NCBI GenBank assembly: GCA_009667805.1
Contig: CM019065.1
Span: 16,380,952 to 16,444,951, forward strand
Length of the DNA: 64,000 bases
Direction: 5' to 3'
Source of the DNA: Leptobrachium leishanense
Taxonomy: Eukaryota; Chordata; Amphibia; Anura; Megophryidae
A model generated the notes under the pieces. The model was not told the origin of the DNA, made no database searches, and saw only the letters and a list, made by a program, of their open reading frames with translations. Below, piece after piece: positions 1-64,000 of the stretch. Each line of letters starts with the position of its first letter. Position 1 is the first letter of the stretch. A program made the translations under genes and the position numbers.

Positions 1-605
1 GTATGTATCAGTATGATACCCTCATTGTAATGGTATGTATCAGTATGATACCCTCATTGTAATGGTATGTATCAGTAAGACACCCTCACTGTAATGGTAT
101 GTATCAGTATGACACCATCACAGTGAGTGTGTCTTACTGATACATACCCTCACTGTGATGGTATGTATCAGTATGATACCCTCATTGTAATGGTATGTAT
201 CAGTATGAAACCCTCATTGTAATGGTATGTATCATTATGAAACCCTCACTGTAATGGTATGTATCAGTATGAGACCCTCACTGTAATGGTATGTATCAGT
301 ATGACACCCTCATTGTAATGGTATGTATCAGTATGAGACCCTCACTGTAATGGTATGTATCAGTATGACACCCTCATTGTAATGGTATGTATCATTATGA
401 AACCCTCACTGTAATGGTATGTATCAGTATGAGACCCTCACTGTAATGGTATGTATCAGTATGACACCCTCATTGTAATGGTATGTATCAGTATGAGACC
501 CTCACTGTAATGGTATGTATCAGTATGAGACCCTCATTGTAATGGTATGTATCAGTATGAGACCCTCACTGTAATGGTATGTATCAGTATGAGACCCTCA
601 TTGTA
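1..605. repeat. 32-bp minisatellite array
   Basis: About 19 tandem copies of a 32-bp unit that starts gtatgtatcagtatga and ends ctgtaatg. Copies differ mainly at a few positions (attgtaatg or actgtaatg; gata, gaca, gaga or gaaa). A short inverted stretch lies near 115-160, so the array is not purely head-to-tail. The array touches the window edge, so its true length is unknown. No gene is seen. Confidence 0.95.
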
Positions 606-1089
606 AGAGAGGGGGATGGGCAAAGTCAGCGCTTCCTTCTGGTTATTCCTTCATTAGATGGAAAACAATTCGATAGGCCTTCAGCGTTGGTCTGAGTTGC
701 GAGAGTGCCTCCAAGAGAAAAAATTCATACAAAGCCTAGAGCTTAACATGCATGCATATGATGAAAATGAAAGAGTTTCACTCACATGATTCAGTGTCCT
801 CAGTCAGACACTCGATATGCAGGCCACTGGCAGCTTGGGTAGGGAATGGCATTCCCTACCCAAGCTGCCAGCGGCCTGCATATCGAGTGTCTGAGGACAC
901 GGAATCATGTGAGTGAAACTCTTTCATTTTCATCATATGCATGCATGTTAAGCTCTAGGCTTTGTATGAATTTTTTCTCTTGGAGGCACTCTCGCAACTC
1001 AGACCAACGCTGAAGGCCTATCGAATTGTTTTCCATCTAATGAAGGAATAACCAGAAGGAAGCGCTGACTTTGCTCATAATCCCCCTCT
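606..1089. repeat. Near-perfect inverted repeat (palindrome), arms about 240 bp
   Basis: The two arms are reverse complements around base 849, where gggaatg and cattccc are separated by one g. The arms stay matched outward for about 240 bp, with a 3-bp indel near 810/885 and a few substitutions near the outer ends. The pairing continues into the flanking minisatellite, which changes orientation here. No transposase or known terminal motif is visible. It could be a fold-back element, an inverted duplication or an assembly artefact. Confidence 0.9.
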
Positions 1090-1310
1090 CATACTGATAC
1101 ATACAATTACAATGAGGGTCTCATACTGATACATACCATTACAATGAGGCTCTCATATTGATACATACCATTGCAGTGAGGATCTCATACTGATACATAC
1201 CCTCATTTTAATGGTATGTATCAGAATGAGACCCTCATTGTAATGGTATGTATCAGTAAGAGACACTCACTGTAATGGCATATATCAGTAAGAGACCCCC
1301 CCTCCCCTGA
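1090..1310. repeat. Same 32-bp minisatellite, inverted then direct
   Basis: Units run in reverse orientation (atactgatacataccattacaatgag) to about 1205 and then return to the forward orientation. The switch mirrors the palindrome at 606-1089, so the repeat and the palindrome were probably rearranged together. Confidence 0.85.
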
Positions 1311-1892
1311 GACTTTGAGTGGTTTGGGATATACCACTACTTGTGAGCATTACCAGCTGCTGTATTCTGCTCACCTTATTGAATTACACAATCCGCACCA
1401 CAGCTCTGCACTTATGCACTTATTACGATACAAATGGACTGATTTTAACTTCTATTTTATGCGCACAATCTCATGTTTTTTGTGACTTTTGCACAGTGAA
1501 TTTTGACAGAATTTATCATTATCCATAGAATCAACTACTTTAGTTGCGCTATCACTTGCTAAACACTGCACAGATGCACTTTTAAATGAACCGGTTTATG
1601 CTGCACATATTTTGCTAAATCAGCTTGCAAGTTTTGCACCATTTGCACATATAAGATTGCAAGTGGATACACTTAATGTTATGTATTGCTGCTACCTAAC
1701 ACTGCTGCTATAACTAATTTTACAGGGATTGTTTATGACATTTGTTGTTTTACCATTTCTACATATTGCACTTTATGCAACTTCGTTTGCTGCTTGATAC
1801 TACTGTGTTTTATCACTGCTGCCAGAAATAGCATTCCCTCACTCATAAAGAAACACCAGGTGGCGCCATAAGTACAGACTTTCCCTTTCTTT
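1311..1892. other. AT-rich interlude, nothing recognised
   Basis: This is AT-rich single-copy-looking DNA between two blocks of the 32-bp minisatellite. Short open frames occur but none resembles a protein family. It lies upstream of the TNFSF12 exons, so it is probably intronic. Confidence 0.5.
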
Positions 1893-2060
1893 ACTATGTA
1901 TCAGTATGAGACCCTCATTGTAAGAGACCCTCACTGTAATGGCATGTATCAGTAAGAGTCCCTCGTTGTAATGGTATCTTACTGATATATATACCATTAC
2001 AAATGAGGGTCTCTTACTGATACATTCCATTACAATGAGGTTATCTTATTGATAAGGCTT
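1893..2060. repeat. Degenerate copies of the 32-bp minisatellite
   Basis: About five units of the same family as 1-605, in both orientations, more diverged than the main array. Confidence 0.8.
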
Positions 2061-2224
2061 CTGGGAAAATATTACTTCCATTTCAAACTTTTGTTTTTAC
2101 AGTAAGAAGTAAAAAAAACAAAGGGAACCGAAAAACTGCACTAGTGTCTGCAGCGCATTATGAAGGTAAAGTAAGGAGAAAACGTTAAGTACTTCATCCT
2201 GTTACTACTTATAAACCTGAAACT

Positions 2225-2897
2225 GAGCTCAGTACCTAGGGTGGCTCCCTCTCTACCCAGTACCCAGGCTTCCTCTCTCCTGAAGGGTTATGATTCTGCC
2301 TCAATCCAATCTAGTTGGAACTCACTGAGGGTGAAGACTAAAAACTTAAACTACTTTATTTTGGGTTTACAATGGGACATCACACACAGTGGATGGACAG
2401 TCCAACAAATGTAAAACACACCCTGACATTAACATTCTGAATAAACACACACACCCTGTTGAAACAAAAGAAAGAACTCCCCTCACCAGGATGACCGGAA
2501 GAAAGCTGGGGCTCCGGGACTGGCTTTTATAAATTCCTTGGGGAGGTGGCAACCTAGCTCTTGGGGGATAGATGGGAGCATGGGGAAACCTTTAGGACAA
2601 TAACACAATAATACATTAGGGAAACAGCACAGCAAATACAACACAACACTCTACACTGACTACATCAGGGAATAATACAACACATCTCCCAAGGTAAGAC
2701 ACAGACATCACGGAATAGGGCACAGAACAAGGAGACCCTATACCTATAAGGTGCACAAAGTGACTTTGACATAAGGAATGCTGGAGAACAATATAAAACA
2801 ACAGAACCACCAAAACCCACAGTCCCCCACCTCACAAAAGTAATTTCAGGTCCAGGTGCCGAGAGTACTAAGTGACTACTGTCACCCATTTACGACA
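2225..2897 (-). mobile_element. LTR-like sequence on the minus strand
   Basis: Read on the minus strand this stretch has a TATA-type box (tttataaaag near 2525-2534) and then, about 170 bp downstream, an aataaa signal near 2357, which is the order expected in a retroelement LTR. A possible TGT start lies near 2897. No internal coding region, paired LTR or target duplication was found. It may be a solo LTR or another promoter-bearing repeat. Confidence 0.4.
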
Positions 2898-2903
2898 CAT
2901 ACC

Positions 2904-3205
2904 CTCTCTATAACTCCTCCTATTACTCAAAAAAACCTCCTAAAACTTCTCCCAATAACTCCTTGTATTACTCTGTATAACCTCCCTATAACCCCCTCCT
3001 AATACTCTATATAACCTCCCTATAACCCCTCCTATTACTCCATATAACCTCCCTATAACCCCTCCTATTACTCCATATAACCACCTATAACCCCTATTAC
3101 TCCATATAACCTCCCTATAATCCCTATTACTCCATATAACCTCCCTATAACCCCTGCTATTACTCCATATAACCTCCCTATAAAACCTCCTATTACACCT
3201 CCCCA
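2904..3205. repeat. 33-bp minisatellite
   Basis: About nine imperfect units built from tattactccatataacctc plus ctataacccctcc. Some units have lost the last cytosine-rich segment. Short minus-strand open frames across it are by-products of the repeat. Confidence 0.9.
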
Positions 3206-3229
3206 TGTATTATTTTTTTGGGGGGTGTT

Positions 3230-3790
3230 ATGGGGAGTGTGACAGAACACGGTGTCACTGTGCGACTTGAGGGGGCTGTGCACTGGCTTCCTGCCCAGAG
3301 ACTATGGCCCGTGAAAGAGACTATTGGGGGAACTGGTGGGCCTTTTAAATATATTTGGTTTTCATGATTTTATATATCTGCCAGTTAACTAAATATTTCT
3401 GATGTCTGTGTGTTATTCCCTTGTGTATCTATTGTATAGTCTCTTGTTGCGTATTTTGCGTACATTCCCTCAATTATCTAACCCTTCCCTGTATAGTGTA
3501 GATCTCTGTATTAGTACCTGCTCTCGCTATTGTGAGTTCTAAGAAATTCCTTTTGTTTACCCGTCTTTCTCCTTCCCCCATTCTCCATTGTTTGAAGGTC
3601 CTGTGTAGTTATCTGATCTGTGCATCTATCTGCTTGATTGTATGCAAATGAGGTTGGTGGTTGAGTGTATCTCTGTGCCTGTGAAATAAACAGTTCTATT
3701 CTGACCAAGCTTGAAGTCACGATTCGTGATTTGGGGTACCAGGAATCTTCTGCCCACTGTGCCAAGGAAAGGCTTCAGGTCTACAGCTTC
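3230..3790 (+). mobile_element. LTR-like sequence on the plus strand
   Basis: Non-coding sequence with a TATA-like segment near 3345, and an aataaa signal near 3686 followed by a region that could be U5. There is no coding relic and no second copy in the window. A solo LTR is the best guess from composition and signal order only. Confidence 0.35.
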
Positions 3791-4000
3791 GGCTTATTTC
3801 TGGGGGTACTAGCCAGGCTCTCTACATGGCCTTAAGTTGCGGCTAAGGTACTAGAGAAAGGTGTGAGAGTTACAAGGAGAAACTGGGTGTCCAGCGAGGA
3901 AGCAGCATTTGGCAGATGTGACCCTGTCCGGGCAAAGATCTGTTACAGGGAGTGTTCCTGTAAATGAAATATATGATCAACATGTTCTTTGTTTTTGCAG

Positions 4001-4033
4001 TGAAATTATCCAGGGAGTTACAGATGAATGCAG
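4001..4033 (+). CDS. TNFSF12: TNFSF12 (TWEAK), short internal exon (likely)
   Basis: A 33-nt segment with a strong acceptor (gtttttgcag before 4001) and donor (gcag then gtacgt after 4033). In the frame that starts with the second base it reads EIIQGVTDEC. If the upstream exon ends in TA, the first base completes a Tyr codon, giving the YE seen at the start of the TWEAK receptor-binding domain. That frame joins the next exon only through its downstream acceptor. In the alternative frame it would read KLSRELQMNA and join the upstream acceptor. The exon is inferred from splice signals and spacing. Earlier exons (cytoplasmic tail, membrane anchor, furin site) lie beyond the window start. Confidence 0.6.
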
Positions 4034-4107
4034 GTACGTAACATTCAATCTATGACTCATTCCCTGCACGAAAAAAACAGACATTAATGTCCACTTATTG
4101 CAGACAG

Positions 4108-4228
4108 AAACGGTACCGTCCGTAACTGGGTTGAGGTTCCCCTGAATGCGAGCAGCCCTGTCCACTACGACAGCAGAAGAGGAGAGTTCATTGTGGATCA
4201 CAGAGGACTGTATTACCTGTATTGCCAG
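4108..4228 (+). CDS. TNFSF12: TNFSF12 (TWEAK), penultimate coding exon
   Basis: It encodes 40 residues of the TNF-homology domain after a split first codon, including NGTVRNW, the N-glycosylation sequon NAS in LNASSP, and the strand GEFIVDHRGLYYLYCQ, which is diagnostic for TWEAK. It ends in phase 0 at a consensus donor (ccag then gtaag). TWEAK is a type II membrane cytokine cleaved to a secreted trimer that binds Fn14 (TNFRSF12A). Two acceptors lie 4 nt apart: cag ending at 4103 and acag ending at 4107. I chose 4108 because it keeps the frame of the YE-type upstream exon; 4104 would fit the alternative reading. The family call is firm; the exact first base is not. Confidence 0.9.
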
Positions 4229-4739
4229 GTAAGATGGGTGAGGGGTGCCATCTATTGCCCATCTCTAACCCTAACCCTAAAACAAGCCCCAATAGTAACT
4301 CTAACCCTGTTTCACATCAGCGGTCACACAATAGGCAACTCTTTTATAAAAGATTCACTTAATGAAAACTGATGGACTCTGCTTATGGTTTATTAAAGGG
4401 ATACGCTACTCGTCCTGACCGCAATAGCATTGTGCGGTCTCTGAGCACCACCCTCCTCCCTAGTGATAACAGTATCTGTCCAGCACAATCAGAGGGGAGG
4501 ATAAACGAATACAACAACTCTAAGAACTGTAACATAGAAATACGATTTAAACAAATCCATCATATACAGCATGGCAATGCCCAAATGCTCGATGAATAGT
4601 CTTTGCCATAATTACCTGTTGTCTGTGGGCATGAAGCTGGCATACGCTCTTCTCCAAAGGACACAAAGTCTATATATAGTGTGGGCAATGCTGTGAGCAC
4701 CTGGAATCAAAGTCTTTCAAAAGGTGGCGCAGGCTTCCG
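4229..4739. other. TNFSF12 last intron, proximal part
   Basis: Intron sequence after the donor at 4229. It contains two tandem ccctaa units at about 4267-4279, too few to be more than a chance telomere-like motif. No other gene signal is seen. Confidence 0.6.
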
Positions 4740-5190
4740 TCACAGAAAGTATCGGGGATCTTCTGGGTGGAGGAGAGCATGAGGAATCTGCTGGGAGGAG
4801 AAATGTATCTGGGACCTGCTGGGAGGAGAAAAGTATTGAGGACCTTCTGGGAGGAGGAGAGTATGAGGGACCTGCTGGGAGGAGGAGAGTATGAGTGACC
4901 TGCTGGGAGGAGGAGAGTATGAGTGACCTGCTGGGAGGAGGAGAGTATGAGTGACCTGCTGGGAGGAGGAGAGTATGAGTGACCTGCTGGGAGGAGGAGA
5001 GTATGAGGGACCTGCTGGGAGGAGGAGAGTATGAGTGACCTGCTGGGAGGAGGAGAGTATGAGTGACCTGCTGGGAGGAGGAGAGTATGAGTGACCTGCT
5101 GGGAAGAGGAGAGTATTGGGGACCTTTAGGGAGGAGGAGAGTATAAGGAACCTGCTGGGAGGAGGAGAGTATGAGGGACCTGTTGGGAGT
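4740..5190. repeat. 28-bp purine-rich minisatellite in the TNFSF12 intron
   Basis: About 16 copies of a 28-bp unit, gacctgctgggaggaggaga plus gtatgagt, nearly all purine plus ctg. Edge copies are more diverged. It sits inside the last intron. Two long minus-strand open frames across it are repeat by-products. Confidence 0.93.
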
Positions 5191-5895
5191 AGAAAAGTCC
5201 ACAGCACATTATATGAGCACCCTGCTCGGTACGAATGTTGTTAGTTTGACTTCTCTGTTCATTCTCGAATAAGCGACTCCAAGGTCACGCGTGTAACACA
5301 TCTGTCAATATCGTTTCCTTGCCGGACCGTGTTCTCCGCAGGCAGATTCTGGTGCCTTCCTCCAGTCCTCAGACAAAGTTTAATGCCCGGGACACAGAGC
5401 CTGCTAGTATCCGCCAGAAATAAGACAAGGCTGTAGATTAGGAGGGATCAGGGTCAGAATGGAACTCTATTGGGGACAGGCACACATATTTATGCGTTCA
5501 AACATGTGTTATTTACATACACAAAAACCTCCTCTAGAAAATGTTAAGAGACATAATTAGACTAGGACAGATAATGGAATTAACATTGTGTAACATTCCT
5601 AGGTGAGACAGGACAATGACAAAGGTTAACCGTAAATAGATTGCAGTCTAAAACAGCAGATAATGGGCAGTGTTTGCCTGACAAAGCAGATTAACAAACT
5701 ACTCAAATATAAACAGATATTACCACCTTCGTGACCGAGGCCTGCTGGAAGGCTAAACCTATCAGCAGATAACACATACTGTACACATGGACCATAAGGA
5801 TGGACAATATAACATTATTCATGCATAACTCAGATTACATAAACACTCTGCACACAAGAGAGGGCAAGGAAATATAGAACAGACACCATCAAATC
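5191..5895. other. TNFSF12 last intron, middle part
   Basis: No coding similarity or clear repeat structure was recognised. The sequence may belong to an old dispersed element but nothing identifies it. Confidence 0.5.
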
Positions 5896-6172
5896 TTCCC
5901 CCAGTCTTAAGTCACTCAAGAGCTCCTTACTAACATACCTCAATACAGAATGCACCTGTAAACATGTAACCTAGTGACTATATTTCCTACATATTTATTT
6001 TCTGTTAATCTGTATATTTGTGTTGTTTTTTAATATCTTGCATTGTATTACTTTGTGTTTCTGTAACTGTAACACTTCAATGTTCTTGAACCCAGGACAT
6101 ACTGAAAACGAGAGAAATCTCAATGTATCCTTCCTGGTAAAATCCTTTATAAATAAATAAATAAATAAATAA
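5896..6172 (+). mobile_element. L2-type LINE 3' end, 5'-truncated
   Basis: It begins with the last codons of a LINE ORF (SLLTYLNTECTCKHVT then stop near 5972), followed by a 3' UTR, the signature gaacccaggacatac, and ends in a taaa/aata tail. The same C-terminal peptide and tail occur on the minus strand at 44036-44590, so this is one family. It lies in sense orientation inside the TNFSF12 intron. Confidence 0.8.
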
Positions 6173-6749
6173 CATCAGGCCTGCACCTCCCAAATAGATC
6201 TCCAGGTCCATGCACCCAAAATCCAAAGTGACGCACGTCTCAACACATAATTCAGGTCAGGAGAGTTTCTTCCAACCATAACATGCAAGTAGCTTAAGTA
6301 TGCAGGTGCATGGCAGGAATAAATACAAAGAGATAACCCCTCTGGTGACCTTATCATTTACAGCACTGTACAATAGACAGGAGAGAATTTAGACCTGAAG
6401 AACAGTTTGTGGATCAAGAAGATATCTGTGCTGTGGTTTTAGAGCTACAAAGAGTAGTTTTGCAGGATAACTGAAATTTGGTTCATATGCGGGCAGGATG
6501 TTCCCCTTCTTCTGAATCACCAGTCATAACAGTGATAGGAGTGGTCGGATCCAATGGACAGGGAGTCTAAAGTTAAAGGATCAAGGAGAGCTGCCATGTC
6601 TTGATTAGAGGAGCACAGGCCATCAAGAGTTCTAGATGCTCACCACCAGCTGCCCTTGGTCCATATCAAGCTGTTATTTATTATAAATACAGATATCTGT
6701 GAATTTATCTGCTGATTGGTTGTCTTGTATCTTTTTTCATTTTCCTCAG
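6173..6749. other. TNFSF12 last intron, distal part
   Basis: Unremarkable sequence ending in a polypyrimidine tract and acceptor (tttttcattttcctcag) just before the terminal exon. Confidence 0.6.
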
Positions 6750-6998
6750 GTCCAATTTATAGACCGCATCGTCTATATCAAACTAGATCTCCTTCTGGAT
6801 GGCGCCTTGATTTTCCGTTGCTTGCAGGAGTTCTCTGCGACCGCCGCCAGCATCCGGGGACCGGAGAGGAAAACGTGTGGCGTCTCTGGGCTCCTCACCC
6901 TGCGCCCCGGCTCCTCCCTCCAAATCCGGACACTCCCTGAAGTTGGCATAAGGGCTGAGCATTTCCTAACCTACTTTGGCCTTTTCCAAGTCCACTGA
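6750..6998 (+). CDS. TNFSF12: TNFSF12 (TWEAK), terminal coding exon
   Basis: This exon encodes 82 residues plus stop and starts in phase 0 after tttcctcag. It carries the strongest family marks in the window: KLDLLLDG, the block EFSATAAS, PGSSLQIRTLP and the C-terminal FLTYFGLFQVH. Two cysteines, in FRCLQ and KTCGV, match the conserved disulfide pair of the TWEAK domain. The stop at 6996-6998 falls where TWEAK normally ends, so the C-terminus is intact. Together with 4108-4228 it covers most of the receptor-binding jelly roll, and there is no sign of decay. Confidence 0.96.
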   Translation, partial: VQFIDRIVYIKLDLLLDGALIFRCLQEFSATAASIRGPERKTCGVSGLLTLRPGSSLQIRTLPEVGIRAEHFLTYFGLFQVH

Positions 6999-7602
6999 GT
7001 CTACGCGTTCTGGAGGAAACCCCACACGAAGGGGATGGGAGTGGCCAGTAGGGGGCTGCTCCCAACGTGAACTACTGTATATTAGGTCTGGAGTACTTCG
7101 CCAGAATTCACTGCAAATCCAGGAACCCAGACACCACTGGGAGGAACTACAAGACCCAGAACGCACTGCAGAATCTGAAAAGAGAGCTACAATATCTCCA
7201 AACACACATGACGCAAAATGCATTTGGGGGGAAAACCCAGAAACTGCACTGCTCTGGCCAATCCTGCAGAATCTAGAACACCTTCCTGTTCTAGAGTATG
7301 TAGACGCAAACGTTGCTAATGGTTCAGAGAGCATCTAAAACTAAATATACACGTTCCAAAAATTCACTGAAATTCACTTCGCACAGTGCTAGGAGTATAA
7401 GATCCACAATCAGTAGGTTCCCAAATCCAGACTCAGAAAGACATGTTCATTTGTAGATTAAGGGGACAGTACAGGGAGAATTGTGCTTCAAGATCAAAAC
7501 CATTAGGAGAAACAAACAGAGGGCTTCAGAACTTCTAGAATGTAGGAGACAAGAAGAGGAAATCGATCTCTATGCATTTAAAATCCAGAAGCAATGAAAG
7601 AG

Positions 7603-7828
7603 TAGACATGTGCGCTTCGTTTCATCCGAATACGTTCGAAAATCCGCCATTTTTTCATTTTCGGAAGCAGTTCCGAAAGCGATACTCGGCCATCCGAGAT
7701 CTCGAATCGGTCCGAAAGAACGAATCGATACCGATCCAAAACTAAAGGGAAATCGATTTGAAATGATCCAAAATGAAAATTCACAGAACGAAAAGATCCG
7801 AAACGAAAAATACCGGCGTGCACAGGTC
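7603..7828. mobile_element. MITE-like element, gacatgtgc / gcacaggtc ends
   Basis: A roughly 225-bp block with imperfect inverted ends (gacatgtgcgcttcg at the left, cgtgcacaggtc at the right) and an interior full of cgaa/ttcg words. This composition suits hAT-type non-autonomous elements. No clean target duplication could be read. Confidence 0.45.
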
Positions 7829-8574
7829 AATGAAATAGTGACATGATGGATTTGCAGGATTCATTCAGAACCCGAAAACAGCCGTAAGAGCTCTGGAAAC
7901 TGGGAAAATCCAGTTTAATGGATGGGTATAGAAATGCAATGGAAACAAAGGCCTAGAAGGACATCACAGCTTCAGATCCAGAAGCAATGGGCTATCGAGA
8001 TCAGAAGCAAGATTCCAGAGCCTTCATGGATAACCAAGGTGGGTGCACGAGCCTGCATTACAAATCCAGATTTTTTTTTATTAAAAATGGAGTATGGGCT
8101 GTTCATAATGAAGCAGGGATATCTGTTCCAGATCAGATCATCGAACGATCCTACAGGCTCCAGAATAGCCTGGAAACCCAGAACCTGTAAAGGTTATTGT
8201 GAATCCAGAAATGAATTCTGGATCATAGATCAATGTCGAGACGCGAATATAGCACGCAGAACGGATTACAGATCCACAGCAGATACACGAGACAACAGAA
8301 CAAACATGCTCCGAAAATTCAGTACAAATATATCAATATATATTAAAGATCCAGAATCAAGACTATAGGAGATATAGTTCTGTTGTGCTGTAGTTGCAGA
8401 TGAGTAAAGAGGATTATAAAGGTTCCAGACCCGAACACAAAGTCACAACCACTAAATCTGGAGCCAATCATAGGAACTACAACTTCAAGAATGAACATCA
8501 ACTGCAGGATCGGTATGCGACAACACAGGCTCCAGAATAATATAGAAGACTAAAAGCCAAATACATCCTACATA

Positions 8575-9776
8575 CACTCCCCGGCCACTTTATCAGGTAC
8601 ACCTTGCTAGGATCAGGTTAGACCCCCTTTTGCCGTTAGAACTGTCTGCATTCTTCGTGGCATAGATTCCTCAAGGTGTTGGAAACATTCCTTAGATTTT
8701 GTTCCATAGTGACATGATAGCATCACGCAGTTGCTGCAGGTTTCTTGACTGTGTATCCATGATGCAAATATCCCGTTCCATCACATCCCAAAGGTGTTCT
8801 ATTGGATTGAGATCTGGTGACAGTGGAGGCCATTGGAGCACAGTGAACTCATTGTCATGTTCAAGAAACCAGTTTGAGATGATTTGAGCTTTGTGATATG
8901 GTCCATTATCCTGCTGGAAGTAGCCGCCAGAAGATACAGGGTACGCTGTGATCATAAAGGGATGGACATGGTCAGCAACAATACTCAGGTAGGTCGTGGT
9001 GTTAAAAAGATGCTCAGTTGGTACTAAGGGGCCCAAACTGTGCCAAGATAATATCCCCCACACCATTACACAAACACCACCAGCCTGATCCATTGATACA
9101 AGGCAGGATGGATCCATGCTTTCATGTTGTTTATACCAAATTCTGACCCGACCATTTGAATGTCGAAACTGAAATCAAGACTCATCAGACCAGGCAACGT
9201 TTATCCAATCTTCTTTTGTCTGGTTTTGGTGCCTGTGCGAATTGTAGCCTCAGTTTCCTGTTCCTAGCTGACAGGAATGACAGCCGGTGTGGTCTGCTGC
9301 TGCTGTAGCCCATCTGCTTCAAGGTTGGACGTGTTGTGCGTTCAGAGATGGTATTCTGCAGATCTTGGTTGCATTGAGTGGTTATTTGAGTTACTGTTGC
9401 CTTTCTATCCTCTGGAACCAGTCTGTCCATTCTCCTCTGACTTCATTAAGGCATTTTCCTTCACACAGCTGCTGCTCACTGGATATTTTCTCTTTTTCGT
9501 ACCATTCTCTGTAAACCCTAGAGATGGTTGTGCGTGAAAATCCCAGTAGATCAGCAGTTTGTGAACTGCTCAGTCTGGCACCAACATCCCATGCCACGTT
9601 CAAAGTCACTTAATTCCCCTTTCTTCCCCATTCTGATGCTTGGATTGAACTTCAGCAAGTCGACTTCACCGCGTCTAGACGCCTAAATGCATTGAGTTGC
9701 TTGTGTGATTGGCTGATTACCAATTTGTGTTAATAAGCAATTGAACAGGTGTACCTAATAAAGTGGCCAGTAAGTG
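8575..9776 (-). mobile_element. Tc1/mariner element with decayed transposase
   Basis: The ends read cactccccggccactttatc and, inverted, cacttactggccactttatt, followed by aggtacacc on each side. A TA precedes the left end. The minus strand carries a Tc1-type transposase in at least three pieces: a helix-turn-helix part near 9609-9391, a middle part at 9430-9185, and a catalytic part at 9117-8692 with QQDNGPYH and PDLNPIEHLWD. Frameshifts separate the pieces, so it cannot encode an intact enzyme. It interrupts the probable TNFSF12 3' UTR. A truncated relative is at 56304. Confidence 0.93.
8692..9609 (-). pseudogene. Tc1 transposase pseudogene
   Basis: Tc1-family transposase relic inside the element at 8575-9776. 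The N-terminal paired-type DNA-binding part includes LLGFSRTTISRVYREW, and the C-terminal DDE core includes an aspartate in QQDNG and the PDLNPIEHLW motif. The pieces are in different frames and have no single open start-to-stop path. Confidence 0.9.
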
Positions 9777-10232
9777 TGTATATATATATATTTTAGAGTA
9801 TAAGGAATAGTGACTACAGACTATCAAATTTACTTAAAGTCCAGGTTCTGCGATGGAAGCGTGCAGTGCAAATCCAGAAAACATGTTTCATAAAATCCAG
9901 AGCAGCAAACAAGGCTCCGGAACGGACTGCAATCATAGATTCAGTAAGACCTCTATGGGCTCTAGAGGGACTACATGAAACAAATAGGACTACAGACTCT
10001 CTGAATGTATTACAGATCCAGAAGCTGAAGAGAAAAAAAAGTCACAATTTCTAGAAGAGACTGTACATCGAGGGGAAAAAAATAAATATCAACAAAAGAT
10101 TGTATTTTACTTCTACCGGATTATTATGTCCACTCTATTTACAGCACGTAGACTAACCTTGACCCTCGTCTGTCACCGTCCTTTGGGGTTTAGAGTGATG
10201 TTTTTGTAAACGCATTATATTGGTCACTCCAT

Positions 10233-10238
10233 AATAAA
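10233..10238 (+). promoter_or_regulatory. Candidate poly(A) signal for TNFSF12
   Basis: An aataaa hexamer followed about 25 bp later by a gt-rich stretch (gagtcggtgtt). It is the first such hexamer I see after the TNFSF12 stop. The role is inferred. Confidence 0.4.
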
Positions 10239-10534
10239 AGTTTGTTCTATACAGGAGTCGGTGTTATCGCCTGGTTACATCACACGCGCATTACTTGTCA
10301 CAGAGTAATATTCAGATTTAGGGGCGAAACAACAAATCAACTAATCGATATCATAGGCCGACCATAAAAAAGCTTTTTTCATACTTTTGGCTGTCTATGG
10401 TATTTTGCATGCTGAATCCGAAAAAGAGCATTAAATTGTCATAGGACGTACCGTTCATTCCCAAAATCCATTTTTACTCTACACCACTTATGTATCGGAA
10501 ATGTTTCAAGAAAGCATCTAGGTACTTAATTTAC

Positions 10535-10881
10535 TTAACCCCCCCCCGATCGTATTCCCGAGGACACTCGTACTTCCATGTTCCTGCGCTCCCTCGCTGA
10601 CTTCCACATTCTCCTCCAGTCGATCGCGGTGTCACACTTCCTGGTTCCCTTCTCGCGAGGAGGGAACAGGAAGTGTGACATCGCGATCGGCTGGAGTGTG
10701 ACTGCGGGGACAGCGAGGGAGCGCAGGACATGTAAGTATCCAGCCCGAGTGTGGCTCGGGGATACCGCTTTCAGTATTGAAAGTTAACCCCTGAGCCACA
10801 CTAATACCGCTAGGGGGCCGGATTAATTATAACGATTCTGACACCTAAAATAAGTCAGAATGGTAACGCCAGGGAGGTTAA
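10535..10881. mobile_element. piggyBac-like MITE with internal hairpin
   Basis: Bounded by TTAA at 10535-10538 and 10878-10881, with short inverted ends (ttaacccccc and, inverted, ttaacctccctgg). The interior holds a long imperfect inverted repeat: cctgcgctccctcgctg near 10584 pairs with cagcgagggagcgcagg near 10710. A second small hairpin, cgagtgtggctcgggg, follows. There is no coding content. Confidence 0.65.
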
Positions 10882-10899
10882 AATTACTTTCATCAAACA

Positions 10900-11260
10900 C
10901 TTTTCAAATCAGATCAAGACATTGATGAACTCAAAAACAAAGGATGCTGGGACGGCATTTAAACGAGTCGTTTTGAAATTTCTGGGGAACAAGAAAGACC
11001 CCAATTACCAAAATATACTTGAAATCATGTTTAAAATATTTGAAGAGCTCGGGTGTAATACGAGTCTGAAGGTACATTTTTTTTTACATTCACACCTAAA
11101 TTTTTTCCTGAAAATCTTGGATCAGTTAGTGAAGAGCAAGGTGAGCGTTTTTATGGAAAAACCATATCAAGGCCGTTGGGATGTAAACATGATGGGAGAT
11201 CACTGCTGGCCTCTCCATCGAGAAAATCCGGAAACATGACATAAGAGGAAGAGCTACTCC
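10900..11260 (+). pseudogene. Fragment of a transposon-associated protein (family not named)
   Basis: The longest open stretch (10922-11239) contains KRVVLKFLGNKKDPNYQNIL, EELGCNTSLKVHFF and YQGRWDVNMMGDHCW. I associate these motifs with repetitive, transposon-like proteins in animal genomes, but I cannot name the family with confidence. The stretch lacks a credible start, and its end looks frameshifted (HRENPET then stop). It is probably a truncated relic rather than a host gene. Confidence 0.45.
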
Positions 11261-11305
11261 AACTTTTACCGACAAAATGATGAGAAAATACAAACCTTTG
11301 GATAC

Positions 11306-11473
11306 TTAACCCCTTCACTACCAAGTGATTTTAAAAAAACAAAACACTGTCAGAAACCAGTGGAAACAAATTTCATTTGCTTTTGGGCTGCAGATCAGCA
11401 GATCGAGATATCTCTATCAGGGCACCGGATGGTGACTTTGAATCCCGAGATATCTTGGTAGTGAAGGGGTTAA
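11306..11473. mobile_element. piggyBac-like MITE, 168 bp
   Basis: It has perfect 20-bp terminal inverted repeats (ttaaccccttcactaccaag at the left and its exact complement at the right), each including the TTAA target. The interior also has gatatctc/gagatatc symmetry. It is a textbook short non-autonomous element with no coding content. Confidence 0.9.
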
Positions 11474-11507
11474 GAAGTACTGTACCTACCCTAACTATCA
11501 CCGTCAC

Positions 11508-11630
11508 ATTGTTTATTTATTTATTTATTTATAAAGGATTTTACCAGGAAGGATACATTGAGATTTCTCTCGTTTTCAAGTATGTCCTGGGTTCAAGCAC
11601 ATTGAGTGGTTACAGAAATACAATTTAAAA
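11508..11630 (-). mobile_element. LINE/SINE tail copy (L2-type)
   Basis: A minus-strand copy of the tail also seen at 5896, 17587, 32981, 40955 and 44036. It starts from a (ttta)n stretch and reads ccaggaaggatacattgaga, then gtatgtcctgggttc. It is too short to tell LINE from SINE. Confidence 0.8.
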
Positions 11631-12341
11631 ACTATAATATTTTATAAGTACATTTTTACTTTTTTATTACACACCTTTCACTTAATTGTGCTACATTTCA
11701 GCATTATAATAGCTTAACATTTATGCAAATTGCAGAAAAATGCTACGTGATCGGAGAAAACCGATTGGATTCAGCACCCCAAAAAGAAGAAAAAGTCAGA
11801 TTGAATTATGGAATCGGTCAAGGAATGGAGCAGCATACAGCACCCATTGTTTAGAGCCAGACTGAGTTAAACGTTAATCATTTCAGGCACCTCTTCTGAG
11901 CTGATCGGAGAAGACGTGCCGCTGCTTTACTCTGAATGATTTAGTTCTAGGGTTATGTTAGACATCATTTAGTTTGCAACTGTTGCATAAATACAGAACA
12001 GGCAGAGCTGGACTGCCGGTGTTTTCTTCTTACTTGAAGCTGGAGTCCTGTGCCACCACCCCACCCTTCCTCTCTCTGGTCTGGAGCTGCCACTCCTTCC
12101 TTTGCTCCGGCTCCTTCCCCCCCCCATCCTCCCTCCCACACTCTGTCGGGTCACTTGGCCAAAGTCATTCCATTCGACTTGTGGTCCCTCCTCTCGCTCA
12201 GATTGCTCATGAAATTAATTTTGAAAGGACAAAGTGGTCAGACAGCATAAAGTGCCATCCCCCACTCACCCTGCTTTACGTGTTGACATCATCAATAGTA
12301 TCCGAGCGCTCGTAGCACCATTTGTTTGGGGAGAAAACAGA
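11631..12341. other. Intergenic stretch, nothing recognised
   Basis: No convincing coding region, RNA gene or repeat boundary was found. Open frames near 11974-12315 look random. Confidence 0.5.
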
Positions 12342-13289
12342 TGTAGCAATGCTTTAAAAACTGTGCTCTGGTGCATTGAATTATTACTGCCACTAGAGGG
12401 AGACAGAGCTAGAGACATTGTGGACTATGCTGGACAAAGCGGACTCCATCTCCCAGCACCCTTTGCATGAGGACATGAAGTGGGTGGTACAAGGTGGAGG
12501 ATATACTGGAGCAGCCTCGTGTTTGGCGCGGAGAGTGAGGGGAGTCAAAAGGTGGAGGACGCATGTTGGAGCAGTCAGGGATCGCAACCAGGCCGGAGTG
12601 CAGACGCCGTCTTACTGGTGCTGGAGATCGGGACAGAAATCGTGCTGTGACATACATAACCAGCGCTGAGAGATTTGGAGGAAAAGCTGGTTCTGGCAGG
12701 ACCCCACGTTAGGAGGCCGCGACGATCTATTGGGAGTGCAGGCTGCGGATCGATTGTTCCAGTTGTGGAGATTCGGCAAGCGGGGAGCAGATTCGGTGGC
12801 ACAGAGTCCCAGTATACAGTGGAGAAAAATCCTTTGGTCGAGGCATCGAGTGTGGGACAGTTTGTTCGACGGATGGGTGAGAGGCCTCCAGGCCCACAGT
12901 TCCGAAACAGAAACGTACGCTTGTTATTGCTTCAATTCACAGGGCCCCAACGGTGACTAGTTGAAGATTGCTCTTTTTGTTCACTGGCCAGTCGAACACG
13001 GTACCCTAAACTGTGTTTGTGTTATATATATATATATATATTTTAGCTATTTTACAGGACTTACACTCCAGAACTGAGAGGGTTAACAGTTCTTTTTCGC
13101 CGCGTGTTTTTCCCGCGTGACGCATCCTGTAAATTCATTCAATGCGCATTTACATTCTTTTATATACTTTACTAAAGGATAAAGTGTCAAACTAGAAAAA
13201 TCCACAACAGTGCTGGTGTGTAATAATTCCTAGTGTGGTGAGACTAGCCCGAAGTTTATTCAGCGGCTCCTCCGGGGGTGAGCGCTACA
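12342..13289 (+). mobile_element. 5' LTR of the PNMA-like Ty3/gypsy element
   Basis: A 948-bp sequence starting tgtagcaatgc and ending gagcgctaca, so it has the TG..CA type ends of an LTR. It shares its start, the middle block ggtgagaggcctcca, the block cacagggccccaa and its last 30 bp with the solo LTR at 23389-24469. No matching 3' LTR was found after the coding region. Confidence 0.85.
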
Positions 13290-13291
13290 CG

Positions 13292-13309
13292 TGGGGGCTC
13301 TTCCGGGAT
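13292..13309 (+). promoter_or_regulatory. Primer-binding site, tRNA-Pro type
   Basis: The 18 bases tgggggctcttccgggat start 2 bp after the LTR. They match the tRNA-Pro primer site known from gammaretroviruses except for one base. This contrasts with the other two LTR elements in the window, which appear self-primed. Confidence 0.8.
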
Positions 13310-13343
13310 CTCAGTCTCTTCAATACCGCAATTAAAAGGTTAA

Positions 13344-15190
13344 TATGGATCCAGACACTGCTGCCAAATGGTGTGAGGAGCACAGTAGCCAGATAGGGTT
13401 AAGTGTAGCCATGGACATTCCCACAGACACTTAGGCCGAAGACCAGATTTTCCGGGCCGTGGCCGCGCTGACACCAGATCATCGGGGGTTAATTCTGGAC
13501 ATTAAAGCGAACCCAGAGACTTCTCACATATGTTCTATTTGAGTGGAGAAAGGGTGTTCCAGTGTGTTTTCAGGGCGAGAGTGTAAAGCTAAATCGATGA
13601 TGTGGAAGTTCAACTGATTCAGCCAAGTGCGCCACGTGGTGATCCCGCGAACGTTCCCACGCCCAGTCCGCTGGCCATGATCGGGCCTGAGTTCATCGTG
13701 ACTATCGGAGACTTGCTGTCTAAGGCTGGGGTCAAACCAAAGCATTTTTACACGCGAACGTCAAAAAGTGCGTCCGAATGCATTGACGTATTTTTTCACT
13801 GAATGCGCGTACGATGCGCAATTTTTGTGCGTGATTTTTTTACGGATCCAAATAAGGAAACTTTGGGTGTCTGGACGTTATGTTGGCCGGACATGAGCAG
13901 GGTCTGACGTCTCCTAATCACGCACACACGCCGCTAGCGGACCCAGCGCACTCTGTACGTCAGTACTAGCGGTTCTGCGTTCCCGAAATAATGCGTTCAA
14001 ATTCCACTTGCGTTGCGTGGCCGGACTTTTGTGCGGCCGTACTTCGTATATTGGCCATCATTGCCAGTTATTTGCTGCTACTGCGGCCGTAATTAAGTGC
14101 GCCTAAACGCACGTTAGAAGTGCGCTGGTCTGACCCCAGCCTAAATGTCAAAGAACCAACCCTCCTCACACTAATTTTGGTTATCGACGGTTGAGGAATT
14201 TTTCAGGAAACGTACCAACTCCGGCGGGAGAAGAAACCTTCGAGGAATGGGTAGAACAGGCGATGCAGGCTCTGGATGAGTGGGACGTCCCTGAAGCGCA
14301 GAAGCAGCAAAGAATTACTGAGAGCTTAAAGGGACCTGCATCAGAGGCTGTCAGAAACCTGAAGTTGAGTAAGCAAGACTGCACTGCTTTAGATTACCTA
14401 AATATATTTACAGGACGTTTTCGGGCGAACAGAAAAGGCTGCTGAGCTCATGTACCAGTACGAACACACCTACCAGTGAAAAGGTGAGAAAATAACTGAA
14501 TATAGGAGGCGCCTGGATAAGATTCTGCACCAGATACTTCTTAAGAAAGGGGCCAAACCAGCCACAATAGAGAAAATCAGAATGCAGCAAATATTGAGGG
14601 GCACTCAACCTCTAGATCCTGTGATTTTACAGCTGAAAACCAGAGAAGGTAACCGAGAATTTAAATACCTGGAACTGATTCGAGCTGTTAGAGAGGAAGA
14701 GGCTCTGCTGGAAGAAAAATCCTTAAGAGGAGAAAGAGCTTACGCACAACCCGTGAGACATAACGATTATTCGCTGACTGAAGATGATTCGCTGGATGCC
14801 TATGGGTCCGAAGTTGACAGACAAGAGCAGCTGGTTGGTCCTATATCAACAGAGAGTGCTGCAAAAGAGTCAACAATTCCGGCCTATAGTGAGATACAAA
14901 AGACTGTTAAGAAGGTGCAAGAAGCTCAAGCTGAACTGGAACAGGCGTACACAGACCTGTGCCGGGTAATTTTGAAGGTGGCAGAGACACAGACCGATAT
15001 GCAGAAGTTCCTCACCGATATGTGGACAACAGGAGTTGCTGTGGCCTCTGGCCAGGGTCCTTCAAACGAATCACCACGAGCAAGTGCACCTCCGTCTTCA
15101 AAGAGGAGATGTTTCAGTTGTGGAGAAATGGGTCATTTCAGAGCAAGTGTAAAAACCAAAGGCCTGAAGGAAAAAGACTCGAAGGGTTCT
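13344..15190 (+). pseudogene. Broken gag gene, PNMA-like capsid and zinc knuckle
   Basis: It starts with ATG at 13344 (MDPDTAAKWCEEHSS), and stops appear within 30 codons. The part at 14185-14440 contains GNVPTPAGEETFEEWVEQ and ESLKGPASEAVRNLKLS. This is the pattern of the capsid domain of PNMA (paraneoplastic Ma) proteins, which derive from Ty3/gypsy gag. A later open part (14582-15193) is charged and helical and ends in a CCHC knuckle starting CFSCGEMGH near 15110. The final cysteine falls in another frame, so a frameshift lies inside the knuckle. A MITE splits the gene at 13724-14141. Confidence 0.85.
13724..14141. mobile_element. PIF/Harbinger-type MITE in gag
   Basis: Inverted ends ggctggggtcaaacc and (inverted) ggctggggtcagacc, flanked on both sides by TAA (13721-13723 and 14142-14144), the target expected for Harbinger elements. 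The interior is rich in acgc/gcgt words. The gag reading resumes directly after the second TAA. An element with the same left end begins at 63838. Confidence 0.88.
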
Positions 15191-18100
15191 TAAAGGCCTT
15201 AGAAGGGCTGCTATCTACCTCAGTGAGGGAGCAAACTAGGTGCCCAACGGTCGAAAACCGCTCCAATTTTCAAGCCAGAACTGGAAGGCCGAGAGGGTCC
15301 AGATCCGTGCCAAATGCTGGGCCTACCAGGACTGAAAGAGTTACTCCCTTAGTATCCGGTCCTATGTCACGGGAAAGCAATGCACACCCAAAACCTCCAC
15401 GAGTCAGGAGGAAGGCTACAGTACAGCGAACTGGGTCTATATCTCCTGCTACTATAAGCAAGTTTACTGATCAGCTGATGGTTTGGATACGATGGGAGAA
15501 GGACCTAAGTAGAGGGAGTCTACACTAAAGGCTCTGTTAGACTCAGATGCTCAAGTGACGTTGATCTATCGAGACTTCTACGAGAAGCACTTGAAGCACA
15601 TACCCTTAAAGAAACTAAAGGACCTGGAGATCTGGGGTATCGGAACTGAGAAGCTTCTCTATGACGGATATCTACAGGTGAAGTTAGAAATTGGATCCGA
15701 AGTCGTCGGACAGTCTGGAGGCTGTGATGCATTGGCCATTGTGTGTCCTCACCCTTCGGGGGCCAGCCGAAGTTCTATGATAGTGGGGACGAATACTGAT
15801 CTGGTGAGACGCCTTCTGACTCCGATAGAGATGGAAGAAGGTTCTACCAAAGGAGTGCATCCGATGTTACGTCCGGTCTATCAACGAATGGTCCAAGAAC
15901 AGAGGGCACCTGCCGAAGTGGGGCGTCTGTGGAGATTGGGAGGAACAGAGAAGGTTCTGTAATCAGGAGAAGTGGCGAGTTTCCAGGCTTCAGTCAAGTT
16001 GAACGGATCACAACCGGGCCCTTATGTGGTACTGGAAACTGATCTCAGTCATGGGAGTGAGGCCGGAGTCGAAGTAATCCCTGAAATAATCTCTATTTCA
16101 CACGTGGAAGAGTTTCAGTTACTGTGTGTAATGTGTCTGATTATCCAGTGGTCCTGAAAGCACGAATGCCCATCGGACAAGTGGCTTCTGTTACGCCTCT
16201 CTCCCCTACCGATTTGGGGGGGGGAGTGAATAAGGAGATTCCAGCTGAACAGTTCTATCCTAAAGATGCTCCCATCTCGCTTGAATGGAAGAAACGACTT
16301 CAGTCCCAGATCTTAAAGTGGAAGGACTTGTTCTCGAAGGAGGAGTTCGACGTGGGATGCGCTAAGAGTACTGAACATCGCATTCGACTACAGGAGGATA
16401 AGCCGTGTCGAGAAAGGTCAAGACGAGTTCCGCTGGAAGACTTGGATGATCTACAAGAACAGCTAAATGAACTACAGAGGAGTAAGGTGATTCAAGAGTC
16501 CAGGAGTCCTTCTGCCTCTCCCATAGTGATGGTTCAAAAGAAGAATGGATCTATTCGTCTTTGTATAGACTATCGCACGCTAAATCAGAGGACCATTCCT
16601 GATCAATATGCTACTCCTCGGATAGAAGATGCCTTACAGTGTTTGTCTGGAGCAAAATGGTTTAGTGTACTAGACCTGCGAAGTGGGTATCCTCAGATAC
16701 CAATGCATCCTGAAGACAAAGAGAAGACTGCGTTCATCTGCCCACTGGGGTTCTTTGAGTTCAACAGAATGCCTCAAGGCCTCACAGGGGCTCCCGCCAC
16801 GTTCCAACGGTTAATGGAGAAGACAGTCGGAGATATGAACCTGATAGAGGTGTTGGTGTATCTAGATGATCTTATTGTATTCTTAAGGAAGACTTTGGAA
16901 GAACATGAGCAACGGTTGGAGAAGGTCTTGAAGCGGCTCCATGAAGAGGGGTTGAAACTGTCCCTGGAGAAGTGTAAATTTTGTCTACCTTCAGTTACGT
17001 ACCTGGGACATGTTGTTTCAGCAGAAGGTGTTTCGACGGATCTTCGAAAGTTGGAAGGTATAGACCCTGGAATGTTACCGAACTTAGATCCTTCCTGGGG
17101 TTCTGCTCATACTACCGTAGATTCGTAGGGGGCTTTGCTAAGATAGCTCAACCTTTGAATAAGCTCCTACAAAAAGAAGAAGTGGGAGAAGACTCCAAGG
17201 CATCTAATCAAAGTTCGTCGGCTCAAGGGCAGGAAGGCTCGAGAATCCATCCAAGAAGAGTGGACTAATCAATGTGAAAATGCCTTTATGAAGCTGAAAG
17301 AGAGTCTGACTCGAGCTCCCGTCCTGGCTTACGCTGATCCTCATAAGCCGTACGAATTGCATGTGGATGCCAGCAGAGAAGGTCTAGGGGGAGTCTTGTA
17401 TCAAGAATATGATGGTTTGCTGAGGCCTGTAACGTATGTAAGCCGAAGCCTTACGCCTTCAGAGAAGAACTATCCTACCCACAAATTAGAGTTCTTGGCC
17501 TTGAAGTGGGCGGTAGTAGACAAGATGAAAGATTATCTGTATGGGGCTGAATTTGTGATAAAGACTGACAACAATCTGCTTATGTGAAAGGATTTTACCA
17601 GGAAGGATAAATTGAGATTTCTCTCGTTTTCAAGTATGTCCTGGGTGGCGAGTATGTACCATTAGGGGTCTTGCCAAGGACACTTACTGGAGAGGTTGCT
17701 CGCTAGGATCGAACCCATGACTCCACAGGCTCTCTCCATGCAGAGAGGTGACATTACCTCTACTCCACCCAGCCGTCCTTACTACTGCAAAACTGGATGC
17801 AACAGGACATCGATGGTTGGCCGCTCTGTCAGGGTTAAGGTTCAGCCTTAAGTATCGCCCTGGAGTGAATAATGGAGACGCAGATGATTTGTCAAGAAGG
17901 CCCTACACTACAGAATGGACTCAGCTGACTCCAGATGGGGTGCAAGCCTTATGTCAGGGGGCAGAGCGCCGGGCCAAGGGAGCAGTTGAAGCAGAAGCTA
18001 TAGGAGTTATGGCTGCGGGCGTTCCAGAGCTTTATTGTAATCCTACACAGCTGAGGAGTGAAAGCCTACCTACTCTCTCGAAACAGGACCTGAGAGCAGA

Positions 18101-19250
18101 TCAGGCTGAAGATCCTATGATCGCCTTGACAACGAAAGCTATGAACGCAGGTCAAAGGGGAGATCTACTGACTAATTCCCCCGAAGGAGCCCGATTGGTC
18201 TGCAAGGAATGGGAGCGGCTGAAGATGCTGGATGGAGTGGTCTACCGAAGGGGCCCCTCGAACAATGCTGAAGAAACGCAACAGTTGTTCCTCCCAGCCA
18301 AGCACAGAGAAGGTGTGTTGAGAGCATTGCACGATGACCATGGACATTTGGGTGCAGAGAAAACTTTTAAACTGGTGCGAGACAGATTCTACTGGCCTTG
18401 TAGGAGATCTGAAGTTGAAAGTTATTGTCATTTGTGTTTGAGGTGTATTGAGAGGAAAACCCTACCAACCCGAACTGCTCCAATGAGCCACCTGAAAAGT
18501 CAAGGACCCATGGATTTGGTGTGCATTGATTTCCTGTGCTTAGAGCCTGATGCTAGTGGGCAGGGAAATATTTTAGTAGTTACTGATCATTTCACCCGTT
18601 ATGCTCAAGCTTTCTCTACCAAAGACCAACGTGCTCCTACAGCGGCAAAAGTTTTAATGGAGAAGTTTTTTGTTCATTATGGCCTACCAAAAAGAATCCA
18701 CTCAGATCAGGGCAGAGACTTTGAGAGCCGACTTGTTGGGCAATTGCTAGAACTGTTAGGAATTCAAAAGACCCGAACTACTCCGTATCACCCCCAAGGT
18801 GATGCTCAACTGGAAAGATTTAATCGCACTCTACTGAATATGCTGGGGACACTGTCAAACAGAGAGAAGCAGAATTGGAGTCGTCACATAGCTACGCTAG
18901 TGCACGCGTATAACAGTACTGAGAGTTACTGGATATTCACCTTACGGTCTTATGTTTGGAAGAGAAGCTCGGCTGCCACTAGACCTAGCCTTTGGCCTAT
19001 CTCTTGACCAGATATCCATCACTTCTCACAAGAATTATGTGGACAGACTCCGGAAAAATTTGGCTTCTGCATTTGAACAGGCCCGTTCGACCTCAGAAGG
19101 TAGAGAACAGAGAACAAAGCGAAATTACGATTTGAGAGTTTGGGTACAGGACTTACAACCCAGTGATAGGTGTTTCTGCAAGGAACAAGCTGGCTGACAG
19201 ATGGAGTTCTCAAGTTTACATTGTCTGCAAGCAACTGCTTGGTCTGCCAG
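15191..19250 (+). pseudogene. Broken pol gene (protease, RT, RNase H, integrase)
   Basis: A protease-like segment near 15530 reads LLDSDAQVT, where the usual active-site triplet is DSG, so the glycine is replaced. RT spans about 16240-17130, with the palm motif VYLDDLIVF near 16860. RNase H begins near 17288 (ELHVDASREGLGG) and is cut by a SINE at 17587-17776. Integrase follows: a zinc-binding HHCC part (HDDHGHLG, then CHLCLRC near 18330-18445) and a DDE core (CIDF, HSDQGRDF, LERFNRTLL). At least three frame changes occur, near 17050, 17270 and 18940. It is not functional as it stands. Confidence 0.92.
17587..17776 (-). mobile_element. tRNA-derived SINE with L2-type tail
   Basis: On the minus strand it starts with a tRNA-like head: a box A-like tggagtagagg followed about 50 nt later by a box B ggttcgatcc. 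It then runs into cccaggacatac and the tail shared with the LINE fragments at 5896 and 44036. This head-plus-LINE-tail structure is how many SINEs borrow a LINE's machinery. It interrupts the RNase H region of the gypsy element. Confidence 0.75.
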
Positions 19251-19290
19251 TTTACCAAATCTGGTTCTGTGAAAACCAAACCACCAACTA

Positions 19291-20247
19291 GAATTTCAGC
19301 CACAACTGCCTGGAAAATTGTTCAAGATGCACAATAAGGCGGCACTGGAAGAAAGATGGGCTGCATCGTCGAGTCGCCAGAAGAAAGCCATTACTACGCA
19401 AATGCCACAAAGTATCCCGCTTACGATACGCCAAACAGCACAGAGACGAGCCTCAAACCCTCTGACACAAAGTCATTTGGAGCAATGAGACCAAAATTAA
19501 ACTTTTTGGTCACAACAATAAACGCTACATTTGGAGAGGAATCAACAAGGCCTATGATGAAAGGTCCACCATTCGTACTGTGAAACACGGAGGTGGATCG
19601 CTGATGTTTTGGGGATGTGTGAGCTACAAAGACACAGGACATTTGGTTAAAATTTGTGGCCGGATGAATGCAGTATGTTATCAAAAAATACTGGAGGAAA
19701 ATGTGCATTCATCAGCTCGGAAGCTGAGCATGGTACATACTTGGACATTCCAACATGACAATGATCCAAAACACAAGGCCAAGTCGACCTGTCATTGGCT
19801 ACAGCAACATGAATTGAAGGTTCTGGAGTGGCCATCTCAGTCTCCTGACCTCAATATCATTGAGCCACTCTGGGGAGATCTCAAACGTGCAGTTTATGCA
19901 AGACGGATCAAGAATTTACAGGAACTGGAGGCTTTTTGCCAAGAAGAATGGGCAGCTTTACCATCTGAGAAGATAAAGAGCCTCATCCACAAATACCACA
20001 AAAGACTTCAGCGGTCATTGATGTTAAAGGGGGCAATACATGGTATTAAGAGCTGGGGTGTGTAAACTTTTAATCAGGGTGATTTGGGTAGTTTCTGTCA
20101 ACACATATGACTTCTAATAAATGGCTTCAGCCAAAACAAAAACCATGAGTGAAAGAAATGTAACCGTGTTATCATTCATATTCTCTGAATAATGGCCAAG
20201 AAATCAGAAATTCTGCCAGGGGGTGGAAACTTATCAGCACAACTGTA
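19291..20247 (+). mobile_element. Tc1/mariner element, left end missing
   Basis: It starts inside the transposase DNA-binding region (frame relics near 19291-19580) and runs to a right terminal repeat (gtggaaacttatcagcacaa ending near 20247). The left terminal repeat is absent. Whether it landed in, or recombined with, the 3' end of the gypsy element at this junction cannot be decided. Confidence 0.88.
19580..20065 (+). pseudogene. Tc1 transposase, C-terminal catalytic part
   Basis: A 161-codon open frame starting KHGGGSLMFWGCVS, with the aspartate in FQHDNDPKHKAKST and the SPDLNIIEPLWGDLK motif that carries the last acidic residue. This is a Tc1-type DDE domain up to a natural C-terminus. 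The first half of the protein (19356-19580) is in other frames, so the gene is broken. Confidence 0.9.
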
Positions 20248-21140
20248 CATAGAGTTTCACTGTACACCAAGATAAAAGGTGCTAAGGGTTAAATTCTGAG
20301 TCAGGGATACTCTAGGGTTAAAACATAAACCCCTTCTGACCCTCCAAACCACCTCCTCCTATTGTAACCCTAAAGTGAGTTTATTTCGGCTCAGGGCCCC
20401 CTAGGCGCTGCCTGGGTCCGACAATCTGAGGCTTCCATTGGAGTCGCATCGGTCACGTGACTGAGGAGAGGCTGCTGGACACTAGAGTGATCGTCCAGCC
20501 AATCCAATGGCTCTCAATGAGCGCGGCGGTCACCGTGCCAAGAGCGTCCTTTCATCCAGAGTACGTCTAAACATAGCAAACAACAGCCCAGATCACAAGT
20601 AGGAGGTGAAGCACTCAATCCGTACAGCAGATCGGCTAGGGTTGCCAGGTCGGCCACGTTTTCCTGCACACATATAATGTATTCGTGCTGGTGGGCAGTG
20701 AATAAAAAATGCCACCCCGCAGCATGTAGAATCCAAATGCTGCAGGTTAGAAACCAAAAAGGAATCCCAGGTGACATGCACTGATTTCCTTCCTGCTGCA
20801 TATGGATTATACATGTTGCAGGGCAGCACTTTTCCCTGTGCTCCCCCTCTGCAAAAAAACTGAAAATGTATCCAGTAAGTTTGGCAGATCTGATAAGTCT
20901 AATAACAGCTCGAGCACCGTGCTGAATTTAACTATGCCATTCTAAACTATTATGAGGTCTAGGCTACCTGAGACAGGGCAGCTTAAAAGATTTATAATCA
21001 CCCCCCCCCCGGTGATGTCCTTTGAAAACATCCCACACAACACATTGATGTGAGTCGGTGACTGACCCATTCATTCCATTCTACTGTATGACCAAAGCCA
21101 CACAGTGAGGAGCAAGTGATGGAAAGATACAACACAAAAT
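20248..21140. other. Intergenic stretch, nothing recognised
   Basis: Mixed sequence with a 10-base c run near 21001-21010 but no gene, RNA or terminal repeat that I can support. Confidence 0.5.
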
Positions 21141-22015
21141 ATCACACAATGGATGCGCCCAGTGACACATAGAGGGAAATATCACACAATGGATGCGCCC
21201 AGTGACACATAGAGGAAAATATCACACAATGGATGCGCCCAGTGACACATAGAGGAAAATATCACACAATGGATGCGCCCAGTGACACATAGAGGAAAAT
21301 ATCACACAATGGATGCGCCCAGTGACACATAGAGGAAAATATCACACAATGGATGCATCCAGTGACACATATAGAGGGAAATATCACACAATGGATACAC
21401 CCAGTGACACATATAGAGGGAAATATCACACAATGGATGCATCCAGTGACACATATAGAGGAAAATATCACACAATGGATGCACCCAGTGACACATATAG
21501 AGGGAAATATCACACAATGGATACACCCAGTGACACATATAGAGGGAAATATCACACAATGGATGCACCCAGTGACACATATAGAGGAAAATATCACACA
21601 ATGGATACAACCAGTGACACATATAGAGGGAAATATCACACAATGGATACACCCAGTGACACATATAGAGGGAAATATCACACAATGGATGCACCCAGTG
21701 ACACATATAGAGGAAAATATCACACAATGGATACAACCAGTGACACATATAGAGGGAAATATCACACAATGGATGCATCCAGTGACACATATAGAGGGAA
21801 ATATCACACAATGGATGCGCCCAGTGACACATATTTTCCTCTATCACACAATGGATGCGCCCAGTGACACGTATCGAGGAAAATATCACACAATGGATGC
21901 ACCCAGTGACACATATAGAGGAAAATATCACACAATGGATGCACCCAGTGACACATATAGAGGAGAATATCACACAATGGATGCACCCAGTGACACATAT
22001 AGAGGAATATATTTT
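21141..22015. repeat. 42-bp minisatellite open in several frames
   Basis: About 21 copies of atcacacaatggatgcaccc plus agtgacacatatagaggaaaat. The first five or six units lack one at and are 40 bp; from about 21345 the unit is 42 bp (14 codons). The 42-bp length keeps frames open on both strands for 180-260 codons, which explains the long open frames here. A short inversion-like interruption is at 21835. There is no sign of a real gene. Confidence 0.95.
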
Positions 22016-22795
22016 CTTAACTAAACATACAAGAGAAAAACAAATCACGTGTAAGATATCGGCGACATCAAATAAACACAATAAGGACATTGCATTTTAT
22101 GGCGGTACTGGCCCTTTAATTCAGGTCTGGTTATGCTGCTGACTCTGTGCCACGATCACAGAATGAAAATCAAACTGAGGAGTAAACCTGCCAAGTGTGT
22201 GAGGAGCCGGGTAAAGACATCCAAAAATAGGAACTCAAAGATTACTGAACAGAAACCTCGTAAGGAGCCTGGCTGCATCGGCTTCCCGCACAGTAAATAC
22301 GCGTTATGGCCAGTGTCTCACGTCTCCTGTAAGGGGCGACACTCACCATCATTCACATTCTATGTATGAAATGTAAAAACACAAAATACAATCACTTCTG
22401 CAAAAATCCAAAGAATTTGCAAGTTCTGGAATAAAAAGTCCTGTCCCTGTGACTGTATGCTCCGCACACACGCCTGCTCCGAAGCCTGCAGACCCCGACG
22501 AGTCTCCATCCACAGGCAGCTACTCGTTCTCATGCGTAGACAAGACTGGAGACCCAAGCTAAATCCATACAAAATAAAGCTCATTTAATGCAGAAAGAAC
22601 AAAGTGAGACAGAGCTGCCTGACACGCTCCGACAGCAGCGACTCTGACATCAGCCGCTCAGTGTGCAAAACGCGCGGGAAGCAGAGCGTGTGTTTATACA
22701 ATGTGACGAGCACCTTGATGACTCCGAGCGTAAAACAAGGTGCATTAATAACCGAGGTGCCCCTGTTTCACACAGATCGAAAATCACAGACACCT
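22016..22795. other. Intergenic stretch, nothing recognised
   Basis: No coding similarity, no repeat boundary and no RNA gene were recognised. Confidence 0.5.
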
Positions 22796-23388
22796 AAATA
22801 GAACACAGCGATACATAAATAGAAGAGATATATACATACATTAATAGAACACAGCGATACATAGAGATATATACATACATAAATAGAACACAGCGATACA
22901 TAAAGATATATACATACATAAATAGAACACAGCGATACATAAATGAGATATATAATACATACATTAATAGAACACAGCGATACATAGAGATATTATACCA
23001 TACATTTATAGAGAACACAGCGATACATAGAGATATATACATACATTAATAGAACACAGCGATACATAGAGATATATACATACATTAATAGAACACAGCG
23101 ATACATAGAGATATATACATACATTAATAGAACACAGCGATACATAGAGATATATACATACATAAATAGAACACATAGATACATAAATAGAGATATATAC
23201 ATACATTAATAGAACACAGCGATACATAGAGATATATACATACATAAATAGAACACAGCGATACATAAATAGAAGAAAGAGATATATACATACATAAATA
23301 GAACACAGCGATACATAAATAGAAGAAAGAGATATATACATACATAAATAGAACACAGCGATACATAAATAGAAGAGATATATACATA
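22796..23388. repeat. 39-bp minisatellite, left block
   Basis: Units of about 39 bp, gaacacagcgatacatagag plus atatatacatacattaata, with length variants. The array is split by the solo LTR at 23389-24469 and continues beyond it in a more degenerate form. Confidence 0.9.
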
Positions 23389-24469
23389 TGTAGCGCTGTG
23401 CTAAAAATCTTGCTGTGGCAGTACCTATTTTTGGCCACAAGATGGAGACTATCGCAATCAGAGATACTGGACATTGGGACCACAATAACTGGCATGCTTT
23501 GCAAGAAGCCAGGAAGTGGGTGGAGACTGGACACTTACATCCTCTGCCTTGTGGAGAAAGTTCCAGAGCGCGCCAGGGGATGAGAGAAAGCAGACGCACT
23601 GAGGAGACCGCTGGAGGAGCTAGGCCAAAGCCCGAGGGAGACCTGTAATTCCTATTTGGGTCACTCAACCTGAGGAGAAGGAGACTTGCCAGTACCCAGA
23701 CAACAGCTGCAGACCGGCGGAATCGAACGGAGAGCAGGCGGGGAGCTGGACAAGCTGCATGAAGGTAGACAACGGATCCGGCCGCTAGTATCCCAGTCAA
23801 AATCGGGTGGAGAGACGTCCTGGGTCAGCGGAGCCTAAAGCAGTCATCAGATGGGTGAGAGGCCTCCAAGGCTGTTTGTATGATTAAAGGACGCTCTGCT
23901 GTTTTTCTCTTTTAAGTTCACAGGGCCCCAACTGACTAGTCGAAGACTTTCCTTTAATAAATTCACTGGCCAGTTGAACAGTACCCGGGTACACACACAC
24001 ACACACACACGGATACGCTTCTCACATTCTGGAATTTAACTTGTACAGGACTCATTTCCTTTTACGAATCGGAACGGGGGTTAAGGACAAAGATACGTTC
24101 CGAATACATTTTTCTCTTTTCCGCTGCGCGTTTGCCGTAATATGAAAGGGATTGTATGTTTGGGGTTTCGCTACGTGTCCCTTTTTCTGAATTATCGGGA
24201 AATTGCATTCTTTTATGTTCGGTCGCGAATATTTTATTTTCCGAAATACGAAGCCTCGTGTTTCGTTTCTTTTCCGCTGCGCGTTTTACCGTAATACGAA
24301 AATATTGTAATAACTCTTGTAAATACCGTGTTTCAACATCTGCTCAAGATTTTAGTAAACTATTTAAATGATAAAAACTCACAACTGTGTTGGAGTATAT
24401 TTATTCCCTAGTGCGGGGAGACTGACCCGTGGTTCATTTTCAGCGGCTCCTCCGGGAGTGAGCGCTACA
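23389..24469 (+). mobile_element. Solo LTR of the PNMA-like gypsy family
   Basis: It starts tgtagcgctgtgc and ends gagcgctaca, with inverted ends tgtagcgc/gcgctaca. It aligns in order with the LTR at 12342-13289 (ggtgagaggcctccaaggc, cacagggccccaact, gcggctcctccggg) but is clearly diverged and about 130 bp longer. There is no internal region. It sits inside a minisatellite, so the flanking atacata on both sides cannot be trusted as a target duplication. Confidence 0.85.
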
Positions 24470-24990
24470 CATACATAAACAGAACACATAGAAAGAACAC
24501 AGGCAGAAAACAGAGGTAGAACAGATATGGAACACAGAGATGGATACATAAATAGAACACAGCAATATATACATAAATAGAACAAAGAGATAGAACACAG
24601 AGATACATAAATAGTACAGACATAGAACACAGAGAACACAGAGCTAGATACATAAATAGAACAGAGAAAGATACATACTGTATATGTACAGATATAGAGC
24701 AGAAAGAGAGCAGAGAGATAGAACACAGAGAAATAGAGCCCAGAGATAAATAGAACAGAGATAGAACACAGAGATACATAAATAGTAGGGATAGAACAGA
24801 GAGCACAGAGATACATAAATAAAACAGAGAAAGATACATACTGTATATGCACACAGATATAGAGCAGAGAGAGCACAGAGATAGAACACTGAGAAAGAGA
24901 AATAGAACCCAGAGATAAATACTTACGACATAGATCACACAAATATAGAGCACAGAGATATTTAGATACAAATAGATATATCAAGATGGC
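24470..24990. repeat. Degenerate minisatellite, right block
   Basis: Words such as atacataaatagaacacagaga recur with irregular spacing. It looks like an eroded extension of the 22796-23388 array. Confidence 0.8.
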
Positions 24991-27900
24991 TAGATATTTC
25001 TCTAAGAGATTGATATCTATTTATCTGTCATGATCTTTGTATATCTGACAGATATTTAGATACACATATACAGATAAAGGTAGATCAAGATAGATAGATA
25101 TAACAGAAATAGATATTTAGATACCAACACATAGATCTAAGAGAGAAAGAGAAAGAACAAATATATAGATTGATTGATACAGATAGACAGATGTAATAGA
25201 TACAGATAGATGAAGGGATCAAGTGGATATAACCGATACACAGACAGATCAATAAAGATAAATAGATATCAGACAGACCGATAGATATACAGATCAATAG
25301 ATGTCAGACAGATAGATATACAAATCAATAGATGTCAGACAGATAGATATACAGATCAATAGATGTCAGACAGATAGATATACAGATCAATAGATGTCAG
25401 ACAGATCAATAGATGTCAGACAGATAGATATACAGATCAATAGATGTCAGACAGATCAATAGATGTCAGACAGATAGATATACAGATCAATTGATGTCAG
25501 ACAGATCAATAGATGTCAGACAGATATAGACAGATCAATAGATGTCAGACAGATATACAGATAAATAGATGTCAGACAGATAGATATACAGATCAGTAGA
25601 TGTCAGACAGATAGATATACAGATCAATAGATGTCAGACAGATATACAAATCAATAGATGTCAGACAGATAGATATACAGATCAATAGATGTCAGACAGA
25701 TAGATATACAGATCAATAGATGTCAGACAGATCAATAGATGTCAGACAGATAGATATACAGATCAATAGATGTCAGACAGATAGATATACAGATCAATTG
25801 ATGTCAGACAGATATACAGATCAATAGATGTCAGACAGATAGATATACAGATCAATAGATGTCAGACAGATATACAGATAAATAGATGTCAGACAGATAG
25901 ATATACAGATCATTAGATGTCAGACAGATCAATAGATGTCAGACAGATAGATATACAGATCAATAGATGTCAGACAGATATACAGATCAATAGATGTCAG
26001 ACAGATATACAGATAAATAGATGTCAGACAGATAGATACAGATCAGTAGATGTCAGACAGATATACAGATCAATAGATGTCAGACAGATAGATATACAGA
26101 TCAATAGATGTCAGACAGATCAATAGATGTCAGACAGATAGATATACAGATCAATAGATGTCAGACAGATAGATATACAGATCAATAGATGTCAGACAGA
26201 TCAATAGATGTCAGACAGATCAATAGATGTCAGACAGATAGATATACAGATCAATAGATGTCAGACAGATAGATATACAGATCAATTGATGTCAGACAGA
26301 TAGATATACAGATCAATAGATGTCAGACAGATAGATATACAGATCAATAGATGTCAGACAGATATACAGATAAATAGATGTCAGACAGATAGATATACAG
26401 ATCAGTAGATGTCAGACAGATAGATATACAGATCAATAGATGTCAGACAGATAGATATACAGATCAATAGATGTCAGACAGATATACAGATAAATAGATG
26501 TCAGACAGATATACAGATCAGTAGATGTCAGACAGATAGATATACAGATCAATAGATGTCAGACAGATATACAGATCAATAGATGTCAGACAGATATACA
26601 GATCAATAGATGTCAGACAGATAGATATACAGATCAATAGATGTCAGACAGATAAATAGATGTCAGACAGATAGATATACAGATCATTAGATCAATAGAT
26701 GTCAGACAGATAGATATACAGATAAATAGATGTCAGACAGATAGATATACAGATCAATAGATGTCAGACAGATCAATAGATGTCAGACAGATAGATATAC
26801 AGATCAATAGATGTCAGACAGATAGATATACAGATCAATAGATGTCAGACAGATAGATATACAGATCAATTGATGTCAGACAGATAGATATACAGATCAA
26901 TAGATGTCAGACAGATAGATATACAGATCAATTGATGTCAGACAGATAGATATACAGATCAATAGATGTCAGACAGATAGATATACAGATCAATAGATGT
27001 CAGACAGATAGATATACAGATCAATAGATGTCAGACAGATATACAGATCAATAGATGTCAGACAGATATACAGATCAATAGATGTCAGACAGATATACAG
27101 ATCAATAGATGTCAGACAGATAGATATACAGATCAATAGATGTCAGACAGATAAATAGATGTCAGACAGATAGATATACAGATCATTAGATCAATAGATG
27201 TCAGACAGATAGATATACAGATAAATAGATGTCAGACAGATAGATATACAGATCAATAGATGTCAGACAGATCAATAGATGTCAGACAGATAGATATACA
27301 GATCAATAGATGTCAGACAGATAGATATACAGATCAATAGATGTCAGACAGATAGATATACAGATAAATAGATGTCAGATATACAGATCAATAGATGTCA
27401 GACAGATAGATATACAGATCAATAGATGTCAGACAGATAGATATACAGATCAATAGATGTCAGACAGATCAATAGATGTCAGACAGATAGATATACAGAT
27501 CAATAGATGTCAGACAGATAGATATACAGATCATTAGATGTCAGACAGATATACAGATAAATAGATGTCAGACAGATAGATATACAGATCAGTAGATGTC
27601 AGACAGATAGATATACAGATCAATAGATGTCAGACAGATAGATATACAAATCAATAGATGTCAGACAGATAGATATACAGATCAATAGATGTCAGACAGA
27701 TAGATATACAGATCAATAGATGTCAGACAGATAGATATACAGATCAATAGATGTCAGACAGATAGATATACAGATCAATAGATGTCAGACAGATAGATAT
27801 ACAGATCAATAGATGTCAGACAGATCAATAGATGTCAGACAGATAGATATACAGATCAATAGATGTCAGACAGATAGATATACAGATCAATAGATGTCAG

Positions 27901-30900
27901 ACAGATAGATATACAGATAGATATACAGATCAATAGATGTCAGACAGATAGATATACAGATAAATAGATGTCAGATATACAGATCAATAGATGTCAGACA
28001 GATAGATATACAGATCAATAGATGTCAGACAGATCAATAGATGTCAGACAGATAGATATACAGATCAATAGATGTCAGACAGATAGATATACAGATCAAT
28101 AGATGTCAGACAGATCAATAGATGTCAGACAGATAGATATACAGATCAGTAGATGTCAGACAGATAGATATACAGATCAATAGATGTCAGACAGATAGAT
28201 ATACAGATCATTAGATGTCAGACAGATATACAGATAAATAGATGTCAGACAGATAGATATACAGATCAGTAGATGTCAGACAGATAGATATACAGATCAA
28301 TGAGTAGAATGTCAGACAGTAGATAGACATATACGCAGATCAATAGATGTCAGATAGAAGATATACAAGATCAATAGATGTCAGACAGATAGTGATATAG
28401 GAAATATATTAGATCAATAGATGTCAGACAGATAGATATACAGATCAATAGATGTCAGACAGATAGATATACAGATCAATAGATGTCAGACAGATCAATA
28501 GATGTCAGACAGATAGATATAAAGATCAATAGATGTCAGACAGATAGATATACAGATCAATAGATGTCAGACAGATAGATATACAGATCAATAGATGTCA
28601 GACAGATAGATATACAGATAAATAGATGTCAGATATACAGATCAATAGATGTCAGACAGATAGATATACAGATCAATAGATGTCAGACAGATAGATATAC
28701 AGATCAATAGATGTCAGACAGATCAATAGATGTCGCAGACAGATAGATTAACAGACCAATAGATGTCAGACAGATAGATATACAGATCAATAGAATGTCA
28801 GACAGATAGATATACAGATCAATTAGATGTCAGACAGATATACAGATAAATAGATGTCAGACAGATAGATATACAGATCTGTATATCTATCTGTCTGACA
28901 TCTACTGATCTGTATATCTATCTGTCTGACATCTATTGATCTGTATATCTATCTGTCAGACATCTACTGATCAATAGATGTCAGACAGATAGATATACAA
29001 ATCAATAGATGTCAGACAGATAGATATACAGATCAATAGATGTCAGACAGATAGATATACAGATCAATAGATGTCAGACAGATAGATATACAGATCAATA
29101 GATGTCAGACAGATAGATATACAGATCAATAGATGTCAGACAGATAGATATACAGATCAATAGATGTCAGACAGATCAATAGATGTCAGACAGATAGATA
29201 TACAGATCAATAGATGTCAGACAGATATACAGATAAATAGATGTCAGACAGATAGATATACAGATCAGTAGATGTCAGACAGATAGATATACAGATCAAT
29301 AGATGTCAGACAGATAGATATACAGATCAATAGATGTCAGACAGATAGATATACAGATCAATAGATGTCAGACAGATAGATATACAGATCAATAGATGTC
29401 AGACAGATCAATAGATGTCAGACAGATAGATATACAGATCAATAGATGTCAGACAGATCAATAGATGTCAGACAGATAGATATACAGATCAATAGATGTC
29501 AGACAGATAGATATACAGATCAATTGATGTCAGACAGATATACAGATCAATAGATGTCAGACAGATATACAGATAAATAGATGTCAGACAGATAGATATA
29601 CAGATCAGTAGATGTCAGACAGATCAATAGATGTCAGACAGATAGATATACAGATCAATAGATGTCAGACAGATAGATATACAGATCAATAGATGTCAGA
29701 CAGATAGATATACAGATCAATAGATGTCAGACAGATAGATATACAGATCAATAGATGTCAGACAGATAGATATACAGATCAATAGATGTCAGACAGATAG
29801 ATATACAGATCAATAAGATGTCAGACAGATAGATATACAGATCAATAGATGTCAGACAGATAGATATACAGATCAATAGATGTCAGACAGATAGATATAC
29901 AGATCAATAGATGTCAGACAGATAGATATACAGATCAATAGATGTCAGACAGATAGATATACAGATCAATAGATGTCAGACAGATAGATATACAGATCAA
30001 TAGATGTCAGACAGATAGATATACAGATCAATAGATGTCAGACAGATAGATATACAGATCAATAGATGTCAGACAGATAGATATACAGACATAGATGTCA
30101 GACAGATATACAGATCATATAGATGTCAGACAGATAGATATACAGATCAATAGATGTCAGACAGAATAGCAGATACAATAGATGTCAGACAGATAGATAT
30201 AAGATCAATAGATGTCAGACAGATAGATAGATACAGATCAATAGATGTCAGACAGATAATAGATGTCAGAAAACAGATATAGATATACAGATCAATAGAT
30301 GTCAGACAGATCAATAGATGTCAGACAGATAGATATACAGATCAGTAGATGTCAGACAGATCAATAGATGTCAGACAGATAGATATACAGATCAGTAGAT
30401 GTCAGACAGATCAATAGATGTCAGACAGATAGATATACAGATCAATAGATGTCAGACAGATAGATATACAGATCAATAGATGTCAGACAGATAGATATAC
30501 AGATCAATTGATGTCAGACAGATAGATATACAGATCAATAGATGTCAGACAGATATATAGATGTCAGACAGATAGATATACAGATCAATAGATGTCAGAC
30601 AGATCAAATAGATGTCAGACAGATAGATATACAGATCAATAGATGTCAGACAGATAGATACAGATCAATAGATGTCAGAAGATAGATATACAGATCAAAT
30701 AGATGTCAGACAGATATACAGATCAATAGATGTCAGACAGATAGATATACAGATCAATAGATGTCAGACAGATAAATAGATGTCAGACAGATAGATATAC
30801 AGATCATAAGATGTCAGACAGATAGATATACAGATCAAATAGATGTCAGACAGATAGATATACAGATCATATTGATTCAGACAGATAGATATACAGATCA

Positions 30901-31735
30901 ATAGATGTCAGACAGATAGATATACAGATCAATAGATGTCAGACAGATAGATACAGATCAATTGATGTCAGACAGATAGATATACAGATCAATAGATGTC
31001 AGACAGATAGATAGATCAATCATGTCAGACAGATAGATATACAGATCAATAGATGTCAGACAGATAGATATACAGATCAATAGATGTCAGACAGATAGAT
31101 ATACAGATCAATAGATGTCAGACAGATATATACAGATCAATAGATGTCAGACAGATAGATATACAGATCAATAGATGTCAGACAGATATACAGATCAATA
31201 GATGTCAGACAGATAGATATACAGATCAATAGATGTCAGACAGATAGATAACAGATCATTAGATGTCAGACAGATAGATATACAGATCAATAGATGTCAG
31301 ACAGATAGATATACAGATCAATAGATGTCAGACAGATAGATATACAGATCAATAGATGTCAGACAGATAATATACAGATCAATAGATGTCAGACAGATAT
31401 ACAGATCAGATGTCAGACAGATAGATATACAGATCAATAGATGTCAGACAGATAGATATACAGATCAATAGATGTCAGACAGATAGAATAGATCAATAGA
31501 TGTCAGACAGATAGATATACAGATCAATAGATGTCAGACAGATAGATATACAGATCAATAGATGTCAGACAGATAGATATACAGATCAATAGATGTCAGA
31601 CAGATAGATATACAGATCAATAGATGTCAGACAGATAGATATACAGATCAATAGATGTCAGACAGATATACAGATCAATAGATGTCAGACAGATAGGTAT
31701 ACAGATAAATAGATGTCAGACAGATAGATACAGCA
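24991..31735. repeat. GATA-rich satellite array, about 6.5 kb
   Basis: After a degenerate gata-type lead-in, the array from about 25270 is built from gatcaatagatgtcagacag plus atagatataca (31 bp), with shorter 27-bp and 19-bp versions that skip part or all of the gatagatatac segment. There are more than 200 units. Variants such as gatcagtag, gataaatag and gatcattag recur in similar orders, pointing to higher-order duplication. Several patches have irregular single-base gains and losses. Confidence 0.96.
28877..28972. repeat. Inverted patch within the GATA-rich array
   Basis: About three units read as the reverse complement (ctgtatatctatctgtctga, then catctactgat), flanked by forward units on both sides. 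It creates a local fold-back with the preceding units. Confidence 0.92.
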
Positions 31736-32277
31736 TTTTGGGATAAAAAGAAAAACTTGGAAAAGGGGCAGCAGCAAAAAATGACCTGGCTGAGAATACA
31801 ACAAATATACACACAGTATGTACAGAAAAACGGTTTGGCGTCTCCACCCTACCAGGGTGGCTGCATGGACCAGAAGTAAGGTACCTTGACGTGGCAGGTG
31901 AGGTCGCTTAAAAAGCAGCTTGGTTTCATTAGGTAAGATTCGCCTGACCAGAGGTGACGTGATGTGGCAGGTGAGCTTACACTTTAACGGCCATTCAAGT
32001 AAACGAAAAAAATCGGATTGTGTATTGTCTCACATGGGGCCACAGGAGTGAGCACAAACGACAACCATTTCTTGTTATGTTTTATACATGGAAAAGGCGG
32101 AATACTTGTCCACGCAGCCGCCCTGATAGGGAATAGACGCAAGACTGGTTTTTCAGTACATATATAGTATAGATATAGCAGATCGATCATGATAGAGAAT
32201 CGATCAATAGATCAAGATAGATATAACATAAACACATAAAAATAGATTGCAATAGAGACAGATATAACAATTATATA
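31736..32277. other. Spacer with a short internal duplication
   Basis: Unique-looking sequence in which aggtgacgtgatgtggcagg near 31954 resembles ggtaccttgacgtggcaggtg near 31881, a probable old duplication of about 70 bp. No gene is recognised. Confidence 0.45.
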
Positions 32278-32636
32278 CAGTTAGGTCTATATATATTTGG
32301 ACACAGGCACAATGTTCATACTTTTGGGTCTGTTTGCCGCCAGAATAAAATTAAAACAAAGCAATCCAGATGAATTTGAAGTGCAGACTTTCAGCTTTAA
32401 TTCAAGGGGTTAAACATAAATATCAAGTACACATTTTATACACTGCAACCCTTTTATACACAGCCCCCCCCCCCATTTTCAGGGGTTCAAATATAATTGG
32501 ACAAATGAATATAATCATAAATGTTCATTTTTAAAATTTTGTTGAGAATCTTTTACGGACAATGACTGCCTGAAGTCTGGAACCCATGGACATTACCAAA
32601 GACTTGGATTCCTCCTTTCTGAGGCTTTGCCAGGCT

Positions 32637-32737
32637 CTATCTAGAAAAATGTCGGCAGATAAGAACCTTTCGGCCCATCTAGTCTGCCCAGTTACATGGA
32701 TACTTTACCTGGATTTATCTTTTGTTTGGGTGCACCG
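32637..32737 (-). mobile_element. CR1-type LINE 3' end
   Basis: About 100 bp matching, in inverse, the 3' end of the CR1 element at 36048-37398 (gtcggcagataagaacctt, cggcccatctagtctgccc). It is inserted in the left half of the Tc1 element. Confidence 0.85.
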
Positions 32738-32980
32738 TCTTCAGTTGTTATTTGTTTGTGGCTATTTCTGCCTTTAGTTTTGTCTTCAGCAAGTAAAATG
32801 CAGCTCGATTGGGTTGAGATCAGGTGAGTGACTCGGCCATTGTAGAATATTCCACTTCTTTTCCTTCAAAAACTCCTGGGATGCTTCTGCAGTGTGTTTT
32901 GGATCATTGTCCATCTGTCCTGTGAATCGCCGTCCAAACAACTTTGCTGGATTTGGCTGAATCTGGGCTGACAGTATATT

Positions 32981-33119
32981 TATTTATTTATAAAGGATTT
33001 TACCAGGAAGGATACATTGAGATTTCTATCGTTTTCAAGTATGTCCTGGGTTCAAGAACATTGAAATTTTACAGTCGTTACAGAAATACAAAGTAATAAA
33101 TGCAAGATATCTCTAAACA
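32981..33119 (-). mobile_element. LINE/SINE tail copy (L2-type)
   Basis: A minus-strand tail beginning with (ttta)n and reading ccaggaaggatacattgaga through cctgggttcaagaacattga. It is inserted in the Tc1 element, whose sequence resumes at 33120. Confidence 0.85.
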
Positions 33120-33220
33120 TTGCTGAATTCATCCGACTGCTTCTGTCACATCATCAATAAACACCATTGACCCAGTGCCACTGGAAGCCATGCATGCCCA
33201 TGCCATCACACTGCCTCCAC

Positions 33221-33334
33221 CCAGGGCCGGCGCAGCCACAAGGCAAGCTAGGCGGCCGCCTAGAGCGTAGTGGCCGCCTAGGGCGCAGCCGGGCCCGACC
33301 ACTGAAAAAAAAAAAAAGATTGTTTGTGCACACG
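33221..33334. mobile_element. End of a hAT-type element (cagggccggcgc end)
   Basis: Starts cagggccggcgcagccacaa and continues with gcctagggcg-type symmetry. This looks like a terminal part of a non-autonomous DNA transposon. The other end is not found, so it is incomplete or rearranged. The following satellite may have been part of its interior. Confidence 0.5.
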
Positions 33335-33439
33335 GGGCAGCCGGGGGCGCCACAATTTACTCGCGCGGCACATCAGTCGCTGGCGTGAAGGAGGTGGAGT
33401 CGGAGAGCAGACGAGGTGCCGAATGAGAGAGACGAAGCT

Positions 33440-33554
33440 GTGTGAGCTGGGGCAAATATACCCATGTAAGAACTGGGGCAATATATATATATATATATAT
33501 CCATGCGTGTGCTGGGGTAAATATACCCATGTGAGAGCTGGGGCAATATATCCA
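33440..33554. repeat. 24-bp satellite, first block
   Basis: Units near atatatccatgtgagctggg plus ggca. The array is split here by the gypsy element at 33555, continues at 41127-41339, is split again by a LINE, and continues at 43535. Confidence 0.85.
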
Positions 33555-34454
33555 TGTTACATCCTCAGCCCCTGCTGTGCTTCCTGGGGGGTCTGGGCAA
33601 GGTTCGGTGCCAAGGTCTGGTCGTTTGCCAGCACCTTGTACTGGCCAAGCGGCCTCTGAAGAGACGGGGCCTGGCAAGGTGACGAGAAGCCGCCAGGTTT
33701 AAAACAGGGCACGAGGAGTTGCCTCGTTGCCCTGTCGTGGAGTTTGTTCCCACATCGCTACTTATCCTGTGAATTGATTCATTGTTGCCAACCCGTTTCT
33801 GGATACGATCCCTGCTCCTGCTTTTAACCCGGCTTATTTTGACCATTCTATTGCTGCTTGATTACGATCGCCTGTGTGGTGCTTTGGTGGTGTAACCCCA
33901 TGTTTGCCGCTGGGCTGTTGACACGTTACTGGGGTGTTGTCCCTTCTCATTTGTGGGTATCGTCTGTGGCCGCATTAGGTTCCTATACCCAACCAAGGGC
34001 TCATGTTTCCTTGCCACACATTTCTGTAACAACTGCGATCGAAAGGTACGGTTTTCTGCAACTCATGTTCAGTGTGCACTCCTCGCTAAATATACTCGAT
34101 ACTATACCAACGATAGACCCCGATGTGTAGGTCTTGCCTCTGAATATTATACAGTACCGCTGACCTGCTCCAGATTACCAGAAAACGTTAAAACAGCATA
34201 TTTCCTGACTGCCCTGCAGTCCGTGCAATTCACCAACTGTCTAACGTATCTTTGTGTTTCTGAACGTGCTCTAAGTTTTCTATCGGTCTCGAAACCTTTA
34301 GTGCTTAGTAGCAACTCAGTGGTTTGCTCATTATCCCGGTCTCAAGCATATAAATCTGTAAATACCAAGCAGTGTTTAAACGCCAAAAAGATTTATCAGT
34401 CCTTAAGGATCTCAACTCCGCTACTCTCTAGTGGGCGCTACTCCCCCCGTTACA
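33555..34454 (+). repeat. 5' LTR of the chromodomain gypsy element, with TATA box
   Basis: A 900-bp LTR with a TATA-like tttaaaa at 33698-33704. About 31 bp further on is gccctgtcgtg (33729-33739), exactly complementary to the 11 bases just past the LTR (34456-34466). This places the likely transcript start at or near the self-priming segment. Parts of the LTR (ctgactgccctgcag through the gcttagt block) are shared with the LTR at 58588. Confidence 0.9.
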
Positions 34455-34455
34455 T

Positions 34456-34466
34456 CACGACAGGGC
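34456..34466 (+). promoter_or_regulatory. Putative self-priming primer-binding site
   Basis: The bases cacgacagggc lie 1 bp after the LTR and are the exact complement of 33729-33739 inside the LTR. No tRNA 3'-end complement is visible here. The layout matches the self-priming known for Tf1/sushi-type chromodomain elements. The mechanism is inferred from complementarity and spacing. Confidence 0.7.
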
Positions 34467-34472
34467 CTGATA

Positions 34473-35560
34473 TGGATCTGACTGATTTATCTGTACTAAG
34501 GTCTAATCTGGGTGAAATCATAACTAAGCAAGAAGAGCAAGACCATCGCCTGGATCAATTTGCTCAGGCTTTGGGCCTACTCATGGAGCAATTCAAGAAT
34601 TAGGCCAGGCCTCTCCGCCTCCTTCCCCTGTGGGGAGCCTGTCCTCTCAAGCAGTATCTGTGTACTCTATCGTTGCTACTGGGGTAGCTCATGTCAGTTT
34701 AAAGACTCCTACGTGCTTTAATGGGAGTTTGGGTTCATGCAGAGGGTTTATAACCCAAATTGAGATTATGTTTGAATTGAATCCAAGTATGTGTCTCACA
34801 GATAGAGCTAAGGTGGGTTACGTGATTAGCCACCTAACCGAGAAAGCTCTGCAGTGGGCAACCCCCCTGTGGGAACTAAAGAATCCTGTGGTATAGAATT
34901 ATGCTGAGTTTATGGCTGCCTTACGACGCACGTTTGACCCCACTAGAAGGGCAACAGGGGCAGCTAGGGCGCAATGGCGTATATCCCAGGGCAACCACCA
35001 AGTTGTAGATTACGCTATAGAGTTTAAAACTGTGGCAGCAGAATTGTCATTGCCAAATGATGTGCTTGTTACCGCGTTTCTCGAAGGAATTTCAGAGAAT
35101 ATAATGCATGAATTAGCACGTATGGTATTACCTGAGGAGCTAGAGGATCTGGTGGATGGATTACTGTATAGCTCTCGATGATCAGATGCGTGACAGAAGG
35201 TCTGGTCGTACCAAAGCTCATAAACCTTCTCAGGGGGCCAGTTCTGCTTCTAGGTCTACTCATGCTGTCTCTCCTCCCAGGCCTGTAACCACTGAGCCAG
35301 AGCCTATGATATTAGGTCGTTCTTCTGGTATATCAGGAGAGGAGAGACAATATCGCCTCCGAGAGGGGCTGTGCCTCTATTGTGCTGACAGAGGGCATTT
35401 TCGTTTACAATGCCCCAAGCGACCAAAAAGATCTAATGTGTCGGGAAACGAGCAATGCCTAGAATCCCATGAGAGACAGGTTTTGGGTACTACTACTGTG
35501 TATCTCGTATCTAGTAAAAAGAGAAAGAAAAGATCTCTTCAATTGTTGTGCCTGTGTCCA
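34473..35560 (+). pseudogene. gag gene of the chromodomain gypsy element, broken
   Basis: It starts with ATG at 34473, 7 bp after the primer site (MDLTDLSVLRSNLGEIITKQ, a coiled segment). Stops and frame changes appear near 34600, 34895 and 35180. The middle part (34630-35180) looks like capsid. A CCHC zinc knuckle (CLYCADRGHFRLQC) lies at about 35372-35412. The residues just before it resemble those before the knuckle in the 58588 element. Confidence 0.88.
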
Positions 35561-38500
35561 TAGCCTGGGAGAAAATCAGATTGAACACAGAAGCACTGAT
35601 CGATTCTGGGTCTGCAGGCAATTTCTTAGACTCTGGTTTCGCTGCTATTCCCCAAGTGCCTCTGGGGGAAGAGAGAAGTGCCTCTCCTTATCGATGGCAG
35701 GAAACTGTTAAGACCTCATTGTACACATGATACTGTAACGGTCTCTTTTTGTACTGGGGTCCTGCATAAGGAAAGAATCAAGTTTCAAATGATCAAATCG
35801 CCCACAGTACCCATCGTATTGGGGTATCCTTGGTGGGCTAAGCACAATCCAATTGTTAACTGGTCTATGGGAGAGTTGGAACGCTGGGGATCTAAGGGTT
35901 GGTCTAAATGTCTGGGTATGAGTACTGTGGTGGGTAGTCTGAACGTAGCCACTGCTCCACCACTCTCCACAGAGGTTCCTAAGTGGTACAAACATCTCAA
36001 AGAAGTGTTTGATAAAGGGAAATCTGAAATTCTACCCACTCACAGGCCTTACGTCAGTAGTGGGGAAATTAATGGAAACCATGTTAAAGGAAAGGATTGT
36101 TGAACATCTAAAAACATATAGATTACAGGATCAGAAACAACATGGGTTTACCTCAGGGAGATCATGCCAAACTAATCTTATTGATTTTTTTGATTGGGTA
36201 ACAGAAATAATAGACACAGGTGGTGCAGTAGACATTGCTTATTTTGATTTAAGTAAGGCTTTTGATACTGTTCCGCATAGAAGGCTTATCAATAAATTGC
36301 AATCTTTGAGCTTGGATTCCAATATTGTTGAATGGATTAGGCAGTGGCTGAGTGACAGGCAACAGAGGGTTGTGGTAAATGGAGTTTATTCGGCGCAAGG
36401 TCTTGTTACCAGTGGGGTACCTCAGGGGTCAGTACTTGGACCCATTCTCTTTAATATTTTTATTAGTGATATTGCAGAAGCTATTAATGGTAAAGTATGT
36501 CTTTTTGCTGATGACACAAAGATTTGCAACAGGGTTGACGTTCCTGGAGGGATCAGCCAAATGACAAATGATTTAGGTAAACTAAAAAAATGGTCGGAGC
36601 TGTGGCAATTGAGTTTTAATGTGGATAAGTGCAAGATAATGCACCTGGGACGTAAAAACCCAAGGGCTGAATATAGAATATTTGATACAGTCCTAACCTC
36701 AACATCTGAGGAAAGGGATTTAGGGGTCATTATTTCAGAGGATCTAAGGGTAAGTAGTCAATGTAATAGAGCAGCAGGAAATGCTGGCAGAATGCTTGGT
36801 TGTGTAGGGAGAGGTATTAGCAGTAGGAAAAGGGAAGCGCTCATGCCACTGTACAGAGCACTGGTGAGACCTCACTTGGAGTACCGTGTGCAGTACTGGA
36901 GACCGTATCTCCAGAAGGATATAGACATCTTAGAGAGAGTTCAGAGAAGGGCTACTAAAATGGTGTACGGCTTGAAGGAGAAAAGTTACCAGGAAAGGCT
37001 TAATGATCTTAACATGTACAGCTTGGAAAAAAAGACGAGACAGAGGAGATATGATAGAAACATTTAAATACGTAAAGGGAATCCACAAGGTAGAGGAAGG
37101 GAGTATATTTAAAAGGAAACAAAGTAGCAAAACAAGAGGACATAGTCTTAGATTAGAGGGGCAAAGGTTTAAAAGTAACATCAGGAAGCATTATTTTACT
37201 GAGAGGGTGGTGGATACATGGAACAGCCTTACAGTTGAAGTGGTAGAGGCCAAAACAGTGATTGAATTTAAGCAAGCATGGGATAGGCATAAGGCTATCC
37301 TAAACAAAAGATAAATCCAGGTAAAGTATCCATGTAATTGGGCAGACTAGATGGGCCGAAAGGTTCTTATCTGCCGACATTTTTCTATGTTTCTATGATT
37401 GTGCTATAGACCTGCTGCCAGGCACCATGCCTCCTAGATCATGTCTATCCGCTGTCACAAAAAGAGAACGATACCATAGAGGAGTACATTACGGAGAACC
37501 TCGCTAAAGGGTTTATTCGTCTTTCTTCCTCTCCTGCGGAAGAAGGATTCTTTTTCGTATCTAAAAAGGAGGGGGATTTAAGACCTTGCATTGATTATAG
37601 AGGGTTAAACAGAATCACTATAAGTAATGCCTATCCCATCCCACTTATATCCGAGTTATTTGACCGTTTGAGAGGTGCCAAGATTTACACCAAATTGGAC
37701 CTTCGCGGTGCATACAACTTCGTAAGGGTCAAACAAGACCATGAATGGAAGACCGCTTTTAACAGCATGAGCGGCCATTATGATTATCTGGTTATGCCAT
37801 TTGGCTCGTGCAATGCGCCAGCTGTCTTCCAAGACTTAATAAATGATTTCCTGAGGGATTTTTTGCAAGTCTTCGTAATCGTGTATCTAGATGATATCTT
37901 GATTTATTCTCCAGATGTTGAGACACACCATGTCCATGTGCGGACCGTGTTGCAAAAGTTGTTGGAGAATAAGCTGTACTGCAAGTTAGAAAAATGTCTG
38001 TTCGACATAACTTCAGTTCATTTTCTCGGTTACATCATTACACCTGAAGGGTTTGAGATGGACCCAATAAAGTTGTCTGCCATCCAGGAATGGCCACTAC
38101 CTCAGGGTTTAAAAGCGATACAGAGATTCCTGGGTTTCACAAACTATTACAGGAGGTTCATTAAGGGTTTCTCTTCCGTTGTGTCTCCGATCACTGCCAT
38201 GACCAAAAAGGGTGCCCAAAATCAGGTCTGGAGTGACCAAACTATGCAGGCATTTCAGTCACTCAAGGAGGCATTCGTCACGGCAGCTATCCTAAGGCAT
38301 CCAGAGCCAGGCTTGCCATTTCAACTTGAGGTTGATGCGCCCGAGATAGAAATTGGTGCAGTTCTGTCTCAAAGAGAGAGTAATAAGGGACCTGTACACC
38401 CTTGTGGGCTTTTCTCCAGGAAAATGACACCTGCAGAGAGAAATTATGAAATAGGGAACAGAGAGTTACTAGCAGTCATAGCAGCCCTCAAAGAATGGCG

Positions 38501-40130
38501 CTATTTGCTTGAAGGTACCAAAGTTACCGTGATAATGACAGATCATAAGAATCTTATTTACATGGGAGACGCAAAACGTTTGAATTCCAGGCAGGCCCGG
38601 TGGTCCTTGTTCCGGTCTAGTTTCAATTTCTTGCTGACTTACTGTCCTGGGTCAAAAAACACGAAGGCTGATGCTTTGTCCAGGCAATTCGAGTCATATG
38701 AACAGCATACATTCGATCGCAGTCCAATCATTCCTCAGGATTGGATATTGGGTACAACAGTTTTGACTGTGTCTTCTCCATTGTTGGAGAGAATTCAAGC
38801 TGTCCAAGGTGTTGCTCCTCTTGAGAAACCTCCTGGTAAGGTCTTTGTACCTGAGGAGAGAACACAAATGATGATGATATACCATGCATCCATGCCTCAT
38901 GGGCATATGGGGATAACTAAGACTCTAGTCTCTATTGAAAAACAGTTCTGGTGGGCAGGTATGCAAAGGGATATAAAGGACTACATAGCCACATGCGAAG
39001 TGTGCTGTAGAAGCAAAAATACCCGGTCCTTACCTATAGGTCTATTGCAGCCGTTGCCGATGCCTGAGCGACCTTGGTCCCACCTCTCGGTGGACTTCAT
39101 TACCGATCTACCTGTGTCCCAGGGTCATACGGTGATCCTTACTGTGGTAGACAGATTCTCGAAGATGGTGCACTTCGTGCCTCTGGTCAAGCTCCCTTCA
39201 GCTAGTGAGCTGGTGCCAGTATTTGTGCAAAATATTATCAGAATTCATGGGGTTCCTCTGGGAATAGTATCCGACAAAGGGACCCAGTTTGTGTCTCGTT
39301 TCTGGCGAGGGTTTAGTGACAACCTCTGTATCATGTGGAGTTTCTCCTCGGCTTATCACCCACAGACAAATGGGGCCGCAGAGAGAGCCAACCAGAGTGT
39401 CAATCAATACTTGCAGTGCTTTGTATCTGAAAAGCAAAGTGAGTGGACAGACCTGTTACCCTGGGCTGAGGTTGCACTGAACAACTCAGTGAGTGAAACT
39501 ACAGGCCACTCACCGTTCCATACGTTTATGGTTATGATCCTCCCATGCTCCCCTCTGTATTCCAAGGTGCTACGTTGCCAGCCTTGGATGAGCATTTGAA
39601 TAATCTGAAAGAGACATGGGAGAAGGTTAAAGAAATCATGGAGGCAATATTCAAAAGCAAAAAATAAAAGCAGACAGATGCAGAGGTCCTGCACCTGTGT
39701 ATACGGTTGGGGACAAGGTTTGGCTGTCAACTAGAAACATCAAATTGTTGGTGCCGTCCATGAAGATGGCTCCCAGATTTATTGGTCCTTACAAGGTACT
39801 AAGACGTATCAATCTTGTTTCCTATGCTTTGGCGTTACCCCCATATCTACGGATACATAATGTATTTCAGGTTAGCCTCTTGAAACCTCTTACCTGTAAT
39901 AGGTATACCAGAGTCACTGCTCCACTGCCGCCTATCAAGTCCCAGGGTGCGGAGGAGTACAAGGTTTGTGCCATCTTGAGATCCTGTGTGGTCTGTGGTG
40001 TTCTTCAATACCTGGTAGATTGGGAAGGTTATGGGCCGAGGATCGTTCCTGGCTGCCAGCCAGCAAAATCCATGCGCCTCGTCTGGTTCGCCAATTTCAT
40101 GTGGCCCATCCTTCAGCGCCTGGAGGTCAT
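35540..40130 (+). pseudogene. pol gene of the chromodomain gypsy element, interrupted by CR1
   Basis: Protease with the intact DSG triplet near 35602 (ALIDSGSAGNF). RT is cut by the CR1 insertion and resumes near 37400. An open frame of 643 codons (37668-39599) covers the RT palm (VYLDDILIYS near 37885), RNase H and integrase (HASMPHGHMG, CEVCCRSK, then the DDE core with VDFITDLPV, SDKGTQFVSRFW and AERANQS). After a frame break near 39540, a chromodomain-like part follows near 39970-40110 (QYLVDWEGYGP, then DRSWLPASKI in another frame). It is clearly inactive, but the RT-IN block is well kept. Confidence 0.94.
36048..37398 (+). mobile_element. CR1 LINE, 5'-truncated, inside gypsy pol
   Basis: It encodes the second half of a CR1 reverse transcriptase (open at 36009-37067: YFDLSKAFDTVPHRRL, SGVPQGSVLGPILFN, LFADDTKI), followed by a frame change and a C-terminal part (37003-37314). 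It ends in the CR1-type 3' end with atgtttctatgatt. 5' truncation is normal for CR1. The 3' end also occurs at 32637-32737. Confidence 0.92.
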
Positions 40131-40154
40131 TCTGAGTCCGACCATCAGGGGTTC

Positions 40155-41126
40155 TGTTACATCCTCAGCCCCTGCTGTGCTTCCTGGGGGGTCTGGGCAA
40201 AGTTCGGTGCCAAGGGCTGGTCGTTTGCCAGCACCATGTACTGGCCAAGCGGCCTCTGAAGGGGCGGGGCCTGGCATGGTGACGAGGAGCCTCCGGGTTT
40301 AAAACAGGGCACGGGGAGTTGCCTCGTTGCCCTGTCGTGGAGTCTGTTCCCGCGTCGCTACTTATCCTGTGAATTGATTCATTGTTGCCAGCCCGTTTCT
40401 GGATACGATCCCTGCTCCTGCTTTTGACCCGGCTTATTTTGACCATTCTATTGCTGCTTGATTACGATCGCCTGTGTGGTGCTTTGGTGGTGTAACCCCA
40501 TGTTTGCCCCTGGGCTGTTGACACGTTACTGGGGTGTTGTCCCTTCTCGTTTGTGGGTACCGTCTGTGGCCGCATTAGGTTCCTATACCTAAGGGCTCAT
40601 GTTTCCTTGCCACACATTTCTGTAACAACTGCGATCGAAAGGTACTGTTTGTCTGCAGCTCCTGTTCAGTGTGCACTCCTCGCTAAATATACTCGATACT
40701 ATACCAACGATAGACCCCGATGTGTAGGTCTTGCCTCTGAATATCATACAGTACCGTTGACCTGCTCCAGATTATCAGAAAACGTTAAAGCGGCATCTTT
40801 TCTGACTGCCCTGCAGTCTGCGCAACTCACCAACTGTCTGACGTATCTTTGTGTTTCTGAACGTGCTCTAAGTTTTCTATCGGTCTCGAAACCTTTAGTG
40901 CTTAGTAGCAACTCAGTGGTTTGCTCATTATCCCTGTCTCGAGCATATAAGTCTTGAACCCAGGACATACTTGAAAACGAGAGAAATCTCAATGTATCCT
41001 TCCTGGTAAAATCCTTTATAAATAAAAAAATAAATACCAAGCAGTGTTTAAACACCAAGCAGATTTAGCTGTCCTTAAGGATCTCAACTCCGCTACTCTC
41101 TAGTGGGCGCTACTCCCCCCGTTACA
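40155..41126 (+). repeat. 3' LTR of the chromodomain gypsy element, with insertion
   Basis: A 972-bp LTR carrying the same TATA and self-primer segment as the 5' copy. It is longer because a LINE/SINE tail of about 76 bp (40955-41030: gaacccaggacatacttgaa through the ataaaaaa tail) is inserted. The interruption post-dates integration because the 5' LTR lacks it. Confidence 0.92.
40955..41030 (+). mobile_element. LINE/SINE tail in the 3' LTR
   Basis: A short plus-strand copy of the L2-type tail. Comparison with the 5' LTR gives the empty site, so this is a confirmed insertion. Confidence 0.88.
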
Positions 41127-41339
41127 ATCCATGTGTGAGCTGGGGGCAAATATATTCATGTGAGAGATGGGGCAATATATCCATGTGAGCTGGGGGCAAA
41201 TATCCATGTGAGCTGGGGGCAAATATACCCATGTGAGCTGGGGGCAAATATATCCATATGAGCTTGGGGCAATATATCCATGTGAGAGCTGGAGGCAAAT
41301 ATACCCATGTGAGCTGGGGGCAATATATCCATGTGAGAG
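41127..41339. repeat. 24-bp satellite, second block
   Basis: Same unit as 33440-33554 (ccatgtgagctgggggcaaa plus tat), separated from it by the gypsy insertion. Confidence 0.88.
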
Positions 41340-41601
41340 AGAGCGGCTGTGTTTCTGCTAGGCTCCGCTGCTTTCACAGCAAAACTTCCGAATAACTAGC
41401 GAATTTGGACCCAGGAAGAACTTCCTATTTTCCCCCTACCGTCAGCCATCAGGTACGTTTCCCGGAGCCTTCTAGTGTCCCCCTTCCGGGCCTCCGGTCA
41501 AAGAGGAGGCCGAGGCTGTGCCGCTTTCCGGGCTAGCTGGCGGCCATTTTCTAAAGGCATGATACAGGAGATGATTGGTTCGCCTTCCCAGAGGCGCGCA
41601 G

Positions 41602-42949
41602 ATGGGCAAAAAGACTAGGGGCGGAGGGGAAGTGGAAGCTCCCCATGCCCCTGACATTCGCATTGCTTTAGGAGGAGGGCGACCACTGCGTTCTGACCCA
41701 TCTGGCCCTGACCCGGCCGGCTCGCAGCCCGTGGGGCCCATCACTTTGACACCTGCCCAGCACGAGGTTGCGCTGGATGTGACAGATGACGCTCTCCTGG
41801 CTAGCAAGGGGGATATCCGCACCTTGGTAGCTAATGCCAGGGCTTCCTGGCAAGCAGACTTGCAGGCTCTTGATGCTGCTGTGGCGGTGACCCAGGTGGT
41901 GGATGAACGGGGTCAAGTGCAGGAGCTGGAGGGAGTGCAGGCCACAACCTCTACTCATCTTTGTGCGTCACAACAACAGCTAACTGGATTACAAGCGGCT
42001 GTGGTGGCCCTGGAGTTGAGGCACCGTCGGAAAAATATGAAGCTCTGTGGGGTGCCAGAAACAGTCAAGGACTCAGAGCTTTTAGTGCATGTTTTGCGTT
42101 TTTTTTCAGCCCTCCTACCTACCCTTGACGTCCCCCAGGACTTCATCACGATGGTCCTTCGTGTCAAGAAGGCGGCTTCAGCTCCTGCTGGTGCCCCCCA
42201 GGACGTTGTTGTGGTGGTCAGAGATGCGAAACTCCACTCAGCGTGTTTTGGAGTGGTCCACAATACCTGTCAGGTTCTTTGAGAGAGCCTCTTTTGTGGT
42301 GTATCGGGACCTTCCTTTTCTGGTCCTGGCTGTCAGATGCCACTTTCTGCCAGTAACGGCATTGCACCGCGACATCTGCTATCGCTGGAGAGTGCTTGGC
42401 TCCCTGATAATTCATCGGAAGGATGGACCCCCACTTCAGGCCTCTACGGCTGAAGAAGCTGACGTCCATCTCCGTCTGTTTTGCGTTTTTTTTCAGCCCT
42501 CCTACCTACCCTTGACGTCCCCCAGGACTTCATCACGATGGTCCTTCGTGTCAAGAAGGCGGCTTCAGCTCCTGCTGGTGCCCCCCAGGACGTTGTTGTG
42601 GTGGTCAGAGATGCGAAACTCCACTCAGCGTGTTTTGGAGTGGTCCACAATACCTGTCAGGTTCTTTGAGAGAGCCTCTTTTGTGGTGTATCGGGACCTT
42701 CCTTTTCTGGTCCTGGCTGTCAGATGCCACTTTCTGCCAGTAACGGCATTGCACCGCGACATCTGCTATCGCTGGAGAGTGCTTGGCTCCCTGATAATTC
42801 ATCGGAAGGATGGACCCCCACTTCAGGCCTCTACGGCTGAAGAAGCTGACGTCCATCTCCGTTTATTGGGATTGCTACCCAACACCCCGTTATATGCTGC
42901 GACAGAGTCTCCTGATGCTTCCCCTTTGCCTTCTAGTGTCCCTGATTAA
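41602..42949 (+). pseudogene. L1/Tx1 ORF1 (RNA-binding protein), frameshifted and internally duplicated
   Basis: It starts at ATG 41602 (MGKKTRGGGEVEAP). A helical region with recurring leucine and alanine follows. Then comes an RRM-like start (RRKNMKLCGVPETV), and the frame ends at 42282. The C-terminal part continues in another frame (42089-42949), with HLRLLGLLPNTP near its end. ORF1p of this clade is an RNA-binding chaperone in the LINE particle. A 387-bp tandem duplication (42091-42477 and 42478-42864) repeats the RRM end and C-terminal domain. Confidence 0.75.
42091..42864. repeat. Tandem duplication, 2 x 387 bp
   Basis: The segment from gttttgcgttttttttcagc through gacgtccatctccgt appears twice head to tail at an offset of 387 bp (129 codons, so frame-preserving). 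I saw no mismatch between copies, so it is recent or an assembly duplication. Confidence 0.93.
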
Positions 42950-43534
42950 GCAACTTGATCCCTCTGGGGACTCAACTGTTTTGTTGGCCATGGTTTTTTG
43001 CCTATCAGCTTTATAGACATTTAATGACCTACTGTACTCTACTCCATTATCGTCTGGAGGGATACCTGGTGGAAGAAGCTCTCCTCCCCTCTTTTTTTTT
43101 TTTTTTAGGTGGAGGCCTTGCACGAGGGAGCAGAGACACGCGGTGGGGGAGCCTTGAGGCGGCCACGTAGGCTCTCACCACCTTTTTAGGCCCTATAGCG
43201 GGCTTCCTCCTGTGGCCTCCTCCTTGGCCCTCTGGGCCACTGCGGTGGTCCGGAGGTGTGCTGGTGAGTGCCACGTGTTTCTTGTATTGGGTGCTCCCTT
43301 AGTCTCCACTTACCCTCCCGTGGGATAAAAAAAATTCTTTTCCTTTCCGCTCCCCTCCCCGTCTAGCGCATTTCCTCGATTCAACGTTATTCTCTTTTAC
43401 TTAGGTGATATCATTGTTTGTTCTTATGGTCGTGTTATTTTTGTCAGACGGGCCCACTGTGGTCTGTTCTTTTTACTGTTATTTGTTTATTTTGACAGTA
43501 TGCAAACTTGAAAAATAAAGAATTTGAAAAAAAT

Positions 43535-44035
43535 ATATATCCATGTGAGAGCTGGGGGCAAATATACCCATGTGAGCTGGGGCCAACTATACCCATGTGA
43601 TCTGGGGCCAAATATACTCATGTGAGCTGGGGCAATATATCCATGTTAGCTGGGGCAAATATATCCATGTAAGCTGGGGGCAAATATATCCATGTGAGCT
43701 GGGGGCAAATATATCCATGTGAGCTGGGGGGCAATATATCCATGTGAGCTGGGGGCAATATATTATTTCCATGTGAGTTGAGGCAATATATCCATGTGAG
43801 CTGGGGCAAATATATCCATGTGAGCTGGGGCAAATATATCCATGCCCCCAGCTAACATGGCGATTGCCCCCAGCTCACATGGATATGCCCCCAGCTCACA
43901 TGGATATTGCCCCCAGCTCTCATGGATATGCCCCCAGCGCACATGGATATTGCTCCCAGCTCTCATGGATATTGCCCCACAGCTCACATGGATATTGCCC
44001 CCCAGCTCACATGGATATGTCCCCAAGTCACATGG
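43535..44035. repeat. 24-bp satellite, third block, with orientation flip
   Basis: Units run forward (ccatgtgagctgggggcaa) to about 43845 and then as the reverse complement (ttgcccccagctcacatgga) to 44035. The flip makes a large fold-back centred near 43850. Confidence 0.92.
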
Positions 44036-44590
44036 ATATTTATTTATTTATTTATTTATAAAGGATGTTACCAGGAAGGATACATTGAGATTTCTCTCGT
44101 TTTCAAGTATGTCCTGGGTTCGAGAACATTGAGTGGTTACAGAAATACAAAATAGTAAAAATGCAAGATATTAACACAAGACCAAATATACAGAGTAACA
44201 GAAAAATAAATATGGAGGAAATAAAGTCATTATGTTACATGTTTACAGGTGCATTCTGTATTGAGGTATGTTAATAGGGAAGTATTAAGGGACTTTAGAC
44301 TGGGGGAAGATTTGACGGTGTTTGGGAGGTTATTCCATATTTGCGGTGCTCTGTAGGAAAATGAGGATCGAGCCATTTTCTTTTTGTATTGCGGTATTGC
44401 ATGGAAGGTGCTGGTCCTGGATCTGAGGTTATAGGATGAGGGAACTGCCGGGGGAAGCAGCATATTCAGGTAGGGTGGCAGCTTCCCAGAAAAGCTCTTA
44501 AACACCAGGTTGGAAAGGTGAAGGGTGTGTCTAGAGTCCAGCGATGGCCAGTTTAGTTCTTTTAACATGTCACAATGGTGTGTCATGTAG
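44036..44590 (-). mobile_element. L2-type LINE 3' end with coding C-terminus
   Basis: On the minus strand the ORF at 44586-44230 reads LKELNWPSLDSRHTLHLSNL, SYNLRSRTSTFHAIP and SFSYRAPQIWNNLPN, ending TYLNTECTCKHVT. This is the C-terminal region typical of L2/Rex-like LINE reverse transcriptases. It is followed by the 3' UTR and the (ttta)n tail. This is the longest copy of the family whose tail occurs six times in the window. Confidence 0.85.
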
Positions 44591-44599
44591 TTACCCCCC

Positions 44600-45112
44600 C
44601 CAGCTTACCTGGATGCTGGTCACAGGGCTGCGATGCAGCCGCCGGGCCGCGGAGGCCTCGACTATGCCTCCAGCCGAGATCTCGCGGGAGGCTCCAGCGA
44701 GATCTCGGCTGGAGGCAGTGTCACAACCGGCACAGCCCAGCGGCCACGTCACAGTCCTGCAACCGCCGGACACATCGCTAGGGGAGTATCCGGCCGGCAG
44801 AGGGGGAACGCTGGCCGAGTGCTTTTCATGCACGCGGCCAGCTTCCCCAGCCCCCACAGCCCGGCGGCCGCGTCACAGCCCTGCAACCGCCGGACCCATC
44901 GCTAGGGGAGTATGCGGCCGGCAGAGGGGGAACGCTGGCCGAGTGTTTTTCATGCACGCTGCCAGCTTCCCCAGCCCCCCGGATACCGGCAAGCTGGCCC
45001 AGCGCTGGCTTCCGGTATCGGGGGAGGTATCGGGCCATTTGCACGAGTACCAAGTACTCGTTCAAACGGCAGTATCGGCACCGATACGATACTAGTATCG
45101 GTGCATCCCTAG
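44600..45112. mobile_element. hAT-type non-autonomous element, right part
   Basis: GC-rich sequence with an internal duplication of about 140 bp (cagcggccacgtcacagtcc near 44739; cggcggccgcgtcacagccc near 44865). It ends in gtatcggtgcatccctag, the inverse of the left end at 51448 (tagggatgcaccgatac). The left end is not present here. Open frames in it are GC-driven and not genes. Confidence 0.75.
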
Positions 45113-45407
45113 TTCCAAGCCTACTCCACACTTTTTTCTTCCCATCATTCTGGTACAGATTAATCTTAGTTTAATCCGTCCAAAGAATGCTTTTTCCAGA
45201 ACTGGTCTGGCTTTTTTAGATATTTTTTGGCAAAGTCTAATCTGGCTTTTCTATTCTTCAGGCTTATGAATAGTTTGCACCTTGTGGTGAACACTCTGTA
45301 TTTACGCTCGTGAAGTCTTCTCTTGATTGTAGTCTTTGACAATGATACGCCCACCTCCTGGAGAGTGTCCTACACTTGTCTGGATGTTGTGAGTGGCTTA
45401 TCTTTAC

Positions 45408-46601
45408 TAGGGATGAGCTGTTCGGTTCGATCAGTTCGGAGTTGGATTCGACCTTTGGCCGTTCGCAAGTTCGAACTTTTTGGCGTGTTCGGTTCAAGTT
45501 CGCAAAAAAAAAAAAGTGAAAAAAGTATAAAAAAATGCTTAAAAAATACTAAAAAAATCTATAAATAAAGAGACTCTTTACTGCAGAATATTATAAGCAA
45601 CAGTTTATTAGATATTGAATTAAAAAATAATGTCTACGTGGAAAGATTCTCACCTCTAAATGACCTGTATTCTCAAACGCCGTAAACAACAACAGGTGTT
45701 AATTAGTGTTTGGAAATACCATGTGCTTTTAATTAGTCTGGTCTGATGAATTTGATACATTGTCTGTAGAATGAGGGTGTCTCCTGAACATGTATCAAAC
45801 AACACCTGTGCTTCTGAGAACTGTTTAACCCCTTAACCCTGCATTTCACTGCTGTGTGCTCAGCTCATTTTTACCGCTTTTGCTCATCATGTTATGCGTG
45901 AGGACGTCAGGCAGTGAGGGGGGACCCGGGGGTGGAGCCACGATCCAAGATGGCGGCCCCCACCGGAGCTAGGCTGCACTTCGGAGCCGCAAGGCGCCGA
46001 AGTACGACCCGGTGCCTAAGGGGTTAAAGGCTCTCCTTTTAAGCAGTGCCTGGTTTTTTTTTGTGGGACATCCCGATTGGGAGGGAGAGGGATCCGAACA
46101 GATCCCCCCCTCGCTTCCAGGCGATCTCCCGGCATTGCCGGGGGGGGGGGGTCGCCTGGAAATAACGTCATCGCGTCATTTACATCGGGAGGAGCTTGAC
46201 TTCAGCGTCTGGGGACGCTGAAGTCAGAACGTCGCGGGACCCGGGACAGAGAGGTGAGTATCTCTGCCGGGGGTTCTGCAAATCTGATGACATGTGGGAC
46301 ACGTCCTCCTCAGCATACAGCGGGAGTAACTGAGGACGTGTCCCACACGTCTTCAGCAGTGAAGGGGTTAAAACGTCTTTTTTAAAAACTTTTTGTCCTT
46401 GTTTCCTGTCCCCCAGGGCACTACCCGGACCCCCATACACCTTTTATGACAAATATGTAGCATATATGCCCTCTTGGAGGGCACTCTAAAAATCGAATTT
46501 TCAGCCCCATTGACTTGTATTGAGTTTGTGTTCGAGTTCGAACTTTTCAAAAGTTTGAGTTCGAATGCGAACCGAACTCGGCGGTGTTCGACTCATCCCT
46601 A
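45408..46601. mobile_element. hAT-type element with 8-bp target duplication
   Basis: It begins tagggatgagctgttcgg and ends gttcgactcatcccta, so the ends are inverted (TAGGGATGAG). It is flanked by atctttac at 45400-45407 and again at 46602-46609. It carries no transposase and sits in the transposase region of the outer Tc1. Confidence 0.93.
45825..46371. mobile_element. TTAA-bounded MITE nested in the hAT element
   Basis: Ends ttaacccctt and (inverted) ttaaccccttcactgctg with TTAA at both borders. The interior has many g and c runs. It would be the third nesting level (Tc1, hAT, this). Confidence 0.6.
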
Positions 46602-47191
46602 ATCTTTACCATAGAGAAGATCCTGCTATCATCGACCACTGTTGTCTTCTGCGGACGTCCAAGCCTTTTTATCTTGCCGAGCTCACCAGTGGGTTCCTCT
46701 TTCCTCAGAATGTACCAAACTGTTGATTTGTCCCACTTCTAATGTTGCTGCTATCTCTCAGATGGATTTGTTGTGTTTTTGAAGCTTTACAATGTCCTGC
46801 GTCACTGGCATGGACAGCTCCTTTGAACGCGTGATGTAGGTTCACATCAATATATTCCAAATGCAAATCCCACACTTAGAATCAACTCCAGACCTTTTAC
46901 CGGCTTAATTGATTACGAAATAATGAAGGAGTAGCCACACCTGGCCATGAAACAGCTTTTGAATCAATTGTTCAATTACTTTAGGTACCCTGAAAAAGGG
47001 GCGGGGGCTACTCTTAAGAGCTGTAATTCCTAAACCCTTCCTCCAGTTTGGATGTACATCCCCTCAAATTAAACCCGGGAGTGTGCACTTTCACCCAATA
47101 TCCATTATAGAACTATAGCTTAAATATGTTTCGGTAAATATCTGAAAAAACTAAACGTGTGCCTGTGTCCAAATATATATGGACCTAACTG

Positions 47192-47959
47192 TATACACAC
47201 ACACGTATGTGTGTTTGCACATTAGCTAAGAAGTGGGATGGGGAAGATAAAAAATTCAGAACAAAACCTGAACTGTCTTATTTAAAATTCCATTCATCCT
47301 ATGCTATCTTAACACCCCCTTCCCCTCACACAGGTGAGCTGTCAATCACAAAGCTTTAGAAAAGGGTGACTCCCACAAGCAGATAAAGGTGGCCTCCTCC
47401 ATGAGAAGAGGAGTCAGGTGTAGCACTAATAAATCCCACAAAACTCCATTGGAAGGTGCAAAATATAAAAGGTTTACAAGTGTATTAAAGAACTCTAACA
47501 GACGGCGGCTGCACTACAACGTTTCCTTTGGATGAATACGCAAAAACAACCAAAAACAAACCATCCCTTTCATTATGATCATCATCATTTACGCTGCGTT
47601 AATATTTTCTACAATGTCTAAAAATAAAAGATGCAGAAATAAACAAAAATTATAATTTTCCCCTCCAAAAGACTGCAATAAGGGGTTTGTATAGCCCCGC
47701 TCCCAGGAGCTTACGATCTACAGGCGACAAACTAGAGATAAAAATCCCAGCACGGGATGTGCTGCATTTGGAAGAATAGTGCCAGGCCAGATCCGCACCT
47801 CACACACAGGGTACACTGGAAAGCCGTGGGTTTTTCCCCTCAGGTGTTGATTCATTTTATATGCAAATATCTTTTCCTGGTTCCTACAATCTTTAAATTC
47901 GCCAGAATCCCCGGCCGTTTGTTACCTGTCCGGACGATACAGCAGGAGATTGCAGGTGC
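47192..47959. other. Upstream region of TNFSF13 with an old dispersed repeat
   Basis: After the Tc1 the sequence is mostly unassigned. A segment at about 47670-47740 (gtatagccccgctcccagga gcttacgatctac) resembles the gagcttacaattta repeat at 55598-55735. No coding exon was recognised. Confidence 0.5.
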
Positions 47960-48537
47960 CCTCCGCCGTCCCCGGCTCTTTTCACCACATTTCTTTCATT
48001 CGTCCACCTGCTGACCCATTCTCTCCTCTTTCCTTACCTTTCTGTCATCCGTCCACTGTTCATTTTCACTCCCTCCTTTCCTGCGCTCTTCCACCATCCC
48101 TCGCTCCTCTCCTTTCAGTTTCGTTTTTCTTTTTGCCTCTTAATTTATTCCAAATCCTTCCATCCTCTTTTCTTTTTCCGCTTTTTTTCTCCGGCTCTGG
48201 ATTCCCCCGGATTTTAAGCTCAATATCGTTTTTTACCCCCAACTGTGCTTCCCCTCGTCCATCAACCTCTCCAAATACTCCGTGTTCCGCAGAAGAATTC
48301 CATACGTACCTATCTGCCGCTCGCACCGCGGACCTCTCCCTCGATTCTGCCCCTCCATTCCACCTTGCTGTGTCTTCTTCTCCGTCCCCATGTATTTATT
48401 GAATGTACTTTTATTTTCTAGATCTCACTATGATGCAATAATCCCATAATCTCCGAGCTTCTGTCACGCCTTCTCTTTCACTCTCTTCCTCGGTTTCTCT
48501 TTCCCCAAATTAAAAAAAGCAGAAGCCGGATAACAGA
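47960..48537 (+). promoter_or_regulatory. Pyrimidine-rich region before TNFSF13 exon 1
   Basis: About 500 bp are strongly c+t on the + strand (runs such as tctctcctctttccttacc), ending 20-30 bp before the ATG. It is probably 5' UTR or proximal promoter by position. No TATA box was identified. A 150-codon open frame through it is a composition effect. Confidence 0.5.
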
Positions 48538-48720
48538 ATGTCCCATGTGTTCGGTGTAAATGGGCCAGTGGCGTTTGCACGAGGGCTATGGGGGGGCACA
48601 GGGTCCTGGTTGGGGATCATCGTCTGCATTATTGTGCTGATATGCCAGTCAGTCCACCTCGGAAACTTGCAGAGGGAACTTTCCGAGATTCAAAAGAGCA
48701 AAGAAGACAACGGACTGGAG
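48538..48720 (+). CDS. TNFSF13: TNFSF13 (APRIL), first coding exon
   Basis: 61 codons from ATG 48538 (context cagaatgtc) to a consensus donor (ctggag then gtgagc) in phase 0. The protein starts MSHVFGVNGPVAFARGLW, has one hydrophobic segment at about residues 24-36 (WLGIIVCIIVLIC), and then a short helical stem LGNLQRELSEIQKS. This is the layout of a type II TNF ligand. The GPV motif, the tryptophan, the membrane segment and the LQREL stem match APRIL exon 1, and TNFSF13 is the known downstream neighbour of TNFSF12. The furin site and receptor-binding domain are not in the remaining 15 kb, so intron 1 extends past the window. Confidence 0.75.
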
Positions 48721-48789
48721 GTGAGCGATAAAAACGTGGAAAGATTCTTATGTTAATAAAGGAAATGCAAACAAAACAAAGAGAGGGGT

Positions 48790-49995
48790 TTAATGTGTGT
48801 ATAGTGACATAATGACAGTGCGGGGTTTAAAGGGTTAAAGGGTCAGTGTGTGTATAGTGACAATGACAGTGAGGGGGTTAATGGGTTAAAGGGTCAGTGT
48901 GTGTGTATAGTGACATAATGACAGTGAGGGGTTAAAGGGTCAGTGTGTGTATAGTGACATAATGACAGTGAGGGGATTAATGGGTTAAAGGGTCAGTGTG
49001 TGTATAGTGACATAATGACAGTGAGGGGTTAAAGGGTCAGTGTGTGTGTGTATAGTGACATAATGACAGTGAGGGGAATAATGGGTTAAAGGGTCAGTGT
49101 GTGTGTATAGTGACAGTGAGGGGATTAATGGGTTAAAGGGTCAGTGTGCTTAGAGAGACATAATGACAGTGAGGGGTTTTATGGGTTAAAGGGTCAGTGT
49201 GTGTATAGTGAAAATGACAGTGAGGGGGTTAATGGGTTAAAAGGTCGGTGTGTATAGTGACATAATGACAGTGAGGGGGTTAATGGGTTAAAGGGTCAGT
49301 GTGTGTATAATGACAGTGAGGGGATTAATGGGTTAAAGGGTCAGTGTGTGTATAGTGACAGTGAGGGGGTTAATGGGTTAAAGGGTCAGTGTATAGTGAC
49401 ATAATGACAGTGAGGGGATTAATGGGTTAAATGGTCAGTGTGTGTATAGTGACATAATGACAGTGAGGGGTTTAATGGGTTAAATGGTCAGTGTGTGTAT
49501 AGTGACATAATGACAGTGAGGGGTTTAATGGGTTAAAGGGTCAGTGTGTGTATAGTGACATAATGACAGTGAGGGGGTTAATGGGTTAAAGGGTCAGTGT
49601 GTGTATAGTGACATAATGACAGTGAGGGGGTTAATGGGTCAGTGTGTGTATAGTGACATAATGACAGTGAGGGGGTTAATGGGTTAAAGGGTCAGTCTAT
49701 GTATAGTGACATAATGACAGTGAGGGGTTTAATGGGTTAAATGGTCAGTGTGTATAGTGACATAATGACAGTGAGGGGCTTAATGGGTTAAATGGTCAGT
49801 GTTTGTATAGTGACATAATGACAGTGAGGGGTTTAATGGGTTAAATGGTCTGTGTGTGTATAGTGACATAATGACAGTGAGGGGTTAAAGGGTCAGTGTG
49901 TGTATAGTGACAATGACAGTGAGGGGGTTAATGGGTTAAAGGGTCAGTGTGTGTGTGTATAATGACAATGACAGTGAAGGGGTTAATGGGTTAAG
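48790..49995. repeat. About 53-bp minisatellite in TNFSF13 intron 1
   Basis: Roughly 22 units of gtcagtgtgtgtatagtgac plus ataatgacagtgagggggtt plus aatgggttaaagg, with deletions of single segments. It starts about 70 bp after the splice donor. Confidence 0.95.
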
Positions 49996-50039
49996 TTGTG
50001 TCACCACAGAACATATATTACCTATATTAACAAAATAAA

Positions 50040-51400
50040 CTGTATGTAGTTAATCATAAGGATTATTTAATTTGTGAATTTACGGATTTTAGTAATTAGT
50101 GGAATTAGTTAATTTTTGTTTTTTGCTTGTTATTGGGATTATTTAATCTGTTTATTTAATTTGTTAATATACATATTTTAGTCGTTTGTGGGATTAACAA
50201 ATTAAATAATGCCACTAATGGATAAAATACATTTATTGACAAATTAAGGAATCTAAATGAATATAGATGATTTAATTTGTAAATGTATGTAGTTAATCAT
50301 TAGGATTAACAAATTAAATCATCTATATTTATTTAATTAGATTCCTTAATTTTTGAATAAATGTATTTTAGGCATTAGTGCGTTATTTAATTTGTTAATA
50401 AATGTATTTTAGGCATTAGTGCGTTATTTAATTTGTTAATAAATGTATTTTAGGCATTCGTGCGTTATTTAATTTGTGAATAAATGTATTTTAGGCATTA
50501 GTGCATTATTTAATTTGTTAATAAATGTATTTTAGGCATTATTGCATTATTTAATTTGTTAATAAATGTATTTTAGGCATTAGTGCATTATTTAATTTGT
50601 GAATAAATGTATTTTAGGCATTAGTGCATTATTTAATTTGTTAATAAATGTATTTTATGCATTAGTGCGTTATTTAATTTGTTAATAAATGTATTTTAGG
50701 CATTAGTGCATTATTTAATCTGTTAATAAATGTATTTTAGGCATTAGTGCGTTATTTAATTTGTGAATAAATGTATTTTAGGCATTAGTGCTTTATTTAA
50801 TTTGTTAATAAATGTATTTTAGGCATTAGTGCATTATTTAATCTGTTAATAAATGTATTTTAGGCATTAGTGCGTTATTTAATTTGTGAATAAATGTATT
50901 TTAGGCATTAGTGCTTTATTTAATTTGTTAATAAATGTATTTTAGGCATTAGTGCATTATTTAATTTGTTAATAAATGTATTTTAGGCATTAGTGCATTA
51001 TTTAATTTGTTAATAAATGTATTTTATGCATTAGTGCGTTATTTAATTTGTTAATAAATGTATTTTAGGCATTAGTGCGTTATTTAATTTGTGAATAAAT
51101 GTATTTTAGGCATTAGTGCTTTATTTAATTTGTTAATAAATGTATTTTAGGTATTAGTGCTTTATTTAATTTGTTAAATGTATTTTAGGCATTAGTGCTT
51201 TATTTAATTTGTTAATAAATGTATTTTAGGTATTAGTGCTTTATTTAATTTGTTAATAAATGTATTTTAGGCATTAGTGCGTTATTTAATTTGTGAATAA
51301 ATGTATTTTAGGCATTAGTGCGTTATTTAATTTGTTAATAAATGTATTTTAGGCATTAGTGCGTTATTTAATTTATTAATCCACAAACGACTAAAATACA
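50040..51400. repeat. 41-bp AT-rich minisatellite with inverted flanks
   Basis: Main array at about 50370-51385: some 24 copies of taataaatgtattttaggca plus ttagtgcgttatttaatttgt. Before and after it are diverged and inverted units (gattaacaaattaaat, taatgccactaatgga), so the array is framed by inverted copies. Confidence 0.94.
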
Positions 51401-52019
51401 GAAATTAACAAAGCTAATGACTAAAATAAATACATTAATATATTAATTAGGGATGCACCGATACCACTTTTTTAGGACCGAGTACAAGTACAGATACTTT
51501 TTAAAAGTACTCGCCGATACCGAGTACCGAGACTTTTATTCAAAGTCATGTGATGCTTTCCAATAAATAATTTAGGATGTTGCTGAAAGCCTGTGTGATT
51601 TATGTTAATACTGATATATATATATATAGCAAACTCGATCTCTAGTCTGCACACCCAATGACGATTGAATCATGCTCCGGTGCAGGAACTTGGTATAATT
51701 TGTTATAAATTCCTTGGTGTTCCGCAACTCAGAGACTCTTTCTTGTTGTAAAAAATTCCTTTATTGGATCATGGGTACAGCGTCGAGGTTTCAGTCCCGT
51801 AGGACTTTCATCAAGACATGTAAAAAGCATTCAAACACACTCTATATATACATAATAAGAAGAAGGTAGGTATACAACGAATTAAAATCACTTAGTATTT
51901 GAATCAATTCAAGCAAATCAAAAAACAAGATCGTTCTCTCCGTTCCATGGATGCCTAGGACCTGGGGTATGATTTCCTCCACAGCCGGTGCACTTCAGGA
52001 ACAATCAGCCAAGACCAAA

Positions 52020-52270
52020 GTTTCTCCAGTCCAAGGATTTTATTAATAAAAATAAAGATAAGACTGCTCACGCTCGACGCGTTTCGTCAAAAGACTTCAT
52101 CAGGAGAAATATGTGCAGTCATAAGTACATGGTTAAAAAATAAAATAAGTGTTTTAACCATGTACTTATGACTGCACATATTGCTCCTGATGAAGTCTTT
52201 TGACGAAACGCGTCGAGCGTGAGCAGTCTTATCTTTATTGATAAAATTCTCTGACTGGAGAAACTTGGTT
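52020..52270. repeat. Hairpin element with gacgaaacgcgtcg arms
   Basis: Arms of about 115 bp pair with each other: the left arm carries gctcacgctcgacgcgtttc and the right arm carries its complement. The loop is about 15 bp of a+t. Each arm includes cttcatcagg/cctgatgaag. It is probably a non-autonomous fold-back transposon. Confidence 0.88.
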
Positions 52271-52335
52271 ACTGCTCAAAAAACCTGACTGAGGTAAAAT
52301 GATGGGGACGCACTCCGGGACTTCAAACCAATGTA

Positions 52336-52490
52336 AAAAATTATGTTTTAGTAAATAGCCATATTAAAAAATGCTCATAAGCACTGACGTTTCGGCCCAC
52401 CTTGAACAAGGCTCCTGAGTGGGCAGAAACGTCGGATAGTGCTCATGGGCATTTTTTAATATGGCTATTTACTAAAACATAGTTTTTTAC
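52336..52490. repeat. Second hairpin element with gacgtttcgg arms
   Basis: The arms begin attatgttttagtaaatagc and end with its near complement. The centre carries gacgtttcggcccacc and, inverted, gggcagaaacgtcgg. It lies 65 bp from the previous hairpin but has different arms. Confidence 0.88.
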
Positions 52491-53587
52491 ACCTACACAG
52501 ACCCCCAGATCATACACCTATATAGACCCCAGACCAGACATAAGAACAAAGGCGCTGGGGAAGCTGGCCACATGCATTAAAAGCATTTGGCCAGCGTTCC
52601 CTTCCAGCTGACTGAGCGGCCGCAGGGCAGTGACGTGCTCTCGCGAGATCTCGCGACTCCTAACAGCCTTCACAGCCCGGGGGAGTCACGATCAGCCACA
52701 ATGGCGGTACCTGGCATGCGCCAAGTAGGGCCCAGGTAAGAGGAAAAGCCGCTATATGCAGAGATGCGTGACACAACGATCAGGAAAAGTAAATAAACCA
52801 CAGTAGACATTGGGGACCTCTGCACGGCTAAATACCAAAGGAGCCCTATACTGATAGATCGGTCCTTAGAGTGGCCGAATCTGCACTAATAGAAAAAGGT
52901 TACCTTGTAGCCGTGCAGATTCCTGGGAAAACACAGACACCTGAAGGAGAATATACTCAACAACTTGCAGGGCAGGACTTCAATAAACTAAAGCCGTGGT
53001 CTACAGGGACACACAACATATAATACGATAAGCACAGAACCGCTAGGGATATCCAGAAGAGTGGTCAATAAAGAAGCCAGGGGTCAAAACCAAAACGTAT
53101 ACCTTGAGCCAAAGCGGGGATATAGCACCAGAGAAAATCCGTCAGCCAGGCCAGAGGGTCAATACCAGGAAGTCAATCAGAAACCTAGAACTCAGACAAG
53201 GGGGAAACACTGAGATAGAACTAGGATGGAAAACAGGGAGCTCTCAGGAACAAATCTGTGGCTGAAGTGAACCAGGATGCAAGAGCATGGTGATATGGGC
53301 CCATGGCTTTATATAGGGGAGTAATCAGCCCATAATCACCAACAGGAGCTCAACGAGCCATGAACTTAGCACAGGGAAACACATGGAAACACAGACATAA
53401 GGAATACAGAGGGCAGGGAGACAGGGTTGGAACGTGGGAACGTGACAGGGGGGCGCTCAGTAACGCTGCCAGCCGAAATGGAACGCTGGCCAAATGCTTT
53501 TACTGCATGCGTACAAAGTACTCGTGCAAATGACGGTATCGACACCGATACCGATACTAGTACAATACAAAGTAACAAAATCCCTAA

Positions 53588-54020
53588 CCTAAAAATCTGA
53601 TTCTGCTCCATTTTTTGGAGTGTCAAAGTACGGTGAATTCGCTATGTCAAGAAGTTCCAGTTCTCTGTGCTCAACGTTCTTTCCATTGTAGTGTCTTTCG
53701 AAGATATTCAGTGTAGCTTTCACCGTAGTTTCTGCCCAGGTTGTCTAGTCTACATCTCCTTGTTGTTTCCTGTTGGGATACCAGTGGTGTTTCCACCGTA
53801 GATTCTTAGTGTAGATTTCACCGTAGTTTCCATTGAATTTGTCCAGTGTTGCTTTTGGCCTGGTTTCTGTTGGTGTTCAGAGATCCAACATTTTCCGTCG
53901 GTGTTGCCCAGTGTTGCATCTATTAGGTGTTCCCACAGATCGTCAAAGTATTTTCACCGGTGTTGCAATCAAATGGTGGAGCAAGACTTGAGTGGCCACA
54001 ATTTTACTAATGCTCTAGAA
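53588..54020. other. Intron sequence with recurring caccgtag words
   Basis: Between 53650 and 54320 the words tttcaccgtag, ttccaccgtag and gtgttgc recur at irregular intervals, suggesting a very old tandem repeat. No gene is recognised. Confidence 0.5.
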
Positions 54021-54204
54021 CAGTGGTTCCCAACCGCGTTCCTCAGGTCTCCCTAACAGGCCAGGTTTGCAGGGTAAGTGAAGCGCAGCACAAGTGATAT
54101 GATTTGCTGCTCAGTGATTGCAGGATTCAGTCTGCTTTTCTCCAAGGTTATCCTTAAAACCTGACCTGTTGGGGGTACTTGAGGACTGCGGTTGGGAACC
54201 ACTG
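54021..54204. mobile_element. hAT-type MITE, 184 bp, with 8-bp target duplication
   Basis: Inverted ends cagtggttcccaacc and ggttgggaaccactg, flanked by ctctagaa at 54013-54020 and 54205-54212. It has no coding capacity. Confidence 0.95.
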
Positions 54205-54212
54205 CTCTAGAA

Positions 54213-54900
54213 GGATAACGTTGGTGCCATCTTTCACCGTTTTACGTCATTGTTTCTAGCAGCTTCACCTGCTGTCCCTGAAGTTGGCATCTGTTAGCCG
54301 AAGTTCACCGTAGCTGCAACAATGGTGCTTAGTTAATAATCCCTTAGATTTCCTGTATATTTAGCTTTATTACCAGTCATTGATATGTAAGTATTTCGGA
54401 CATGGTTCTTGGTTTATTTTTTAGGCTGAAGGATGAAGTCGGGTTCAGGATTCATAAATTTAAGTTTTAGACAGTTTTCTAAATTTACGCCTCACTTGGG
54501 GAAAGTTTAGGAAACTGGCTGGTTCAAATTACTCCAGCAAAAGCTAAGTCGACTGAAAAGACGTTTCCCCCAGAGTATTTCACAAGGGTTGCGACGGATT
54601 TAATGCAGGGGATTTGGCAGATATCTTTGTTATGATTCATGGTCATCTAGTTTCCTGGTATTACACCTAGAGACTTCCCGGTCATGGTATTCGTCAATGT
54701 AGAAAATTATCCCAATATTCATTCATCCTCATCTCCGTCTCACAACTTCCCACGTTATCACCGTCCCAAGTTCATGATCTGCATTAGCGTTTCCAAAATG
54801 TACTTGTCCTCAACCATAAAATTACCAAACGTTTCAAACCACAGCCAAACTTTATGTATACCACCAGTGTTACGGGCCGGTAACTTCAAGAAAACGTAAT
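54213..54900. other. TNFSF13 intron 1, nothing recognised
   Basis: No repeat ends, coding similarity or RNA gene were found. A few more caccgt words occur near 54236-54310. Confidence 0.5.
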
Positions 54901-55455
54901 GGGGGCAGAATGAATGAGAAAGTGGCAACCAATAAGCCATGTAAATATACAGAAGAAGGTGAAGATGCTGACAAATGAGTGGAAATGAGAGTTGAAAGAG
55001 AAGAAGTAGAAATGGAGCTGGAGACATGATCAAAGGAGAGTATGCAGAGAGGAAAAAAGATGGGGACCTTGTCGAAGGAGAAAAAGTAGAAGGGATGGAG
55101 ATCGAGACATGGTTGAAGGAGAGGAAGTAGAGATAGAGCTGGAAACCTGGTCGAAGGAGAGTATGCAGAGTGGGGGAAAAAAGATGGGGACCTTGTTGAA
55201 GGAGAAAAAGTAGAGAGAGGGATGGAGATAGAGACATGGTTGAAGGAGAGGAAGTAGAAAGGGGGATGGAGATAGAGATGGAGACGTGGTTGAAGGAGGG
55301 GAAGTGGAGACGGGGATGGAGAATGAGACATGGTCAAAGGAGAGGAGATAGCGATGGAGGCATGGTTGAGAGAGGAAGTAGAGCTGGAGCTGGAGACATG
55401 GTCGAAGGAGAGTATGCAGAGTGGGGAATGGAGATGGAGACATGGTCAAAGTAGA
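54901..55455. repeat. Purine-rich degenerate minisatellite
   Basis: About 550 bp almost entirely a+g on the + strand, built from gagacatggtcgaaggagag, agtagagatagagctg and variants with a loose period of 24-60 bp. Minus-strand open frames of 146-159 codons follow from the lack of stops. Confidence 0.88.
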
Positions 55456-55597
55456 GCGAGAGCAAGACAAACTGCATAGGGTTTAAGAATGGCCAGGGCC
55501 CTATGTAGTCACTGAACCCCTGAACATATCATGGGCTGGCACCCCCTGATGACATACCTGTAAGCAACCACAGTTAGTAAGAGTCACAGAAGTATTT

Positions 55598-55735
55598 ATA
55601 AAGCGCCAACAAGTTCCGTAACACTGTACAATGTACAGTATATCTGTTGATATGTCCAGTCCAAACAAGTTAGAGAACACAGAACAGTAGGAGAGAGGAC
55701 CATGCTCAAGAGCTTACAATTTAAGAGGTGACACA
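55598..55735. mobile_element. Dispersed repeat with gcgccaac ... gagcttacaattta
   Basis: Starts tttataaagcgccaacaagt, includes acactgtacaatgtacagta, and ends caagagcttacaatttaaga. I recognise this as a common interspersed repeat pattern, and a partial relative is at 47670-47740, but I cannot assign the class. Confidence 0.5.
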
Positions 55736-56303
55736 TTTAGATGAGGGTAAGTAGCTGAGTATGTGAAGTAGTGGGACGCATGACCCAAAGAAATGGTGAG
55801 GCGAGAAGTTCACACATAGGAAAATACTCATTTGTGCCGCGCTGTCTCCGTAAACTCCAAAGATGTAGCAGAGGAGTCTTGCCGAAGAACCACTGGAAGC
55901 ACCGTGACAAGTGCAACATATCATACCGAGTACTGCTCCTCCGCTATATAGAACATTTTCACTTTATTATAGACACAATTTATAAGCGAAGCCACAAAAA
56001 GACAAATCCTGCACGTCGTACATTACAAGTGAAAAGGACACCGTGGCCTGGGCAACACAGAGAAAACGTAAAGAAGTACGACTCACAAAATATCACACAC
56101 ACAGACACAAAACCTCCATCACAGCCTATAAATATGTGCAAAGCAGCACAAAACATGCGAGGAGTTTCAGCAGGAGAGTGACTTGTTCCTGAACATGCTG
56201 TGAATTTTCAGTCATCTGTATTAATTTTTGAACCTTGTTGAATATAGTGAGAGATGTTAGACATATATATATATATCTGTCTGTCTAACATCTCTCTATT
56301 GTA
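55736..56303. other. TNFSF13 intron 1, nothing recognised
   Basis: No coding region is supported. Near 56240-56290 agatgttagacatatata pairs with tgtctaacatctc, a small hairpin next to the Tc1 fragment. Confidence 0.5.
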
Positions 56304-56640
56304 CACTCACTGGCCACTTTATTAGGTACACCCTGCTAGTATTGGGTTGGACCCCCTTTTTTGCCTTCAGATCTACCGTAATTCTTGTTGGCATAGATTC
56401 CACAAGGTGTTGGAAACATTCCTCAGAGATTTTGGTCCATATTGACATGATGGCGTCACGCAGTTGCTGCAGGTTTGTTGGCTGCACATCCATGATGCGA
56501 ATCTCCCGTTCCACCACATCCCAAAGGTGCTCTATTGGATTGAGATCTGGGGACTGTGAAGGCCATTGGATGAAAATTGGCCAACACTCATTTTGTATCC
56601 GGCCTGAGCTTGAAATGCCTCTACTGTGACATCTACCACC
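56304..56640 (-). mobile_element. Tc1 fragment, same family as 8575-9776
   Basis: The left terminal repeat cactcactggccactttatt sits next to TA (56302-56303). The minus strand encodes the end of the transposase (SPDLNPIEHLWDVVEREIR, then NLQQLRDAIMSIWTKI). It breaks off near 56580-56640. Confidence 0.9.
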
Positions 56641-56644
56641 AACG

Positions 56645-57450
56645 GCTCCCTCGTACGGATTTATAAACCTCCAGAACAATGCTGCTACTAAAACCTGATA
56701 AAGACAACACTCTATAAGAGTCATACCACCCACCTCTCTGCTGAACCAAGACCTAAAAAGACTTTCCAAAATGGTAGTTTGGCCACTTTCAAACATCCGC
56801 TCCCTCTACCCTTACCAATCACCAACTGGGGTTTGTTGGAGGAGGTCACTCACCATTTGGATTATGTAATGCTATTGTTGCGATTGTGAAATCTAACCTG
56901 GCAACTAAAGGCACCTGACTAGATGGTGCCCCATCCACCTGAGCCTTGACATGGAGAAAGCCTTTGACAAGATGACTCGCGCCCAAATAATCAGTTCTTA
57001 AACTCACAATATTTTGGCTCTACTTTTCTTAAACTCTCCCTCAAGTGTGATTATCACAAACAGCTTTTGCTGCTGGCTTTATGTAGGGGAACGCATCAAG
57101 GATGCCCGCTTTCTCCTCTCCTACTTAAACCCACTGTATAGAACCCTCAAAAAGCTATGCTCCTTCTCTGCAGGTCTTTCCATTGGGAATGAAAAGGATT
57201 ACCTTAGCAGCATTCACAGCCATGCTGCTATTTTCTTTTGTTCATGATTGATTCTTAAGAGGTTTCAGCAGTTTGGATATTTTACAGTTTCTCCATAGAC
57301 TTAATCAGTGACGATCCATCTAGGCCCCTGCTGGGTTCCCCAAAACAGTCACACCTACTCCTTCCAAAGACCCTCAACAATAATCAAATATATAGGAAGT
57401 TACATTGTCAAACACATTAACAATCACTTTCACATTTTTCCACCTTCAAC
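56645..57450 (+). pseudogene. Eroded L1/Tx1-type ORF2 reverse transcriptase
   Basis: Short frame fragments in order resemble an RT core: LLLKPDKDNTL near 56690, LGFVGG near 56830, LDMEKAFDK near 56950 (the conserved AFD motif), and GERIKDARFLLSYLNPLY near 57090, where an active element has a QGCPLSP-type motif. Many stops and frame changes. Unrelated in state to the ORF1-only copy at 41340. Confidence 0.6.
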
Positions 57451-57458
57451 AAATGGTT

Positions 57459-58449
57459 GTTGTCACGAAATTTATTTGTGTGTATTTATTTGTGTATATA
57501 TATATATATAATTATAAACAAGTTGCCAAGGCTGCACAGTTGACCCGCAAAGCGTAAGTTTCTGGCTGTTCTAGGAAGTAATGAAGAGGTTTGTCTCTTT
57601 GGTGACCACTAAGTCCCCTTTTGAAGGGATATCACAGGCTTTTGCAGAATAGGCTCTCTTTACCCATTTGCTCTAATGGAATGTCCTGTCCCCACATGAG
57701 TCCACAAGCATTTCACAGCTTGGGCAAATGGAAAAGCACATCCCAGACCAAGTGGCGGCACCTTGTAAGTGATCACTTAGATCAAAGAAGCGGGCACATC
57801 CTTTGATCACTAGAGACATCGCTGGCTAATTGTTAACTACATCTGTGAACTAAAATTGAAGCAGTGAACTGAGCATGCCCACAAATTAACAGGAGGGGAA
57901 ATTCTGGGAAATGTATTGGGCGGGCTGTACCATCTATGGGCTGCATTTTGAATGAACTGGAAAATCTATATATTCTGAGTCAAGCAAGGGCTCAGGGCTT
58001 TTTTTCGTTGGGATTCATGTAAGAAGTGAAAAATGTCTGGTTCTTCCAATCTCCAGCCCAGGAGGACACAGATATCCTGCTAGCTTGCTGACGTGAGTAA
58101 GGGTCTGTGTTTTTAATCCGTTTTATTTTTTCTGCTTGTGTGTGTAAATTGGTAATTATCATATCTAATTTTTCTGTAACCATATGCACTGTGATATCAT
58201 TTTTTATCGTAATAAATCAAAAACTTATTAAGATCTGCTTCTGCCGGATAGTCGATCCATGCTAACTGAAGGACTGGATTATCATAGAGATTTGAATTTA
58301 TTTAAACTCGAGTCTACTAAAAAGTCAGTTGTGAAGTCAGTCGTTGGACTGCTTCTTATTTTGGGGTGCATAGTCAGAGTCTCAAGCCAGCTCTGGTTCA
58401 GGTATTAGGCATCCTGGGTAAAAGTCTTGGTCTGTAGTGGCAGTGTGAC
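57459..58449 (+). mobile_element. LTR-like sequence
   Basis: It starts tgtcacgaaat and ends cagtgtgaca, with inverted tgtcac/gtgaca ends. A TATA-type tatatattctgag lies near 57968 and aataaa at about 58211, the order expected in an LTR. No target duplication, internal region or partner was seen. The boundaries are tentative. Confidence 0.4.
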
Positions 58450-58587
58450 AAATAGTACAAGGAAAGTGGGTACAGGGATTGTGGGCAATGTAGTTAGTAC
58501 TCCGGGTCGAGTGTAGACGGATACGGCGCTGCAACCCTGTGACCATTTCATCATGTGGCGTGCCCTTCTGGAGCGACAGGCAAGCGC

Positions 58588-59348
58588 TGTCACGTCTCGG
58601 CCTTGCCCCCTGGTGATGAAGGGTCTTCATGTTTGTTTTTCCCCTATGGTGTGTCTGGCTGTGCTGTTTAGTGCTGATCTGGGGCTCTGTTGTGATCTCC
58701 TGGTCTGGGGTCACATGGCCCAATCACACAGACCCACTCCCTATATATTCCCAGCAGCACAGAGCCTCATTGACTGTTTGTGGAGTTTGATGGTGGTTCT
58801 GTCTGGTTCGTGTTTCCTGAGTTGCTGCAAAGCATTCCTGTTCAAGTGTTTTCTGGTTCTGACCTCGGCTTTATTTTTGACTATCCCTTCTACTTCCCCC
58901 TGGTACCGTATATTTCTGATCTGTTGCCAACCTCTGCCTGATTGACGATTCTTGTATGTTTCATGTTTTATGTACCTTGTCTGTCTTAGTTTAGTATATT
59001 ATTCAGAGGCCGCTTATAAGGACCTCTTTTAGTATAGTCTGTTTTGTTTACTGTCCTTCAGCCTGCTCACTTCACGGATTGTCAAGTGTATCTTTGTGTT
59101 TCTCTGACTGCCCTGCAGCCTGCTCAATTCACGGATTGGCAGGCGTATCATTGTGTTTCTGAGTGTCCTAAGTTGTCTGTCGGTCTTGAAGCCTTCGGAG
59201 CTTAGTGGCAATTCTGTTGTTTTTTGGTGCTCCTTGGTTTTGGAGAAATCCGTCTGTCCTTGTGTCCAGTCAGTTACTCACCTGCCTTAAGGGCTTCATC
59301 TCCTGTTCCAAGCCACCACGATGGCCCAAGCAGGGGCTAACCGTTACA
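58588..59348 (+). repeat. 5' LTR of the pol-less element
   Basis: It begins tgtcacgtctcgg and ends ctaaccgttaca. A TATA box (tatatat, 58742-58748) lies about 30 bp before gactgtttgt (58772-58781), which is complementary to the primer site at 59351. A direct repeat of about 65 bp inside it (cttcagcctgctcacttcac and ctgcagcctgctcaattcac) is the part that resembles the 33555 LTR. Confidence 0.93.
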
Positions 59349-59350
59349 TT

Positions 59351-59360
59351 ACAAACAGTC
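59351..59360 (+). promoter_or_regulatory. Putative self-priming primer-binding site
   Basis: acaaacagtc lies 2 bp after the LTR and is the exact complement of 58772-58781 in the LTR. It lies just before ATG 59366. Confidence 0.65.
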
Positions 59361-59365
59361 CATTA

Positions 59366-62138
59366 ATGCCTGCAGGTGAGCTTACTGTGTTAAATTCTGT
59401 GCTTCAGATGGTTTTTGATCTGCTGACAGAGCTGAAGAGGTTAATGCTGTCTCTCAGTGTGCTTAATTATGCGGTTCCTCCCAGCAGAGTCTCTGGGGAA
59501 CCTCCCATGAGTGAAAGAGAGAGACGTAGAATTATTAATCTCTGTTATTATTGCAGTTCACCCCAGCATAAAATCTTTTGCTGTCCATTAAAGCCCAAAC
59601 CCAGAATGTCATGTTCTCAGGGTGAGACCCTGGTAGCCACGTCATGTAGCCATAGCGCTGACCCTACTGCTGGGACCTCTGTTTCTGTGCAATCCAGGGG
59701 TGTTGCAAATTCCATGTGTGGTAATAAAGCCAAAATTGCTCCACCTCAAGGCACACTACCTGCTTCCATGTTATGCAGTGGATCACTGTTTCTCAGTTCC
59801 TGTCATGGGTCTAGGGCCCAGGGTGGCGCTGATGCCACAAGGGCCCAGGGTGGCGCTGATGCCACAAGGGCCCAGGGTGGTGCTGATGCCACAAGGGCCC
59901 AGGGTGGCGCTGATGCCACAAGGGCCCAGGGTGGCGCTGATGCCACAAGGGCCCAGGGTGGCGCTGATGCCACAAGGGCCCAGGGTGGTGCTGATGCCAC
60001 AAGGGCCAGGGTGGCGCTGATGCCACAGGGCCCAGGGTGGTGCTGATGCCACAAGGGCCCAGGGTGGCGCTGATGCCACAAGGGCCCAGGGTGGCGCTGA
60101 TGCCACAAGGGCCCAGGGTGGCGCTGATGCCACAAGGGTCCAGGGTGGCGCTGTTGTTACAGGTACACAGCATAAAGAAAAACCTGTCTGTTCTGCACAT
60201 TGTATTGTGCCTATGTCCGTTCCTGGCGGGAGGCCAGTTTTGTTTCTGTCTGACAAGGTGTCAGCGGTGCCAGAACCTGGCACATTGCCGGTAACACTCC
60301 CAAGCTGTGTGTCAGCGGTAACACTCCCAAGCTGTGTGTCAGCGGTAACACTCCCAAGCTGTGTGTCAGCGGTAACACTCCCAAGCTGTGTGTCAGCGGT
60401 AACACTCCCAAGCTGTGTGTCAGCGGTAACACTCCCAAGCTGTGTGTCAGCAGTTTTGTCCCAGGTGGGCCTAGAGCCCTTCACGCCTGTCATGGGCCCA
60501 GAGCCCTTCCTGCCTGCTGACGAGTCAGTTGTGCCGATGTTGAGCTACAAGGTAGCCGTGCCTATGCTTTGTTATGAGGCCGAAGTGCCTGTATCTAAAC
60601 ATGAAACCTTCATGCCTGGTTCTACTAGCGAGCTGCTAGTCATGCCGATTCCGATCCACGAGACAGTTGTGCCCGTGTTGTGCGAGGCAGCCGTGCCCAT
60701 GTTCTGCTGCGAGGCAGCCGTGCCCATGTTCTGCTGCGAGGCAGCCGTGCCCATGTTCTGCTGCGAGGCAGTCGTGCCCATGTTCTGCTGCGAGGCAGCC
60801 GTGCCCATGTCCTGCTGCGAGGCAGCCGTGCCCATGTCCTGCTGCGAGGCAGCCGTGCCCATGTCCTGCTGCGAGGCAGCCGTGCCCATGTTCTGCTGCG
60901 AGGCAGCCGTGCCCATGTCCTGCTGCGAGGCAGCCGTGCCCATGTCCTGCTGCGAGGCAGCCGTGCCCATGTCCTGCTGCGAGGTAGCCGTGCCCATGTC
61001 CTGTTGCGAGGCAGCCGTGCCCATGTCCTGTTGCGAGGCAGCCGTGCCCATGTCCTGTTGCGAGGCAGCCGTGCCCATGTCCTGCTGCGAGGCAGCCGTG
61101 CCCATGTCCTGCTGCGAGACTGCTGAGGCCTCGTTAGGTTATGAGACCAATGTGCTTACATTAACACATGAGACCACTGTGCCCTTGTCCCACAGTGGGT
61201 CCATTGTTGTTTCTACCGTTGTCTTGCCAAGTGTGGGTCCCGAGCCCTTCATGTGTAATTCGGGCAATGTGCCCCTAATGCCTGTTTCTGGCGATATGCC
61301 AATTTTGTCCCAGGTGGGTACTAAGTCCTTCATGTCTGGTTTGGGCCAAGAGCCCCTCATGTCAGCCCCTGATGGCACGCTGCCAGGTATGTCTGTTTCT
61401 GGTTATTTGCCAGTCCTGCCAGTTAATGGAGTGACATCCAAACTGACTGGTGCTACTAATTCTAGCCCTGTACCCGAGGGTTATATACGATCCCCATGCG
61501 GGATGTTGTTCCGTGAGGCACACTGGGCCATGATCAAGAAAGACCCTAATGCTCTCAGGTGTTTTGAGGAGGATTCCGATGACTCGGAGGGTCTACAGTG
61601 CACTCCTCCAGGTGAAATCTGTAACAATGGTGAGGTGCCAGTTGTATCATATCCTGGCAATGTCCTCTGTTCCGATGGTGTGCCAGTTAAAGGCGAGTTG
61701 TCAAGTCTGTCCAAGTCGAGCTGCAAGGCAGTCGTATCCAAGTCAAGTCACGGGACCACTGTGCCCACGTCTCGCAGTGGGTCCATTGCTGTCAAAACCA
61801 CTTGTGGGGTCGAGAGGTCTCAATCGTGTGGTGTTAAACAGATAACCAAGTCTGCCCCTACTATTGCCGTGTCGTTTGGGGTGGTCACCAGTTCTAGATC
61901 TCGTTCAAGGAGAAGACGTAAAAAGGTGACTAACCCTAGTCCAACTGATTCCATGTCCAGTCTGACTGATGCTGAGATCCCCCAACCCCGTCATGTCCCT
62001 GAGGGCTATGTGCAGTCGCCCTTTGGACTGGTGTTCAGAAAGGACCACTGGGATGCCATTCAAAGGAACCCTCATAGACGGAGGCGTCTTGGGGAGGAGG
62101 ATGACGACTCTGAGTGGGACCTCAATGGATTTTGGTGA
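59366..62138 (+). CDS. Gag-derived repeat protein of the pol-less LTR element (frame broken once)
   Basis: ATG 59366 starts MPAGELTVLNSVLQM, 5 bp after the primer site, as gag does in the 33555 element. An in-frame ATG at 59321 lies inside the LTR in a good start context. The order is: helical N-terminus; CCHC knuckle CYYCSSPQHKIFCC (about 59543-59584) with gag-like flanks; 9-residue repeats RAQGGADAT (about 59815-60150); VTLPSCVSA (about 60288-60450); EAAVPMSCC/EAAVPMFCC (about 60684-61120); then two copies of a 40-residue module, VPEGYxxSPxGxxFRxxHW (61470 and 61995), each followed by an acidic DDSE stretch; stop at 62136. Two single-base losses inside the first array (about 60006 and 60029) shift the frame. 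The second open part runs to 62138. The function of the repeat part is unknown. Confidence 0.75.
59815..60150. repeat. 27-bp coding minisatellite A (RAQGGADAT)
   Basis: About 13 units of gggcccagggtggcgctgat plus gccacaa. Two neighbouring units lack one base each, near 60006 and 60029. The final unit is diverged (ggtccagg, then ttgttac). Confidence 0.95.
60285..60455. repeat. 27-bp coding minisatellite B (VTLPSCVSA)
   Basis: Six near-identical units of gtaacactcccaagctgtgt plus gtcagcg, all in frame. Confidence 0.95.
60684..61123. repeat. 27-bp coding minisatellite C (EAAVPMSCC)
   Basis: About 16-17 units of gaggcagccgtgcccatgtc plus ctgctgc. The main variation is tcc/ttc (Ser/Phe) and tgc/tgt. 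Diverged 9-residue units lie on both sides (VAVPMLCYE before, TTVPLSHSG after), so the array grew inside an older repeat. Confidence 0.95.
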
Positions 62139-62210
62139 CTGGTGTTCGTGATCTGGTTTCATGATTATGTCTGCCATGTTTTTTGTTTTGGGTGCCCAGG
62201 AGGTCACCCG

Positions 62211-62225
62211 TAAGGGAGGGGGTTA
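62211..62225 (+). promoter_or_regulatory. Polypurine tract of the pol-less element
   Basis: taagggagggggtta directly before the 3' LTR. This is the expected plus-strand primer site for LTR-element replication. Confidence 0.75.
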
Positions 62226-62986
62226 TGTCACGTCTCGGCCTTGCCCCCTGGTGATGAAGGGTCTTCATGTTTGTTTTTCCCCTATGGTGTGTCTGGCTGT
62301 GCTGTTTAGTGCTGATCTGGGGCTCTGTTGTGATCTCCTGGTCTGGGGTCACATGGCCCAATCACACAGACCCACTCCCTATATATTCCCAGCAGCACAG
62401 AGCCTCATTGACTGTTTGTGGAGTTTGATGGTGGTTCTGTCTGGTTCGTGTTTCCTGAGTTGCTGCAAAGCATTCCTGTTCAAGTGTTTTCTGGTTCTGA
62501 CCTCGGCTTTATTTTTGACTATCCCTTCTACTTCCCCCTGGTACCGTATACTTCTGATCTGTTGCCAACCTCTGCCTGATTGACGATTCTTGTATGTTTC
62601 ATGTTTTATGTACCTTGTCTGTCTTAGTTTAGTATATTATTCAGAGGCCGCTTATAAGGACCTCTTTTAGTATAGTCTGTTTTGTTTACTGTCCTTCAGC
62701 CTGCTCACTTCACGGATTGTCAAGTGTATCTTTGTGTTTCTCTGACTGCCCTGCAGCCTGCTCAATTCACGGATTGGCAGGCGTATCATTGTGTTTCTGA
62801 GTGTCCTAAGTTGTCTGTCGGTCTTGAAGCCTTCGGAGCTTAGTGGCAATTCTGTTGTTTTTTGGTGCTCCTTGGTTTTGGAGAAATCCGTCTGTCCTTG
62901 TGTCCAGTCAGTTACTCACCTGCCTTAAGGGCTTCATCTCCTGTTCCAAGCCACCACGATGGCCCAAGCAGGGGCTAACCGTTACA
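62226..62986 (+). repeat. 3' LTR of the pol-less element
   Basis: Same length and sequence as 58588-59348 apart from c at 62551. It is followed directly by the second agcgc. Confidence 0.94.
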
Positions 62987-62991
62987 AGCGC

Positions 62992-63837
62992 TTGCTGGGG
63001 ATTGTGTGCCGCGTAGTCATTATTTTGGGTCTAGTGTAGACAGATAGTGATTTCCTTAAGCCTGTGTTTCTTTCGCCGCGGCACGCATATGTGACAGTCG
63101 TTACTAGCCTTGACTTTGGGCCATATTCCGACCATGGTGTAAACTTAGCATCTCCATAAACTTCAATGACTCTGGTTAAGTTTACAACAGTTCTGGTTAA
63201 GTTTACACCAGGATTGGAATACGGCTTTTTGTTGGGTATAATTGCCTTGTTTACGTTAACATCTTTTCCTAACTATAAGTTTAGAGGGTCATCCAGACAT
63301 GGACCCCTTGCTTGATGTGCCTAGAGTGGTGTCAGCTATACCCTCCTGACGAGGCCTAACAAGGACGAAACAATCATCGGGGGTTGCTGCACCTCTCGCG
63401 TAGGGATGATGTCCTTGGCAATCAGTACTGGCCACCCTTTTTGGGTAAGAGCAGACTGATTTGCATATGGAGCATTCATCCCTATAATAGCACAAGCAAG
63501 CTAAAACCTTGTGAGACCTGAGTGGGCCCCCACCGTAGAGCAGGTCACTGGTGCTGTTGCTCGTCCTCAGGTCCCTCACAAACCCCTTTCCCTAAACTCC
63601 TTTATCGCTTACCGCTCCTATATCAATCCAGAAAGAAGATATGGTCTCCCTAGTTTCAAAATTTGTCAACGTTCTTTGAAACTCCGTAGAATCTGCTTAT
63701 ATGAATGTAAACACTTAGATTTGGCAAATTAAGGCAGCCTAAGGGATTGTAAATTGTAATCTCCGGGATTGATGCGAAATGCCTTGAACTGGATTGGTTC
63801 CAACAGTACCATTATTAAGAAGGACTTAGACGGTTAA
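62992..63837. other. TNFSF13 intron 1, with a small MITE-like repeat
   Basis: At 63119-63228 the block ggccatattccgaccatggt...gtaaactta is answered by taagtttacaccaggattgg aatacgg, which suggests a short inverted-repeat element. The rest, including cctgacgaggcctaacaagg near 63346, is not recognised. No coding region is supported. Confidence 0.45.
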
Positions 63838-64000
63838 GGCTGGGGTGGGGCGAGCGTCTTTGAAAGCGAAGGAACGTCCGTGAGAGTGGACGTCCTTCCA
63901 CTCACTGAACGCAGTTAGTGACGGGGAGTCTCTGTGCACGTCCGCTTGTAGTGCGTGCAGTTCGTGCGCACGCTACAGTGTGTGCCCAGCGTCGAAGCAT
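63838..64000. mobile_element. Start of a Harbinger-type MITE, cut by the window end
   Basis: Begins ggctggggtggggcgagcgt after TTAA, matching the left end of the MITE at 13724, with an interior of cgtcc/ggacg words. The right end lies outside. Confidence 0.6.

What the first reader, a model, noticed from the sequence alone, without database searches (positions are those of the whole stretch)
58588..62986. Very young, pol-less LTR element encoding a gag-derived repeat protein
Seen: one mismatch found in 761 bp of LTR, an exact 5-bp target duplication and a polypurine tract. The interior has no RT or integrase but holds over 900 codons of near-continuous reading frame. The frame starts like gag, keeps a zinc knuckle and then turns into repeat arrays and two copies of an unknown module. 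Most non-autonomous LTR elements carry little or no coding sequence, so a kept 2.7-kb frame suggests the protein does something for the element.
Basis: partly seen in the sequence, partly recalled or inferred. Interest (0 to 1): 0.9.

Follow-up and report, generated by a model that had tools for sequence, protein, structure and literature searches.

The report
Capsid-less retrotransposon with repeat-built protein
This stretch, likely from a frog genome, holds a recently inserted jumping gene with no detectable copying enzymes or capsid domain; matching RNA segments would let its transcript prime its own copying, and its interrupted reading frame would encode a largely repeat-built protein, likely under selection in its end modules, that is predicted to help it ride on a related element's machinery.

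Summary
Window 58588-62986 is a young LTR element: two 761-bp LTRs with one mismatch, TSD AGCGC, polypurine tract, no detectable RT/RH/IN. I add four things. (1) A self-primer: 10 nt just after the 5' LTR are exactly complementary to 10 nt lying 30 nt after the TATA box. A pol-bearing Ty3/gypsy relative in the window has its own, different pair; five of ten positions differ between the elements and change on both sides. This fits the Tf1/sushi group. (2) Pfam finds the relative's capsid even in broken pieces; here it finds none, although a zinc knuckle remains. (3) In this copy the frame is broken: array 1 is two bases short, giving ORFs of 241 and 705 codons. (4) Two 41-codon C-terminal modules differ more per synonymous than per nonsynonymous site (pN/pS 0.36; neutral median 0.97). 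Four other internal duplicates and the 27-nt repeats show no such bias, though the repeats keep phase. A different copy appears, open over 309 residues, in a Leptobrachium leishanense gene model. The host genome search did not complete, so copy number and dN/dS between copies are unknown. Likely a satellite whose capsid-less Gag-derived protein works in cis on a partner's particles.

The parts
58583..58587 (.). 5' target site duplication AGCGC
58588..59348 (+). 5' LTR, 761 bp, TGTCACG...CGTTACA
58742..58749 (+). TATA box (TATATATT)
58772..58781 (+). self-primer segment GACTGTTTGT, predicted 5' end of the transcript
   Evidence: 30 nt after the start of the TATA box
59351..59360 (+). primer-binding site ACAAACAGTC, exact reverse complement of 58772-58781
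59321..60046 (+). ORF 1, 241 codons: predicted N-terminal helix, zinc knuckle, first 7 units of array 1, then out of phase; ATG in good Kozak context inside the LTR
59366..59368 (+). second in-frame ATG, at LTR+18 as in the relative's gag
59372..59470 (+). predicted 33-residue helix (residues 18-50 from ATG 59321)
   Evidence: single-sequence model, mean pLDDT 62; residues 21-30 average 85, 31-40 93, 41-50 70
59543..59584 (+). zinc knuckle CYYCSSPQHKIFCC
59813..60153 (+). array 1, 27-nt unit (RAQGGADAT), 12.7 copies, two bases short inside
60021..62138 (+). ORF 2, 705 codons
60289..60451 (+). array 2, 27-nt unit (SAVTLPSCV), 6 copies, 100% alike
60456..60680 (+). decayed 27-nt repeats, about half the bases changed
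60681..61118 (+). array 3, 27-nt unit (CEAAVPMSC), 16.2 copies
61119..61475 (+). decayed 27-nt repeats continuing
61470..61592 (+). module A (VPEGYIRSPCGMLFREAHW...DDSEG)
61896..61925 (+). basic stretch RSRSRRRRKK, possible nuclear localisation signal (motif by recall)
61995..62117 (+). module B (VPEGYVQSPFGLVFRKDHW...DDSEW), acidic tail to the stop
62212..62222 (+). polypurine tract AAGGGAGGGGG
62226..62986 (+). 3' LTR
62987..62991 (.). 3' target site duplication AGCGC
33555..41126 (+). pol-bearing Ty3/gypsy relative used as yardstick (TSD ATCCA; self-primer 33729-33739 and PBS 34456-34466)

Best explanation
This is a young LTR retrotransposon with no detectable capsid or pol domain and a predicted Tf1/sushi-type self-priming site, whose likely Gag-derived, largely repeat-built protein is predicted to act in cis to bring the element's own RNA into particles made by a pol-bearing partner. 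Shown: LTRs, target duplication, exact primer/PBS complementarity with paired changes against a relative, zinc knuckle, no Pfam capsid or pol, 27-nt repeats decayed in phase, an excess of synonymous change between the two end modules. Inferred: the transcript starts at the primer segment and folds back on the PBS; the partner's RT and integrase copy and insert it; the N-terminal helix docks on the partner's Gag, the zinc knuckle holds the RNA, the repeats are a flexible spacer whose length is free but whose phase must be kept so that the end modules are translated, and the basic stretch and acidic modules act in the nucleus or on chromatin. In this copy the frame is broken, so it would need the protein from a sister copy, unless the two-base loss is an assembly error.
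For: Element anatomy. LTR ends match the Sushi motifs TGTYANR / CNTNACA printed in PMC3601003 Table 3 (passage seen). Self-primer: 10-nt exact complementarity, 30 nt after TATA; 5 of 20,000 random 14-mers of the window reach a 10-nt run in the stretch 15-60 nt after TATA, 7 of 2,000 anywhere in the LTR. The relative has its own 11-nt pair 31 nt after TTTAAAA; five of ten positions differ between the elements and change on both sides; cross-pairs reach only 4 nt. Self-priming is described as likely common to Tf1/Sushi elements (PMC6317226, passages). Zinc knuckle 41% identical to the relative's, E 0.005. Capsid control: Retrotrans_gag 5.2e-9 (above its cut-off), DUF4939 2.4e-5 and Ty3_capsid 0.0018 (both below theirs) in the relative's broken pieces, nothing in this element. 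Modules A/B: mismatches at codon positions 1/2/3 = 14, 10, 23 of 41 each, permutation p 0.004; pN 0.28, pS 0.78, ratio 0.36 against neutral median 0.97 and 0.5% quantile 0.54. Decayed repeats: lags 12-125 with z>3 are 3 of 38 multiples of three and 0 of 76 others in each of two stretches, including codon-sized shifts. Second copy: P0001, 309 residues aligned, 8 substitutions, gaps of 3 and 9 residues. Precedent: mouse IAP 1-delta-1 has a gag/pol deletion and a fusion protein reported to act in cis while gag and pol come in trans (PMC6466679, passage).
Against: This copy's frame is broken in array 1. Repeat residues show no third-position excess: mismatches 0.59/0.45/0.53 and 0.63/0.52/0.55 at positions 1/2/3; of 5 internal duplicate pairs tested only the module pair shows one, so its p of 0.004 is about 0.02 after five tests. 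In count the modules have more nonsynonymous (27.2) than synonymous (19.8) changes, pS is near saturation, and LWL85 and YN00 failed. The module test could reflect past selection; its neutral simulation starts from module A and allows no stops. The N-terminus shows no significant similarity to the relative's Gag start (p 0.41) and no homologue was found. P0001 is an annotated protein, hence chosen for being open; it holds module A but ends before module B, and its DNA was not seen. No partner with matching LTRs was seen: the relative's LTR matches mainly over about 125 of 761 bp at 78-79%. LTR ends fit rGmr1 motifs equally. Docking, packaging and nuclear roles are untested.
Confidence: 0.5

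Rival explanations
1. Passenger frame: the element moves only by its RNA signals (self-primer, PPT, LTR ends) with all proteins supplied in trans; the frame is a remnant of a once-coding element and now decays.
For: This copy's frame is broken. Decayed repeats and four of five internal duplicate pairs show no third-position excess. ETn shows that LTR elements without coding capacity can move on MusD proteins (PMC6466679, passages).
Against: The module pair shows constraint; the decayed repeats and P0001 keep phase; 339 codons outside the tight arrays stay open.
Confidence: 0.32
2. Interfering protein: a capsid-less Gag fragment that poisons or titrates partner particles, or damps its own copy number, rather than helping.
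For: Keeps a zinc knuckle and a predicted helix but no detectable capsid, a make-up that could suit a dominant-negative Gag (inference).
Against: No direct evidence; gives no obvious reason for the kept end modules unless the host selects for it.
Confidence: 0.1
3. Host gene or domesticated fusion, with the LTRs incidental: the L. leishanense record names the protein as the BCKDHA enzyme.
For: P0001 joins the element's frame to BCKDHA-type sequence under the name 2-oxoisovalerate dehydrogenase subunit alpha.
Against: The frame lies between LTRs with a TSD here, and the 230-residue BCKDHA part of P0001 has no tblastn match in the window at E up to 10; P0001 reads as a gene model running through an intronic or neighbouring copy (inference).
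Confidence: 0.03

Closest known systems
Tf1/sushi group (chromovirus V-clade) of Ty3/gypsy elements
   Same: LTR end motifs, 5-bp TSD, primer segment near the predicted transcript start complementary to the PBS, zinc knuckle
   Different: no detectable capsid, protease, RT, RNase H or integrase; 27-nt repeat arrays and duplicated modules instead
TR-GAG elements of plants (PMC9784723, PMC8704663; passages)
   Same: two LTRs around a Gag-type frame and no pol; helper in trans assumed
   Different: TR-GAGs encode a GAG protein; here no Gag domain is detected; likely animal host; self-primed
Mouse IAP 1-delta-1 (PMC6466679, passage)
   Same: non-autonomous, keeps a deleted Gag-derived frame; its fusion protein is reported to work in cis
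   Different: an ERV; the frame is a gag-pol fusion; no repeat arrays (last point by recall)
ETn/MusD (PMC6466679, passages) and LARD (by recall)
   Same: pol-less, moved or assumed to be moved by partners
   Different: no coding capacity in ETn, non-coding interior in LARDs; here two ORFs of 241 and 705 codons

Membership tests
Tf1/sushi group | LTR ends TGTYANR / CNTNACA | tested here: met
   TGTCACG / CGTTACA against the table passage of PMC3601003; the rGmr1 motifs of that table also fit
Tf1/sushi group | PBS complementary to the element's own transcript start | tested here: met
   10-nt exact match 30 nt after TATA, five paired changes against the relative; the transcript start itself is predicted, not measured
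Tf1/sushi group | RT/IN phylogeny, chromodomain | not testable with these tools
   the element has no detectable pol; the relative is Ty3-like (best PDB hit Ty3, 1.8e-123) with only a weak chromodomain hit (E 0.094, below cut-off)
TR-GAG | LTRs flanking one ORF, no pol | tested here: inconclusive
   LTRs and lack of pol met; the ORF is split in two in this copy
TR-GAG | GAG domain in the ORF | tested here: not met
   no Gag/capsid family in any of the pieces scanned, while the relative's capsid is found
IAP 1-delta-1-like | Gag-derived protein acting in cis, gag and pol in trans | not testable with these tools
   needs bench data
IAP 1-delta-1-like | Gag joined to pol remnant | tested here: not met
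   no pol family; possible protease remnant not supported, shuffle p 0.17
LARD | LTR element over 4 kb with non-coding interior (recalled) | tested here: not met
   4.4 kb but 241 and 705 codons open

The most novel reading that the evidence does not exclude
A vertebrate retrotransposon satellite that swapped the capsid half of Gag for a 9-residue repeat stalk and paired acidic modules, turning Gag into a cis-packaging and nuclear adaptor: a new kind of capsid-less Gag that lets a pol-less element outcompete its helper.
Probability: 0.3. Interest if true: 0.75.

Novelty: new variant of a known kind. Interest (0 to 1): 0.52.

Why it matters
It is a case where a pol-less LTR element keeps a large reading frame with signs of selection on part of it, so the question whether such proteins serve the element becomes directly testable by comparing copies. 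The self-primer pair with five paired changes also suggests that self-priming is kept in a non-autonomous derivative, and it gives a marker for finding its helper.

Tried and rejected
Protease remnant in the stretch before array 2: local alignment to the relative's protease start not better than shuffles (p 0.17). Gag N-terminal similarity: p 0.41; only the start position agrees. Residue-level selection in the repeats: not seen; 4 of 5 internal duplicate pairs show no third-position excess. A 9-residue period between the modules is weak (z 2.0). Module fold: two-sequence model, mean pLDDT 64.7, hairpin plus helix; Foldseek against PDB gave 68 matches with E<=10 (50 listed), none <=0.001, best 1.8, so no fold is claimed. 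PDB sequence search of the C-terminus: 0 hits at E up to 1. Protein searches: C-terminal region 1 hit among 4,930 candidates, N-terminus 0 of 73 at E up to 1, last 232 aa 0 of 786 at E up to 10. Viral contigs: 4 pattern matches, none a relative. Rfam on 58000-63600: 0. The RNA fold of the predicted leader pairs primer with PBS, but 11 of 12 versions with the stretch between them and the tail shuffled do too, so this adds nothing beyond the complementarity. Pfam's zinc-knuckle model hits neither this element's knuckle nor the relative's, so its silence there says nothing. Non-coding minisatellite control for phase-keeping: 7 of 12 arrays show out-of-phase peaks, but four of these look like dinucleotide periodicity and the arrays are less decayed, so the control is not clean; array 1 of the element itself shows out-of-phase peaks, as its two-base loss would give; arrays 2 and 3 show none.

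Literature (novelty): nine searches. In the titles and abstract starts listed I saw no frog or vertebrate element of this make-up; some lists were capped (25 of 289, 10 of 17), and the library holds open-licence papers only. Of eight papers I saw passages; none was read whole. Chaparro et al. 2015 and Butler et al. 2001 were seen only as reference-list entries.
Full report
What is there. The element spans 58588-62986. The LTRs are 761 bp each with one mismatch (LTR position 326, T/C), TSD AGCGC, ends TGTCACG...CGTTACA, and a polypurine tract AAGGGAGGGGG lies three bases before the 3' LTR. With the flanks joined, the target reads as the 12-bp palindrome GCAAGCGCTTGC. One mismatch in 761 points to a very recent insertion.

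Self-priming. The sequence after the 5' LTR begins TTACAAACAGTCC, not with the TGG of tRNA-type sites (recall; no tRNA comparison was run). Bases 59351-59360 are the exact reverse complement of 58772-58781, which lie 30 nt after TATATATT. Among 20,000 random 14-mers of the window, 5 reach a 10-nt run in the stretch 15-60 nt after the TATA box; anywhere in the LTR, 7 of 2,000 do. The Ty3/gypsy relative at 33555-41126 in the same window (5' LTR 900 bp, TSD ATCCA) has an 11-nt pair at 33729-33739 and 34456-34466, 31 nt after TTTAAAA. In register, the primers read GACTGTTTGT and GCCCTGTCGT: five of ten positions differ, and the PBSs differ at the same five, each kept complementary; cross-pairs reach only 4 nt. 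That is compensatory change and supports a working self-primer as described for Tf1/Sushi elements (PMC6317226, passages). LTR ends fit the Sushi motifs, and equally the rGmr1 motifs, of PMC3601003 (passage). The RNA fold adds nothing beyond the complementarity.

Coding. ATG 59321 sits inside the LTR in a good Kozak context (A at -3, G at +4); a second in-frame ATG at 59366 is at LTR+18, where the relative's gag ATG also lies. ORF 1 (241 codons) holds a predicted helix (residues 18-50) and the zinc knuckle; ORF 2 has 705 codons. They are separated by a two-base shortfall inside array 1 (spacing 52 for 54), so this copy is broken. If the host is L. leishanense, its assembly was made from PacBio RS-II reads polished with Illumina reads (PMC6895153, passages), and base losses in a repeat array could be assembly errors; this was not tested. 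Pfam finds the relative's capsid in two broken pieces (Retrotrans_gag 5.2e-9, above cut-off; DUF4939 2.4e-5 and Ty3_capsid 0.0018, below theirs) and nothing in this element's Gag part; RT, RNase H and integrase are found in the relative and not here. The knuckles align at 41% identity, E 0.005, within the window.

Repeat history. Arrays 1-3 have 27-nt units and make up 942 nt; a further 582 nt are decayed repeats. Either side of array 3 the sequence looks unique but carries a 9-residue period (z 6.0 and 5.4) and a 27-nt DNA period with about half the bases changed. Of lags 12-125, those with z>3 are all multiples of three (3 of 38 against 0 of 76 in each stretch), including lags of 84 and 111 = 81+3 and 108+3 in the first stretch, that is codon-sized shifts. 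Yet mismatches are not more common at third positions. So phase seems to have been kept and residues not, as a translated spacer would show. The number of indel events behind this is small, and the non-coding control was not clean.

Modules. A (61470-61592) and B (61995-62117) are 41-codon duplicates; they differ at 14, 10 and 23 of 41 first, second and third positions (permutation p 0.004; Fisher p 0.0037). By sites, pN is 0.28 (27.2 changes) and pS 0.78 (19.8 changes); the ratio 0.36 lies below the 0.5% quantile (0.54) of 3,000 neutral simulations. dS is saturated, and two other estimators failed. Four other internal duplicate pairs show no such excess, so the module p is about 0.02 after five tests. 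This points to purifying selection since the duplication, though not necessarily up to today.

Other copies. The only homologue found is P0001, a Leptobrachium leishanense (Megophryidae) gene model in which the element's frame is joined to BCKDHA-type sequence. Over 309 aligned residues it has 8 substitutions, each reachable by one base change, and gaps of 3 and 9 residues; it covers module A and ends before module B. It was found as an annotated protein, so its openness is biased evidence, and its DNA was not seen; it does show a second, different copy, as its BCKDHA part has no match in the window. The window is therefore likely from Leptobrachium or a close frog; this is an inference from one hit. 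The host genome search did not complete in 22 tries, so copy number, helper and dN/dS between copies stay open.

How it likely works. RNA starts at the primer segment, folds back on the PBS, and is copied by a helper's RT inside the helper's particles; the helper's integrase inserts it (inferred from the anatomy). Without a capsid the protein is unlikely to build particles itself. The role I think most likely is a cis adaptor: helix to the helper's Gag, knuckle to RNA, phase-locked spacer, then two modules with a basic stretch between them and acidic tails. A precedent is mouse IAP 1-delta-1, whose gag-pol fusion protein is reported to help in cis while gag and pol come in trans (PMC6466679, passage). 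The main rival is that the frame is a decaying passenger; the broken frame and unconstrained repeats speak for it, the modules against.

Verdict. Real and unusual, a new variant of the non-autonomous LTR elements with a Gag-type frame; not a TR-GAG by the domain test. Interest is moderate because the decisive comparison of copies could not be run.

Noticed in passing
33555-41126: Ty3/gypsy element with TSD ATCCA, broken gag, an ORF at 35949-37067 that looks like a LINE reverse transcriptase (label by recall), and about 75 bp of extra sequence in its 3' LTR
   Followed up: partly
14480-19007: second gypsy-like element (by recall of its ORFs); its Gag-like ORF 14480-15193 hits Pfam PNMA (8e-6) and, below cut-off, zf-CCHC
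   Followed up: no
42090-42862: 387-bp unit duplicated in tandem with 100% matches
   Followed up: no
25274-31730: 6.4-kb minisatellite of a 31-bp unit
   Followed up: no
58475-58523 and 62998-63046: flanks of the element carry a 49-nt repeat (78%), about 119 bp apart in the empty site
   Followed up: no
59321-59348 and 62959-62986: a start codon in good context lies inside the LTR, so every solo LTR would carry it
   Followed up: partly
59373-59382: CAGGTGAGCT just after the second ATG looks like a splice donor (by recall)
   Followed up: no
8692-9174, 19466-20065, 56296-56805: ORFs resembling Tc1-type transposase fragments (label by recall, ORFs)
   Followed up: no
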